Below are positions 1-43,864 of a stretch of 43,864 nt of DNA, piece after piece. The position numbers were made by a program, and so were the translations under genes. This DNA comes from a virus. The notes under the pieces are model-generated. The model did not search any database. It saw only the letters and a program-made list of their open reading frames with translations, and had not been told where the DNA came from. How positions within the stretch are numbered: the first letter of the stretch is position 1; every line of letters begins with the position of its first letter. The DNA lies in the IMG/VR virus record IMGVR_UViG_3300040751_003512, positions 1 through 43,864 of that record; one strand, given 5' to 3'.

Positions 1-1258
1 CTATGAGAACAAGATTAAAAATCCTAGGAATATTAATACCAACAGCGGCAACTCCATATGTGGCGATAATAACTTTATTTGTTGCAGTAGATATTTCATC
101 ATATTGTTCCTTCCTGTCTGTGTTTTTAGTTGATCCTGACACGAACACCGCATCCTCGATCTGCTCTTCTAGTATCTCACCTGCGGATATCCTGTCCACA
201 AGTATCAGTGTGTTTCCTGATGTTGCGATGCTCTGAATTGTTTGTGCGACCCATTTCATTCTGGTCTTGTCCGTGGTCAGCCATTTCAATTCCTCACCAT
301 AGGTCTTGAACTGTGGATGATCTTGTGTCTGTAACACATTCACGTGACAGTTTGCAAGTACACCTTTGTCTTGCAGTTCACTGGCCTGTATCCTGTTTGA
401 CACGTCACCTATGCTACATTTCAATCCCATGAACTCGTAATCCGCTTTTGGTACTGTACCTGTTAGTCCCCAACGTATACCACAGTGTGCGAATGGACCC
501 GTTAACAATCTTTTCAGCACATCGGCTTTGGCCATGTGTACTTCATCTATTATCACTGTGTTGATGCCTTGTATTGCCTCTAGGAAATCAGTTGTGTGTT
601 CGTCTTTGCTTTTCTTCTCCAGCACATTCAGTGACTGCCAGGTCGCTATCGTGTTGAATCTTCCTAGTTCTTTCCGGTCACCGTAGTACACTCCGACATC
701 TAGATTACAGGCAATAAAGTCTTCCTCGGTCTGTGTCACTAGACTCTTGTTTGGAACTATGGTCAGTGTACGACCATATGGCTCAACCAATTGGCACAGT
801 GCCGCCGTGATTATGGTCTTACCCGCACCGGTGGCGATCTCCTGTATGCTCTGTGGATGTTCTATGAACTTGTTGATTGTTTCCACTTGATAGTCTCTCA
901 ACTCTATTGGTTGTCCCGCGGCTGGATGATTCTCAGGCCATGTTATGTGTGATAGATAATTCTTGTCTACTTGTTTGAATTCAAAGTTGTGTTGCTCCCT
1001 TTTGTCTTCGACATCTATGTACACACCACCTTCGTCCAGTATGGGAAGTATTTGGTCAACTAGGTTTAGATATGTTGTCCCACCCAGACCAAAAAACGAT
1101 ACCTTGCCGTCCCATCTCCCTAACTTGACTGCTGGTAGATGCCTTGCATATGGTATCTCATATTTGAATTTGTTAGATAATTTCTTACGCCATTCGAGGC
1201 TGAGGTTCTCGAACTTCACGTTCACCTCATCTTTTATTACTAGTTTACAACTGCTCAT
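1..1258 (-). CDS. uvsW: UvsW-like DNA/RNA helicase, C-terminal part missing
   Basis: Superfamily 2 helicase of the T4 UvsW type, which unwinds R-loops and branched DNA and helps switch from origin-primed to recombination-primed replication. I read this frame directly from the minus strand: it starts at ATG 1258 and stays open to the window edge, so about 419 N-terminal residues are present. Visible motifs are the Walker A TGAGKT (residues 143-148), the DEVH box (238-241), a motif III TGT about 40 residues later, and a helicase C-domain segment with LILVDRIS. The residues ahead of motif I fit the UvsW N-terminal DNA-binding domain. The ATG lies 1 base after the stop of the 449-residue upstream gene, so the two are probably co-transcribed and coupled. 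Family assignment is confident; the missing C-terminus is only a window effect. Confidence 0.9.
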   Translation of the reverse strand, partial: MSSCKLVIKDEVNVKFENLSLEWRKKLSNKFKYEIPYARHLPAVKLGRWDGKVSFFGLGGTTYLNLVDQILPILDEGGVYIDVEDKREQHNFEFKQVDKNYLSHITWPENHPAAGQPIELRDYQVETINKFIEHPQSIQEIATGAGKTIITAALCQLVEPYGRTLTIVPNKSLVTQTEEDFIACNLDVGVYYGDRKELGRFNTIATWQSLNVLEKKSKDEHTTDFLEAIQGINTVIIDEVHMAKADVLKRLLTGPFAHCGIRWGLTGTVPKADYEFMGLKCSIGDVSNRIQASELQDKGVLANCHVNVLQTQDHPQFKTYGEELKWLTTDKTRMKWVAQTIQSIATSGNTLILVDRISAGEILEEQIEDAVFVSGSTKNTDRKEQYDEISTATNKVIIATYGVAAVGINIPRIFNLVLI

Positions 1259-1259
1259 A

Positions 1260-2609
1260 TTAAAGTTTTACTATTATGTGATCATGCCAATCCCAACTAC
1301 TCGGTTGGTGATCACTATAATACAACTTTTTTGGAAGATTTTCAAGCATTCTTTTTAGATTGTCTGTGCCAGTGGCATAATAACCACCGCCTATTCCGAC
1401 CAGTGATGCTTTTGGTTTTACTTTGCTCTTGATCAATGCCCTTGGTATTCTATTCCTAACGAAGATGATTTTTGTTTGTTCGTTGATTAATTTGAACTGT
1501 TTGCTCATTTGGTGTAACTCGTATAGGTTCTCGAAGAACTCTTTTGACTTTTGGTTGTCTAAAAGATAGGTCCTCTCGCTGTTGAAACGTTCTAGGTCCT
1601 TCTTGTAGATAGGCTCTTTCACATCAAATCCCCAACTGCATTCATTCAATATGTCAACACCGTGTGCCTTGAACGCATTCATCCATTCCCAGAAATCCTT
1701 GACGTCATCTTCCATGTGTATGTCTCCACTCACTGGCATGACCAATGGGAAACATTCTAATTCGATGAGACCTTTGACCACTTCGTTCTTAGAGAAGCCC
1801 TTTGAGTCAATCCATAACTTATGGTAATTGTTGTGTGCTATCTTGTGACCTATCATGGTCTCTGCTGGAATCTCTATTCCGTTTGTTGATATGTCAAAGT
1901 TCTTCAATGAGTCTACTTGTGTTAATGCTGACTTGCCCTTTAGGTTTTCGTTCCAGTATTCCTGTAGAGATTCCGGTGCATTGTCCAATATCACCTGGCC
2001 GGCGACCAATCGTGCTGTGGGTTTGCGATGTCCTATCACTTGTTTTTTGATATCCTCGTAGTCGTCGAGCAGACTGTCGTCTGTGAATTTGAAATCGTAT
2101 CTCACAGCGATCAAGGTCAGATAGTAAGCAGTAACATCACTGTGTCGGAAGGTCCACTTCTTCTTCTCGCCGTCGTATAAGGCATACATTCCAGGCAAGT
2201 CACGTGTATCTTTCAAGCAACGTATCAGTTGTATCACTTTCTTGTTGTAGGGAAATCTCATCTCTATCCTATCGATATTATCATCGTCTGTGTACTTCTC
2301 GATGACCTTGTCAAAACTGATAACCCGGAAGTCTTCCTCATATTGTGGATTGTCTAACAATTTCTTGATATCCATTCCGTGTGCTTGGAACTTGGTCAGG
2401 TACCTTTTCAGTATCACCAATGCCAGTCTGGCCTGTTTTTCCGTCCAGGCATATTGTGACTCTGCCAAGGATCTCACAGTCTCGTAATCTTTAGGGTGTG
2501 GCTTGATTACGGCTGTATTTCCTATCATCGAAGGATTTGCCCAGAAATAATCGTTATATGCTAGTATTTTAAGTGCTTCGTTAATTGTTTTTGGCAAATC
2601 TGTGTGCAT
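1260..2609 (-). CDS. unknown protein co-transcribed with uvsW
   Basis: A 449-residue soluble protein that I do not recognise. I chose ATG 2609 over the in-frame TTG at 2615 because an AGG element lies 8-10 bases before it. No Walker motif, metal cluster, signal peptide or membrane segment is visible. The sequence is rich in aromatic and charged residues, and a glycine-rich GIGGGYYATG stretch lies near the C-terminus. It is the first gene of a two-gene unit with uvsW (1-base gap) and has a near-consensus sigma70-type promoter just upstream. The company it keeps suggests a role in DNA replication or recombination, possibly as a helicase partner, but that is inference from position only. Confidence 0.75.
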   Translation of the reverse strand: MHTDLPKTINEALKILAYNDYFWANPSMIGNTAVIKPHPKDYETVRSLAESQYAWTEKQARLALVILKRYLTKFQAHGMDIKKLLDNPQYEEDFRVISFDKVIEKYTDDDNIDRIEMRFPYNKKVIQLIRCLKDTRDLPGMYALYDGEKKKWTFRHSDVTAYYLTLIAVRYDFKFTDDSLLDDYEDIKKQVIGHRKPTARLVAGQVILDNAPESLQEYWNENLKGKSALTQVDSLKNFDISTNGIEIPAETMIGHKIAHNNYHKLWIDSKGFSKNEVVKGLIELECFPLVMPVSGDIHMEDDVKDFWEWMNAFKAHGVDILNECSWGFDVKEPIYKKDLERFNSERTYLLDNQKSKEFFENLYELHQMSKQFKLINEQTKIIFVRNRIPRALIKSKVKPKASLVGIGGGYYATGTDNLKRMLENLPKKLYYSDHQPSSWDWHDHIIVKL

Positions 2610-2643
2610 TTTCAAACCTGGTAATATTGATAATTATTAGTAT

Positions 2644-2671
2644 ATTATAGCATACTTGGTAATATAGTCAA
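2644..2671 (-). promoter_or_regulatory. sigma70-type promoter for the unknown gene and uvsW
   Basis: Reading the minus strand: -35 TTGACT (2666-2671), a 16-base spacer, and a perfect -10 TATAAT (2644-2649). Transcription would start near 2637, about 28 bases before ATG 2609. It looks like an early or middle promoter read by host RNA polymerase and differs clearly from the TAAATA late motifs elsewhere in the window. Confidence 0.7.
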
Positions 2672-2674
2672 CCT

Positions 2675-3157
2675 ATGAAAAAGACCAGCAAGAAGACTGT
2701 CACAGTCAGGAAACAATTGAAGATCAGGTTGGAAAATACTCTGACTATGCGGAAGAACACCAGGAACTTCAAACCCACACATTCTATAGCAGTAAATTGG
2801 TTCAAGCATCTCAACAAGGGATTGTTTGGTAATAAATTGCCTGTAGTACCATTGTACTTGGTAAGGATGACCAATGACTGGGGCAGATGTTGGGCAAACT
2901 GGGATAACAGGAAATGTAGGAAGGGCACATATGATCAGAGTGTGATACCATATGACAAGACCGACGTCACTTTCGCAATAGAGATACACACCAAGTACCC
3001 AACGTTCCGAGACTTCGTAGAAACACTGGCACATGAGATGGTGCACCTATACCAGATGACGGTGATAAAAGATCCTTACAGCAATCACAACGCAAACTTC
3101 TATGCGTTCAAGAACAAATTCAAAAGTGCTGGATTGACCTTATCAAGAACTGGCTAA
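2675..3157 (+). CDS. SprT-like zinc metalloprotease
   Basis: A 160-residue protein with the zincin motif HEMVH (H120, E121, H124) and a probable third ligand at H138, in the order seen in the SprT/Spartan family. The N-terminal 35 residues are very basic (Lys/Arg-rich) and could contact DNA. SprT-like proteins are common in marine T4-like phages, but their role there is not settled; Spartan relatives cleave DNA-protein crosslinks. It is transcribed away from the uvsW unit. Its last 15 bases overlap tail-to-tail with the next gene, with no terminator between. The C-terminal Cys-rich zinc ribbon of larger SprT proteins is absent. Confidence 0.8.
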   Translation: MKKTSKKTVTVRKQLKIRLENTLTMRKNTRNFKPTHSIAVNWFKHLNKGLFGNKLPVVPLYLVRMTNDWGRCWANWDNRKCRKGTYDQSVIPYDKTDVTFAIEIHTKYPTFRDFVETLAHEMVHLYQMTVIKDPYSNHNANFYAFKNKFKSAGLTLSRTG

Positions 3158-3895
3158 CACAGTATCCTCAAACTCTTTGTAACTCATGATTCGACTGTTA
3201 CCCAGGTCCGTGCCTGTCTGTAGATGATTTAAATATGCAGGTGGATTGTCATGCACCACAGTGTACTTCACATATGGCCTCATCTTTAACATATCTCTGA
3301 ACTGCTTTAACCAACCTTCAAAAATGTCATCTCCGTTTCTCTCACCGTAGTTGTTGGTATCTTGGTAAATGTTGTTGAGTTGATCTTTTCCATACTCTCG
3401 GAAATCAAATCCTATCAGGTATATGTTCTTATGCCCATGGACTCCCGCTGTCCAGAAAGCGGCGTTGCCTGATATCCAATGCGGGTTGTTGGGTATCAAG
3501 TGTAACATTCCTTTGTGTTGTTTCCTGTTCACTTCGAGTGCTGGAGCGTAGTGTATGGTTTTCTTGCCTACTTCGTTCTCACACATTTCAACAGTGATCT
3601 TTGTATCAACACTAAAGATAAAATCTGGCATAAAGTCTCTGTACAGAGCGTTGCAACCATATGTCTGGCCAGATTTTTTTAGTTTGTTTAGATCAAAACT
3701 CTTTCTAGAAGGACCGTTTCCTATTATATATGCATTGCCTCTGGGCACTGCTTTTACCCTATCTTCATAAAAAGCGGTCTCCTGTATTCTCTTTCCCTGT
3801 CTGATAGTTGTGTTTACAATTACGGTTTCTCCAGCGTACGGTTTCCATTCGATAGGTTGAACAACATTTTTGTTCCCAAAAGTTATGGTTTTCAT
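3143..3895 (-). CDS. GNGPS-motif glycosyltransferase-like protein (sialyltransferase/DUF115 type)
   Basis: A 250-residue protein. The open frame extends to 4063, but ATG 3895 overlaps the upstream stop as ATGA and leaves the upstream gene intact, so I chose it. Near the N-terminus is YIIGNGPSRKSFD followed by a Cys-Asn-x-x-Tyr segment. This is the arrangement at the nucleotide-binding end of GT42 sialyltransferases (GNGPS-L-x-x-I-D then R/G-C-N) and of the MAF/DUF115 proteins. A later GHKNIYLIGFDF segment is a second conserved strand-turn of that fold. It probably transfers or handles a CMP-sugar or related donor. It is the last gene of the leftward glycan operon. The exact donor cannot be read from the sequence. 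Confidence 0.6.
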   Translation of the reverse strand: MKTITFGNKNVVQPIEWKPYAGETVIVNTTIRQGKRIQETAFYEDRVKAVPRGNAYIIGNGPSRKSFDLNKLKKSGQTYGCNALYRDFMPDFIFSVDTKITVEMCENEVGKKTIHYAPALEVNRKQHKGMLHLIPNNPHWISGNAAFWTAGVHGHKNIYLIGFDFREYGKDQLNNIYQDTNNYGERNGDDIFEGWLKQFRDMLKMRPYVKYTVVHDNPPAYLNHLQTGTDLGNSRIMSYKEFEDTVLASS

Positions 3896-4764
3896 TTGAG
3901 GTATCTCTCCTCTAATCTTTTTTTGATTCTGATCCATGGGAGTCCTTGCTCGATCTCGTCCTCGAACCATTCGGTATAGGCAAGTTTGTTCGCCCACGTG
4001 TGTCTGTTCGGCATGCCAGGAGTGTTTATGTCCGCAAGGCTTATGTTCCCCACGTCGTAGCACAAACTAGATTCTGATACAAAAACCGGAATACCTCTTA
4101 TCACGGCCTCCATGGCAGGATTGCTAGAATGATTGACGACCGCCCAGGTCCTCTCCAAGGTTGCTTTGAAATCAGTGTCGTCGTATGTCCTGAAGTCTCT
4201 CTTTGGTAAACGTACTTTTACATTGTGAAATTTTCCCTCATCAAATGATATTATATTCCTTGGATGTGGTCTAACGAGTATAGGCCTGGTCGTGTAACGC
4301 CTTATCTCTTTTATTTGTTGTTCGATCCAGTTACTCATTCTAGGAAGTCCCTTCCACTGTTCGGAGGTATCGTGCTGTCCGCAGATAACAATGATTTCTC
4401 CTGTTGGGTTCCACGGTCGTAGTTCATGTTCAAACAGCGGCCACCTTCGATCATCAAATGTTTGGTTGGCGAAATCAGCGTTCCGGTTGATACCGTTGAT
4501 CCCCATCTTATAACTTTTATTTCTTCTCAGTCCTCCAACTTCAAGAACCACGACAGGTTTTCCTTTGTGCTTGAACTCGTTCCAGATCTGCTGATAACCC
4601 TGCATTCTCCCTCTCCACAGTACACTCCATATAACGGCAACGTCGCCGTCAACAGATTGGTTCTCGAAGACTTGGTCGCCCGCCTGTTCTAAACTTTTGA
4701 TCAATGCTTTGAAAATTGGTTTACTGTTCAAAGGCCCGTGTTTTGTCCACACTTCTACTTTCAT
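3892..4764 (-). CDS. capsule-type glycosyltransferase-like protein, paralog 1 (RPHP subfamily)
   Basis: A 290-residue protein. ATG 4764 overlaps the upstream TGA as ATGA and is preferred to the ORF start at 4788. The C-terminal half carries ILVRPHPRN, then VVNHSSNPAMEA and RGIPVFVSES. This His/Ser/Gly-Pro pattern resembles the nucleotide-sugar site of GT-B capsule enzymes (KpsC/KpsS or CDP-glycerol transferase-like). Three further paralogs lie in this window (6417-7400, 7390-8205, 9991-10803). This copy and the one at 6417 share RPHP, while the other two have R-x-K-P instead. The likely role is transfer of a sugar or polyol-phosphate to a surface glycan; substrate unknown. Confidence 0.6.
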   Translation of the reverse strand: MKVEVWTKHGPLNSKPIFKALIKSLEQAGDQVFENQSVDGDVAVIWSVLWRGRMQGYQQIWNEFKHKGKPVVVLEVGGLRRNKSYKMGINGINRNADFANQTFDDRRWPLFEHELRPWNPTGEIIVICGQHDTSEQWKGLPRMSNWIEQQIKEIRRYTTRPILVRPHPRNIISFDEGKFHNVKVRLPKRDFRTYDDTDFKATLERTWAVVNHSSNPAMEAVIRGIPVFVSESSLCYDVGNISLADINTPGMPNRHTWANKLAYTEWFEDEIEQGLPWIRIKKRLEERYLK

Positions 4765-5642
4765 ATTGTGCTCGGTGCTTTCTTCCAATAATCTACATTT
4801 GGTGCTGATCGTAGATCGCTCTTCGACGATGTGCCCGCTTTTTTACGTTTGCCTTTCATGTGATCCATGTAAAGACCCAGTTCACTGTTTACGAACACGT
4901 GGTGTCCTTTTACACCTTTCCAGTAGCCAATGTCGTTTACTGTGATGCCTTTTTGTTTTCTGTAAATTTTTGATAAGTGCCAGAAAACGTAACTGTCATG
5001 CCATTCTAATAGTTTGAATACCTCGTCCGTCACATATAATTTCTCCCAGTCGTCCACAAAGTTTTGTATCTCTGGATGTCTCATATTGTAGCCAACGAAG
5101 CCACACTCTGGATATTTGCCACCGTCGTTAAGTTTAGGATTCTCCCTGCCGAGGTATGTCAACATTGTATCGCTAGGTAAAAGTTTTTCAAAGAAGTCCA
5201 TAGGCACTGGTCTAAAAGTAAATGTGTCTCCATCTATCCATAAGACATAGTCGTAGTCTTTGGAATTACGGACAGCGTTCACAACACAGAAAACTTTGTT
5301 GGCGAATCTCACAGCCGCCCACAGGAATGATCCTTTGTCTTTGTCCAACCCTCCTTTTTCCTTCAACTCGGCCGGTCTCCTCACCCCTCCGGGTATTTCA
5401 TGTAGTTCTCCGTTAGCAACAGGATCGTCTTTGTGCTTGTCTTTGAATTTGAAAAGTTCAGGTTCGGCACTGTTGAGATCTATCCATTGTATCCTATCGT
5501 AACCGCATTCAGGTTTTGGTTCTTCGGCGTATACGACAATATCAATCTCCGGTGGGAAGTTTTCCGCCATTGACTGTATGCCTTTTTTACCGTATTGTTC
5601 CCAACACCCTGGTTTGTATGATGTAATAACTTTAATTTTCAT
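4761..5642 (-). CDS. GT-A type glycosyltransferase with DGD motif
   Basis: A 293-residue protein starting MKIKVITSYKPG, with a classic GT-A acceptor/metal motif: YVLWIDGDTFTF, where D137-G138-D139 would hold the divalent cation and the nucleotide sugar. A Glu-Cys-Gly-Phe-Val-Gly-Tyr-Asn segment about 40 residues later is typical of the acceptor side of such folds. A Lys-rich patch (KGKRKKAG) and a DYWKKAP ending follow. It overlaps the upstream sulfotransferase gene by 11 bases and the downstream gene by 4, within the leftward glycan operon. It resembles phage and bacterial GTs with a galactosyl/glucosyltransferase (GT8/GT34-like) layout; the donor is not known. Confidence 0.65.
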   Translation of the reverse strand: MKIKVITSYKPGCWEQYGKKGIQSMAENFPPEIDIVVYAEEPKPECGYDRIQWIDLNSAEPELFKFKDKHKDDPVANGELHEIPGGVRRPAELKEKGGLDKDKGSFLWAAVRFANKVFCVVNAVRNSKDYDYVLWIDGDTFTFRPVPMDFFEKLLPSDTMLTYLGRENPKLNDGGKYPECGFVGYNMRHPEIQNFVDDWEKLYVTDEVFKLLEWHDSYVFWHLSKIYRKQKGITVNDIGYWKGVKGHHVFVNSELGLYMDHMKGKRKKAGTSSKSDLRSAPNVDYWKKAPSTI

Positions 5643-6417
5643 TGATGCGTCTATTTAAATCTTTGTACCCAGGCCAATTCAATAAAACATCTTGTTGGTC
5701 TTTTGGTAATTCATTTATGTAATTGCTTCCGCCTCTCCTATAAAATTTTAGTTCATCTGGGGCATCTGCTTTGTTCTTTTGTTGCATTTTAGTAAATGTG
5801 GTCTGCTCTTTTGCGTACAAGAATGCTTCCTTGTCCCATGAGTCAGCGTATGTGCCGAATATGAATTCGATAAGTTTTTGCCAGGGCATATCATCTTTCT
5901 TGAGGTCCTCGTATCTTACAAATAGTTTTTTCCCTTTGTGTTGCTGATAGTGATCAATTTGGGCGTTCATAAAATTTATTATTATATCAAACCCCCATTG
6001 CTTGTCGTTCGCAAAGTCTATGATGTTATCGTGTGCCGGCGGAGTAAAGTTTTTGTATGGTATGCTTTTGAGATATGGCCAGTAACTGAACAGAACATCC
6101 AACGGTTCCCTGAAAAGATAAATGATGTTTTGTTTCTTCATCTGCTCTTTGAATATGAATTCACATTTTTCCTGTATCGCAAAATATTCGTCCCAGGGCA
6201 AGTGACCCGTGGTGCTCATCCAATCATGTCTGAAAAGTATCCTAGGAATGCCAGGACGTGGACGATCAACCCACTTGCTGAATTCCACCTTGTATTTTTT
6301 AGCGATGTAGTGTCCCAGTAAGTGTTTCATCCAAGTACGTCCACATCGTGGAAAACTTAATATAAGATTAGATATGTTTTCATATTGATGTGTCAAAACT
6401 CCTATTCTATGATGCAT
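5632..6417 (-). CDS. PAPS-dependent sulfotransferase-like protein
   Basis: A 261-residue protein (ATG 6417, sharing one base with the upstream TAA). Residues 21-29 (SFPRCGRTW) match the 5'-phosphosulfate loop of cytosolic and carbohydrate sulfotransferases, whose usual form is YPKSGTTW; here the key Lys is replaced by Arg24. Residues 100-112 (YLFREPLDVLFSY) match the 3'-phosphate-binding segment (R103, S111). A His-Asp pair near residue 64 is a candidate for acceptor activation. The family moves sulfate from PAPS to hydroxyl groups. In this glycan operon a sugar acceptor is the natural guess. No PAPS synthesis genes are in the window, so the donor would come from the host. The Lys to Arg change is a reason for caution about activity. 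Confidence 0.75.
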   Translation of the reverse strand: MHHRIGVLTHQYENISNLILSFPRCGRTWMKHLLGHYIAKKYKVEFSKWVDRPRPGIPRILFRHDWMSTTGHLPWDEYFAIQEKCEFIFKEQMKKQNIIYLFREPLDVLFSYWPYLKSIPYKNFTPPAHDNIIDFANDKQWGFDIIINFMNAQIDHYQQHKGKKLFVRYEDLKKDDMPWQKLIEFIFGTYADSWDKEAFLYAKEQTTFTKMQQKNKADAPDELKFYRRGGSNYINELPKDQQDVLLNWPGYKDLNRRINEN

Positions 6418-7400
6418 TATAACCCTAATTTGTCTTTGTACCGTTTGAAGACGATACCGCTTTTGATCTCTTCCGTGCTCCACATCTTGTAACCAATGTC
6501 ACGCACCCATTGTGTCCTGTCAGGTCTCTTTGGTGTCTCTATGTCCATTAGATCATGATTAGCCACAGGCCAACACAGTGCTAGATCGCTTGTACAGAAA
6601 GTGGGTATTCCACGTACACACGAGTCAACACTGGCAGTGGAATTATGAGTTACCACTGCGTGACAATTTGATATAACTTCTTGGAAATTGAATCTATAGA
6701 ATTTTTTCTCGTCACCAACCCAACTTGCCTTGCCTTCCAACAGTTCGCAGTCCTCTGGAAACTCGTTCTTACGTTTTATCATCTGTGCCATGTGGTTTGG
6801 ATGTGGCCGAATTAAAAACTTTCTACTTGTCGCTGGTCTCAGTTTCTCGTACACTCCCATGAACCATTCGATAGGATCCAACTCGTCCATGCTCCAGTTG
6901 TCCTTTGGTTGTAGCACGAACAGTATGGGATCATCCTGATTTGACTTTCTCCATGGTTCGTATTTCACGTTCCATAGGTTTTTCATCATGTCCCAACGAT
7001 CCCCTGGACTGTTGTCGCTCAGGAAGTCGCCGTTGTTCATTGGGGAGTATAGGCTCACACGCCAATGATGCTTAGGGTGTGTTATTGTGTTTCCAAAACT
7101 TGAAAGTATGCCGCCGTCGAATGTGATTATGTATATGCCTTTTTTCTTGGCACGCTCCACGAGATCTCTCCTACGTCCCTTGGTGTGGTGAGGTTGATTC
7201 TTACCACCATACCCAAACATACAGCCGATGGGTGCGTGTGGTTCCATCTCATTTTCTTCCCATGGGCCTTCCTTGTGTTCATTTACGATTATTGGCGTGT
7301 CTCCACAGGCCTTGATGCCTTCGGCCATGTGCTGTAACAAGTCCCAACTGGCACCACGCTTACGATCCTTCACTGTCCTTCTAAATATTTCAACTTCCAT
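6417..7400 (-). CDS. capsule-type glycosyltransferase-like protein, paralog 2 (RPHP subfamily)
   Basis: A 327-residue member of the four-paralog family. The C-terminal half has FLIRPHPNHM, then HAVVTHNSTASVDS and RGIPTFCTSD. It shares RPHP, the Asn-Ser/Ser pair and a closing 'W-x-x-x-x-x-Y' region with the copy at 3892. The N-terminal half contains a glycine-rich Phe-Gly-Tyr-Gly-Gly-Lys turn that the others lack. ATG 7400 overlaps the preceding gene by 11 bases. A glycosyl- or polyol-phosphate transferase role on a surface polymer is inferred from the motif layout; substrate unknown. Confidence 0.6.
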   Translation of the reverse strand: MEVEIFRRTVKDRKRGASWDLLQHMAEGIKACGDTPIIVNEHKEGPWEENEMEPHAPIGCMFGYGGKNQPHHTKGRRRDLVERAKKKGIYIITFDGGILSSFGNTITHPKHHWRVSLYSPMNNGDFLSDNSPGDRWDMMKNLWNVKYEPWRKSNQDDPILFVLQPKDNWSMDELDPIEWFMGVYEKLRPATSRKFLIRPHPNHMAQMIKRKNEFPEDCELLEGKASWVGDEKKFYRFNFQEVISNCHAVVTHNSTASVDSCVRGIPTFCTSDLALCWPVANHDLMDIETPKRPDRTQWVRDIGYKMWSTEEIKSGIVFKRYKDKLGL

Positions 7401-8205
7401 CTAATATCCTCACTGCTGTTCCGTCAATCATTTCATTTGCTGTGAACTGTCCATACGCCAGGCTGTAGAACAGAGGCCTAGGGTCAATGTACACAGGATC
7501 TTCGATACGTGCTAGGCTCTTGCCTGCTATGGGGAACGCACAGTTGTTGCTGTCAGCAAAAACAGGCACACCATTCGCCAGTGCCTTGATCGTGATCGAA
7601 CTGTTGTTTGTCACAACAGCGTGTATGTCGTTCCAGTCTATTGGTTCCTTTGGTACCTTTGTGCTGTTTTCTCCTGTGTGTATTTTTCCGTCTGGGCCTC
7701 GCTGTGCCTCTGGGTTGTAAGGTTTGTCTCTGACTATTATCTCTCTGTCTGTGTGTTGCTTCAACTCTGCCATTGTGTTTTGTAACCAGTTCTCACATTT
7801 GAAGAATGTGCTGATGGAGTTAGTTGGCGGACACACTAAAATTTTCTTTCCGTTTTTATGGTATGGTTTTATATCGAATGGGAAACTGGCCTTGAATCTG
7901 TCATCTGGCCGTTCCTCTATGAAATTTTTTACGTGATCATTTTTCACTATCCTCAGGAAGTACGGTGCCTGTCTGCTGATCCCCCAGTAAGGTCTATCCA
8001 TGTAGTAGAAATCTATCTTGTTGCTTTTACAGTGTTCGTACACCAGATTGGTGCCCCTCAATATGCCAAATAACCAGACCTTCGTGGCATCTTGTTTCTC
8101 AATCACTTGATCATAAGGCAATATCTTTGATCCAGGCATGCCCTTCTGTGCGAACTCTATGTATTTTTCTGTGACGAATCTAGCGGTGTTGCTTAGGTAT
8201 ATCAT
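7390..8205 (-). CDS. capsule-type glycosyltransferase-like protein, paralog 3 (RxKP subfamily)
   Basis: A 271-residue paralog. Motifs: VRDKPYNPEA in place of RPHP, then HAVVTNNSSITIKA, NGVPVFADSN, and a closing FYSLAYGQFT followed by GTAVRIL. The last two blocks are nearly the same in the plus-strand copy at 9991-10803, so these two form a closer pair although they lie on opposite strands either side of two other genes. ATG 8205 shares one base with the upstream TAA (TAATG), which points to coupled translation. The His of the RPHP motif is missing, so the chemistry may differ from paralogs 1 and 2. Confidence 0.58.
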   Translation of the reverse strand: MIYLSNTARFVTEKYIEFAQKGMPGSKILPYDQVIEKQDATKVWLFGILRGTNLVYEHCKSNKIDFYYMDRPYWGISRQAPYFLRIVKNDHVKNFIEERPDDRFKASFPFDIKPYHKNGKKILVCPPTNSISTFFKCENWLQNTMAELKQHTDREIIVRDKPYNPEAQRGPDGKIHTGENSTKVPKEPIDWNDIHAVVTNNSSITIKALANGVPVFADSNNCAFPIAGKSLARIEDPVYIDPRPLFYSLAYGQFTANEMIDGTAVRILDGS

Positions 8206-9287
8206 TAGTCTATGTGTTTCATTAGGTCTGTGATATCTACTTTGAAATCCATCATATCAGTCAGTCGCTTGATACCTTTTGGTTTCTTGTTGTTTACTAA
8301 CGCTATTGGAACAGTGTCTGCTAGGTACAATTTGTGTTTAAGTTGCAGGTGATGTGATAATATGGGATAGACTTTTTTGTGTATCATGTCCTTGGACTGA
8401 ATCTCAACTACTTTTGTACCAGCCTTGCACCAAAGCAAGTTTACAAGTCCTGCACCGTGTGCCGCAACGATATGTGTTGCTTCGGCGAATGTCTTCATTT
8501 GTTCTCGTATAGTCATGTTTTCTAGGCTTACAGTTTCCCAACCTTTGAGAGCCAATAACAATTCATCCGAGTTGGCGATCCTTCTGGTTTTGGCTCCTGG
8601 CCTAAGAACGAGAATTTTCCTGTGTGGTGTTACATCCTTAAGTCCGGTCAGGCCTTTGAAATGCCTTAACCACTGTGCAAGATGTGGAGTGATTACTCCG
8701 TCTTTAGAATTACTCAGACTTGGCACCAGCAGGTGTTTGAAATGCCAAATTTTGTTCTTTGGCATTACCACCACTTTTATATCTGGGAATAATTCTTTAA
8801 TGACCTTTTCGAAGTATTTGCTTTCATTAGCAAGTATGTAACAGTAACGTGCGAAGTTTGTTGACCATCTTTTCTCCATCAGTCTAAACTTACTAATAAC
8901 ATCAATCCAGATGTGCCATGGGTTGTTGGCACTTGCTTCATCTATGGGTAGCCACACGTAAGTGTATCTCTCATGGAATTCCTGATCGATTGGTGACATG
9001 TCAATCTCTACCGAGTCTCCCCAATCCCTCCAAAGGTTGTGAGACTTTTGTGGTTTGAATTTACTTTGATGTGTAAGTCCCCAGACATAACTTGTTATCA
9101 GTTTATTCTCTCTGGTTGTCAGTATAGGTGCACTGTGTATCTTGCAGTTATGGAATTCAGCAACGAAAGTTGGTAAACTAGTGAAATCAGGATCTATGTC
9201 GTCGTGGTAAGGCACAGAATAATCATAACTGTTGTCCACAGTTTCCCATCTATCTAAGAAATACTTGATTGAATCTATGTTCTTCAT
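8205..9287 (-). CDS. GT61-family (DUF563) glycosyltransferase
   Basis: A 360-residue protein whose C-terminal third is a clear GT61/DUF563 core: KILVLRPGAKTRRIAN, then Glu-Asn-Met-Thr-Ile-x-Glu-Gln, then IVAAHGAGLVNLLWC and a VVEIQ strand. The AHGAGL-x-N block is the family signature, also found in eukaryotic EOGT/xylosyltransferases and in bacterial and phage capsule enzymes. It is the first gene of the leftward glycan block. Its start at ATG 9287 faces the SGNH gene across a 39-base divergent gap. Members use different donors (UDP-xylose, UDP-GlcNAc, others), so the substrate is open. Confidence 0.8.
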   Translation of the reverse strand: MKNIDSIKYFLDRWETVDNSYDYSVPYHDDIDPDFTSLPTFVAEFHNCKIHSAPILTTRENKLITSYVWGLTHQSKFKPQKSHNLWRDWGDSVEIDMSPIDQEFHERYTYVWLPIDEASANNPWHIWIDVISKFRLMEKRWSTNFARYCYILANESKYFEKVIKELFPDIKVVVMPKNKIWHFKHLLVPSLSNSKDGVITPHLAQWLRHFKGLTGLKDVTPHRKILVLRPGAKTRRIANSDELLLALKGWETVSLENMTIREQMKTFAEATHIVAAHGAGLVNLLWCKAGTKVVEIQSKDMIHKKVYPILSHHLQLKHKLYLADTVPIALVNNKKPKGIKRLTDMMDFKVDITDLMKHID

Positions 9288-9288
9288 G

Positions 9289-9317
9289 TTGCGATTTGCC
9301 TATAACTATACTATAAT
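9289..9317 (+). promoter_or_regulatory. sigma70-type promoter for the rightward glycan block
   Basis: Plus strand: -35 TTGCGA (9289-9294), a 17-base spacer, and a perfect -10 TATAAT (9312-9317). The -10 ends only 9 bases before ATG 9327, so the mRNA would start almost at the start codon. In the same gap the minus strand offers TTGGTA, 16 bases, TATAGT as a weaker candidate for the leftward block. Confidence 0.5.
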
Positions 9318-9326
9318 TATTCAGTG

Positions 9327-10016
9327 ATGCCTACCAAATTATTCATAAATGGTTGTTCCTTTCTGACCTACCGTCCTAGGGACAATGTCCACACCCACTG
9401 CGGTCTGGAACTAGCAAAACTGTTAGGCATTGACGTTGAAGTCAATCTAGCCAACGGTGGCAGGGGATCGAAGAGACTGATGTGGACAACCAGGGTGTGG
9501 TGTGAGAAATTTCCAGAACAAGCGGAGAAATGTTTTTTCCTGATTGGATCCAGCGGCGGTAACAGGTTTGACTATCCAACGAATGATGGGTACAAGGCAC
9601 ACAAATTCCCCACAATGGCAACCACTTGGAAGACTTGGGATCCAAACAGGGACCAACACACAACAAGTTTCATAAAATATCTTTTCAGTACGGGTGCGGA
9701 CCTAGATCAGATGACACAGGTTGAATCCATATTAGGCCTGCTGGATCTACAAGATTATTTTGAGAATAAAAAATTTCCATATGTATTTTACAACACTCTC
9801 TCAGATAGCAAGATAGAAAATCCAGATGTGCAGTTATTGTTTGACAAAATCAACAAAGAAAGATTCTTTAAACCAGAAACAAGTCATTTAGATTATACTG
9901 TGGCCAACAATCAGCAGTGTAAACCAAATGACCCACACCCCAACGAGCAAGGCCACAAGGACTGGGCGAAACAAATACACGAGTTCATAAATGCTAACAA
10001 TCTACACACCATTTAA
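9327..10016 (+). CDS. SGNH/GDSL-type hydrolase or acyltransferase-like protein
   Basis: A 229-residue protein. An in-frame GTG lies immediately before ATG 9327; I prefer the ATG. FINGCSFL near the N-terminus fits block I of SGNH hydrolases with the nucleophile Ser. The C-terminal NDPHPNEQGHKDWA fits block V, with Asp and His completing a triad. A Gly in LIGSSGGNR and an Asn in LANGGRGSK could form the oxyanion hole. Such enzymes remove or add acetyl groups on sugars. As first gene of the rightward block, next to glycosyltransferases and a methyltransferase, decoration of a surface glycan is a reasonable guess. No signal peptide is seen. Confidence 0.65.
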   Translation: MPTKLFINGCSFLTYRPRDNVHTHCGLELAKLLGIDVEVNLANGGRGSKRLMWTTRVWCEKFPEQAEKCFFLIGSSGGNRFDYPTNDGYKAHKFPTMATTWKTWDPNRDQHTTSFIKYLFSTGADLDQMTQVESILGLLDLQDYFENKKFPYVFYNTLSDSKIENPDVQLLFDKINKERFFKPETSHLDYTVANNQQCKPNDPHPNEQGHKDWAKQIHEFINANNLHTI

Positions 10017-10803
10017 TAATCCAAATAGTAAAGCATGGGAAGTTTTCAACGGTGTTGAAAAGTCATGGCCGGATCAGGTGAAAAAATTAAACAATGCGAT
10101 AGAAACTGATCCCGTGCCTAATGCCATGTTCTGGGGATTCGTTGGCAACAACAGAGAAATGGTTCAAAAATTAGATGCCCGTAATCACAACTATTGGTTC
10201 ACGGACACTCCATACTTTGGTAGGTTTGACAACAATAACCTCAAGCCGGACAACCACTACTGGCGTATTTGTAAAAACAGGATACACGTTCCTTATATAA
10301 AAAATTGCAAGGCAGATAGATTTGAAAAGTTTGGTATGAAGATAAAGGCACCAAACTTCGCCGGCAAACACGTTTTGGTTTGTCCTAGTTCAACAGGCAT
10401 TCACCAATACCTGAACAGACCCAATTGGACAAACGAGACCATAGAACAGATCAAGAGATACACGGACAGACCTATCAAACTTCGACACAAGCCTAGGGGC
10501 AGGGGTACATCAGGACCGAGTGAGGCCAAGGTACCCCTATCCGAGGATCTTAAGGAAGCGTGGTGTGTTGTGACAAGTTGTTCCATAGCGGCAGTAGAAG
10601 CCATCTGTGAGGGCATACCTGTTTTCTGCGACAACATAAGTTTTGCCGTGGACGTTGGCAATGTCGAACTGTCAGACATCGAGAATCCCTACTACGGTGG
10701 ACCTGAGCCTTGGTTGTACAGCCTAGCCTATCAGCAGTTCACACCGGAGGAATTTGAGAACGGTACAGCAGTGGAGATACTGATGGACAAAGGAATACTA
10801 TGA
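9991..10803 (+). CDS. capsule-type glycosyltransferase-like protein, paralog 4 (RxKP subfamily)
   Basis: A 270-residue paralog of the minus-strand gene at 7390-8205. It shares KLRHKPRGRG (R-x-K-P type), WCVVTSCSIAAVEA, EGIPVFCDN, and the closing LYSLAYQQFTPEE plus GTAVEIL blocks. The first Ser/Asn of the NNSS motif is Ser-Cys-Ser here. It overlaps the SGNH gene by 26 bases and the next gene by 4 (ATGA). The arrangement suggests an old duplication followed by inversion or strand exchange inside the island. Function inferred as sugar or polyol-phosphate transfer. Confidence 0.58.
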   Translation: MLTIYTPFNNPNSKAWEVFNGVEKSWPDQVKKLNNAIETDPVPNAMFWGFVGNNREMVQKLDARNHNYWFTDTPYFGRFDNNNLKPDNHYWRICKNRIHVPYIKNCKADRFEKFGMKIKAPNFAGKHVLVCPSSTGIHQYLNRPNWTNETIEQIKRYTDRPIKLRHKPRGRGTSGPSEAKVPLSEDLKEAWCVVTSCSIAAVEAICEGIPVFCDNISFAVDVGNVELSDIENPYYGGPEPWLYSLAYQQFTPEEFENGTAVEILMDKGIL

Positions 10804-11426
10804 AGATAGAAAAAGTCAATGGTTTTTGGGTGCCATCTAATGATGTACACTTAGATCAATGGAAAGCAGGACAACCCTTCACCCAAAATAAATGTCTATT
10901 GAAGTTTCTTGATTACTGCGATACTCAAAACAAAAAATTTAAAACAGTCTTAGACATAGGTGCGTGGTGTGGTACGTGGGCAAAGGCATTAGAGCCATTC
11001 TCAACGAAGGTCATTGCTTTCGAACCTGACCCTGTACATTTTGATTGTTTACAGAAGAACTGCACAGTAAACTGTAGTCCAAGGAACGAAGCAGTAGGGT
11101 CAGAGGACAAATTTATTTCTCTTACTGTGGATAACTTCACACAAGCAAAGAGGGTCGACAGTGCTGGTAAAATTAAAATGGTGACTGTAGATAGTTTAGA
11201 CATAGCGGATGTCGATCTAATCAAAATTGATGTTGAGGGTTATGAAATGGAAGTCATTAAAGGTGCGGAGGAAACCTTGGCAAGAACAAAGTTCCTAATG
11301 ATCGAACTTAACAACAACACAAAAAAATACGGTAGTAGTAACATAGAAATTGAAAAGAAAATACAAAGTATGGGATTCAAACCAATTTTAGAACACTGGC
11401 CGGATAAAGTTTTTTACCGTGCATAA
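10800..11426 (+). CDS. FkbM-family SAM-dependent methyltransferase
   Basis: A 208-residue Rossmann methyltransferase. SAM-binding motif I is LDIGAWCGTW (51-60), followed by AFEPDPVHF as motif II with the acidic residue that holds the SAM ribose. LIKIDVEGYEMEVIKGA is the signature FkbM motif near residue 140. FkbM enzymes are O-methyltransferases often found in polysaccharide clusters, where they methylate sugar hydroxyls. ATGA overlap with the upstream gene indicates an operon. The family call is firm; the acceptor is not known. Confidence 0.85.
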   Translation: MKIEKVNGFWVPSNDVHLDQWKAGQPFTQNKCLLKFLDYCDTQNKKFKTVLDIGAWCGTWAKALEPFSTKVIAFEPDPVHFDCLQKNCTVNCSPRNEAVGSEDKFISLTVDNFTQAKRVDSAGKIKMVTVDSLDIADVDLIKIDVEGYEMEVIKGAEETLARTKFLMIELNNNTKKYGSSNIEIEKKIQSMGFKPILEHWPDKVFYRA

Positions 11427-11432
11427 TTCAAA

Positions 11433-11440
11433 TTAAATAC
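11433..11440 (+). promoter_or_regulatory. late-type promoter motif TTAAATAC directly before an ATG
   Basis: TTAAATAC is followed by five bases (TCCAA) and then ATG 11446 of the epimerase gene. There is no Shine-Dalgarno in between. The same layout precedes several morphogenesis genes in this window. Confidence 0.4.
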
Positions 11441-11445
11441 TCCAA

Positions 11446-12450
11446 ATGAAAATTTTTATAACAGGTGTGGCAGGTTTCCTGGGATCACATCTAGCAGACT
11501 TGATGCTGTCCCAAGGTCACACTGTGGCTGGTAATGATAACATGATAGGCGGGTACACCGACAACGTACCACAGAATGTTGAGTTTCATCAAGTGGACTG
11601 TTGCGATCTTGAAAACATGACCAAAGCCATGGAAGGCTGTGACATAGTTTACCATACAGCCGCTACGGCATACGAAGGACTGTCAGTGTTCTCTCCTGTG
11701 CTTGTTACAAAAAATATATTTGAAGCGTCAGTTAGCACAATTACAGCCGCAATAAGAAACAAGGTCAAGCGTATAGTGTATTGTTCAAGCATGGCAAGAT
11801 ACGGGCACCATGATGAAATACCTTACAAAGAAACATACGAATGTAGGCCACAGGACCCATATGGTATCGCAAAGAAAGCCGGTGAAGATGTTTTAAGAAA
11901 TCTTTGTGAGACACACGGTGTAGAATATGTTATTGCTGTACCACATAACATTGTTGGGCCTCGACAGAAGTATGATGATCCGTTCAGGAACGTGATGTCA
12001 ATCATGCTGAACAGGATGTTACAGGGCAAACAACCAATCATATACGGAGATGGAGAACAACAAAGATGTTTCAGTTACATCGACGATTGTCTTTATTGTT
12101 TGAATGCTTTAGCATTCAATGAAAACGTAGTTGGAGAAGTTATCAACATTGGTCCAGACGAAGAGCCAATCACCATCAACGAATTGGCAGAAGCCTGTGC
12201 CAACGAGACAGGTATTAATCTAGATCCAATACATCATAAAGACAGACCAAAAGAAGTAAAACTTGCCACTTGTTCTTCAGATAAAGCACGTAGGTTGTTG
12301 AACTATAATACTTCAACAAACATGAGGCAATCTGTCAAGAAGACCGCTGAGTACATCAGGACGAGGGGAACAAAGAAATTCCAATATCATTTGCCATTAG
12401 AAATTATCAACGACATCACTCCAGACACCTGGAAAAATAAATTGATATGA
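11446..12450 (+). CDS. NAD-dependent sugar-nucleotide epimerase/dehydratase
   Basis: A 334-residue extended short-chain dehydrogenase. The N-terminal MKIFITGVAGFLGSH has the G7-x-x-G10-x-x-G13 NAD loop. The catalytic set is Ser114/Ser115 in YCSSMARYG and Y139-x-x-x-K143 in DPYGIAKKAG. Later PHNIVGPRQ and YGDGEQQRCFSYIDD match the UDP-glucose 4-epimerase/dTDP-glucose dehydratase-like substrate region. It would make an unusual nucleotide sugar for the neighbouring transferases. It follows the methyltransferase gene by 19 bases and overlaps the next gene as ATGA. Epimerase versus dehydratase cannot be settled by eye. Confidence 0.88.
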   Translation: MKIFITGVAGFLGSHLADLMLSQGHTVAGNDNMIGGYTDNVPQNVEFHQVDCCDLENMTKAMEGCDIVYHTAATAYEGLSVFSPVLVTKNIFEASVSTITAAIRNKVKRIVYCSSMARYGHHDEIPYKETYECRPQDPYGIAKKAGEDVLRNLCETHGVEYVIAVPHNIVGPRQKYDDPFRNVMSIMLNRMLQGKQPIIYGDGEQQRCFSYIDDCLYCLNALAFNENVVGEVINIGPDEEPITINELAEACANETGINLDPIHHKDRPKEVKLATCSSDKARRLLNYNTSTNMRQSVKKTAEYIRTRGTKKFQYHLPLEIINDITPDTWKNKLI

Positions 12451-13151
12451 TATCATTCTGCTGTCCGTCTAGGGGCAGGCCACAACTAGCACAGAGACTC
12501 ATAGAGACTGCCACCGCCACGCAGAAAGGTGATACGGAATTTTTATTTTACCTGAATGACGATGACGAAAAATTACAAGAATACAAAGACTTACTGGACG
12601 AAAAACATTACACAGTCGGGCCTAACCAATCAACCTGTTACAGTTGGAATCTAATGGCCGACAAGGCTAGCCACGATGTCGTAATGTTGATGGGTGACGA
12701 TGTTCAGGTCAACACACCAAATTGGGATCAAATGATTGTAGATGAAATCAACAAGTATGATGATAAGATATTAATGGTCGTGCCCTCCGATGGTAGGCCA
12801 AAGAACAAGCATTTAGGCAAAGAACCCACACTGTGGCCAGACGAGAAACTACCAGCGGCACATTTCGCGGTACACAAAAATTGGACCAACACATTAGGTT
12901 ACCTCGCTCCTGTGTTCTTCTGGCACTGGCATGTTGATTCCTACACTCAGAAAGTTGCGAGAAAACTCAATAGGTGCCTTTATCTGCCGACTGTGGAATT
13001 CAAAACCAAGAAGATCATCGACGACAACGCTGGAAAACAAATACGGAAAAATTTTAACATCTCTCAAAGGGATGAATTTGTTTGGACAAAGGTAAGGGAT
13101 AGACACCTACAAGCAGATGTAAATGCTTTGAAAAATTTTATTAAGAACTAA
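12447..13151 (+). CDS. GT2-like glycosyltransferase
   Basis: A 234-residue GT-A fold protein. It begins MISFCCPSRGRP, the usual first strand of GT2-like enzymes (the Pro-Ser/Thr-Arg-x-Arg-Pro form common in phage and marine clusters). LNDDDEKL follows, and VVMLMGDDVQVNT carries the Asp-Asp (84-85) metal motif. The C-terminal part has a Phe-Trp-His-Trp-His-x-Asp stretch. It is the last gene of the rightward block. Its 3' end overlaps the opposing gene by 11 bases without a terminator. Donor and acceptor unknown. Confidence 0.7.
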   Translation: MISFCCPSRGRPQLAQRLIETATATQKGDTEFLFYLNDDDEKLQEYKDLLDEKHYTVGPNQSTCYSWNLMADKASHDVVMLMGDDVQVNTPNWDQMIVDEINKYDDKILMVVPSDGRPKNKHLGKEPTLWPDEKLPAAHFAVHKNWTNTLGYLAPVFFWHWHVDSYTQKVARKLNRCLYLPTVEFKTKKIIDDNAGKQIRKNFNISQRDEFVWTKVRDRHLQADVNALKNFIKN

Positions 13152-13815
13152 AAAGATTAATCAGTTCTTTCTTCCAGTCGTCAGCGTATTCACAATCTCG
13201 ATAGCCATCAAACCATGGTCCACCTTCTGTGTAGTGCAGTATCTTGGGTGAGCCGTCTCTAGGTTCCTTGTACCAACCAACAAGCCAGTTGTACTCTGCA
13301 GGCATCTCGCCTATTTCGTTGTCATCCAACCAACTGAATCTGTGTAGGAACTTTGGTGATTCTTCGTTTAACAACTCTGGTGTGAGTATCTTGTTCTTAG
13401 GATGTTCGCAGTTCCATAATACCATGCTACTCCAGTTCTTCCTTGGATATGTTGTTTGTACCTGTCCATCCATTTTTGTGGTCTCCTTTGGGGTGTAGTC
13501 GTGTTGAACCACCACTACTGCTTTGGAGTTGTCACAGTATTTCACAAGTTCGTGGCTTGGTATCTTCCATAGGAAATCACAATCACAGAACACTGCCCAG
13601 CCTTTAAAATCATTCATGTAAGGTACAAAAAATCTCGTAAAAGTGAACTCAGTCGAAGCCAGTTTGTCCACTGGTCTAGTGTACAGTCCTTGGTCTCTCA
13701 TCTGTTTCTGTTTCAGTGGAATAACTTCTGCTGATGGATCTCTACGTTTGATGCTGTGTTCACAGACTTGATATGCTATGTCTTCCCTGCTGTCGTGTCC
13801 CACGTATATTTTCAT
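13141..13815 (-). CDS. GT8-like glycosyltransferase
   Basis: A 224-residue protein: IYVGHDSREDIAYQV at the N-terminus, STEFTFTRFFVPYM, then GWAVFCDCDFLWKIP with the D78-C79-D80 DxD-type motif, and a C-terminal ILHYTEGGPWFDGY. The His-x-x-x-Gly-Gly-Pro-Trp ending is typical of GT8/GT24-type retaining transferases, where the His helps bind the metal. It overlaps the upstream radical SAM gene as ATGA, so both are read as one leftward unit. The sugar is unknown. Confidence 0.7.
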   Translation of the reverse strand: MKIYVGHDSREDIAYQVCEHSIKRRDPSAEVIPLKQKQMRDQGLYTRPVDKLASTEFTFTRFFVPYMNDFKGWAVFCDCDFLWKIPSHELVKYCDNSKAVVVVQHDYTPKETTKMDGQVQTTYPRKNWSSMVLWNCEHPKNKILTPELLNEESPKFLHRFSWLDDNEIGEMPAEYNWLVGWYKEPRDGSPKILHYTEGGPWFDGYRDCEYADDWKKELINLFSS

Positions 13816-15020
13816 TTTAATATTTCATCCGCCAATTCAGGCAAGTAATTTTTAATATCTATTTTCCTATAATTATCTCTTTTTTTTACCATGTCTATAA
13901 AATTATTATATTTGACTGTGTCGAGATTGTAATTGTTGATGTTTGTCTCAAGCATATTGACAATTTGATCAACGCTGTCGGTATGATGTAGATCTTCTTT
14001 TTTGATGCTTGATAATTTACTGTGTGCCATAGTGAGTATACTTTTTGGTAATACTGAAAGATGTAGCCAATTTGGATTCAGAACTAAATCCAGTTTTATG
14101 AAGATGTCATTTTGGTTAGCGAATTTTAACAACTGGTCAACATAGAGGACATTTAGATTTTGTACCACGCAGTTGATGTACACGTAAGCGTTTTGTAATG
14201 TTTTGAATCGTTTGATATTTTTGCTGACCACGTCCCAGGAAGATGGGAAACGCATATACTCATTGCATTTGCCATAGCCGTCAACACTGAAAACCAATCT
14301 TAGATCTTTGAATTCTTTCAACAAGGATATTATCTTGTCATCACACATCGTACCGTTGGTGGTAACGTGTAGTTTGATGTTTTCCGCCTGACCGTTCTGT
14401 ACAAGCATCTCTAGTAACTTTATCACTCGAGGATTGAAAAAAGGTTCTCCGCCTAGTATTTTCAGTATCTTCAAATCGTGCTTGACCAATTCAAGCATCT
14501 TCTGATAGTTTGAATCCGTTAGATCGTAGTCTTTCTGATTTAGGTTTTCATAACCCAAAGCGTTGTTTTCAACGAGTAACTTGGAACTGTTTTCTCCCGA
14601 ACACATTTGGCATTTGAGGTTACACAGGTTTGTTATATTCATTTGTATATCTTCTGGAAAATCAAGATCATCTTTACCCAGTAGATTGAGATTTCTTTCG
14701 TACTTGTTTTTGAATATGGCGTTGTGCTCAATGTTAGATCTCTCACGATAACTTGTGATGCCCTTGTCCTCTTTCATCCAGCATTCGGAACATTCTGATG
14801 GTCTCTTGTTTTGCATAAAACTGTCCCTAAGATATTTTAGGTAGTCACTTTTCCACCAAGAGTGTAACTCTGTCTGTTTGATACTGTCTTGTTTTTTGTT
14901 TGGGAAATCTGATTGTAAGGGATCTATTATACAGCAGACATTAAGGTCACCCTTAGCGTTTAACCACGCACTGTTGAACGGTCGGATACAGAAATTGCTT
15001 TTATTTTTTGACTCTTCCAT
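13812..15020 (-). CDS. twitch/SPASM-type radical SAM protein
   Basis: A 402-residue protein. I prefer ATG 15020 to the in-frame TTG at 15026. ITNLCNLKCQMCSG holds the CxxxCxxC that binds the 4Fe-4S cluster (C133, C137, C140), followed by KILGGEPFFNP, the SAM-contact GGEP motif. Unusually for the order, extra cysteines lie N-terminal: C11, C29-C30 and C77/C80 (SECSECW). Together they could hold an auxiliary cluster. Such proteins occur in marine phages and in bacterial sugar clusters and may modify a peptide or a nucleotide sugar; the substrate is not evident. It sits between the HAD and the GT8-like gene in one leftward unit. Confidence 0.82.
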   Translation of the reverse strand: MEESKNKSNFCIRPFNSAWLNAKGDLNVCCIIDPLQSDFPNKKQDSIKQTELHSWWKSDYLKYLRDSFMQNKRPSECSECWMKEDKGITSYRERSNIEHNAIFKNKYERNLNLLGKDDLDFPEDIQMNITNLCNLKCQMCSGENSSKLLVENNALGYENLNQKDYDLTDSNYQKMLELVKHDLKILKILGGEPFFNPRVIKLLEMLVQNGQAENIKLHVTTNGTMCDDKIISLLKEFKDLRLVFSVDGYGKCNEYMRFPSSWDVVSKNIKRFKTLQNAYVYINCVVQNLNVLYVDQLLKFANQNDIFIKLDLVLNPNWLHLSVLPKSILTMAHSKLSSIKKEDLHHTDSVDQIVNMLETNINNYNLDTVKYNNFIDMVKKRDNYRKIDIKNYLPELADEILK

Positions 15021-15636
15021 TGACAATTTGGTAAATCTCTTTCCAATTACTTACTCGTATTATGTCTGGATGATTAAAGTCTCGATTGTATGGATGGTCG
15101 ATTAATATAGGCTTTAAACCGTATTTGAGCCCGGCTACAGCGTTGTTTGGCTTGTCCTCGACCCAATACAGTCTGGTGTTGTGAAACTCCGCTAACGCAC
15201 TGTCTTTATCGGCACCTGTGCCAAGTATGTGGTAATTTATGAACACATGGTCACCAAACAGTTCGCCCAATCGTCTCTTACGTAACTCTTGTGCTGGTAT
15301 GTCAGATGTCTGTGATGTGATTGGTATGAAGGTCCAACCCTCTGCGGCCATTAATTTTACCCACGTCTGTGATTCCAACATAGGACGCTGGTTGCCCATC
15401 CAAGCACTTCTGTTGAACTCCCTGATGTGTTTCCTTATCTCGTCTTTGGTAACACCAAATCGTTCCGCCATCTCGTATGTGTTCTCTTTGTCTGGCAGTA
15501 ACCTGTGTGGATGATATCTGGCACCTTTCTCATCAAACAGTGTTTTCTGTAACATCCATTTTGTAAAATGGTGTTCCCATTCCAACAATACACCGTCTAC
15601 GTCTGTGAGTATTATTCTATTATTTGATATCGGCAT
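15001..15636 (-). CDS. HAD-superfamily phosphatase
   Basis: A 211-residue protein with the HAD motif I ILTDVDGVLLEWE (nucleophile D12, acid/base D14), motif II in FIPITSQTSD, and motif IV YWVEDKPNNAVAG. Members remove phosphate from small molecules such as sugar phosphates or nucleotides. It lies at the boundary between the glycan island and the uvsY gene, overlapping uvsY by 17 bases and the radical SAM gene by 20. It could belong to either: a sugar-phosphate phosphatase for the island, or the nucleotidase-like HAD often seen in phage genomes. Confidence 0.75.
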   Translation of the reverse strand: MPISNNRIILTDVDGVLLEWEHHFTKWMLQKTLFDEKGARYHPHRLLPDKENTYEMAERFGVTKDEIRKHIREFNRSAWMGNQRPMLESQTWVKLMAAEGWTFIPITSQTSDIPAQELRKRRLGELFGDHVFINYHILGTGADKDSALAEFHNTRLYWVEDKPNNAVAGLKYGLKPILIDHPYNRDFNHPDIIRVSNWKEIYQIVNGRVKK

Positions 15637-16081
15637 CTTCCATTCCCGCGACTCTCAGTTTCACAATGTTTGTGATCTGCCATTGCTTCTGATCGAGTCC
15701 TTTGGTTATGCCTAGCCATTGATTTCTGATTAACGCAAAGTCATTTATTATCTTGTCCATGTCAACAACATCATCCTCACCGTCAACGTACTTCTCTGCA
15801 TCTCTGCTGGACAGTGCTCTGTTGTAATTTTCTAAATATTTCCTGAATGTTTTTGATCTTAGTCTTCTCAATTCTATGTTTAGGTATTCCAATATCGCTT
15901 CTAACTGTTGCAGTTGACTGAATCTTTCTTCCACTATGCCTGGCAGTGACGCACTGGCCCTTTCCAGGTTACCGTAGATCTTGCACTGCTTCTTGGCCTC
16001 AATCAATTCCTTGTCAAAGTACGCTACACAGTCTGGTATCTTTGCTAGGTTCCTGCTGACTTCGTTGTACCAATTAATCAT
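15620..16081 (-). CDS. uvsY: UvsY recombination mediator
   Basis: A 153-residue, helical, charged protein matching UvsY of marine T4-like phages (T4 UvsY is 137 residues). UvsY loads UvsX on DNA covered by gp32. Supporting features are its place just downstream of uvsX, its size, and a C-terminal QWQITNIVKLRVAG segment. The central part (about residues 40-100) is predicted coiled coil and Arg/Lys-rich. The start ATG 16081 overlaps the upstream small gene by 8 bases. Confidence 0.8.
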   Translation of the reverse strand: MINWYNEVSRNLAKIPDCVAYFDKELIEAKKQCKIYGNLERASASLPGIVEERFSQLQQLEAILEYLNIELRRLRSKTFRKYLENYNRALSSRDAEKYVDGEDDVVDMDKIINDFALIRNQWLGITKGLDQKQWQITNIVKLRVAGMEDADIK

Positions 16082-16307
16082 CTTCGCCGTATCCGTCTGA
16101 CTCTTCGTCTTCCTCGAACACAGTGTTGATCGCTTCCTCTAACTTGGGATCGTATTCAGCAGACGCCTTGATCTCGTCATGCTCCACTCCTATGTCCTCT
16201 AGGCTCTTGATGAAGTCTATGGCACAGTCCAGTTTCTGTCTCTCTGGAACGTAGTGTGTTATGGAGTTCCATAACCTTTCGATGTCCTCGTGTGTAAAGT
16301 CTATCAT
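16074..16307 (-). CDS. small acidic protein between uvsX and uvsY
   Basis: A 77-residue acidic protein ending in an Asp/Glu-rich tail (FEEDEESDGYGEDD). I know of no function. Its ATG shares one base with the uvsX stop (TAATG) and its end overlaps uvsY, so its level is probably tied to theirs. Acidic tails of this sort often contact ssDNA-binding or recombinase proteins, which fits the setting but is inference. Confidence 0.75.
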   Translation of the reverse strand: MIDFTHEDIERLWNSITHYVPERQKLDCAIDFIKSLEDIGVEHDEIKASAEYDPKLEEAINTVFEEDEESDGYGEDD

Positions 16308-17410
16308 TACTCTTCTTTTTTACTCTTGGTTTTTAGTTTTGTATCTGTTTCTACCTCGATAGGGGCATCTGTGTCTTCCACCTCTTTGGGTGCTTCATCT
16401 TTGAACTCCGCCATTATCATATCTAATTTATCACCAGTCCATTGTTTTCTGAAGTCAATGTGTTCTTTTCCTTTAGAATCAATATACTTCAATCTGTTTC
16501 CTGTCTGTACTAGCAAACCTTTTTTCTCAAACAACTCAACTAGGCCACTGTATGGATCCATTCCTGTGTCATAAGGTATCTTGACCTGCACACCTTCAAA
16601 CGGTTTAGCATATCTAGTTTTCATTACCTTACAAGCGGCTCTAATACCCCTCACGTCTGAGACCTTGTTACCTGCTTCGTCTTCTTTAAGTTTTAGTTTT
16701 TTCATTGCAACAACAATACTTGATGCATAGATAAATCCTTGTCCTCCTGATATCTTGTCATCTGGATCAAACATATCTTGCGATGCATATGTGTGATTGG
16801 TTGCTATAAGTCCCACGTTCCAACTACCAAACATGTTCACACAGTTTCTCACGAGTGCTGTCAAGGCCTTGGGTTTTCTACCCAAGTCTCCTTTCATGTC
16901 ACCTGCTTCAAACTGGTTGACGTCTGTTGGTGTAAGCATCATGCCCAGACTGTCTATAACGAATAGCACCTTAGGTGCACCTTCCTTGTTGTCTGCGTGT
17001 TGTTCTTTGTACCCTTTCATGAACTCTGAAACAGTCTTTGCCACGTCATCGACCATTGACATGCTTAATTTTAAAAGTTTATCTTCTGATGTGTCGACTT
17101 TCAATGCCTGCAACCATTTCTCATCTAGTGCGTTCTCTGTGTCTATCAGGATAACGAAGATGCCTTGCTCTTGTGCATTCTTGATTATGTTACCTGATGC
17201 TATGTAACTTTTACCTGCTCCTGACTCACCTGCAAGTACAGTTACCTTACCTAGTGGAATACCTTTATTGAAATCACTGGTCATCAAATAGTTCAATGCG
17301 TAATTTCCTGTTGAGATCCAATCTGTTGGATCACTGAATCCAATACCTAATCCTTGTATTGATTTTGTAATGCTCTTTCTAAACTTTGTTGCGTCAAATA
17401 CTTTTGTCAT
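16307..17410 (-). CDS. uvsX: UvsX, RecA-like recombinase
   Basis: A 367-residue strand-exchange protein. The open frame reaches 17461, but ATG 17410 has an AAAGGAC Shine-Dalgarno 7-13 bases upstream and gives the usual UvsX N-terminus. Walker A is GESGAGKS (61-68), Walker B is in KVLFVIDSLGMM, and ATNHTYASQD and ISGGQGFIYASS correspond to the L1/L2 DNA-binding region. The C-terminal tail is acidic then Lys-rich. It works with UvsY and gp32, both encoded next to it, in recombination-dependent replication. It has its own sigma70-type promoter just upstream. Confidence 0.95.
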   Translation of the reverse strand: MTKVFDATKFRKSITKSIQGLGIGFSDPTDWISTGNYALNYLMTSDFNKGIPLGKVTVLAGESGAGKSYIASGNIIKNAQEQGIFVILIDTENALDEKWLQALKVDTSEDKLLKLSMSMVDDVAKTVSEFMKGYKEQHADNKEGAPKVLFVIDSLGMMLTPTDVNQFEAGDMKGDLGRKPKALTALVRNCVNMFGSWNVGLIATNHTYASQDMFDPDDKISGGQGFIYASSIVVAMKKLKLKEDEAGNKVSDVRGIRAACKVMKTRYAKPFEGVQVKIPYDTGMDPYSGLVELFEKKGLLVQTGNRLKYIDSKGKEHIDFRKQWTGDKLDMIMAEFKDEAPKEVEDTDAPIEVETDTKLKTKSKKEE

Positions 17411-17432
17411 AATTTTGTCCTTTGTGTCATCT

Positions 17433-17461
17433 ATTTTAGCATACCTAGGCCCTAACGTCAA
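17433..17461 (-). promoter_or_regulatory. sigma70-type promoter for uvsX
   Basis: Minus strand: -35 TTGACG (17456-17461), a 17-base spacer, -10 TAAAAT (17433-17438) preceded by TGC, giving an extended -10. The predicted start near 17426 leaves a leader of about 16 bases with AAAGGAC. The -35 hexamer falls almost entirely in the loop of the inverted repeat at 17442-17477. Confidence 0.72.
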
Positions 17462-17477
17462 TGCTAGGGCCTTGGTA
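17442..17477 (-). other. strong hairpin between gp32 and uvsX
   Basis: An inverted repeat: AGGCCCTA pairs with TAGGGCCT (8 bp, perfect), extended outward by TACC/GGTA across one T-T mismatch. The loop is 10 bases and contains most of the uvsX -35 hexamer. No U-run follows on the minus strand, so it is not a standard terminator. It may mark or protect the 3' end of gp32 mRNA or act as an attenuator. Confidence 0.6.
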
Positions 17478-17487
17478 AAATGTCAGA

Positions 17488-18483
17488 TTATTTTGCTTGT
17501 CTTGATCTAATCAACTTCAAGATGTCTTCCGCTCTCTTGGCACTATCGCCCGCTGGAGCCGCCGTTGCCGGAGCCGCCTCAGGTTGTGGTGCTGGTGCAC
17601 TTTCAGTCACAGGTGCCGCCGTTGGAGCCGCTTCTGTTACTGGTGTTGCCGCTGGAGCCGATGCTGTTGGTACTGCTACCTGTGGTTTACCTTGGTAAGC
17701 CACGCCCGCCGGTCTGAAGTACTGTCCATACTGCTCGAGATCATAAGCCTCACCTTCCACAGATTTCGCAAATAGTTCTGCGATTATTTTAACCTCTGCT
17801 TCTGTTGGCTCTTTTGGTCTGAAGTCACCTAGGTTATGTAAACCATGTGTTTCGATCGCGGCTCTCTCTGCCTCATCTAATGCACGTTCTCTTCTTGACC
17901 ATTTTGATGTTGAGTAGTCAGCATAACCACCTTTTGTAGTCTTGGTGATCCTGAAGTCCACACCTTTCACGTAATCAGTTGGCATTTCTTCCATCTCTGG
18001 ATCCATGAGTGCTCCTCTGATTATATTGAAGATCTGAGGTCCAATTATGAATCTTCTGATCGGATTTTCAGGTGTTGAGTCTTCTGCTAGTGGATTCGTT
18101 GTCACAAAACCCTGGAAAATGTAACTCTTCTTTTTCCAGTATTTTCTGCCCATGTCTTCCATGCTCTTGTCTTTGAACCATGGTCTAACTTCTGTTAGTA
18201 CTGGACAAGTCTTGCCATACATCTCCATGCAAGGTACTTGCACTGTAACTGGTCGAGAATCAGTCTGACCTTTTATACCTGCGAAAGGTAATTTGATCAT
18301 GTTTCTTTCCGTCCAGAAAAATGTATTGTTTGTATCCTTATCGGGCAAGAATCTGATCACTGCTTCTGATCCTTCTGCTATGTTCCAATGTGGATAAATG
18401 GCGTTGTCTCCGCCTGTGTTGGAAGTGGAGCGATTCACTTCTTGAGATTTTAACTTCGCTCTTATTTCAGCCAATGATGCCAT
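17488..18483 (-). CDS. gp32: gp32 single-stranded DNA-binding protein
   Basis: A 331-residue protein coating ssDNA in replication and recombination. The N-terminal MASLAEIRAKLKS is the basic self-interaction arm. The OB-fold core holds aromatic residues and C85 and C93 (PCMEMYGKTCP), where the T4 protein has its zinc site. The usual acidic C-terminal tail is replaced by an Ala/Pro/Thr-rich stretch (about residues 255-310) and a short basic helix ending AEDILKLIRSRQAK. Start ATG 18483 has a strong AAAGGAGG. A 128-base upstream gap carries promoters. It is adjacent to uvsX as in relatives. Confidence 0.92.
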   Translation of the reverse strand: MASLAEIRAKLKSQEVNRSTSNTGGDNAIYPHWNIAEGSEAVIRFLPDKDTNNTFFWTERNMIKLPFAGIKGQTDSRPVTVQVPCMEMYGKTCPVLTEVRPWFKDKSMEDMGRKYWKKKSYIFQGFVTTNPLAEDSTPENPIRRFIIGPQIFNIIRGALMDPEMEEMPTDYVKGVDFRITKTTKGGYADYSTSKWSRRERALDEAERAAIETHGLHNLGDFRPKEPTEAEVKIIAELFAKSVEGEAYDLEQYGQYFRPAGVAYQGKPQVAVPTASAPAATPVTEAAPTAAPVTESAPAPQPEAAPATAAPAGDSAKRAEDILKLIRSRQAK

Positions 18484-18531
18484 AATGTAAGCCTCCTTTA
18501 TTGTGCCTGTGTTTGTTGTTTGCCTAAATGT

Positions 18532-18560
18532 ATATTAGACATATAGTACATAATATACAA
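18532..18560 (-). promoter_or_regulatory. probable sigma70-type promoter for gp32
   Basis: Minus strand: TTGTAT (18555-18560), a 17-base spacer, TAATAT (18532-18537). It gives a leader of about 45 bases ending with AAAGGAGG before ATG 18483. Match to consensus is moderate. Confidence 0.45.
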
Positions 18561-18563
18561 CTA

Positions 18564-18571
18564 TATTTATC
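18564..18571 (-). promoter_or_regulatory. late-type promoter motif GATAAATA for gp32
   Basis: GATAAATA differs from the T4 late consensus TATAAATA only in the first base. It lies about 80 bases upstream of gp32, just ahead of the sigma70-type candidate, so gp32 may be served by both early/middle and late transcription, as in T4. Confidence 0.45.
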
Positions 18572-18611
18572 TAATGTCTACTGTTATTATTGGTAATATG
18601 GAGGTTTTTAA

Positions 18612-20744
18612 TTATGAAATGTTAGCCAACGTCTTGATTCTATCAAGTTCCGTGTTGATCTTCTCTGCTTCCGCTTGTGCTTCTGCTGGAACTTCCATTT
18701 CTTCTTCTGAGAAGAATTCTTCAAGTTGTAAGCCTGCCATCTCTATGGCATCCTTCAGAGTGTACTCGTCGTCACCTACTTTGAACTTGTCGCCTGCTTT
18801 CATGCCTGCCGCTTTGGCTTTTTGCACTGCCTGTGCGAATTGGTTTCCTTCAGTCTTGTTTGCATACTTAGGATCACCGGCCTGCATTCTCTTGTAAGCA
18901 GTTGTATTCATCATTTTATCTGCTTTTGTCACATCAAGTTTTGTGGCGTTCTCTTTGTCTTTCTTTTCAATTTCTTTGTCTCTTGGGTAATCTCCCATTT
19001 TAGCATATTCGTCAACATCCACGGTGTCCACACCGCCTGACGCAACTTCCATTTCTCCTGCTCTCAATTTGTCATAGTTCTGTCTTAAGAAATCTTGTGC
19101 CTCTTCCTGGTCTACGGATGAGAAGATTGTTTTTTCATTTGTGTCTAGTACATTGTACCTCATCTTGCCGTTGTCTTCGCCCCTGCTCATTGACACGTAA
19201 GGCTTGATACCACCTTCGTCAACTATAGAGTCAACCCAACCTTCAAACGCTTCTGTCTCTTTTGCTTTACCTTTAAGGTCTTTCTTAGGATTGAAATCCG
19301 CTGGGTCCATTCTCACTTGGTCTGTGTATCCTGGCTCTGACTGCATTTTCTTGTAGTCGTCGATGTATCTCTTGGCCAACTGTACCGCTATCTTCTTGTT
19401 CTTGATGTAGTCAGGTGTTGGTTTGAATGTTGCTGAATTTTCTTGTTCCATCTCATCTGCTACTCTACTAGCGAAGTTTGCCACCCTGTCTTCCTCACCT
19501 GTCTTAGTCAACAGTCTTGATGCGATGTCTGACAGTATAGAACTCAACATGGTGTTCTTGTTTGTGAATTTTGTCACTTTCAACATCTTGTCTGCTGAAT
19601 CGTCTTTCCTTAGAACCAATTTGCTGTCCGGATCATTCAAGAAACTCTGTACCACCGCTCCGTGATCTACCGGTGCTTGTACAGGTGCGTCAATTGGTTC
19701 CGCATCTGGTTCTAATTCGTTTACTTGCTCTTCTTCTTTAGGTGCTTCAAGTTCACTCATGATCCTGTTGATAAGTGGTAATGCGTCTTCAACTCTGTTG
19801 TCTAGATTTTTCATTGTGAACTTCTCTCTCAATTTGTTTACAGTCTCATCGTCCAGTATTTGTTCTTCTGATGTTTTGAAATCTTTACTTGCGTTCTCGT
19901 AGTGTGATTGATTAGAAAGGTTCTTCATGTAACCTCTTAGGTTCTCTAGTTTCAATTTGGTCTGCTCGATGATGTCACCAGCGTTGTCATTCAATTGATC
20001 TTTGTTGGTCACGTATCTTGAGAATGAATTTAATTTTGCGATGTCTTCTGAAGTTGAAACGATATGTTGTCCAAATTCGTCATGTGGTCTTCCACCGTTG
20101 GCAACGTGTCTCATCATTGCTCTCGCACCTGCTAGGTGTGTAAGTGGATACTTGAATCTCTCTCCATCTTCGTTTTCAATGTACAGTGATTGTATCTGTC
20201 TTGATCTCGCACCGGGCACGGTCTCATCAACTTTGCCTTTGTGTCTGATTATCAATTTTGTTTTGTCTAGGTTCTCGTAAGAACGTTTAGCAGTGCCTGT
20301 TAGGCCTTCGCTAATTCCTGCTAATTTAGTGATTCTGTCTAGTTCTTCCTGCATCTCGTCAGTATTTACCGTTTTGTTCGTATCTGCAAGATTTTCATAG
20401 TCCTGCTTCGTTAGGTTGTTTTTAGTGATATCTCGCACATCAAAACTCATTTGATGCTCAACAGCAAAGTCTTTTAATTCTTTTAAGAACGCATACCATT
20501 CGTCTCTGCTGTCCTCGTCTATCTTGCTTACTAGATCCCTGTTGTAGTACACTTTCATATTCTCACCGTCTGCTAAACTGATACTAACACTACCAAATGT
20601 GTCTGCGTCTTCCTGGAATTCAAACTCAAAGAACACAGCACTGCTTGGGTCCGCAGTAGCGGCACCATTCTTGTCACCTAATCTGATGTTCGAGAACTGT
20701 GATCTTATCTTGTTGAATAAATCTTCGGAGTTTTTAGGGTTCAT
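18612..20744 (-). CDS. large acidic virion-associated protein (unknown)
   Basis: A 710-residue acidic, hydrophilic protein of a type common in marine T4-like phages and usually labelled a virion or hypothetical structural protein. About residues 160-245 form a conserved-looking block (RHKGKVDETVPGARSR... HVANGGRPHDEFGQH). Two copies of an ELDRI-x-x-LA-x-IS motif occur: residues about 134-145 (ELDRITKLAGIS) and the extreme C-terminus (ELDRIKTLANIS). The C-terminal third is Lys/Glu-rich and repetitive. It lies between terminase gp17 and gp32. No catalytic motif is visible. The start has no Shine-Dalgarno but has a late motif just upstream. Confidence 0.7.
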   Translation of the reverse strand: MNPKNSEDLFNKIRSQFSNIRLGDKNGAATADPSSAVFFEFEFQEDADTFGSVSISLADGENMKVYYNRDLVSKIDEDSRDEWYAFLKELKDFAVEHQMSFDVRDITKNNLTKQDYENLADTNKTVNTDEMQEELDRITKLAGISEGLTGTAKRSYENLDKTKLIIRHKGKVDETVPGARSRQIQSLYIENEDGERFKYPLTHLAGARAMMRHVANGGRPHDEFGQHIVSTSEDIAKLNSFSRYVTNKDQLNDNAGDIIEQTKLKLENLRGYMKNLSNQSHYENASKDFKTSEEQILDDETVNKLREKFTMKNLDNRVEDALPLINRIMSELEAPKEEEQVNELEPDAEPIDAPVQAPVDHGAVVQSFLNDPDSKLVLRKDDSADKMLKVTKFTNKNTMLSSILSDIASRLLTKTGEEDRVANFASRVADEMEQENSATFKPTPDYIKNKKIAVQLAKRYIDDYKKMQSEPGYTDQVRMDPADFNPKKDLKGKAKETEAFEGWVDSIVDEGGIKPYVSMSRGEDNGKMRYNVLDTNEKTIFSSVDQEEAQDFLRQNYDKLRAGEMEVASGGVDTVDVDEYAKMGDYPRDKEIEKKDKENATKLDVTKADKMMNTTAYKRMQAGDPKYANKTEGNQFAQAVQKAKAAGMKAGDKFKVGDDEYTLKDAIEMAGLQLEEFFSEEEMEVPAEAQAEAEKINTELDRIKTLANIS

Positions 20745-20750
20745 ATAGTG

Positions 20751-20758
20751 TATTTATT
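20751..20758 (-). promoter_or_regulatory. late-type motif AATAAATA before the 710-residue gene
   Basis: AATAAATA ends 6 bases before ATG 20744, with no Shine-Dalgarno between. It overlaps the TAA stop of gp17. Confidence 0.4.
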
Positions 20759-22349
20759 ATCCTGTGAACGATCCAAATATGGGCATTGGTGTTATCTCGC
20801 TTGTCCTATCTGTCCATTTTTCAAATATTTTTGGATCAAAATCCGCCAACACTTTCATCATACGAGTCATTAACAAACATGCACTTACGAGGTCATCGTG
20901 CTGTCCTGGTTTTGCTTTGAAACTCATGCCGCTGGCCACAAAGTCTTTTAACTCTGATATAAGCAGTTGTGAATTGATCTTCATCTTATTGTTCTCTATA
21001 AGTTCTTTGAATTTTGTACAGGCATCTATCTTGTGTTTGGCAGTGGTGTTAAACCCTCTTCTGAATTTCCTTCTGTGGCCTTTCCTTATTGGCTCTGACA
21101 GGAACATGCCCATTATATTTTCTTCACCAATATCCATCACTCTTAAAAGTGCGGCCTCGCCTAGTGAGTTGTTCTCCATGCTATAGAATATTTGTGGTGT
21201 TGCCGACGCATCTTTTTCCATTATTGTATCATGGAGATGTTTTGTGATGCTTTGCAGGATCCTTACCTGTTGATTCATTGGTGTAGTGTTGTGATGCCAC
21301 TCTCCCACTTGTTCAAACGTAGGCAATTCAAAAACCTGTATTGCCGCATAATCTCCACCTGTCCCCATGCTGGGATCAAGCGATACCATGTAGGTCATTC
21401 CTGGTGTTGGACGTTTGAACCAACGTACCTGTCCTGTTGTCTCCACAGGAGCCGAGGCCTCCATGTCTGCTAGATGAATACTGTCAATTAGGGTTTCATC
21501 AAAGATCAAGAATTCACATTCGTGTTCCCTTCTGAATCTCTCATCACCGATCCTGGCTTTCTCAGCCTCCGCCCATTCCTCGTTTCTGTCTGGGTGTTCT
21601 GACCAGTGTGCCTTCATGGCATAGAAACCATTAGTTCCTACAAGTTTATCATTGCCATATTCATCAAATCTCTTGTTTGCCTCTTTCCAGATCAATGCGA
21701 ACTGGTCTTCGTCACTGTTGGGTGTGCTGGTGATCATGCACTTACCACCTGTACTCAATGTTGGTGACAGTGATGTCCAGAATTCCTTGGCTTTCTCTGG
21801 TGGTTGCACGAATGCGAACTCATCACAGTAGATTAGTGTAAGTGACATACCCCTACCTGTGTTTTCAGTTGTCGTGGTCGCCATTATCTTTGATCCGTTG
21901 TCAAACTCTATGCTGTTCCTGTTGTACTGTGTTACACCTGCTTTGATCCAACTTGGTAACATCTCGTATGCGTAACGCACCCTTGACATGATGTCTGATG
22001 CTCCTGCGTATTTGTGTGCCGCGATTAGTATCTGTGAATCTGGTCTGAACATTGCATACCATATTAGGAAACCCGAGGCACAGGTTGTTTTACCAGTTTG
22101 CCTAGGCAACATAGCGATTGAAAATCTATGATCGTTGTAACTGTTGATCAGTCTTTCCTGATACGGGAATGGTTGAAATGGCATTGATCCCTTGACAGGA
22201 TGTTGTATCTTCATGAATGTTTTCATAAAGAACAAAGGTCCGGTCTTTGGGTCCATACACTTTTCAAGTTGCAACACTTGTTCTTTGGTGTATTTGTGTT
22301 TCTTATTCGCCTTTTTAATTTGGTCGCTATCTAGTGATACATACGCCAT
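20757..22349 (-). CDS. gp17: gp17 terminase large subunit
   Basis: A 530-residue packaging motor. N-terminal ATPase: Walker A-type PRQTGKTT (R83-T89) with the Q-motif-like region before it, Walker B LIYCDEFAF (D176, E177), and coupling motif TSTP (207-210). C-terminal RNase H-like nuclease: MVSLDPSMGTGGDY with D325, then Glu and Asp residues further on (for example QHDDLVSACLL near the end). Length is close to T4 gp17 (610) and matches marine relatives. It threads DNA into proheads with gp16, encoded nearby. The ATG lies 6 bases after a TTAAATAC motif. Confidence 0.95.
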   Translation of the reverse strand: MAYVSLDSDQIKKANKKHKYTKEQVLQLEKCMDPKTGPLFFMKTFMKIQHPVKGSMPFQPFPYQERLINSYNDHRFSIAMLPRQTGKTTCASGFLIWYAMFRPDSQILIAAHKYAGASDIMSRVRYAYEMLPSWIKAGVTQYNRNSIEFDNGSKIMATTTTENTGRGMSLTLIYCDEFAFVQPPEKAKEFWTSLSPTLSTGGKCMITSTPNSDEDQFALIWKEANKRFDEYGNDKLVGTNGFYAMKAHWSEHPDRNEEWAEAEKARIGDERFRREHECEFLIFDETLIDSIHLADMEASAPVETTGQVRWFKRPTPGMTYMVSLDPSMGTGGDYAAIQVFELPTFEQVGEWHHNTTPMNQQVRILQSITKHLHDTIMEKDASATPQIFYSMENNSLGEAALLRVMDIGEENIMGMFLSEPIRKGHRRKFRRGFNTTAKHKIDACTKFKELIENNKMKINSQLLISELKDFVASGMSFKAKPGQHDDLVSACLLMTRMMKVLADFDPKIFEKWTDRTSEITPMPIFGSFTG

Positions 22350-22355
22350 AGTGTA

Positions 22356-22363
22356 GTATTTAA
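22356..22363 (-). promoter_or_regulatory. late-type motif TTAAATAC before gp17
   Basis: TTAAATAC is followed by six bases (TACACT) and ATG 22349. No Shine-Dalgarno is present. It is not part of an upstream stop codon, since the previous gene ends at 22389. Confidence 0.45.
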
Positions 22364-22388
22364 CGCTGTGTTGGGACTTAGAAAAGTA

Positions 22389-23234
22389 TTACTTTGCTTC
22401 TTTGTCTTTGATGGCTTTTTTCATTGGTTCTTTTTTATCGCCATCTTTGTCCATATCCAAAAAGTCCGGTTTTGCTTTTTTGGCCTCTGTTTGATATGCT
22501 TCCTTGAAACTTTCGTACTGTGTTCTGAGACTGTTCGCTAACTCTTCTTCAGTGATCTTGTCTTCTGCCGCCATTGGGTTGTCAGCCGGAGAAACCCTCG
22601 GATGAGTTTTCTTCTGTCTGTTTAAACCACCTGAATGTTTGTTTACCAGACTGTCTATGTCTTGTACTTTTTCTTCAGGTTCGTTTGCAAACGTTTCTTC
22701 TTTTTGCTCGTCTTCCGGATTCTTGATTATGTCTCTCATCCTAGCCATGTCCATTGAACCCGCCGCATCGTCTTGATCCATTTCAGGTTCTGCGTGTGGC
22801 TCTGCTTCTGGCTCTTGATTAATCATTGCTGGATCAACTTGTTGTACACCTGCAAGTTTCAATATCTGCATCATCATTGACGCTTCCTGAGGTGAGTCAG
22901 TTGAAATCTGTATTGCTTCTTTGACAGTTTCTTTTTTGCCTTCTTTGCCTGCTTTTTTGTCATGGTATGCTTTAAGACCCGCTGGCATCTTGCCTTCAAC
23001 TGCTTCTTCTGTTCCGTTTATGCTGTCCCAGAAACCTGCCAGGCTCTCACCGTGTTTCTTAATGAATTCTTCTCTTGAAAGTTTCTCTGCTTCGTCGTGC
23101 AAGTAGTCTTTCATGCCACCTTCAGTGACTGCTTTTGGATTTGTCTTCTCAACGTTCTCCACTGCGTCTTTGACCAATTCAGGTCTTGATTCTGCTATTT
23201 CTTTTAATTTTGTTAACACGTCGATCATTTCCAT
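22389..23234 (-). CDS. acidic protein with LAGV and DxDxDG motifs (unknown)
   Basis: A 281-residue hydrophilic protein between gp16 and gp17. About residues 117-135 contain ASMMMQILKLAGVQQ, similar to the LAGI motif of the 710-residue protein. The C-terminus has a Ca-binding-like loop D260-x-D262-x-D264-G-D266-x-x-E269, followed by a very basic end (MKKAIKDKEAK). The same kind of C-terminal loop is seen in other marine phage proteins of unknown role. The start has AAGGA about 11 bases upstream. It could be a head-internal or packaging-associated protein; not established. Confidence 0.65.
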   Translation of the reverse strand: MEMIDVLTKLKEIAESRPELVKDAVENVEKTNPKAVTEGGMKDYLHDEAEKLSREEFIKKHGESLAGFWDSINGTEEAVEGKMPAGLKAYHDKKAGKEGKKETVKEAIQISTDSPQEASMMMQILKLAGVQQVDPAMINQEPEAEPHAEPEMDQDDAAGSMDMARMRDIIKNPEDEQKEETFANEPEEKVQDIDSLVNKHSGGLNRQKKTHPRVSPADNPMAAEDKITEEELANSLRTQYESFKEAYQTEAKKAKPDFLDMDKDGDKKEPMKKAIKDKEAK

Positions 23235-23237
23235 AAC

Positions 23238-23834
23238 TTATTTCCTTTTTGGGTCCGGGTGTGGGTTTGTTGATTTTGTTAGAGGACTAGTTTTTCCCTC
23301 TTCTTCCTTGCTCATTGCATTTTCTTTTTCTTTTGGAGCGTCTTTGTTAATTTCTCTGTCTTTTAGTAATTCTTTAAGTAGACCCATGTTTGCTTTTGTT
23401 GAATGGTAGTCTTCTGCGTTCACTTTAGGTGCGTCTTTGTATTCTATGTCGTGCAGTTTGTTTGCATATTCTGATTTCTTTGCGACCTGCATGTCGTTCT
23501 GATATTCCTCAGTAGGCTCATTTGGTTTCCTAACAACTATGTGTGTCGCTGGAATCCTTAATAAGTCTGAAAGGTATTCATGCATCACCCTTGGTGATTC
23601 TGGATAATTCGTTGTCACGTCAAAGATCGTCACCTGCTCGTTGCTTAAGGCAGGAAAATCAAGTGGTAGAGTCATGATGGGTGTTGTCTTACCTGCTGAC
23701 ATGCTGGCAAGATCAAATTTTTGCAGTGCTGTTTCCAAAGCATTTATATCAATATCTTTTTTTGCCCCTGCGATCTTTATTTTGTAGTCATATGACTTAG
23801 TCGATTCTGTTAGGTAGTCTTTAAACGTGCTCAT
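23238..23834 (-). CDS. unknown phage protein starting MSTFKDYLTE
   Basis: A 198-residue protein. The ORF begins at a TTG (23840), but ATG 23834, preceded six bases earlier by CTAAATA, is the better start. The middle has a mixed beta/alpha layout (IMTLPLDFPALSNEQVTIFDVTTNYPES). The last 50 residues are charged and disordered. The F-K-D/E-Y-L-x-E start is a recurrent N-terminus in T4-like marine phage proteins. No catalytic residues stand out. It sits between gp16 and the LAGV protein, so a head or packaging link is likely. Confidence 0.6.
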   Translation of the reverse strand: MSTFKDYLTESTKSYDYKIKIAGAKKDIDINALETALQKFDLASMSAGKTTPIMTLPLDFPALSNEQVTIFDVTTNYPESPRVMHEYLSDLLRIPATHIVVRKPNEPTEEYQNDMQVAKKSEYANKLHDIEYKDAPKVNAEDYHSTKANMGLLKELLKDREINKDAPKEKENAMSKEEEGKTSPLTKSTNPHPDPKRK

Positions 23835-23840
23835 ATGCAA

Positions 23841-23847
23841 TATTTAG
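23841..23847 (-). promoter_or_regulatory. late-type motif CTAAATA
   Basis: CTAAATA lies six bases before ATG 23834 and includes the TAA stop of the gp16 gene. No Shine-Dalgarno. Confidence 0.3.
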
Positions 23848-24371
23848 TCTTTTTTAAGCAGTTTCTTCATTAATTCGTTACGATCAGATATGACGAATCC
23901 GTCACTTTCTTCCACCGGACCACCGTCTTTGTTGCCCTGATCTAACTTCTGCTTTTTAAGTTGTAATTCGATCATTTTGAGTTTCTTGTCGATCTTGCCG
24001 CTTTTGGCGTCTATGGCATTCCTTAGGAAATTTCCTGCAACTTCAAATATCCTTCCAGAATAACGTGAATCAACGTTCATGCCCAAATCCATTAGATTTT
24101 TGTAGCTCTCTTCCGCTTCTATGGCCAGTTTGTCTAACTCTAGGTCTGACAGTTCGCCCAACCCTTTTACCTGTGGCAGTGCGGCCGCAACCTTGTCAAA
24201 TTCTGCATAACTTTTCTGCAGATTCTTCTGTGTCTGTGGATCTAAGTTCTTGGCGGATGCGTGTTGTCCGTTGGCCTCTTTGATCTTCTTGTCTTTTTCC
24301 TTCTTGTCTACCTCTTTGAATGCTTCTTTGACATTTGGTAAATTGAGAATGTCTTCTAATTTCTTTGTCAT
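23844..24371 (-). CDS. gp16: gp16 terminase small subunit
   Basis: A 175-residue mostly helical protein. The central segment ESYKNLMDLGMNVDSRYSGRIFEVAGNFLRNA, two long helices, followed by DKKLKMIELQLKKQKLD, fits the antiparallel helical core that makes the gp16 oligomer ring. The C-terminus SDRNELMKKLLKKD matches the gp17-contact end of T4 gp16 (SPTELMDEI). The N-terminal 40 residues are Lys/Glu-rich. The small subunit regulates gp17 and selects DNA. It lies two genes upstream of gp17 in the same unit; in T4 the two are adjacent. Confidence 0.72.
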   Translation of the reverse strand: MTKKLEDILNLPNVKEAFKEVDKKEKDKKIKEANGQHASAKNLDPQTQKNLQKSYAEFDKVAAALPQVKGLGELSDLELDKLAIEAEESYKNLMDLGMNVDSRYSGRIFEVAGNFLRNAIDAKSGKIDKKLKMIELQLKKQKLDQGNKDGGPVEESDGFVISDRNELMKKLLKKD

Positions 24372-24376
24372 TGCTC

Positions 24377-24383
24377 TATTTAC
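24377..24383 (-). promoter_or_regulatory. late-type motif GTAAATA before gp16
   Basis: GTAAATA is followed by five bases (GAGCA) and ATG 24371. The TAA is also the stop of the gp4 gene, so the match may partly reflect that stop codon. Confidence 0.3.
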
Positions 24384-24820
24384 TTACGTTTGCCATTGTG
24401 GAACAACTGTTCTTCTGACACCACCCTGAACTTGATCCGCCTCTGTTTGGCGTAGGCGTTGGCGGCCTCCCATTTGGCCATGTTTATAACCACCTGTTTT
24501 TTCTTGGCCATGCTCTTGCCCGCGGCCTCCATTGAGGTTTGGCTCATGGGTTTGACCTCCACCATTTCGGCATGTTTCCTTCCTTCCTTGTCCTGGTATA
24601 CGATGAAGAAGTCAGGCACGTACACAGTGTACTTTCCTGTGAATGGATGTCGGTACGGAATTTTGATTGATTCACTCGCCCACTGGTACACGTTAGGGTG
24701 TTCATCGCATAGCCTCATGAATGCGTGTTCCCAACTTGACCTGTAAGTTGGCGTTTTAGTGCCCACGTACTTCTCTTGGTTCTTGGGCATGAACTTGCCT
24801 CTTGCGAATCTAGGTAGCAT
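24380..24820 (-). CDS. gp4: gp4 head-completion protein (nuclease-like fold)
   Basis: A 146-residue basic protein. TYRSSWEHAFM, then WASESIKIPYRHPFTGK, then YVPDFFIVY and MVEVKPMSQ match T4 gp4 (also called gp50/65), which acts after packaging to finish the head before tail joining. The set E31, D70, E88-x-K90 is that of a TnsA/restriction-type nuclease fold. The ATG shares a base with the preceding stop (TAATG), so it is translated together with the 125-residue gene. Confidence 0.85.
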   Translation of the reverse strand: MLPRFARGKFMPKNQEKYVGTKTPTYRSSWEHAFMRLCDEHPNVYQWASESIKIPYRHPFTGKYTVYVPDFFIVYQDKEGRKHAEMVEVKPMSQTSMEAAGKSMAKKKQVVINMAKWEAANAYAKQRRIKFRVVSEEQLFHNGKRK

Positions 24821-25197
24821 TATGATATGATGTTTCTAGATACTGTGTCTTTTGTGGCCAGTGTTTTCCTCACACCCAACCTACTTGATTTGTATCTGTT
24901 GGCGTTCAAAATTATTGTGATAAGTTCAGAAAGTAGAGCAGGAGTGGCGTATGTCAACTGGTCTAAGATCTTTTGTGGTTTTACATCGTCTATCTTTGCT
25001 TGTGAAAGTATGGCGTATGCTGTTGACTCCGCCGCCGCCCGACTGAATCCTCTTTTTACAAAAAATGCTATAGTACTGTCATATTCACCAACGTTGAATT
25101 GGTAATCTGTTTGGTAGTTGGTTGTCGTAAGTTTATCTACTGTGGCCTGCAGACTGTCTTTTTGTTTTGGTGGTAGATTGGTGTAAAATTCGTCCAT
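24820..25197 (-). CDS. unknown small virion-assembly protein
   Basis: A 125-residue protein lying between the tube-like protein and gp4, with TAATG overlaps on both sides. The N-terminal half includes a Val-Lys-Arg-Gly-Phe-Ser-Arg segment, and the C-terminal half holds LLSELITIILNANRYKSSRLG. Its size and place suggest a tail or neck assembly protein of marine T4-like phages, but I cannot assign a T4 number. No catalytic motif seen. Confidence 0.6.
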   Translation of the reverse strand: MDEFYTNLPPKQKDSLQATVDKLTTTNYQTDYQFNVGEYDSTIAFFVKRGFSRAAAESTAYAILSQAKIDDVKPQKILDQLTYATPALLSELITIILNANRYKSSRLGVRKTLATKDTVSRNIIS

Positions 25198-26588
25198 TAG
25201 ATATTTGCCTTTTCAGTTACAACTTCAACATCGAAAGAATCCCTGTCTATTTTTATAAAGCCTTCGGTGACAAGTTTTCTCACATCAGTGATCGCCTTGT
25301 TTGAGTAAACTGTTTTAACGGAGTCTGAGGATGCCTCGTACTCAACAGCAGAAGCATTAGGAGTGAGACCTTTACGTGATCCTATGTCTTTGTAATAAAT
25401 TCCAGATGCTATTTCTGTACGAACATCTGCATTATTAGTAACCAAATTGTATACTTCATCTGGTCCTAGGAAATTTGTGAAGTCGACTGTGTTGTTTGTT
25501 ATCACTGTTGTGTTTGCCTGATTTTTGTTGTCAGCGGTTCCTCTTGGACTAGCAATTGCCGCCGCACTCGCCACGGCCACTGCTCCAACAGAAAATTGAG
25601 CAACTGGATTAGTTATTGTACCTGCCTGTTTACCAATATCTAGAATTCCTTCTTTTGCTATGCCTTTCAATTCTTCTTTGACTGCAGACTTCTTAATTTT
25701 TTTAGCATTGTTATAGGTATTAGACGCTGACAGTATAGCACCAAGGATGTTTCCTGACTGCACATTTCTTATAACAGAACCAACACCGTCCACTACTCCA
25801 CCCGGACCAAAAATGCTGTTCGTACCACCACCAAGCACTGTCAAAGGACTAGGCGAGTTGTCGTAATTTATAGTTGCAAAACCAGGAACATTGTTTCTGT
25901 TTATTATTCCTGATTTGTAAATCACAGTCTCATAAAGTATCTGCATTGTGTTGTTCAGTACACCGGTACCATCTGCTTGGTCTAGGTTGTCGTGTGAGAA
26001 GGATCCAATCACTGGATTAACAAGTCTCATGGACGTGAATCTTTTTTTATGCAACACAAATATTTCAATACCCCTTAGGTAAGGCTTCTGTCTTGCTCGT
26101 GGAGTATCCATACCAAATTTTGTTATGGTTTTTTTATCAATGCCATCGTAATAATCGTCCTTGGTGTTGTTGATAGTCAAGTCGCTGTTAAGGTTGATGG
26201 AATCTGCTATATGATATTCATAATACTTTTTCCAAAATGCATTCACGGTGTCTGCGTGATCATCATGGAAAGTTATGTTAACTGGCTCGTATGCTATCCT
26301 CGTGGCATTATACATCTTCTTGTTGTACTGAGTCTTCTCTTCGTAACTCATATTGTACTTGGGAAGGTCGCACTGCTTGACCAACATGTTCAAATGATAT
26401 CTTTCATTTGGCTTGAAGCCATCCACAAACAAAGTTTCGTCTGTGTCGAATACCACGTGGAACAGGAATTTCTGTTTCGGCATCAACTTGTAGTTGTCGT
26501 CTATGTACAATCTACTTGCGTGTTGGTAGTCCTTCATGCCAGGAAGTCCGTCCTGGAACCCTTTTAAGAAGTTGTTTATGCTTGGCAT
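25197..26588 (-). CDS. tail-tube-like / baseplate tube-initiator-like protein
   Basis: A 463-residue protein. The frame opens at a GTG (26606), but ATG 26588 sits five bases after CATAAATA and is preferred. The N-terminal 230 residues have a tube-protein-like pattern: KFLFHVVFDT, LVKQCDLPKYN, YEPVNITFHDDHADTV and a later FTSMRLVNPVIGSFSHD. This matches the gp19/gp54/gp48 family of tube and initiator proteins. About residues 255-350 form a Gly/Ala-rich linker. The C-terminus (SDSVKTVYSNKAITDVRKLV) is a separate small domain. It is probably the protein that starts or ends the tube. gp54 or gp48 is the best guess, not certain. Confidence 0.55.
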   Translation of the reverse strand: MPSINNFLKGFQDGLPGMKDYQHASRLYIDDNYKLMPKQKFLFHVVFDTDETLFVDGFKPNERYHLNMLVKQCDLPKYNMSYEEKTQYNKKMYNATRIAYEPVNITFHDDHADTVNAFWKKYYEYHIADSINLNSDLTINNTKDDYYDGIDKKTITKFGMDTPRARQKPYLRGIEIFVLHKKRFTSMRLVNPVIGSFSHDNLDQADGTGVLNNTMQILYETVIYKSGIINRNNVPGFATINYDNSPSPLTVLGGGTNSIFGPGGVVDGVGSVIRNVQSGNILGAILSASNTYNNAKKIKKSAVKEELKGIAKEGILDIGKQAGTITNPVAQFSVGAVAVASAAAIASPRGTADNKNQANTTVITNNTVDFTNFLGPDEVYNLVTNNADVRTEIASGIYYKDIGSRKGLTPNASAVEYEASSDSVKTVYSNKAITDVRKLVTEGFIKIDRDSFDVEVVTEKANI

Positions 26589-26593
26589 ACTCG

Positions 26594-26601
26594 TATTTAT
26601 G
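26594..26601 (-). promoter_or_regulatory. late-type promoter CATAAATA before the tube-like gene
   Basis: CATAAATA lies 5 bases (CGAGT) before ATG 26588 and directly after the terminator at 26607-26633. There is no Shine-Dalgarno. The layout is almost the same as at gp13 (TATAAATA, TGAGT, ATG). Confidence 0.55.
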
Positions 26602-26606
26602 GCCAC

Positions 26607-26633
26607 AAAAAAAGCGTCTATAAAGACGCTTTT
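26607..26633 (-). terminator. intrinsic terminator after gp19
   Basis: Minus strand: AAAAGCGTC, 6-base loop TTTATA, GACGCTTTT continuing into a T run (stem 26610-26618 with 26625-26633; T run at 26607-26613). It lies 32 bases after the gp19 stop and would end sheath-tube transcription before the next late promoter. Confidence 0.85.
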
Positions 26634-26664
26634 GATGTTATAATTGCTAACTTAATTTTGTGTA

Positions 26665-27291
26665 TTATTGTCCACCACCAGTACTTAGAGTACCTACAGT
26701 CCTAGCCACCGCTGTTCCGATTCCTGTTCCTGTTGGAGTCTGGATCGCGTTGTCGTATCTGATTGACATCGTGATAGTCGCTGGTTCTGAAGAATTGTAT
26801 GCTAGTGAGTTGTAGTTTACGTCTTGAACGTACGCACCATACAATTCAAATGTTTCTAATACATTTGGTGTAGATGCTCCGTTACCACCGTCAAGCATTT
26901 CAATCCTGCCTGTGAATTTGTAGTCAATCCCTGATGCCGCCGAACTTTGTTCAAAGAAATCAAATTGTTTCTGGATCTGTTCACCAACCAGTTTAGTAAC
27001 CGAGTTGTTCACGTCATCTCTTAGAGTGATTGTGATTGGTTCCCAGGTGTGTTTACCTGCTACGTATACTTTAGAGTTGTAAACGTCTAGTGTAACTGTG
27101 TCAAAAGTCAAGTTAGGTCTTGTAATGTCCATAACTTGTTTTGTTAGTTCTGATCTTGGTGTTGATACTCCAAAATTCTCCAGGATCGCTCTAAAACGAT
27201 ACTGTAATTTTGGCATCAACAAACCTTGTGATGCTGAACTCTGATCGTTTGCTAGTGGTACTGTGAATTTTGATAAAGTTGATATTGCCAT
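26665..27291 (-). CDS. gp19: gp19 tail tube protein
   Basis: A 208-residue tail tube subunit. Matching features are its position immediately after the sheath gene, its length (T4 gp19 is 163; marine forms about 200), and segments YRFRAILENFG, ITRPNLTFDTVTLDVYNSKVYV, TITLRDDVNN, and a C-terminal LETFELYGAYVQDVNYNSLAY. Tube rings stack inside the sheath and carry DNA. A GGAG Shine-Dalgarno precedes ATG 27291. A Gly/Thr-rich C-terminus extends beyond the core. Confidence 0.92.
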   Translation of the reverse strand: MAISTLSKFTVPLANDQSSASQGLLMPKLQYRFRAILENFGVSTPRSELTKQVMDITRPNLTFDTVTLDVYNSKVYVAGKHTWEPITITLRDDVNNSVTKLVGEQIQKQFDFFEQSSAASGIDYKFTGRIEMLDGGNGASTPNVLETFELYGAYVQDVNYNSLAYNSSEPATITMSIRYDNAIQTPTGTGIGTAVARTVGTLSTGGGQ

Positions 27292-27301
27292 CTGTTTCTC
27301 C

Positions 27302-27309
27302 TATTTATT
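27302..27309 (-). promoter_or_regulatory. late-type motif AATAAATA before gp19
   Basis: AATAAATA lies 10 bases before ATG 27291 with GGAG in between. If used as a promoter the mRNA would start inside or after the GGAG, so read-through from gp18 may be the main source of gp19. Confidence 0.4.
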
Positions 27310-27314
27310 CAAAA

Positions 27315-30300
27315 TTAGTTCCCTAACTTTGCAATTTCTCCTGTGTTTTTAATTCTCAACGGTATGTAAATGAACTCAACTGATTTGATTGGCTCAATCG
27401 CTATGTCCACATACAATTCGTTTCTGTCGATCCTTGTTGCTGTGTTGTTAGTGTCATCACAAACTACTAGGAAGTCATATAACGCTCTCTGACCAACAAG
27501 TTCTAACAAGAATGATTCAACTGCTTGTTTGATTTCATTTCTCGTTAATTCATCATTTGGTTCAAAGATGAACGGTTTAGCAATGGCATCTAATTGTGAT
27601 CTTAGGTACACTGCTAATCTTGAAACGTTGATTCTGTCTAACGCTGAACTTGCCGATGTTTTCGTCAAGTTACCGAAGTTCACGATCCCTGCACCTGAGA
27701 AGAAAGTTATTGGATTAACCTTGACCTCGTGCATTGAATCTCTCACTGACTCCGTAACAGATATTGTTTGGAATTCTCCAGACGCTGTGTCTATGTAACC
27801 AACAGACGTGGCGTTGTCAACGATACCTCTTCTTGTTCCCGATGGTGCGAACCATGGGAAAGCGATGTTGTCGTTGTTTGCCAGTGTCCTCAACATCATG
27901 TGTGATGATGGAACAACGATTGATTTACCTGTGTTGTCAGTTGTTAGACCAGATGGATAAAACACACCCAAGTAGTCACTTGAGCTCACTAGGCCATCTT
28001 CACCGTTGTCAAGTGCTGACGCCGTGTTGTTTGCCCAGTTCTGTATAGCAGTTGACGTACCTTCTAGTCTTAATGGTGTGTCACCTACTACAAACGCTGT
28101 GTTGTTTCTGTCTGTGTTTAGGTTAATCATGTTTGCTATTGCTTCTGGATAGCCAGGTGTTGCGATAACATTGAATCCTCTTTGGTCTTCTCTGATCGCT
28201 TGGTTTGTGTCTATCTCAGATTTGATTTGCTCAACAATTACTTTTCTCTGTGCTTTTCTACCGAAAGATCCAGAACCGTCTGCGTTGTTGCTTGATTTAG
28301 TTACCCATCTGTCTGGGAAATAAGTCGTTACTGACTCATTACTTGCTCTGATGTTACCTAAACCAGTTGCACCGCTTCCTGGATATTTTGTAGTTGTGAT
28401 GTAACTGTTTTTGTATTCCTTAACATTGTAACCAGATCTTCTTGTGTTCCATAACAAGATACCTTGTGGGTAGTTGTCTGGGTTTGGAGCATCTGGATCT
28501 AGGAAACCATCGCTCAATAAGTCTTTGATCGAACTTGGTGTTCCTGCACCGCCAGTGCTTAGGCTGTCTGCCTTATCCGCTGTCGTGTGCCATCTAGCAT
28601 CTGCGAAAACAATACCATCCTCTGTGGTCTGGTCTGCCTTGTCAACTAGTTCCCAGGCCGCACCCGAAGTGGTCACTGCCACTTGGTTCGCTGTGTTAGT
28701 TGAACTTAATGTTGCTGATGTGTTGTATTTGTAAAGTTTTGGATAGTTCTCTAAGTCACTTGTGTCAATCCATAAGTCGTTAGTCACAAGTGCTGTACCG
28801 TCTGACTGTGTAGTTGGTGCAGTTGCACTAAACTGTGGACCATTTGGATCAGTTGTTGCGTAATTTGATACATAACCTACCCAAGTTGTTCCATTGTGGA
28901 CCATGATGTCTGCTTCATCTGTAGAAGTGTCATACCATAATGTACCATCTGCTGGTTCTTGTGTTGGAGAACTTGTAGATGCAGTGTAACTTAATCTCTT
29001 CCAGTTACTCGCTACTATACCTGTGTTAGCACTTGAGTCGATACTATCGCCTGTTGGAATGTCATACAAGTTGTCGATCAATGTTGAACTGTTCGCCGTG
29101 TATGTTCCATAACTGTGTGCAGTTGATTGGCTGAATCCAGCATCTGCTAGTGGTGTTCCTAATGTGTCAAACATTCTGAACTCACCACCCAGTTTGTGTG
29201 ACATCTGTATAGCACCTGTACTCAATTTAGTTGCTGTAACGTTTGTCAAGCCTGCCGCACTCACCGCCGCCACAAATGCATCTGCGTCCGTACCGCCTAG
29301 TGTTACAGTTTTAGCCGCCGCTAACGTGTTACTGTTTTTTACTGATTCTTGGATAGTGAAAGTCTCTGTGCTTGTGAAAGTTGGAGATGTTTCATTACTT
29401 GTGATTGATGTAGCACCACCTTCGTATCTGAAGAACTGGAAGTCACCAACGTTTGGCGTTGCGTCATTGGCATCAGCCGCCGTCATTGATTCCTCTGTGA
29501 TGTTGTACTGTACATATAAGTCACCTACACTTAAACCTGTTCCACCGTTTGCTGGATCTAGGTTGTAGATCGCTGAGTGGTGGTTAGCGTAAAGTGGACT
29601 TGATACTGTTGAGAAACTAGCACTTGAAGTGCTGTAAAGTTTAGCAACTAGATTAGCACCTGAGTTGGCACTTGTAGTCTTGAACCAAACTGAACCGTTG
29701 GGTCTGTTCTCGTCTGCTGTTTTCCAAGTAGGTCTGTTAGTGTGTTTGTCCTGTAATAATTTTACACCGTTGTAAGTTCCAGCAGTGATTCCTAATTGAG
29801 CCAATACACCATTTCCTTCTTCAATTCTTATAGTGTTAGCACCCGCTGTTGAGTCACCAAGTGCCTTACCGTTGTGGAAGATTTCTAGGTTACCTGTCGT
29901 GCTATTGATTGCTGAAGTAACGTTAGTTACATTAGAGCCAATTGCTGTGTTAACATCTGACAATGCTGTACCGCCCGGAGTGATTGTAACACCGTTCATT
30001 ACGAAAGTGTTACCACTTGTTACTGTTGTTCCTGAAGCAACTGTGAATATTGGCAAAGATGTGTGCCACGTTTCTGAACCAACCTGTACCCAAGTGTTAC
30101 TTGCTGTCTTCTTGTAGATCTTGTTGGTAACGTGTGTTGTGTTGATTGCGTAATCGCCTATTGATCCAACTGAAGTTTTAGGTGCACCAGTGCTCACCCC
30201 ACCAACTAGATCGCTAGTTGATGTTATCTTGATTGGAGTTTTCGCTGTGAATTTTTGATCTGTTTTTGACCACTCAAATAAACCATAACTGCTTGATGCA

Positions 30301-30716
30301 AGGTCAAACCAGTATGTTCCGTTTGTTGGTGCCGCCGTCGGTGCTGAAGCACTTCCAACAAGTTCCGCTGTGTCCACGTTCGCTCTTAGGACGTATGCTC
30401 TGTTGGCAACTCCTAGGAAACTGTAGGCCGCTTGTAAGCCATATTCATTCAACTCATAACCGTTCAATGAATTTCCTGAAGCGTCCGTGTAGAATTTTGG
30501 ATCTCCAAAAGTCTCTGTTAATTCTCTCTGTGACGAGATCAAGTAAGCAGTGTTGGCGTTAGCAGTTGTTGTACCTGTCGCCGTGCCGTCTCCTGCACCG
30601 TTGTTCTTGTCCTGTGATGATGCTACTATGAATAGTGGTGTTGTACCCGCATCTGATGGTACGTAGAAACTTTCATTTATTACTGAAACTTCTACTCCTG
30701 GTGATGTTAATGCCAT
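27315..30716 (-). CDS. gp18: gp18 tail sheath protein with a ~600-residue insertion
   Basis: An 1133-residue contractile sheath subunit (T4 gp18 is 659). The N-terminus (MALTSPGVEVSVINES, about 1-120) and the C-terminus (from about 735: LDPDAPNPDNYPQGILLWNTRR, later NDNIAFPWFAPSG and VGQRALYDFLVVCDD) are standard sheath. In between, about residues 123-730, lies a Ser/Thr/Gly-rich beta region. It has at least four modules of the form 'G-x-x-W-[YFI]-x-T...[LY]...W' (near 132, 341, 590, 648) and longer beta repeats. These would project from the tail surface. Start has AAGGAG and an upstream late promoter. The core assignment is certain; the insert's role, perhaps glycan binding or decoration, is inference. 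Confidence 0.93.
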   Translation of the reverse strand: MALTSPGVEVSVINESFYVPSDAGTTPLFIVASSQDKNNGAGDGTATGTTTANANTAYLISSQRELTETFGDPKFYTDASGNSLNGYELNEYGLQAAYSFLGVANRAYVLRANVDTAELVGSASAPTAAPTNGTYWFDLASSSYGLFEWSKTDQKFTAKTPIKITSTSDLVGGVSTGAPKTSVGSIGDYAINTTHVTNKIYKKTASNTWVQVGSETWHTSLPIFTVASGTTVTSGNTFVMNGVTITPGGTALSDVNTAIGSNVTNVTSAINSTTGNLEIFHNGKALGDSTAGANTIRIEEGNGVLAQLGITAGTYNGVKLLQDKHTNRPTWKTADENRPNGSVWFKTTSANSGANLVAKLYSTSSASFSTVSSPLYANHHSAIYNLDPANGGTGLSVGDLYVQYNITEESMTAADANDATPNVGDFQFFRYEGGATSITSNETSPTFTSTETFTIQESVKNSNTLAAAKTVTLGGTDADAFVAAVSAAGLTNVTATKLSTGAIQMSHKLGGEFRMFDTLGTPLADAGFSQSTAHSYGTYTANSSTLIDNLYDIPTGDSIDSSANTGIVASNWKRLSYTASTSSPTQEPADGTLWYDTSTDEADIMVHNGTTWVGYVSNYATTDPNGPQFSATAPTTQSDGTALVTNDLWIDTSDLENYPKLYKYNTSATLSSTNTANQVAVTTSGAAWELVDKADQTTEDGIVFADARWHTTADKADSLSTGGAGTPSSIKDLLSDGFLDPDAPNPDNYPQGILLWNTRRSGYNVKEYKNSYITTTKYPGSGATGLGNIRASNESVTTYFPDRWVTKSSNNADGSGSFGRKAQRKVIVEQIKSEIDTNQAIREDQRGFNVIATPGYPEAIANMINLNTDRNNTAFVVGDTPLRLEGTSTAIQNWANNTASALDNGEDGLVSSSDYLGVFYPSGLTTDNTGKSIVVPSSHMMLRTLANNDNIAFPWFAPSGTRRGIVDNATSVGYIDTASGEFQTISVTESVRDSMHEVKVNPITFFSGAGIVNFGNLTKTSASSALDRINVSRLAVYLRSQLDAIAKPFIFEPNDELTRNEIKQAVESFLLELVGQRALYDFLVVCDDTNNTATRIDRNELYVDIAIEPIKSVEFIYIPLRIKNTGEIAKLGN

Positions 30717-30755
30717 TTTTCGTATTCTCCTTGCAAGTTACGTATATACTAGAGT

Positions 30756-30763
30756 TATTTATT
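30756..30763 (-). promoter_or_regulatory. late promoter AATAAATA for gp18
   Basis: AATAAATA about 40 bases upstream of ATG 30716. The predicted leader of about 34 bases carries AAGGAG (30727-30732) ten bases before the ATG. This is the ordinary T4 late arrangement and contrasts with the short-spaced motifs. Confidence 0.65.
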
Positions 30764-30820
30764 CAATCGTATGGTTTTTACGACAGAATTTACCATTTTG
30801 ACGGTGCCTATATAGGGAAC

Positions 30821-30827
30821 GTAAATA
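30821..30827 (+). promoter_or_regulatory. late-type motif GTAAATA before the HNH-like gene
   Basis: Plus strand GTAAATA, five bases (CCCAT), then ATG 30833. No Shine-Dalgarno. Confidence 0.45.
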
Positions 30828-30832
30828 CCCAT

Positions 30833-31192
30833 ATGCTGTACACAGACAGACCTTTATGTAAGACCTGTAAGGACAAACCCAGGGCATATGCCTACAAGCG
30901 AAACAACAAGATATACTGGAGGAGCCAGTGCGACACCTGTATCAGGAAATCTGCTGGCAAGAAAATTGGTGGGGTAACTGCCCTACAGAGATCAGGCTAC
31001 AAGAAGCGTAAGAAATGTGAACTGTGTGGATTCAAGGCTCAGGATAAAGCACAACTGGATGTGCTGTTCGTTGACGGTGATCTGAGGAATACTACGGCTA
31101 CAAACTTAAAAACTGTTTGTGCCAATTGCCAGAGGCTGGGTAGCACCCGTAGGCTTGGATGGCGTGTTGGCGATCTTGTCGCTGACGATTAA
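30833..31192 (+). CDS. HNH-like zinc protein lacking the catalytic histidine
   Basis: A 119-residue basic protein. The open frame extends back to 30635 into the sheath gene, but ATG 30833, five bases after GTAAATA, gives a compact protein. It has four CxxC pairs (C9/C12, C33/C36, C62/C65, C96/C99), so two zinc knuckles or ribbons. The second half matches the HNH/endonuclease VII layout: CELCG, then L-D-V-L-F-V-D-G-D, R-N, NLKTVCANC. The positions that are normally Asp/His-His are Leu-Phe (78-79), so nuclease activity is doubtful. Its last 87 bases lie antisense to the end of gp1, including the codons for C96 and C99. It is the only plus-strand gene within a long minus-strand block. Confidence 0.65.
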   Translation: MLYTDRPLCKTCKDKPRAYAYKRNNKIYWRSQCDTCIRKSAGKKIGGVTALQRSGYKKRKKCELCGFKAQDKAQLDVLFVDGDLRNTTATNLKTVCANCQRLGSTRRLGWRVGDLVADD

Positions 31193-31759
31193 AGCGTCTA
31201 TCTTAGAATATAGTTCTTCTTTCGTTCCGTTGTTTTCTATGGTGAAATCAAACTCTTCTTTGGCCCATGCATACTCCGAACTGTGTACTCCCTTTGGTTC
31301 AATATTGCCCTCAACATAGTCGACGAACCAATCAGGATCCTGTCCTCTTTTTACTAGTATTATCTTACCGCCGTGTTGTCTGATCTGTTTGACTTCATTC
31401 GGGAATCTGGTGTCTGCTATCACGGTGTTTTGACCTTTGTATCTGCCGATACAACTGTCCACCCAAATTCCGTCGTACATCTGACCACGCATTACTTCCG
31501 TTCCGAAGTACTGTAAAACCCATCTTGGTGTGGTTGGTTTGCCAAACTTTTCACTCCAGAAAGCATCTGGTTGCTCTCTCCAGTGTCTGCTGGATTCCGT
31601 GTCTCCTTCCAGCATCGCCCTGTCCCAATTGAACATTGATGCTACGGCATCTTTAAGACTTTTTGCAAAACTGTCTTTTTTGTATCCGTGTTGTTCTACC
31701 AGTCTATCAGACACAGTGCCTTTTCCAGAACTTATTAAACCTACTACACCTATCAGCAT
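31106..31759 (-). CDS. gp1: gp1-like deoxynucleoside monophosphate kinase
   Basis: A 217-residue P-loop kinase. N-terminal LIGVVGLISSGKGTVSD has G7-x-x-x-x-G-K-G-T as the phosphate loop. VLQYFGTEVMRG and NTVIADTRFPNEVKQI match the T4 gene 1 dNMP kinase family, which phosphorylates dTMP, dGMP and (in T4) hydroxymethyl-dCMP. The last 20 residues (after SDKIAN) are low complexity and lie opposite the HNH-like gene. It sits in the structural block between gp13 and gp18, which is unusual for a nucleotide-metabolism gene. A TATAAT at 31767-31772 precedes the start. Confidence 0.82.
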   Translation of the reverse strand: MLIGVVGLISSGKGTVSDRLVEQHGYKKDSFAKSLKDAVASMFNWDRAMLEGDTESSRHWREQPDAFWSEKFGKPTTPRWVLQYFGTEVMRGQMYDGIWVDSCIGRYKGQNTVIADTRFPNEVKQIRQHGGKIILVKRGQDPDWFVDYVEGNIEPKGVHSSEYAWAKEEFDFTIENNGTKEELYSKIDALIVSDKIANTPSKPTGATQPLAIGTNSF

Positions 31760-31772
31760 AAGGTTTATTATA

Positions 31773-31955
31773 CTATTTTTTTAGACGTTTTTCAATCTCT
31801 TTTATTGCTTTTCTCACAGATCTCAATATTGATGCTCTCAGGGTCTTCTTGCGTTCTTTCAAAGCCTTTATGCTCATTGTTTCCAATTCATCTACCAACT
31901 TTTCCAGTTCGTCGAGTGAGAGGTCAGAGTACTTTTTGTAATTGGATTTTTTCAT
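31773..31955 (-). CDS. small basic coiled-coil protein (unknown)
   Basis: A 60-residue protein, about one third Lys/Arg, with heptad-like Leu/Ile spacing from LSLDELEKLVDELE to IKEIEKRLKK. It is probably an alpha-helical hairpin or dimer. It lies between gp13 and gp1 on the same strand. TTAAATAC precedes the ATG by six bases, with no Shine-Dalgarno. Function unknown; it could be a DNA-binding or scaffold-type small protein. Confidence 0.6.
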   Translation of the reverse strand: MKKSNYKKYSDLSLDELEKLVDELETMSIKALKERKKTLRASILRSVRKAIKEIEKRLKK

Positions 31956-31961
31956 TGCGGA

Positions 31962-31969
31962 GTATTTAA
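31962..31969 (-). promoter_or_regulatory. late-type motif TTAAATAC before the 60-residue gene
   Basis: TTAAATAC, six bases (TCCGCA), ATG 31955. The first ten bases after TTAAA (TACTCC) match those before the epimerase gene at 11446. Confidence 0.45.
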
Positions 31970-31986
31970 ATGGATTTTTTGGTCAA

Positions 31987-32748
31987 TTAACCAATAACAA
32001 AACTGTGTGGCGTGCCACCTTCTGAATAGTTTCCTATTTCAGTTTCTAATCTTTCCATCTCGGCCTGGCCTTCTTGCTTCAATGCATCACCGTTCAGTGT
32101 TGTGCCACCCTGTGGACCTGCAATGGTGTTGAATTTGCCTCTCGCTTCACCTAACATTATTTTAGATACGGCAAGAGTGTAATCTCTGATCCATGGTTTT
32201 GAGTAGATGTCCTTGAACAGTGTGATGTCAGGTCTGTAGTTGTCTGTGTGCATCAGTACAGTCTCATCGTCTGCCCTTGGTCTTTGAGTGATAGTCAATT
32301 TTTTAGTCGCCACGTCAAAATGAAACTGTATGAAACTACCAAACATCTTGCCAACAAGTTCTTGGTACGATGCGAAAGCGTAGTATGTGGCTAATCCGCC
32401 TGTTGCTCCTGCTCTAAGAAGATATGTGTTCGTATATGCCAGGTTGAATGGTTCGAATAATGTTCCTCCTTCACCACCTTCTGTCCTTGACCCCACAGTC
32501 CTCCTGTTAAGATTCCTCACATTGATGATCTCATCTGGCAGTATGTAGGTGTTCTGATTTTTTTTAAGTTCTAGGAAAGCATATGATTCTTCAACAGCGT
32601 TTGAAGATCGCTGTCTGAATTTATTAACTGCTCTTTCTAGTGCCGTTTGATAGTGTTTTGGGTCTAATTCAACGTCAATCATCCCGTCACCGAGATTGTT
32701 CTTGACGTAATCAAAAATTTCCTGTTGTCCTGTTTGTAGTTCTGACAT
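31987..32748 (-). CDS. gp13: gp13 neck protein
   Basis: A 253-residue protein resembling the marine-phage gp13 neck (head-completion) protein. The open frame goes back to 32829, but ATG 32748 (MSELQTGQQEIFDYV) sits five bases after a perfect TATAAATA and avoids overlap with gp14. IDVELDPKHYQTALERAVNKF near the N-terminus and a central beta region (YILPDEIINVRNLNRRTVG) fit the family. With gp14 it closes the portal and receives the tail. It is transcribed away from gp14 and gp15, whereas in T4 all three lie on one strand. Confidence 0.72.
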   Translation of the reverse strand: MSELQTGQQEIFDYVKNNLGDGMIDVELDPKHYQTALERAVNKFRQRSSNAVEESYAFLELKKNQNTYILPDEIINVRNLNRRTVGSRTEGGEGGTLFEPFNLAYTNTYLLRAGATGGLATYYAFASYQELVGKMFGSFIQFHFDVATKKLTITQRPRADDETVLMHTDNYRPDITLFKDIYSKPWIRDYTLAVSKIMLGEARGKFNTIAGPQGGTTLNGDALKQEGQAEMERLETEIGNYSEGGTPHSFVIG

Positions 32749-32753
32749 ACTCA

Positions 32754-32761
32754 TATTTATA
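32754..32761 (-). promoter_or_regulatory. perfect late promoter TATAAATA for gp13
   Basis: Exact T4 late consensus on the minus strand, five bases (TGAGT) before ATG 32748 and without Shine-Dalgarno. It lies only 14 bases from the plus-strand motif serving gp14, forming a back-to-back pair. Confidence 0.65.
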
Positions 32762-32775
32762 GTCATTGCCTGTGC

Positions 32776-32783
32776 AATAAATA
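32776..32783 (+). promoter_or_regulatory. late-type promoter AATAAATA for gp14
   Basis: Plus strand, eight bases before ATG 32792. Part of the back-to-back pair with the gp13 promoter. Confidence 0.55.
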
Positions 32784-32791
32784 TGTATGAT

Positions 32792-33961
32792 ATGCCAAGA
32801 TTATCCATTTTTAAGCCTGAAAAGGGCAACGACTACAAGTTCTTCGATCGTAACATCAGAGAGATGTTCACTGTGGGCGGCACCGACCTGCACTTCCACA
32901 AATATCTTGGTCCATACAATCAGGGAGAAAATCAAAAGGACGGCGAGGCCAGTCCAACGTCTCCGAACTACTCAGGCGACAGCCTAAACGAAAGGACCAT
33001 ACAGGATTTACTTTTCCTTGAAAACAGAGACAGGAGATATGCGGACGATGTGTATGTGGTCAGGGGCATATACAATGTGCAGGATGCCGATTTCAATCTA
33101 TCACAGTTTGGAATGTTCCTACAGAACGATACACTATTTTTGACAGTGCATTTGAACGATATCGTGGAGAGGATTGGTAGGAAACCAATGAGCGGTGATG
33201 TGATAGAGTTCCCACACATGAAAGAAGACTACAGTCTAGACGAATCAGTACCTATAGCATTGAAAAGATACTACGTGGTAGAAGACGTTAATAGAGCGGC
33301 AGAAGGTTTTTCGCAAACTTGGTGGCCACATCTACTTAGATTGAAAATGAAGACTCTAGTTGATTCACAGGAGTTCAGAGATATTATTGGCGACGCAACG
33401 ACAACAGGGTCGGTTGCCAATTACATGAGCACTTACAACAGAGAGAAAACTGTCAATGATCAAGTGGTCCTACAGGCAGAACAAGACGCACCTAAGGCAG
33501 GCTTCAACTATAAGCAATATTATGTTGCACCAATCGATGAAAGAGGTAACATAAGAACAAACAACGTGAACACAGAACAAAACAGGGCCAGCAGTGATCA
33601 GACTGTGAATGCTGTCATAGATTCTCCAGCCGCTTCACACTATGGATTTTACCTTGACGGAGACGGAGTCGCACCAAACGGACATCCAGCAGGCTTTGGT
33701 ATTTCTTTTCCAACATCAGGTGTTGACAAGGGAGATTATTTCTTAAGGACAGATTACTTGCCTAATAGGTTATTCCGTTATGACGGAAACAGATGGGTCA
33801 AGATAGAAGATTCTGTGAGGATAAACATGACCAATAATGATTCTAGAGCAAATTATAAAACAGGTTTTGTCAATAACACCAACGAAGACACAATAAATGG
33901 ATTAACTACAAAACAAAGGCAATCACTTACAGATGCTTTGAAACCAAAGGCTGACAATTAA
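32792..33961 (+). CDS. gp14: gp14 neck protein
   Basis: A 389-residue protein (T4 gp14 is 256). ATG 32792 (MPRLSIFKPEKGNDY) is preferred to ATG 32783, which lies inside the AATAAATA motif. The core FNLSQFGMFLQNDTLFLTVHL, then KPMSGDVIEFPHMKEDYSLDE, matches gp14 (FGMQVQDEVTLSVN ... EPKEGDLIYFPM). The C-terminal extension (about 280-389) is not in T4 and holds a module GDYFLRTDYLPNRLFRYDGN-RW like those in the sheath insert and fibres. It works with gp13 at the head-tail joint. It overlaps gp15 as TAATG. Confidence 0.82.
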   Translation: MPRLSIFKPEKGNDYKFFDRNIREMFTVGGTDLHFHKYLGPYNQGENQKDGEASPTSPNYSGDSLNERTIQDLLFLENRDRRYADDVYVVRGIYNVQDADFNLSQFGMFLQNDTLFLTVHLNDIVERIGRKPMSGDVIEFPHMKEDYSLDESVPIALKRYYVVEDVNRAAEGFSQTWWPHLLRLKMKTLVDSQEFRDIIGDATTTGSVANYMSTYNREKTVNDQVVLQAEQDAPKAGFNYKQYYVAPIDERGNIRTNNVNTEQNRASSDQTVNAVIDSPAASHYGFYLDGDGVAPNGHPAGFGISFPTSGVDKGDYFLRTDYLPNRLFRYDGNRWVKIEDSVRINMTNNDSRANYKTGFVNNTNEDTINGLTTKQRQSLTDALKPKADN

Positions 33962-35400
33962 TGCTACATTTTTACGAAGGACAGGTTAGGAAATTCCTCA
34001 CTCAATTTATTAGAATATTGAGTAACTTCTCTGTGGAAACAGGTAAGGGCAGTGATGGCTCGATAAACCTAAGGGCGGTGCCTGTTGTGTACGGAGATCC
34101 AACTAGGCAGGTAGCAAACATCATAAGGAACAACAGTGAGAACGCATTGAACTATGCTCCCAAGATCGCTTGTTACGTGAGAGAATTGAACTATGACAGG
34201 GAAAGAATGCAGAACCCTTATCACATTGAAAAACAACATCTCAAAGAAAGAGATGTGGGTTCTGACGGAAACTACACAAATCAATTGGGTGCTGGTTACA
34301 CAGTTGAAAAAGTGATGCCCTCACCTTTTAGATTAGAAGTCACGGCAGATATTTTCTCTTCAAACACAGATCAAAAATTACAAATACTTGAGCAGATTTT
34401 GTATTTGTTCAATCCAGATTTTGAAATACAGAAATCGAGCAACTATATCGATTGGACATCATTGAGTTATGTAGAATTAAGAGACATTAGTTTTAGTTCT
34501 AGAACTATTCCAGTAGGTGCAGAAAGTGAAATTGACGTGGCAACAATGACATTTAGTATGCCAATATGGCTATCACCGCCTGTCAAGGTCAAGAAATTAG
34601 GTGTTGTACAAAAAATTATAATGAGCATCTACGACGACGACGGCGGAATCACGAAAGGTTTGATAGACGGAGATCTTTTATCACGAAGTTACATCACACC
34701 AAACAATTTTGGTTTGTTAGTAACAGGCAATCAATTGAGATTATTAGGTACAACAGGGGTCAATGTGAAATCAGGCGGGGACGGTTATTACACTGGAGCA
34801 AATGATCCTAGTTTGGCAGATCCTTTTGAGGCATTCGGACCTGCCGTGAACTGGAAAGTCCTGTTAGATCAGTACGGCAAAGTCACTAACGGAACATCAC
34901 AGATAAGGCTGAAACAACCCAACGGCAACGAAGTAGTGGGAACAATCGCAACAACTTCTTTAGATGACACGATATTACTTTACACTGTCGATAATGACAC
35001 AATACCTAGTAATACTTTGACAGCAGTGAAGAAAATTATAAATCCAGCAACTTTTGATCCAGGTACGCCCTCAAACGGTGACAGATATTTGGTAATAAAT
35101 GATGTGGGAGATAGCACAGCAAGTTTCCAAAGTCAGACTTGGGGTGCTTTGGTGGCCAGTGTGGGAGACATAATTGAATACAACAGTTCAACGAGTAAAT
35201 GGAACGTGGCATTTGATGCCTCCGATCCAGACTCCACGCAACACTATGTTACCAATCTGAACACAGGAATACAGTACAGGTTCAATGGCACGGAGTGGGT
35301 GAAATCATACGAAGGTGTGTACACACAAGGCAACTGGACCATTGTGTTAGACGGTGGTTCTTCCAGTTATGATCCTAGCATAGATGCCACAACCCCTTGA
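33961..35400 (+). CDS. gp15: gp15 tail terminator / sheath stabiliser
   Basis: A 479-residue protein (T4 gp15 is 272). The first 225 residues match gp15: MLHFYEGQVRKFLTQFIRIL, NLRAVPVVYGD, SPFRLEVTADIFSSNTDQKLQ with ILEQILYLFNPDFE, and TFSMPIWLSPPV. gp15 caps the finished tail tube and sheath and joins the neck. The remaining 250 residues are an extension with modules such as NGDRYLVIND and IQYRFNGTEWVK, again of the type shared with gp14, gp18 and the fibres. It is translated with gp14 through a TAATG overlap. Confidence 0.8.
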   Translation: MLHFYEGQVRKFLTQFIRILSNFSVETGKGSDGSINLRAVPVVYGDPTRQVANIIRNNSENALNYAPKIACYVRELNYDRERMQNPYHIEKQHLKERDVGSDGNYTNQLGAGYTVEKVMPSPFRLEVTADIFSSNTDQKLQILEQILYLFNPDFEIQKSSNYIDWTSLSYVELRDISFSSRTIPVGAESEIDVATMTFSMPIWLSPPVKVKKLGVVQKIIMSIYDDDGGITKGLIDGDLLSRSYITPNNFGLLVTGNQLRLLGTTGVNVKSGGDGYYTGANDPSLADPFEAFGPAVNWKVLLDQYGKVTNGTSQIRLKQPNGNEVVGTIATTSLDDTILLYTVDNDTIPSNTLTAVKKIINPATFDPGTPSNGDRYLVINDVGDSTASFQSQTWGALVASVGDIIEYNSSTSKWNVAFDASDPDSTQHYVTNLNTGIQYRFNGTEWVKSYEGVYTQGNWTIVLDGGSSSYDPSIDATTP

Positions 35401-35430
35401 TAATTTTCTACTAAATTGTTATAATAAGGT

Positions 35431-35859
35431 ATGAAAGAAAACATAGTTTGCTCTGGATCACTGTTCTATTCCACTAGTACGAAGAGATTTTTATTCCTGC
35501 AACGAACCGACAAGAAAACACAAGGGTTATGGGGATTGGTCGGTGGTAAGAGCAAATTCACTGAAAGTGCGTTCGAGGGATTGAAACGTGAGATAGAGGA
35601 AGAAGTGGGAGACACGCCTAAATTTAAAAAAACTATACCACTAGAGATGTTCACGTCAAACGATCAGAAGTTCTTCTTCCACACTTATTTGATTGCCATA
35701 GAATCAGAATTTATACCCAAGTTGAATGCGGAACATTCAGGTTACTGTTGGACCGCGTTCGAGTGCTGGCCTAAGAACCTACACATGGGTCTCAAAAACA
35801 CCCTTAACAATAAAAGCATAAAAGGTAAGTTGCAGACTATATTGGATCTAATTGTCTAA
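35431..35859 (+). CDS. Nudix hydrolase
   Basis: A 142-residue protein with a complete Nudix box: G39-x5-E45-x7-R53-E54-I-E-E57-E58-V-G60. The enzyme would cleave a nucleoside diphosphate linked to another group (for example nucleotide sugars, dNTPs, ADP-ribose or capped RNA). The residues around the box (LWGLVGGKSKF) are of the MutT/T4 NudE-like form. A TATAAT followed by AAGGT lies directly before ATG 35431. Its stop overlaps the opposing fibre gene stop by 4 bases. Near the fibre genes it may be a late-expressed housekeeping enzyme; the substrate is open. Confidence 0.85.
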   Translation: MKENIVCSGSLFYSTSTKRFLFLQRTDKKTQGLWGLVGGKSKFTESAFEGLKREIEEEVGDTPKFKKTIPLEMFTSNDQKFFFHTYLIAIESEFIPKLNAEHSGYCWTAFECWPKNLHMGLKNTLNNKSIKGKLQTILDLIV

Positions 35860-38597
35860 TCTTTTTTGATGTAAGTTTTACCTGTGAGTTTCTCTATGTC
35901 ACGGATCATTTCTTCCATGTTGATCCTCACGGTCTTTCCAGTTTTGGTGTTCCTTGAATAGTATTCCCACTCACCCGCCTCGTTGTGCGGAGATATCTTG
36001 GTCACGTTGCCCGCCTCATCTTTTACGAACACTTCAGCACTAGATGCCTCGTCCTTGGCGTATATGTGTGCATAGTTGGTAATTGTGGCAGGATCACTGT
36101 TCACAGCCAATGCCACGGGGGTGTTCATTTTTATTCGACCACCCGCATTTCCATCAATTATAAACTGTCCATTGTTGCCTGCGGGATCGGCGGTCGTACC
36201 ATCTGTGGAAACTGCAACAGCAAACTGTGTCTTGTTGGCATCGTTGGTGTTATCAAAAGCAAACGAACCGCCAACAATGAGTGCTGAACCATTCCAGTAT
36301 TCGTGGTTACTCCTGAACAGGTAGTCACCTGCCTGCACAGCACTTGGCGATCCTTCCGTGCCCCTGTATCTCCTTGTCCTCACGTCCGGGGCGTCAGCCG
36401 AGTCGTTGTACTGCTCCATCCTGATCTGTGTGGTCTGGGCACCAGTGCCCGTCATGTGCAGTGTGACCTCTGGAGAGGTCTGGTTTATGCCCAAGTAGTT
36501 GGATACAGGATCAACGGTAAGTGTAGTGGTCTCGCCTATGGTACCATCGCCTGCGTTGATAAGGAATGCGTTGTCTGTGGATAATCCAGTCACTTTCAAG
36601 TTGTCATTAACTGTCACTGCACTGGAGTCACTGGATGATATGCTGTTAAGGATTACCTCTTGCGAGAATGTCTTCTGACCCGTGATGGTCTGTTCCGTTG
36701 ACACCAACACCGTGTCTGCCGTTGATGCACCTGCTGATCCCCTCAGCATGTGTACCCTGTATCCGTTAACGGTTGTACTTGAACCTGATGTTGATGCCGC
36801 TTTGACTGTGACCGTGCTTCCTAACAGGCTGGCTGTGAAGTCCAACTGATCTGTACCTTTCGTGCTTACAACTGGTCCAGTACCAATGTATGCTTCGTCA
36901 TTGGCAACCACCATGACCTCTGATATGCTGGCCGCACCTTCTGAGGAGTTGTATCCGGTGAACACGTAAAATGCACCTGTGTACGTTGATGTGTTGAATG
37001 AATCTACTGTTGTTGCGGCGGAACTCACGGTAGTCGCTTCTACAATATTGATATTATCCCCAGTTGATGCTCCTTCGTCATCTGCGAGTAAAATCCTGTA
37101 TACAGTCACACGGCAATTGGGTGCCTGGGCTGATGCTTTCAATACAACTTCTGTGCTGTCCACCTCCGCGGTCAGTGTGATAAGGTCGTTGTTTCCAGTG
37201 TTGACGTTTCCGTATTGTGTGATGAATGCTGTGGAACCGTCGTGCACCACCAGTGCCTCTGTGTTTGACACTTCTCCCGTGGTTGTGTTATTGACCGAGA
37301 TGTAGTATTTGGCACCCCTGTAACTGGCCAATGCGAATCCGTCTATCTTCTCTGCGGCACTGTCCACATCTGTGTTTATCGTGGTCGTGACATTTCCCGT
37401 GGTGCCGGCCGTGGTGTTGTCACCTACTGCTATTCTATAAATTGACACAGAGTTAACAACACTGCCTCCTGTCCCTAACAGTCTTGCATTACCACCTGCA
37501 ACATCCGCCTGCACAGTCAGGTATGAATTTGAGCTGTCAGATTCCACTATGTGTGAGTGTGCCACGAAAGCATCTGAATCATTGTGCACCAGACTGTACT
37601 TGGCAGTGGCAACTTCATTGTTGATTTCATCTCTGGTTATGGCCAGGTACCAGGCACTGTCAAAACTGCTGGTCACGAATTGGTTTATAACACCTTGTGT
37701 GGTGCTGAGTGCTGAGGCTTCTGTGTTGGACGTGTCGTCGGTGTTTTCAGATGTTGTCGTGGTTGCACCCAGTTGTGCCCATCCACCCGCGGTGGTGTAG
37801 CCCTCTATGGTGTCAGTGCTACTGTTGTATCTTATCTCACCAACCGCTCCGCTCGGTCTCTGTGCGGTTGTACCGTTGGGTAATCTTATGGCGTTGGTGA
37901 CTGCTGATGCATCCAAAACGGTTGTGGCATTCATTGTGATTATCGTACCACCGTCTGCGGCAACAGTGATCGCACCTGTTCCCGAATCTGTTACGGTCAC
38001 GTTTGAGTTGCCTTGTGATATCGATGATGTTGACACGGCACCCACTTCCGCGTCCACGTAGGCCTTGATGGATTGTTGTGAAGCAACTGATGTTGCACTG
38101 TCACTAGATAGGTCATCCTCGTCTTTGAAGAATCCTGATAGGAAGTTTCCACTGTCTATGTTCGTAATGTTGTTACCAGTTCCGTTGGCATCGATGGTCT
38201 TGTTCGTTAATGTATCTGTGCTGGAAGCCGTGATGTAGGATGTTAGGTCTGGTCCTGTCACGGTCAGGGTGTCGCCACTCACGGCCGTGGTGATGTTCTG
38301 TGTGCCCGCTATCTTGAATGTCTCACCGGTGCCCAGTGTGGCACCTGTTGAGTCGTCTCCCACCAACTGTATGTTGGTGTCAACGTTGATGCCTGTAAGT
38401 TGGGATCCATCCCCAGCGAATGCCGTGGCTGTTACTGTTCCGTTTACCTGTAATGCTGTTGATGGTTCAGAAGTACCAATACCCACACGACTGTTTGTGA
38501 CATCGAGATACAGTAGGTTTGTTTCAAATGCCAGGTCAGTACCATTCCTAGTCAGATTCGACTTCAGTACCGACCCTGATATACGACCTATGGCCAT
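35856..38597 (-). CDS. tail fibre-type protein 1 with tandem beta domains
   Basis: A 913-residue Ser/Thr/Gly-rich fibre protein. N-terminus MAIGRISGSVLKSN followed by GIGTSEPSTALQVNG, a 'fibre-linker' pattern common in marine phages. It carries FKDEDDLSS-type and ASQQSIKAY modules shared with fibres 2 and 3. Three similar domains of about 80-100 residues follow each other from about 310 to 640 (each with an S/D-F-x-x-x-x-Y-x-x-A-x-Y start and a VYRI/YRVH end). The C-terminus has SPHNEAGEWEYYSRN and ends in an Arg/Lys-rich helix (MEEMIRDIEKLTGK), a typical end of such fibres. Start: AAGGAG, with late promoter and terminator upstream. Likely host-binding or baseplate-attached. Confidence 0.8.
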   Translation of the reverse strand: MAIGRISGSVLKSNLTRNGTDLAFETNLLYLDVTNSRVGIGTSEPSTALQVNGTVTATAFAGDGSQLTGINVDTNIQLVGDDSTGATLGTGETFKIAGTQNITTAVSGDTLTVTGPDLTSYITASSTDTLTNKTIDANGTGNNITNIDSGNFLSGFFKDEDDLSSDSATSVASQQSIKAYVDAEVGAVSTSSISQGNSNVTVTDSGTGAITVAADGGTIITMNATTVLDASAVTNAIRLPNGTTAQRPSGAVGEIRYNSSTDTIEGYTTAGGWAQLGATTTTSENTDDTSNTEASALSTTQGVINQFVTSSFDSAWYLAITRDEINNEVATAKYSLVHNDSDAFVAHSHIVESDSSNSYLTVQADVAGGNARLLGTGGSVVNSVSIYRIAVGDNTTAGTTGNVTTTINTDVDSAAEKIDGFALASYRGAKYYISVNNTTTGEVSNTEALVVHDGSTAFITQYGNVNTGNNDLITLTAEVDSTEVVLKASAQAPNCRVTVYRILLADDEGASTGDNINIVEATTVSSAATTVDSFNTSTYTGAFYVFTGYNSSEGAASISEVMVVANDEAYIGTGPVVSTKGTDQLDFTASLLGSTVTVKAASTSGSSTTVNGYRVHMLRGSAGASTADTVLVSTEQTITGQKTFSQEVILNSISSSDSSAVTVNDNLKVTGLSTDNAFLINAGDGTIGETTTLTVDPVSNYLGINQTSPEVTLHMTGTGAQTTQIRMEQYNDSADAPDVRTRRYRGTEGSPSAVQAGDYLFRSNHEYWNGSALIVGGSFAFDNTNDANKTQFAVAVSTDGTTADPAGNNGQFIIDGNAGGRIKMNTPVALAVNSDPATITNYAHIYAKDEASSAEVFVKDEAGNVTKISPHNEAGEWEYYSRNTKTGKTVRINMEEMIRDIEKLTGKTYIKKD
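38110..38147. repeat. 38-base repeat shared by fibre genes 1 and 2 (copy 1)
   Basis: Identical at all 38 bases to 40035-40072. It encodes the SGNFLSGFFKDEDDLS part of the shared module. Exact DNA identity between paralogs suggests recent exchange or strong constraint. Confidence 0.85.
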
Positions 38598-38680
38598 ACC
38601 GGGGTACTCCTTATAATAATGTTAGTAGAACATATGTCCTACACAGTCTCTCTATCATTGCCGACTGACAGCAGTATACG

Positions 38681-38688
38681 TATTTATA
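38681..38688 (-). promoter_or_regulatory. perfect late promoter TATAAATA for fibre 1
   Basis: Exact T4 late consensus about 85 bases upstream of ATG 38597, starting six bases after the T run of the fibre 2 terminator. The leader ends with AAGGAG (38607-38612). Confidence 0.75.
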
Positions 38689-38693
38689 CGCCT

Positions 38694-38725
38694 AAAAAAA
38701 AAGGGCGACCCTAGAGCCGCCCTTT
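38694..38725 (-). terminator. intrinsic terminator after fibre 2
   Basis: Minus strand: AAAGGGCG, 10-base loop, CGCCCTTT followed by further Ts (arms 38718-38725 and 38700-38707; T run 38694-38702). It lies 28 bases after the fibre 2 stop. Confidence 0.85.
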
Positions 38726-38752
38726 GATTCTACTAAAAAGTAGTGATATTTA

Positions 38753-40711
38753 TTAGTTGTTGGTCCTCACAGCACAGTTTACCAGTTTGATTCCTGCTTC
38801 TGTGTTAGATTCCAGTGCCCTACCAATGACGTTGAAAGGAGAGATTGACTCGCCCTGCGCCACTGCTCTAGCACAACCTTTGATTGATGAAGTAACAAGT
38901 CTTTGACCTTTGTTGACTACACCTGTAACCCTAACCGGTGTTCTACCCGTCATTGCCACGAATGGGTGTGTGTCATTGTCACCTGCACCTGCGTTCATCA
39001 TGTATGCTGGTTTGTCCGAGATAACACCAAAAACGTCCTGAGACATTTCTGAAGTTGCTTCCGTGATCTCTGCTGTACCGCCTACTTCTACAACTGAACC
39101 AATTTCCATAGGAGCGTCTGCTTCGAAACGCTCCGCCACGTCCGCGTACTGTGCCGCTGATGCAGTGGTTGATAAAACGTTGGTTGATGGATTGTAACTC
39201 AGACCAGTGTCCGTCTCAATGCCCTGTGTGCCAGTTGCTCCGTCAACGAATGTCAAGTAAACAGTCTCGTTGGCAGTGTTGTTGGCAGACACCGTCACGT
39301 TCGTTGCTTCTGTTGCCGTGTCAGCATTACCTGTTACTGCACCAGTCAAATCTCCAGCAAAGCCTGTTGCTGTAAGCACACCTGAACTACTGTTGAAAGT
39401 TAGGTTGGTTCCTGACTTAGGACCCAAATCTCCAGTGGCCGCTGTTGTGAAAAGTACATTACAACTGGTATCACTGCTTTCATCTGCTACTGTAACTGCC
39501 GTTGCCACATCAGCAGTACCTGTGACGTCTCCAGTCACGTTACCTTCAATGTTCGCAACTAACGTACCTGTGGTGATAGTCAAGTTACCTGTTGATGCAC
39601 CAGTACCAGTTGTTGTACCAACTATGAACTTGTCCTCTGATTCGTCCCAACCCATAAAACCGTTGTTACCTGTTGAACCACGCTCAAGGATTAACCCTAA
39701 GTCGTTCGCGTTAGAACCTGTGTTACCTGATCCCAACTCGATCAACGCATCTTCTATGGTTGTGTTCGTTGAACTGTTGGTCACTGTCGTGCCGTTGGTT
39801 GTCAAGTTACCTGAGATCACAACGTTACCTGAGAAGGTTGCCGTTGTATCATTGATCACAAGTTCCGTGTTACCATCTGCTGTTACTGTGAACGCACCAT
39901 CTGAACCCGTGTCTGACACTACTGCTGTGGTGTTGCCCGCAGTCAGTGTGGTTGATGACAGACTTGATAGTCCGTTGTCAATGTAGGCCTTGATCGACTG
40001 CTGTGAAGCAACAGAAGTGGCACTGTTTGATGACAGGTCATCCTCGTCTTTGAAGAATCCTGATAGGAAGTTACCCGAGTCGATGTTTGAAAGTGAGTTA
40101 CCTGTTCCGTTGGCATCAAAAGTCTTGTTAGTGAACGTCTGAGTTCCAGCCAGTGTTGCCACCGTGCTGTCGATCGCCACAGTCAGTGTGTTACCTGATC
40201 CTGTTGTGTCAATACCCGTACCACCTGCTATATCAAGTGTTTCTGAATCAAGGTCGATGCTCAATGCACCACCTGAATCACCCTGGAAGTCAAGGTCTGA
40301 CGCTGTTACTTGTGCGTCAACGTATGCCTTGATCGACTGCTGTGTGGCCAGTGCTGTGTCTGAGTCACCTGATAGATCATCTTGGTCAAGGATGCTGTTG
40401 ACCCTTGCACCTGATCCACCCAACTGCATACCAGAATCAGTAACTGTTACTTCTGTGTTACTGTTTGCTGTGATAGTCAGTGTACCTGACGCTCCTGTGC
40501 CTGACACAGTGGCATTCGTCGCGTTACTGTCCGTTGTGATACTTGTTGTTGAGATCGCATTGATTGAATCGTCAACGTATTTCTTGTTGGCCGTGTCCCC
40601 GTCAGCACTTGGTGCCGCAGTTGACAGACCTGTTATCGTTCCCGCACTTGCTGATATCGTGATATCACCAACTGAAAGACCGTTCTTTACTCTAAAGTTT
40701 CTTGTTGTCAT
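38753..40711 (-). CDS. tail fibre-type protein 2 with C-terminal G2/IMC-like domain
   Basis: A 652-residue fibre protein. It starts MTTRNFRVKNGLSVGDI and carries ADGDTANKKYVDD and ASQQSIKAYIDN modules. The C-terminal 130 residues (QYADVAERFEADAPMEIGS-V, then VFGVISDKPAYMMN, TGRTPVRVTGVVNKGQRLV) form a compact domain also present in fibre 3. It resembles the end domains of phage fibres grouped with peptidase G2/intramolecular chaperones, but no catalytic residues can be pointed out by eye. It shares DNA-level repeats with fibres 1 and 3. GGGAG precedes the start. Confidence 0.78.
   Translation of the reverse strand: MTTRNFRVKNGLSVGDITISASAGTITGLSTAAPSADGDTANKKYVDDSINAISTTSITTDSNATNATVSGTGASGTLTITANSNTEVTVTDSGMQLGGSGARVNSILDQDDLSGDSDTALATQQSIKAYVDAQVTASDLDFQGDSGGALSIDLDSETLDIAGGTGIDTTGSGNTLTVAIDSTVATLAGTQTFTNKTFDANGTGNSLSNIDSGNFLSGFFKDEDDLSSNSATSVASQQSIKAYIDNGLSSLSSTTLTAGNTTAVVSDTGSDGAFTVTADGNTELVINDTTATFSGNVVISGNLTTNGTTVTNSSTNTTIEDALIELGSGNTGSNANDLGLILERGSTGNNGFMGWDESEDKFIVGTTTGTGASTGNLTITTGTLVANIEGNVTGDVTGTADVATAVTVADESSDTSCNVLFTTAATGDLGPKSGTNLTFNSSSGVLTATGFAGDLTGAVTGNADTATEATNVTVSANNTANETVYLTFVDGATGTQGIETDTGLSYNPSTNVLSTTASAAQYADVAERFEADAPMEIGSVVEVGGTAEITEATSEMSQDVFGVISDKPAYMMNAGAGDNDTHPFVAMTGRTPVRVTGVVNKGQRLVTSSIKGCARAVAQGESISPFNVIGRALESNTEAGIKLVNCAVRTNN
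39231..39288. repeat. 58-base repeat shared by fibre genes 2 and 3 (copy 1)
   Basis: Identical at all 58 bases to 41247-41304. It encodes the TVYLTFVDGATG region before the C-terminal domain. Confidence 0.88.
39944..39994. repeat. 51-base repeat shared by fibre genes 2 and 3 (copy 1)
   Basis: Identical at all 51 bases to 41771-41821. It encodes the IKAYIDNGLSSLSSTTL segment. Confidence 0.88.
40035..40072. repeat. 38-base repeat shared by fibre genes 1 and 2 (copy 2)
   Basis: Second copy of the 38-base block at 38110-38147. Confidence 0.85.
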
Positions 40712-40750
40712 GGTTCCATTTCTCCCGCATGATTTTTGTTAATGTATGGA

Positions 40751-40758
40751 TATTTATG
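40751..40758 (-). promoter_or_regulatory. late-type promoter CATAAATA for fibre 2
   Basis: 40 bases before ATG 40711. The leader has GGGAG (complement of 40722-40726) ten bases before the ATG. The 69-base gap to fibre 3 shows no clear terminator. Confidence 0.6.
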
Positions 40759-40780
40759 CGGTTTTTGGAAATTTTAACAG

Positions 40781-42340
40781 TTACACTTTAAGAACGCATT
40801 CCACCAGTTTGACGCTAGAATCACCGTTTGATTCCAGTGCTACCCCAACCATAATTGATCCAGTGTTTGATGCTGTGGCATGACCGTTGTCGTCCACGTA
40901 CACCGCCTGTCCTTTGGTCACCGCACCTGTTACTTTCACTGGCACACGTCCTTTTAGTGCGACAGCCTGTCCCTCGCTGTTGGAATTCATGAGGTACGCC
41001 GGAGCAGTAGAGATAACACCCACCGGTATAGAATCCTGCATGGCAGGTTCCACTTCAGGTAAAATATCCATATCTCCATTCCCTGGTCCTATCGTAACCC
41101 TGACCACAGTGCCCGGCTCCAGATCTCCGGTGGACGTGGTGTATTTCTCAGCCAAGTCAGCGTACTGTGCCTGTGAGGCAGTGGTCGTCAACACATTGGT
41201 ACTTGGGTTGTAACTCAAACCAGTGTCCGTCTCGATGCCCTGCGTTCCAGTTGCTCCGTCAACGAATGTCAAGTAAACAGTCTCGTTGGCAGTGTTGTTG
41301 GCAGTCACAGTCACGTTTGTTGCCTCAGTGGCAGTGTCCGCATTACCTGTTACTGCACCAGTCACATTACCTTCTATGTTAGCAACTAGTGTTCCCGTTG
41401 ATACTGAGATACCACCCGACTTGTCAGCCGCTGTTGCAGTTGTCGTACCCATTGCGAATTTGTCTGCTGACTCATCCCAAATAATTGCCGCGTTGTTACC
41501 TGTTGAACCTCTTTCGATAATAAGACCAGCGTCATTCGATGATGCTGATATACCTGTGTTAAGTTCAATTAAGTTATCATTGATTGTTGTGTTAGTCGTA
41601 GCAACTGTTGTGGTCGTACCGTTGACCGTGAAGTCTCCTGTCACGATAACGTTACCACTGAAAGTTGCTGACGTGTCGTTGATCACTAATTCCGTGTTGC
41701 CTTCTGCCGTCACAGTGAACGCACCGTCTGAACCTGTGTCAGACACCACCGCTGTGGTGTTGCCCGCTGTCAGTGTGGTTGATGACAGACTTGATAGTCC
41801 GTTGTCAATGTAGGCCTTGATAGACTGCTGTGAAGCAACTGCTGTGGCACTGTCTGATGACAGGTCGTCCTCGTCCTTGAATGCCGCACTGGCGAAGTCC
41901 GCAGTCTCTATGTTCGAGATCGAGTTGCCTGTGCCGTTGGCATCAAATGTTTTATTTGTAAAAGTTAAAGTGTCGCCGGCTATGTTGGCATCCTGTGCGT
42001 CAACGTAGTCGATGATGGCACCAGCAGTCACCAAAGCGGTGTCTGAATCATTAGATGCCAGTGTCTCTGATACGTTGATGATGGCACTACCAGCAAAATC
42101 TGCCACTTCTAAATTTGTAATACTGTTTCCTGTGCCATTCGCATCTATTGTTTTGTTTGTGAAAGTGAGTGTGTCCGAGGCTATTAGGGCATCCTGATCG
42201 TCCACATATTTTTTGTTAGACACATCACCATCAGCACTTGGTGCCGCTGTTGCTAGTCCCGTGATTGTGTTATTGACTGCGGATATTACAATATCGCCGC
42301 ATTCAAGTCCGTGATTTACGAAAAAATTTCTTGTTGTCAT
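40781..42340 (-). CDS. tail fibre-type protein 3, paralog of fibre 2
   Basis: A 519-residue fibre protein. The N-terminus MTTRNFFVNHGLECGDIV is parallel to fibre 2. There are two DTLTFTNKT-[IF]-DANGTGN repeats (near 55 and 120), then the shared KDEDDLSSDSAT and IKAYIDNGLSS modules. The C-terminal domain starts QYADLAEKY, with VGVISTAPAYLMNSN and KGRVPVKVTGAVTKGQ, clearly related to fibre 2 but diverged and with a Gly-Pro-Gly-Asn insertion. Blocks of 51 and 58 bases are identical to fibre 2 at the DNA level. AGGA precedes ATG 42340. Confidence 0.78.
   Translation of the reverse strand: MTTRNFFVNHGLECGDIVISAVNNTITGLATAAPSADGDVSNKKYVDDQDALIASDTLTFTNKTIDANGTGNSITNLEVADFAGSAIINVSETLASNDSDTALVTAGAIIDYVDAQDANIAGDTLTFTNKTFDANGTGNSISNIETADFASAAFKDEDDLSSDSATAVASQQSIKAYIDNGLSSLSSTTLTAGNTTAVVSDTGSDGAFTVTAEGNTELVINDTSATFSGNVIVTGDFTVNGTTTTVATTNTTINDNLIELNTGISASSNDAGLIIERGSTGNNAAIIWDESADKFAMGTTTATAADKSGGISVSTGTLVANIEGNVTGAVTGNADTATEATNVTVTANNTANETVYLTFVDGATGTQGIETDTGLSYNPSTNVLTTTASQAQYADLAEKYTTSTGDLEPGTVVRVTIGPGNGDMDILPEVEPAMQDSIPVGVISTAPAYLMNSNSEGQAVALKGRVPVKVTGAVTKGQAVYVDDNGHATASNTGSIMVGVALESNGDSSVKLVECVLKV
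41247..41304. repeat. 58-base repeat shared by fibre genes 2 and 3 (copy 2)
   Basis: Second copy of 39231-39288. Confidence 0.88.
41771..41821. repeat. 51-base repeat shared by fibre genes 2 and 3 (copy 2)
   Basis: Second copy of 39944-39994. Confidence 0.88.
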
Positions 42341-42383
42341 TGTTGTTCCTCATAATTTGAAACGTTGATGTATCGCTAGGCCG

Positions 42384-42426
42384 TAAAAAAACGCCCCAAC
42401 AGTGATATTTACCATTGGGGCGTTTT
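42384..42426 (-). terminator. terminator after fibre 4 with a late-promoter motif in its loop
   Basis: Minus strand: AAAACGCCCCAA, 15-base loop, TTGGGGCGTTTT and more Ts (arms 42415-42426 and about 42388-42399, T run to 42384). The loop contains GTAAATA. The hairpin lies 34 bases after the fibre 4 stop and 44 bases before ATG 42340 of fibre 3. Confidence 0.88.
42406..42412 (-). promoter_or_regulatory. late-type motif GTAAATA inside the terminator loop
   Basis: GTAAATA in the loop of the terminator, about 66 bases upstream of fibre 3. It is the only TAAATA-type motif in this gap. It is a candidate promoter for fibre 3, which otherwise has none. Confidence 0.45.
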
Positions 42427-42460
42427 GAATTATCGTTAAGGTCTAGTTTTGCCTACGTGT

Positions 42461-43864
42461 TTACTGTGCTAACGAGTACTGAACCTTGACAGCCTGTGTG
42501 CCCGAGTTCAATGCAGTCGCCTGCACGTTGACAGTGTTTGATCCATCGTGTTCGAACGATATGTCAACTATGTCACCTGCCGCCGTGTTTGTCACAGCGT
42601 AAGTTGTACCGTAAGCAGTTGAACCATCATGTAGTACAGTGGCCTTCATCGCAGAGTACTGCGTGTTACCTGAGTCTTGTACTGTGATGAACAGTTCCGC
42701 AGATCTGTAAGTCGCCGCGTTAAAGCTCATGATCGTCACCGCACTTGAACCTGACACAGATATCGCTGATGTCTCTGATCTAGCAACACCACCTGTCACC
42801 AACGCACTGTTGTCAGCACCAGTGATAGCAAATATCCTCGCACCCGAGTGAGGGGCAGAAGTAAATGTTATGTTGGTTCCTGAAACACTGTAGTTCTCAG
42901 TTGGTTCTTGGTACACGTTGTCTATGTAAACGAAAACGTTGTTCGCTGATTCTGGAGCAGAGCTGAAGAAACCAGTGAACGTAGTTGTTGATCCGTCACC
43001 TGTGGTTGATTCCTTGGTGAAAGTTGGAGCGTCGCCCGCCGTCGCAAAGTCAACGTAAGTGGATCCATCCTGACAACCTTCGTATTTTCCAGTTGTTGTG
43101 TTGAATCTGATCAATCCTGGAGCACCAGTTGGTCTCTCACTCGTCGTACCGTTTGGTAGTCTCAACGCATCTGTTGAACCACCCACGTCTAAGTCATACG
43201 CTGGTGAACTTGTTCTTACACCAACATGGTCCTCTGAACCATCTATGAATAAAGCGTGTGTGTCACCGTTGGATTCAAATCTAGCATCTACCGAAGCAGA
43301 ACCTTCATTGAACGTGAAGTTACCACCGTTTACGTCAACAGCACCAGTCATTGACACTGCTGTTGATATCGCCACAGCACCTGTTGAGTCTGTGAGTACG
43401 ATAGCCGCTGTGCCGTCATTTGCTCTTATGTTGGTAGCATTTACTGACGTCGCTGTAGCAGTTGTGAATGTACCCGCCGCCGCACTGTTGGCACCGATAG
43501 TTGTACCGTCAATTGCGCCACCGTTTATGTCTGCCGTGTCAGTGGTGAAAGTCACACCACTTGCCACTGTAAACGCTTGGCTGGCTGTTATCAACTCTGA
43601 ACTGTTTGTGGTGTCAAACTTCAAGTATGAGTTTGAACCTTCCTTGATGTCCAAAGCCGCCGCTGTGTTGTCAGTTAGTGTGATACCTATCGTTGTGCCG
43701 TCTGCACTGATTGTGTCAAGTGCTACGTCGCCGGCGTTCGTGATGTTACCGTCACTTACTGATAATGAACTCACAGTAGCCGCCGCGGCTGATGCCGCAC
43801 CGATCGTCACACCGTCCAGTGATCCACCGTTGATGTCTGCTGTGGTCAACACCGAACTAGCGAT
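42461..43864 (-). CDS. tail fibre-type protein 4, N-terminal part missing
   Basis: The frame is open to the window edge (the first in-frame GTG, at 43852, is preceded by further codons without a stop), so at least 467 residues of a longer fibre are visible. Two repeats of the type ADINGG-x-[LI]-DG-x-TIGA-x-SAAA (near the visible N-terminus and about 90 residues on) are typical of phage fibres. LRLPNGTTSERPTGAPG and a FVYIDNVYQEPTENY module follow. The last 85 residues (RSAELFITVQDSGN to VQYSLAQ) resemble the tandem domains of fibre 1. A terminator follows the stop. Confidence 0.78.
   Translation of the reverse strand: MASSVLTTADINGGSLDGVTIGAASAAAATVSSLSVSDGNITNAGDVALDTISADGTTIGITLTDNTAAALDIKEGSNSYLKFDTTNSSELITASQAFTVASGVTFTTDTADINGGAIDGTTIGANSAAAGTFTTATATSVNATNIRANDGTAAIVLTDSTGAVAISTAVSMTGAVDVNGGNFTFNEGSASVDARFESNGDTHALFIDGSEDHVGVRTSSPAYDLDVGGSTDALRLPNGTTSERPTGAPGLIRFNTTTGKYEGCQDGSTYVDFATAGDAPTFTKESTTGDGSTTTFTGFFSSAPESANNVFVYIDNVYQEPTENYSVSGTNITFTSAPHSGARIFAITGADNSALVTGGVARSETSAISVSGSSAVTIMSFNAATYRSAELFITVQDSGNTQYSAMKATVLHDGSTAYGTTYAVTNTAAGDIVDISFEHDGSNTVNVQATALNSGTQAVKVQYSLAQ

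Follow-up and report, generated by a model that had tools for sequence, protein, structure and literature searches.

Three adjacent fibre genes of a marine, uncultured phage share stretches of exactly identical DNA, and the question raised by this locus is how they came to carry them. The window, i.e. the whole stretch of DNA analyzed here, is a virus record of the IMG/VR type with a length of 43,864 bases. The phage is of the T4 type with a contractile tail. The top match of its tail sheath is Agrobacterium phage Atu_ph07 (40% identity, 87% covered), and relatives of the sheath are abundant in IMG/VR, with at least 597 confirmed stretches, 80 of which were fetched. The window is probably a genome fragment, because the fibre-like gene F4 and a helicase gene both overrun the contig ends. 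The fibre genes and their tips are as follows:

35856..38597, minus strand: F1, fibre gene, 913 aa, with orthologues in relatives; N-terminus MAIGRISGSVLK, C-terminus EKLTGKTYIKKD
38753..40711, minus strand: F2, fibre gene, 652 aa, PHROG tail-fibre and unknown families, mosaic map drawn; N-terminus MTTRNFRVKNGL, tip type B, last residues NCAVRTNN
38756..39157, minus strand: C-terminal domain of F2 (tip type B)
40781..42340, minus strand: F3, fibre gene, 519 aa, mosaic map drawn; N-terminus MTTRNFFVNHGLEC, tip type A, last residues LVECVLKV
40784..41173, minus strand: C-terminal domain of F3 (tip type A), homologous to type B with 43% amino acid identity
42461..43864, minus strand: F4, fibre-like, cut off by the contig end and thus without its 5' part

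None of F1-F4 matches a Pfam family; the PHROG matches of the fibre genes comprise tail fibre as well as head decoration and scaffold families. A low-confidence model of the tip (pLDDT 66) bears a weak likeness to capsid decoration and head-fibre proteins and hints at a barrel fold of that kind; a sequence search of the tip against solved structures returned nothing usable (a single match, E 0.089).

The exact repeats are located at the following positions:

39231..39288, minus strand: 58-bp exact repeat (B1) in F2, at the joint ahead of the tip
41247..41304, minus strand: 58-bp exact repeat (B1) in F3
39942..39994, minus strand: 53-bp exact repeat (B2) in F2
41769..41821, minus strand: 53-bp exact repeat (B2) in F3
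38110..38147, minus strand: 38-bp exact repeat (B3) in F1
40035..40072, minus strand: 38-bp exact repeat (B3) in F2

The 58-bp and 38-bp blocks are exact where a preliminary description had placed them, and both are maximal; the middle block, reported with 51 bp, is exact as well but has a length of 53 bp, which contains the shorter version. These are the three longest direct repeats of the window (the next have 25 and 19 bp), and all three are in-frame, minus-strand matches between the adjacent genes F1, F2 and F3. Each is embedded in longer, diverged homology, i.e. 221 nt at 87% for B1, 269 nt at 85% for B2 and 162 nt at 80% for B3. That the flanking codons differ had been claimed as well and is confirmed; the differences are largely synonymous, with ratios of synonymous to replacement codons of 19:5 (B1), 23:10 (B2) and 16:7 (B3). 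When synonymous codons were shuffled per gene 1000 times, the longest match between F2 and F3 had a mean of 17 bp and a maximum of 38, and that between F1 and F2 a mean of 13.5 bp and a maximum of 35; in 0 of the 1000 shuffles did a run of 53 bp (F2/F3) or 38 bp (F1/F2) appear. Furthermore, the runs in the homologous stretches are longer than expected if these mismatches were scattered at random (P = 0.003, 0.002 and 0.002). The excess is modest when only synonymous changes in conserved codons are considered (P = 0.012, 0.030 and 0.047).

Related loci were fetched by similarity to F3, the sheath, F2 and the F2 tip, and were also sought in viral contigs by 26-base cores of the repeats. Together with the window, the 279 loci make up 280 sequences, from which L001 and L002 were left out as being the window itself; they were cut to 181 by shared 60-mers. 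Beyond the window, 5 viral contigs contain the core of the 58-bp block and 2 that of the 38-bp block; none contains the core of the 53-bp block. Three other contigs carry the 58-bp block with 1-2 differences, and two F1 orthologues have the 38-bp block exactly as it stands in F1. The 53-bp block is the only one whose nearest copy is the paralogue in the same genome; here the nearest other phage, L175, differs in just 1 of 51 bases.

In 28 loci, window included, the gene order is readable as F4, one or two genes with the N-terminal motif MTxRNF, and F1; the orthologue of F4 comes before this slot in the relatives. A single gene occupies the slot in 24 of them (14 with tip B, 8 with tip C, 2 unclassified), and two genes in the other 4, which include the window. 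The tip pairs of the latter are A then B in the window and L166, C then B in L174, and A then C in L164. Tips A, B and C are homologous subtypes with 43-56% amino acid identity to the F2 tip. Hallmarks of domain mosaicism are present in these proteins: otherwise different fibres have fragments in common, and behind the conserved N-terminal anchor MTxRNF at least three C-terminal types are exchangeable. The idea that the 58-bp block is a universal joint ahead of the tips holds only partly; its YNPSTN motif lies 60 residues or fewer ahead of the tip in 4/6 cases of type A, 21/69 of type B and 0/19 of type C.

For 148 contigs, synonymous change in 50-codon fibre windows was compared with that in core genes of the same contig, after removal of windows in which fewer than 25 codons could be compared and of contigs with fewer than 150 core codons. 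Bonferroni correction is passed by 59 of 2662 window-by-contig tests, spread over 16 of the 148 contigs, in a sample where the 50-codon windows overlap one another and similar fibres are favoured, since the relatives were picked partly for fibre similarity. Conserved codons of those 16 contigs are changed at 2-23% in the fibre windows versus 41-54% in the core genes. Examples are codons 1-50 of F2 in L166 (3/48 synonymous codons changed versus 476/874 in the core), codons 151-200 of F1 in L169 (1/49 versus 265/533) and codons 326-375 of F4 in L175 (1/48 versus 490/1141). A best match of at least 95% was reached by 18% (F1), 32% (F2) and 13% (F3) of the 30-codon windows with hits, when the comparison was restricted to the 41 contigs holding both fibre and core genes; the controls gave 0% for the gp15-like gene, 4% for the adjoining structural gene (32783-33961) and 0% for the nudix gene. 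Likewise, the DNA of the F2 tip is 92-94% identical to L175, L172 and L177, whose gp15-like core gene reaches 74-79% only. Simply counting the switches of best relative along a gene does not discriminate, because core genes switch as well.

Most modules of F1-F3 have their best match in other phages. Mapped in 30-codon windows, F2 starts closest to L166 (codons 1-60), followed by L177, L172 and L168; in the middle, the F1 genes of L168/L169 are nearest (151-210), then L168, and for codons 226-270 either L175 or the paralogue F3; later follow L173 (256-390), L179 (406-450), and then L175, L177 and others up to the tip. The identity to the best relative is mostly 85-99% along the gene. Three stretches illustrate the sharing:

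40037..40261, minus strand: codons 151-225 of F2, cross-slot module with copies at 87-96% DNA identity in F1 of L168 and L169
41711..42250, minus strand: codons 31-210 of F3, body module; its nearest match, at 84-98% DNA identity, is the single slot gene of L175/L003
32850..35450, no strand assigned: core genes beside the fibre locus, mostly 99-100% identical to L085 in 100-base steps

The copies of the cross-slot module correspond to four windows, i.e. two overlapping ones in each of the two contigs. In L175/L003, the one gene of the slot has a tip of type B; its first 20 residues resemble F2, most of its body resembles F3, and the tip resembles F2 again. In L085, the match over the two core genes includes one inner step at 97% and lower end steps; past these genes, identity is 73-84% in the nudix gene, and a different fibre gene stands in the place of F1. 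If the assemblies are sound, this edge fits a replacement of the fibre side by recombination.

Junctions were sought in an exploratory triplet scan. With F2 as child and F3 and L173 as parents, the informative sites switch from F3-like to L173-like after the tract that holds the 53-bp block, a pattern found in 0 of 3,000,000 permutations (P <= 3.3e-7). As 4,680 triplets (2080 + 2424 + 176) were scanned, this switch survives correction, with a value of about 0.002. A transfer from F1 to F2 at the 38-bp block is weakly indicated: the F2-type backbone that lies closest gives an uncorrected P of 0.021, and the others range from P = 0.0009 to not significant, most of them failing after correction. 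Triplets with P <= 0.01 amount to 2-15% in core genes versus 17-33% in fibre regions, where the figure of 33% derives from a region with just 6 triplets. Judging from the core control, part of the signal is therefore background, and it is the contrast between core and fibre that counts.

Because other phages, and other fibre genes, have near-identical modules, we presume that the repeats mark past recombination, by which phages are known to remodel their surface fibres; with a probability of roughly 0.82, they are traces of recombination in a pool of interchangeable fibre modules. The mosaic structure, the identity of modules far above that of core genes, the modules that cross slots and the independent repeats of relatives are all apparent in the compared sequences, and they lend good support to an exchange by recombination through a pool that would be common to phages and gene slots. 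F1, F2 and F3 are chains of modules of roughly 30-180 codons each, comprising anchor, shaft repeats, joint and tip, and many related marine phages have the same modules in their fibre genes, at times in another slot. According to this model, recombination would bring a module into a gene either from another phage, during co-infection of a cell, or from a neighbouring gene in the phage's own genome. For some time thereafter, both genes would carry an identical tract; later mutation, mostly synonymous, would leave broken identical runs such as those of 58, 53 and 38 bp. Module exchange by recombination had already been proposed in the preliminary description and is supported by the mosaics, the synonymous test and the junctions; taken strictly, as exchange within the genome, the proposal needs changing, as the pool lies mostly between phages.

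The presence of UvsX in this phage, which the same description had asserted, is confirmed, next to UvsY- and gp32-like genes in the window:

16307..17461, minus strand: UvsX-like recombinase (phrog_97, E 2.7e-64; Pfam RecA)
15620..16081, minus strand: UvsY-like recombination mediator (phrog_231, E 1.4e-16)
17488..18483, minus strand: gp32-like single-strand DNA-binding protein (phrog_1192, E 1.3e-63)

We infer that this UvsX/UvsY/gp32 system performs the exchange by homologous recombination, and shared joints presumably guide its sites. For classic recombination, one source gives roughly 50-150 nt of identity, and UvsX-dependent joining is reported there at 3-4 nt (PMC8262927).

How much of the exchange takes place inside a single genome has to be considered separately. 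Ongoing gene conversion between tandem paralogues as the main process would explain why F3 is the nearest copy of F2 in block 2, why F2 is identical to F1 across the core of the 38-bp block but similar to the F2-type gene of L168 on either side, and why two fibre genes of L168 itself are joined by an exact tract. This latter repeat, of 101 bp between F1 and the slot gene, belongs to a 662-nt stretch of 81% identity (P <= 5e-5), with a further exact run of 60 bp nearby; as of today, the exact tracts thus measure 58, 53 and 38 bp in the window and 101 bp in L168. Sharp tracts of identity with diverged flanks, as expected from gene conversion, do exist, the strongest being those of L168 and of the F2/F3 53-bp block, but the paralogues of one genome are as a rule not more alike than orthologues. 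When copies below 50% identity and overlapping copies are removed, a copy has its closest counterpart within its own contig in only 1/10 cases for B2 and 0/21 for B3; for B1 it does so in 5/11 (0.35 expected), namely in L035, L033 and L048, and never in the window. A survey of the 38 contigs where two fibre ORFs reach 250 aa or more and do not overlap points in the same direction: exact inter-gene repeats of at least 37 bp occur in 4 of them (L168, 101 bp; window, 58 bp; L174, 47 bp; L164, 37 bp), L166 has 29 bp, and the remaining 33 do not exceed 21 bp. The preference of F1-F3 modules for other phages also speaks against such conversion as the main process, which we regard as unlikely, and general concerted evolution within genomes is not borne out by the counts for B2 and B3. 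From the nearest-copy counts it follows that the pool common to the phages is what paralogues mostly draw on, and that genes of one genome exchange directly now and then; as copies within a genome are rarely the nearest, no tract can be assigned to a particular donor.

A recent tandem duplication, with the repeats as the undiverged remnant of F2 and F3, appears improbable. In its favour, most relatives have a single gene in the slot; yet F2 and F3 are of unequal length, most of their modules are different, and their identity is limited to short tracts. In addition, the first 30 codons of F3 are 86-87% like the upstream gene of other two-gene loci, rather than like F2, and its tip is of type A; F3 therefore stems from an older gene type. 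Slot counts and mosaic map together disfavour a simple duplication.

An assembly artefact, in which a chimeric contig was joined at repeated modules, is to be rated just as improbable. The window is a metagenomic contig, and repeats of 53-58 bp are within the size range able to mislead assemblers. Against this, the genes of the independent contig L166 again run F4-F3-F2-F1, and their tips again pair as A then B; L164 and L174 have two-gene slots as well, and the ends of the modules differ in place from contig to contig. As all sequences are uncultured contigs, chimeric assembly can nevertheless mimic some of the junctions.

It is very improbable that the DNA stays identical simply because the encoded peptide is so conserved. 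The B1 peptide is indeed widespread: copies with a coverage of 80% or more (matches below this were left out) are present in 43 of the 181 non-redundant contigs, window included, and 28 of its 30 residues are identical in the tail fibre of Flavobacterium phage immuto. Yet 19 of the 28 conserved codons differ between immuto and F2, and in L035 a B1 peptide 96% identical in protein is encoded by DNA at 70%, with 15 of the 58 core bases changed. Codon differences among the copies of B2 and B3 likewise oppose such a constraint, as does the absence of the repeats from all synonymous shuffles. Codon constraint across distant phages, named in the preliminary description as the objection to its reading, does not hold, since synonymous sites vary freely where the peptide is the same.

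Least probable of all is a dedicated device, i.e. a reverse-transcriptase retroelement or site-specific inversion: such systems commonly target variable fibre genes, but the repeats here are direct rather than inverted and differ mostly synonymously, the sole inverted pair within 36000-43864 has 20 nt at 90%, and among the 40 ORFs of this fragment contig compared with PHROGs neither a reverse transcriptase nor an invertase is named, so that the window bears no sign of a diversity-generating retroelement or of an invertible fibre switch. Nor is a homing endonuclease named among the 20 window ORFs scanned with Pfam.

Recombination in a shared module pool has to be seen against known systems. Fibre mosaicism is already established (PMC10684548, PMC2993671), and labile host-recognition islands of marine phages are already known (PMC3909814, PMC7029224). 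In the survey of receptor-binding protein mosaicism (Smug et al. 2023, PMC10684548), as here, fragments are common to otherwise different fibres, a conserved N-terminus is combined with a changing C-terminus, and exchange is recent. That survey deals with protein families across genomes, and its main text is without the terms 'paralog', 'intragenomic' and 'duplication'; what differs here is the synonymous-site evidence, the exchange between slots and the exact repeats within one genome. The 2010 review of T4-related tail-fibre mosaicism (PMC2993671) shares with the present case the T4-type core and recombination genes, the fibre genes as the hypervariable mosaic part and the invocation of recombination; unlike there, we deal with an uncultured marine group with a sheath at 40% to Atu_ph07 and with F1-F4 outside any Pfam family. 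Domain duplications in the T4 adhesin widen host range (Tetart et al. 1996, via PMC9004378). In both cases duplicated sequence in fibre genes is the substrate for change; in the adhesin the duplications lie in one gene and an effect on host range is reported, whereas here they lie in different genes and are known from sequence only. The work on metaviromic islands and on a host-recognition cluster (PMC3909814, PMC7029224) likewise concerns marine phages with a conserved core and labile fibres, and reports glycosyltransferases alongside the fibres; it describes variation at the level of islands, whereas modules and junctions below the level of the gene are resolved here. Finally, a domain transfer between two virion genes of one genome was proposed for Bacillus phage 0305phi8-36 (PMC2147016), as here; that transfer is ancient (41% identity), whereas the present one is recent, given 58 bp exact and 101 bp in L168.

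The case of these fibre modules is ordinary in kind and unusually clear in resolution. It represents a natural data set in which sub-gene fibre exchange is visible at synonymous-site resolution, across slots and in many uncultured relatives, and in which the rate of fibre recombination and the tract length become measurable from long reads. It would also be a warning that fibre-gene similarity is not to be taken as phage kinship. New combinations of tip and body presumably matter for host recognition, and the host-range shifts suggested in the preliminary description may follow from them. Possible, if doubtful, is a further reading, in which the multi-gene array would be a cassette store within the genome, and recombination at shared joints would move bodies and tips between slots and phages; the phages would keep several fibre genes made from a single set of modules, with conserved joints reused from gene to gene. 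If this were true, bodies and tips would move faster than they change by mutation, and the copy number of the slot, one gene or two, would shift along the way.

At the position of F1, the first of the three adjacent minus-strand fibre genes, the fibre gene of the related contig L085 (1-930) differs from that of the window (35856-36790), although the neighbouring core genes of the two are almost identical. In the related contig L016, a gene of the slot between F4 and F1 (1842-4226) has the usual MTTRNF start, and its C-terminal end is other than the homologous tip types A, B or C; judged by eye, this end resembles an intramolecular chaperone of the S74 type.

The window also contains sugar-modification style genes, as well as tail genes that adjoin one another:

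5632-13151 and 13812-15026: sulfotransferase, glycosyltransferase 61, FkbM methyltransferase, nucleotide-sugar epimerase, a glycosyltransferase-2-like gene and a radical SAM/SPASM protein
25197-26606 and 26665-27291: two adjoining tail-tube genes, whose proteins (one of 469 aa, the other of 208 aa) both match phrog_4542
27315-30716: tail sheath (1133 aa), adjoining the tail-tube pair

For pelagimyophages, host-recognition regions with glycosyltransferases are among the features reported (PMC7029224).

The low-confidence model of the tip of F2, the second fibre gene (type B; 38756-39157), bears a weak likeness to phage capsid decoration proteins as well as to phi29 head-fibre base proteins. These fibres might be located on the head instead of the tail.
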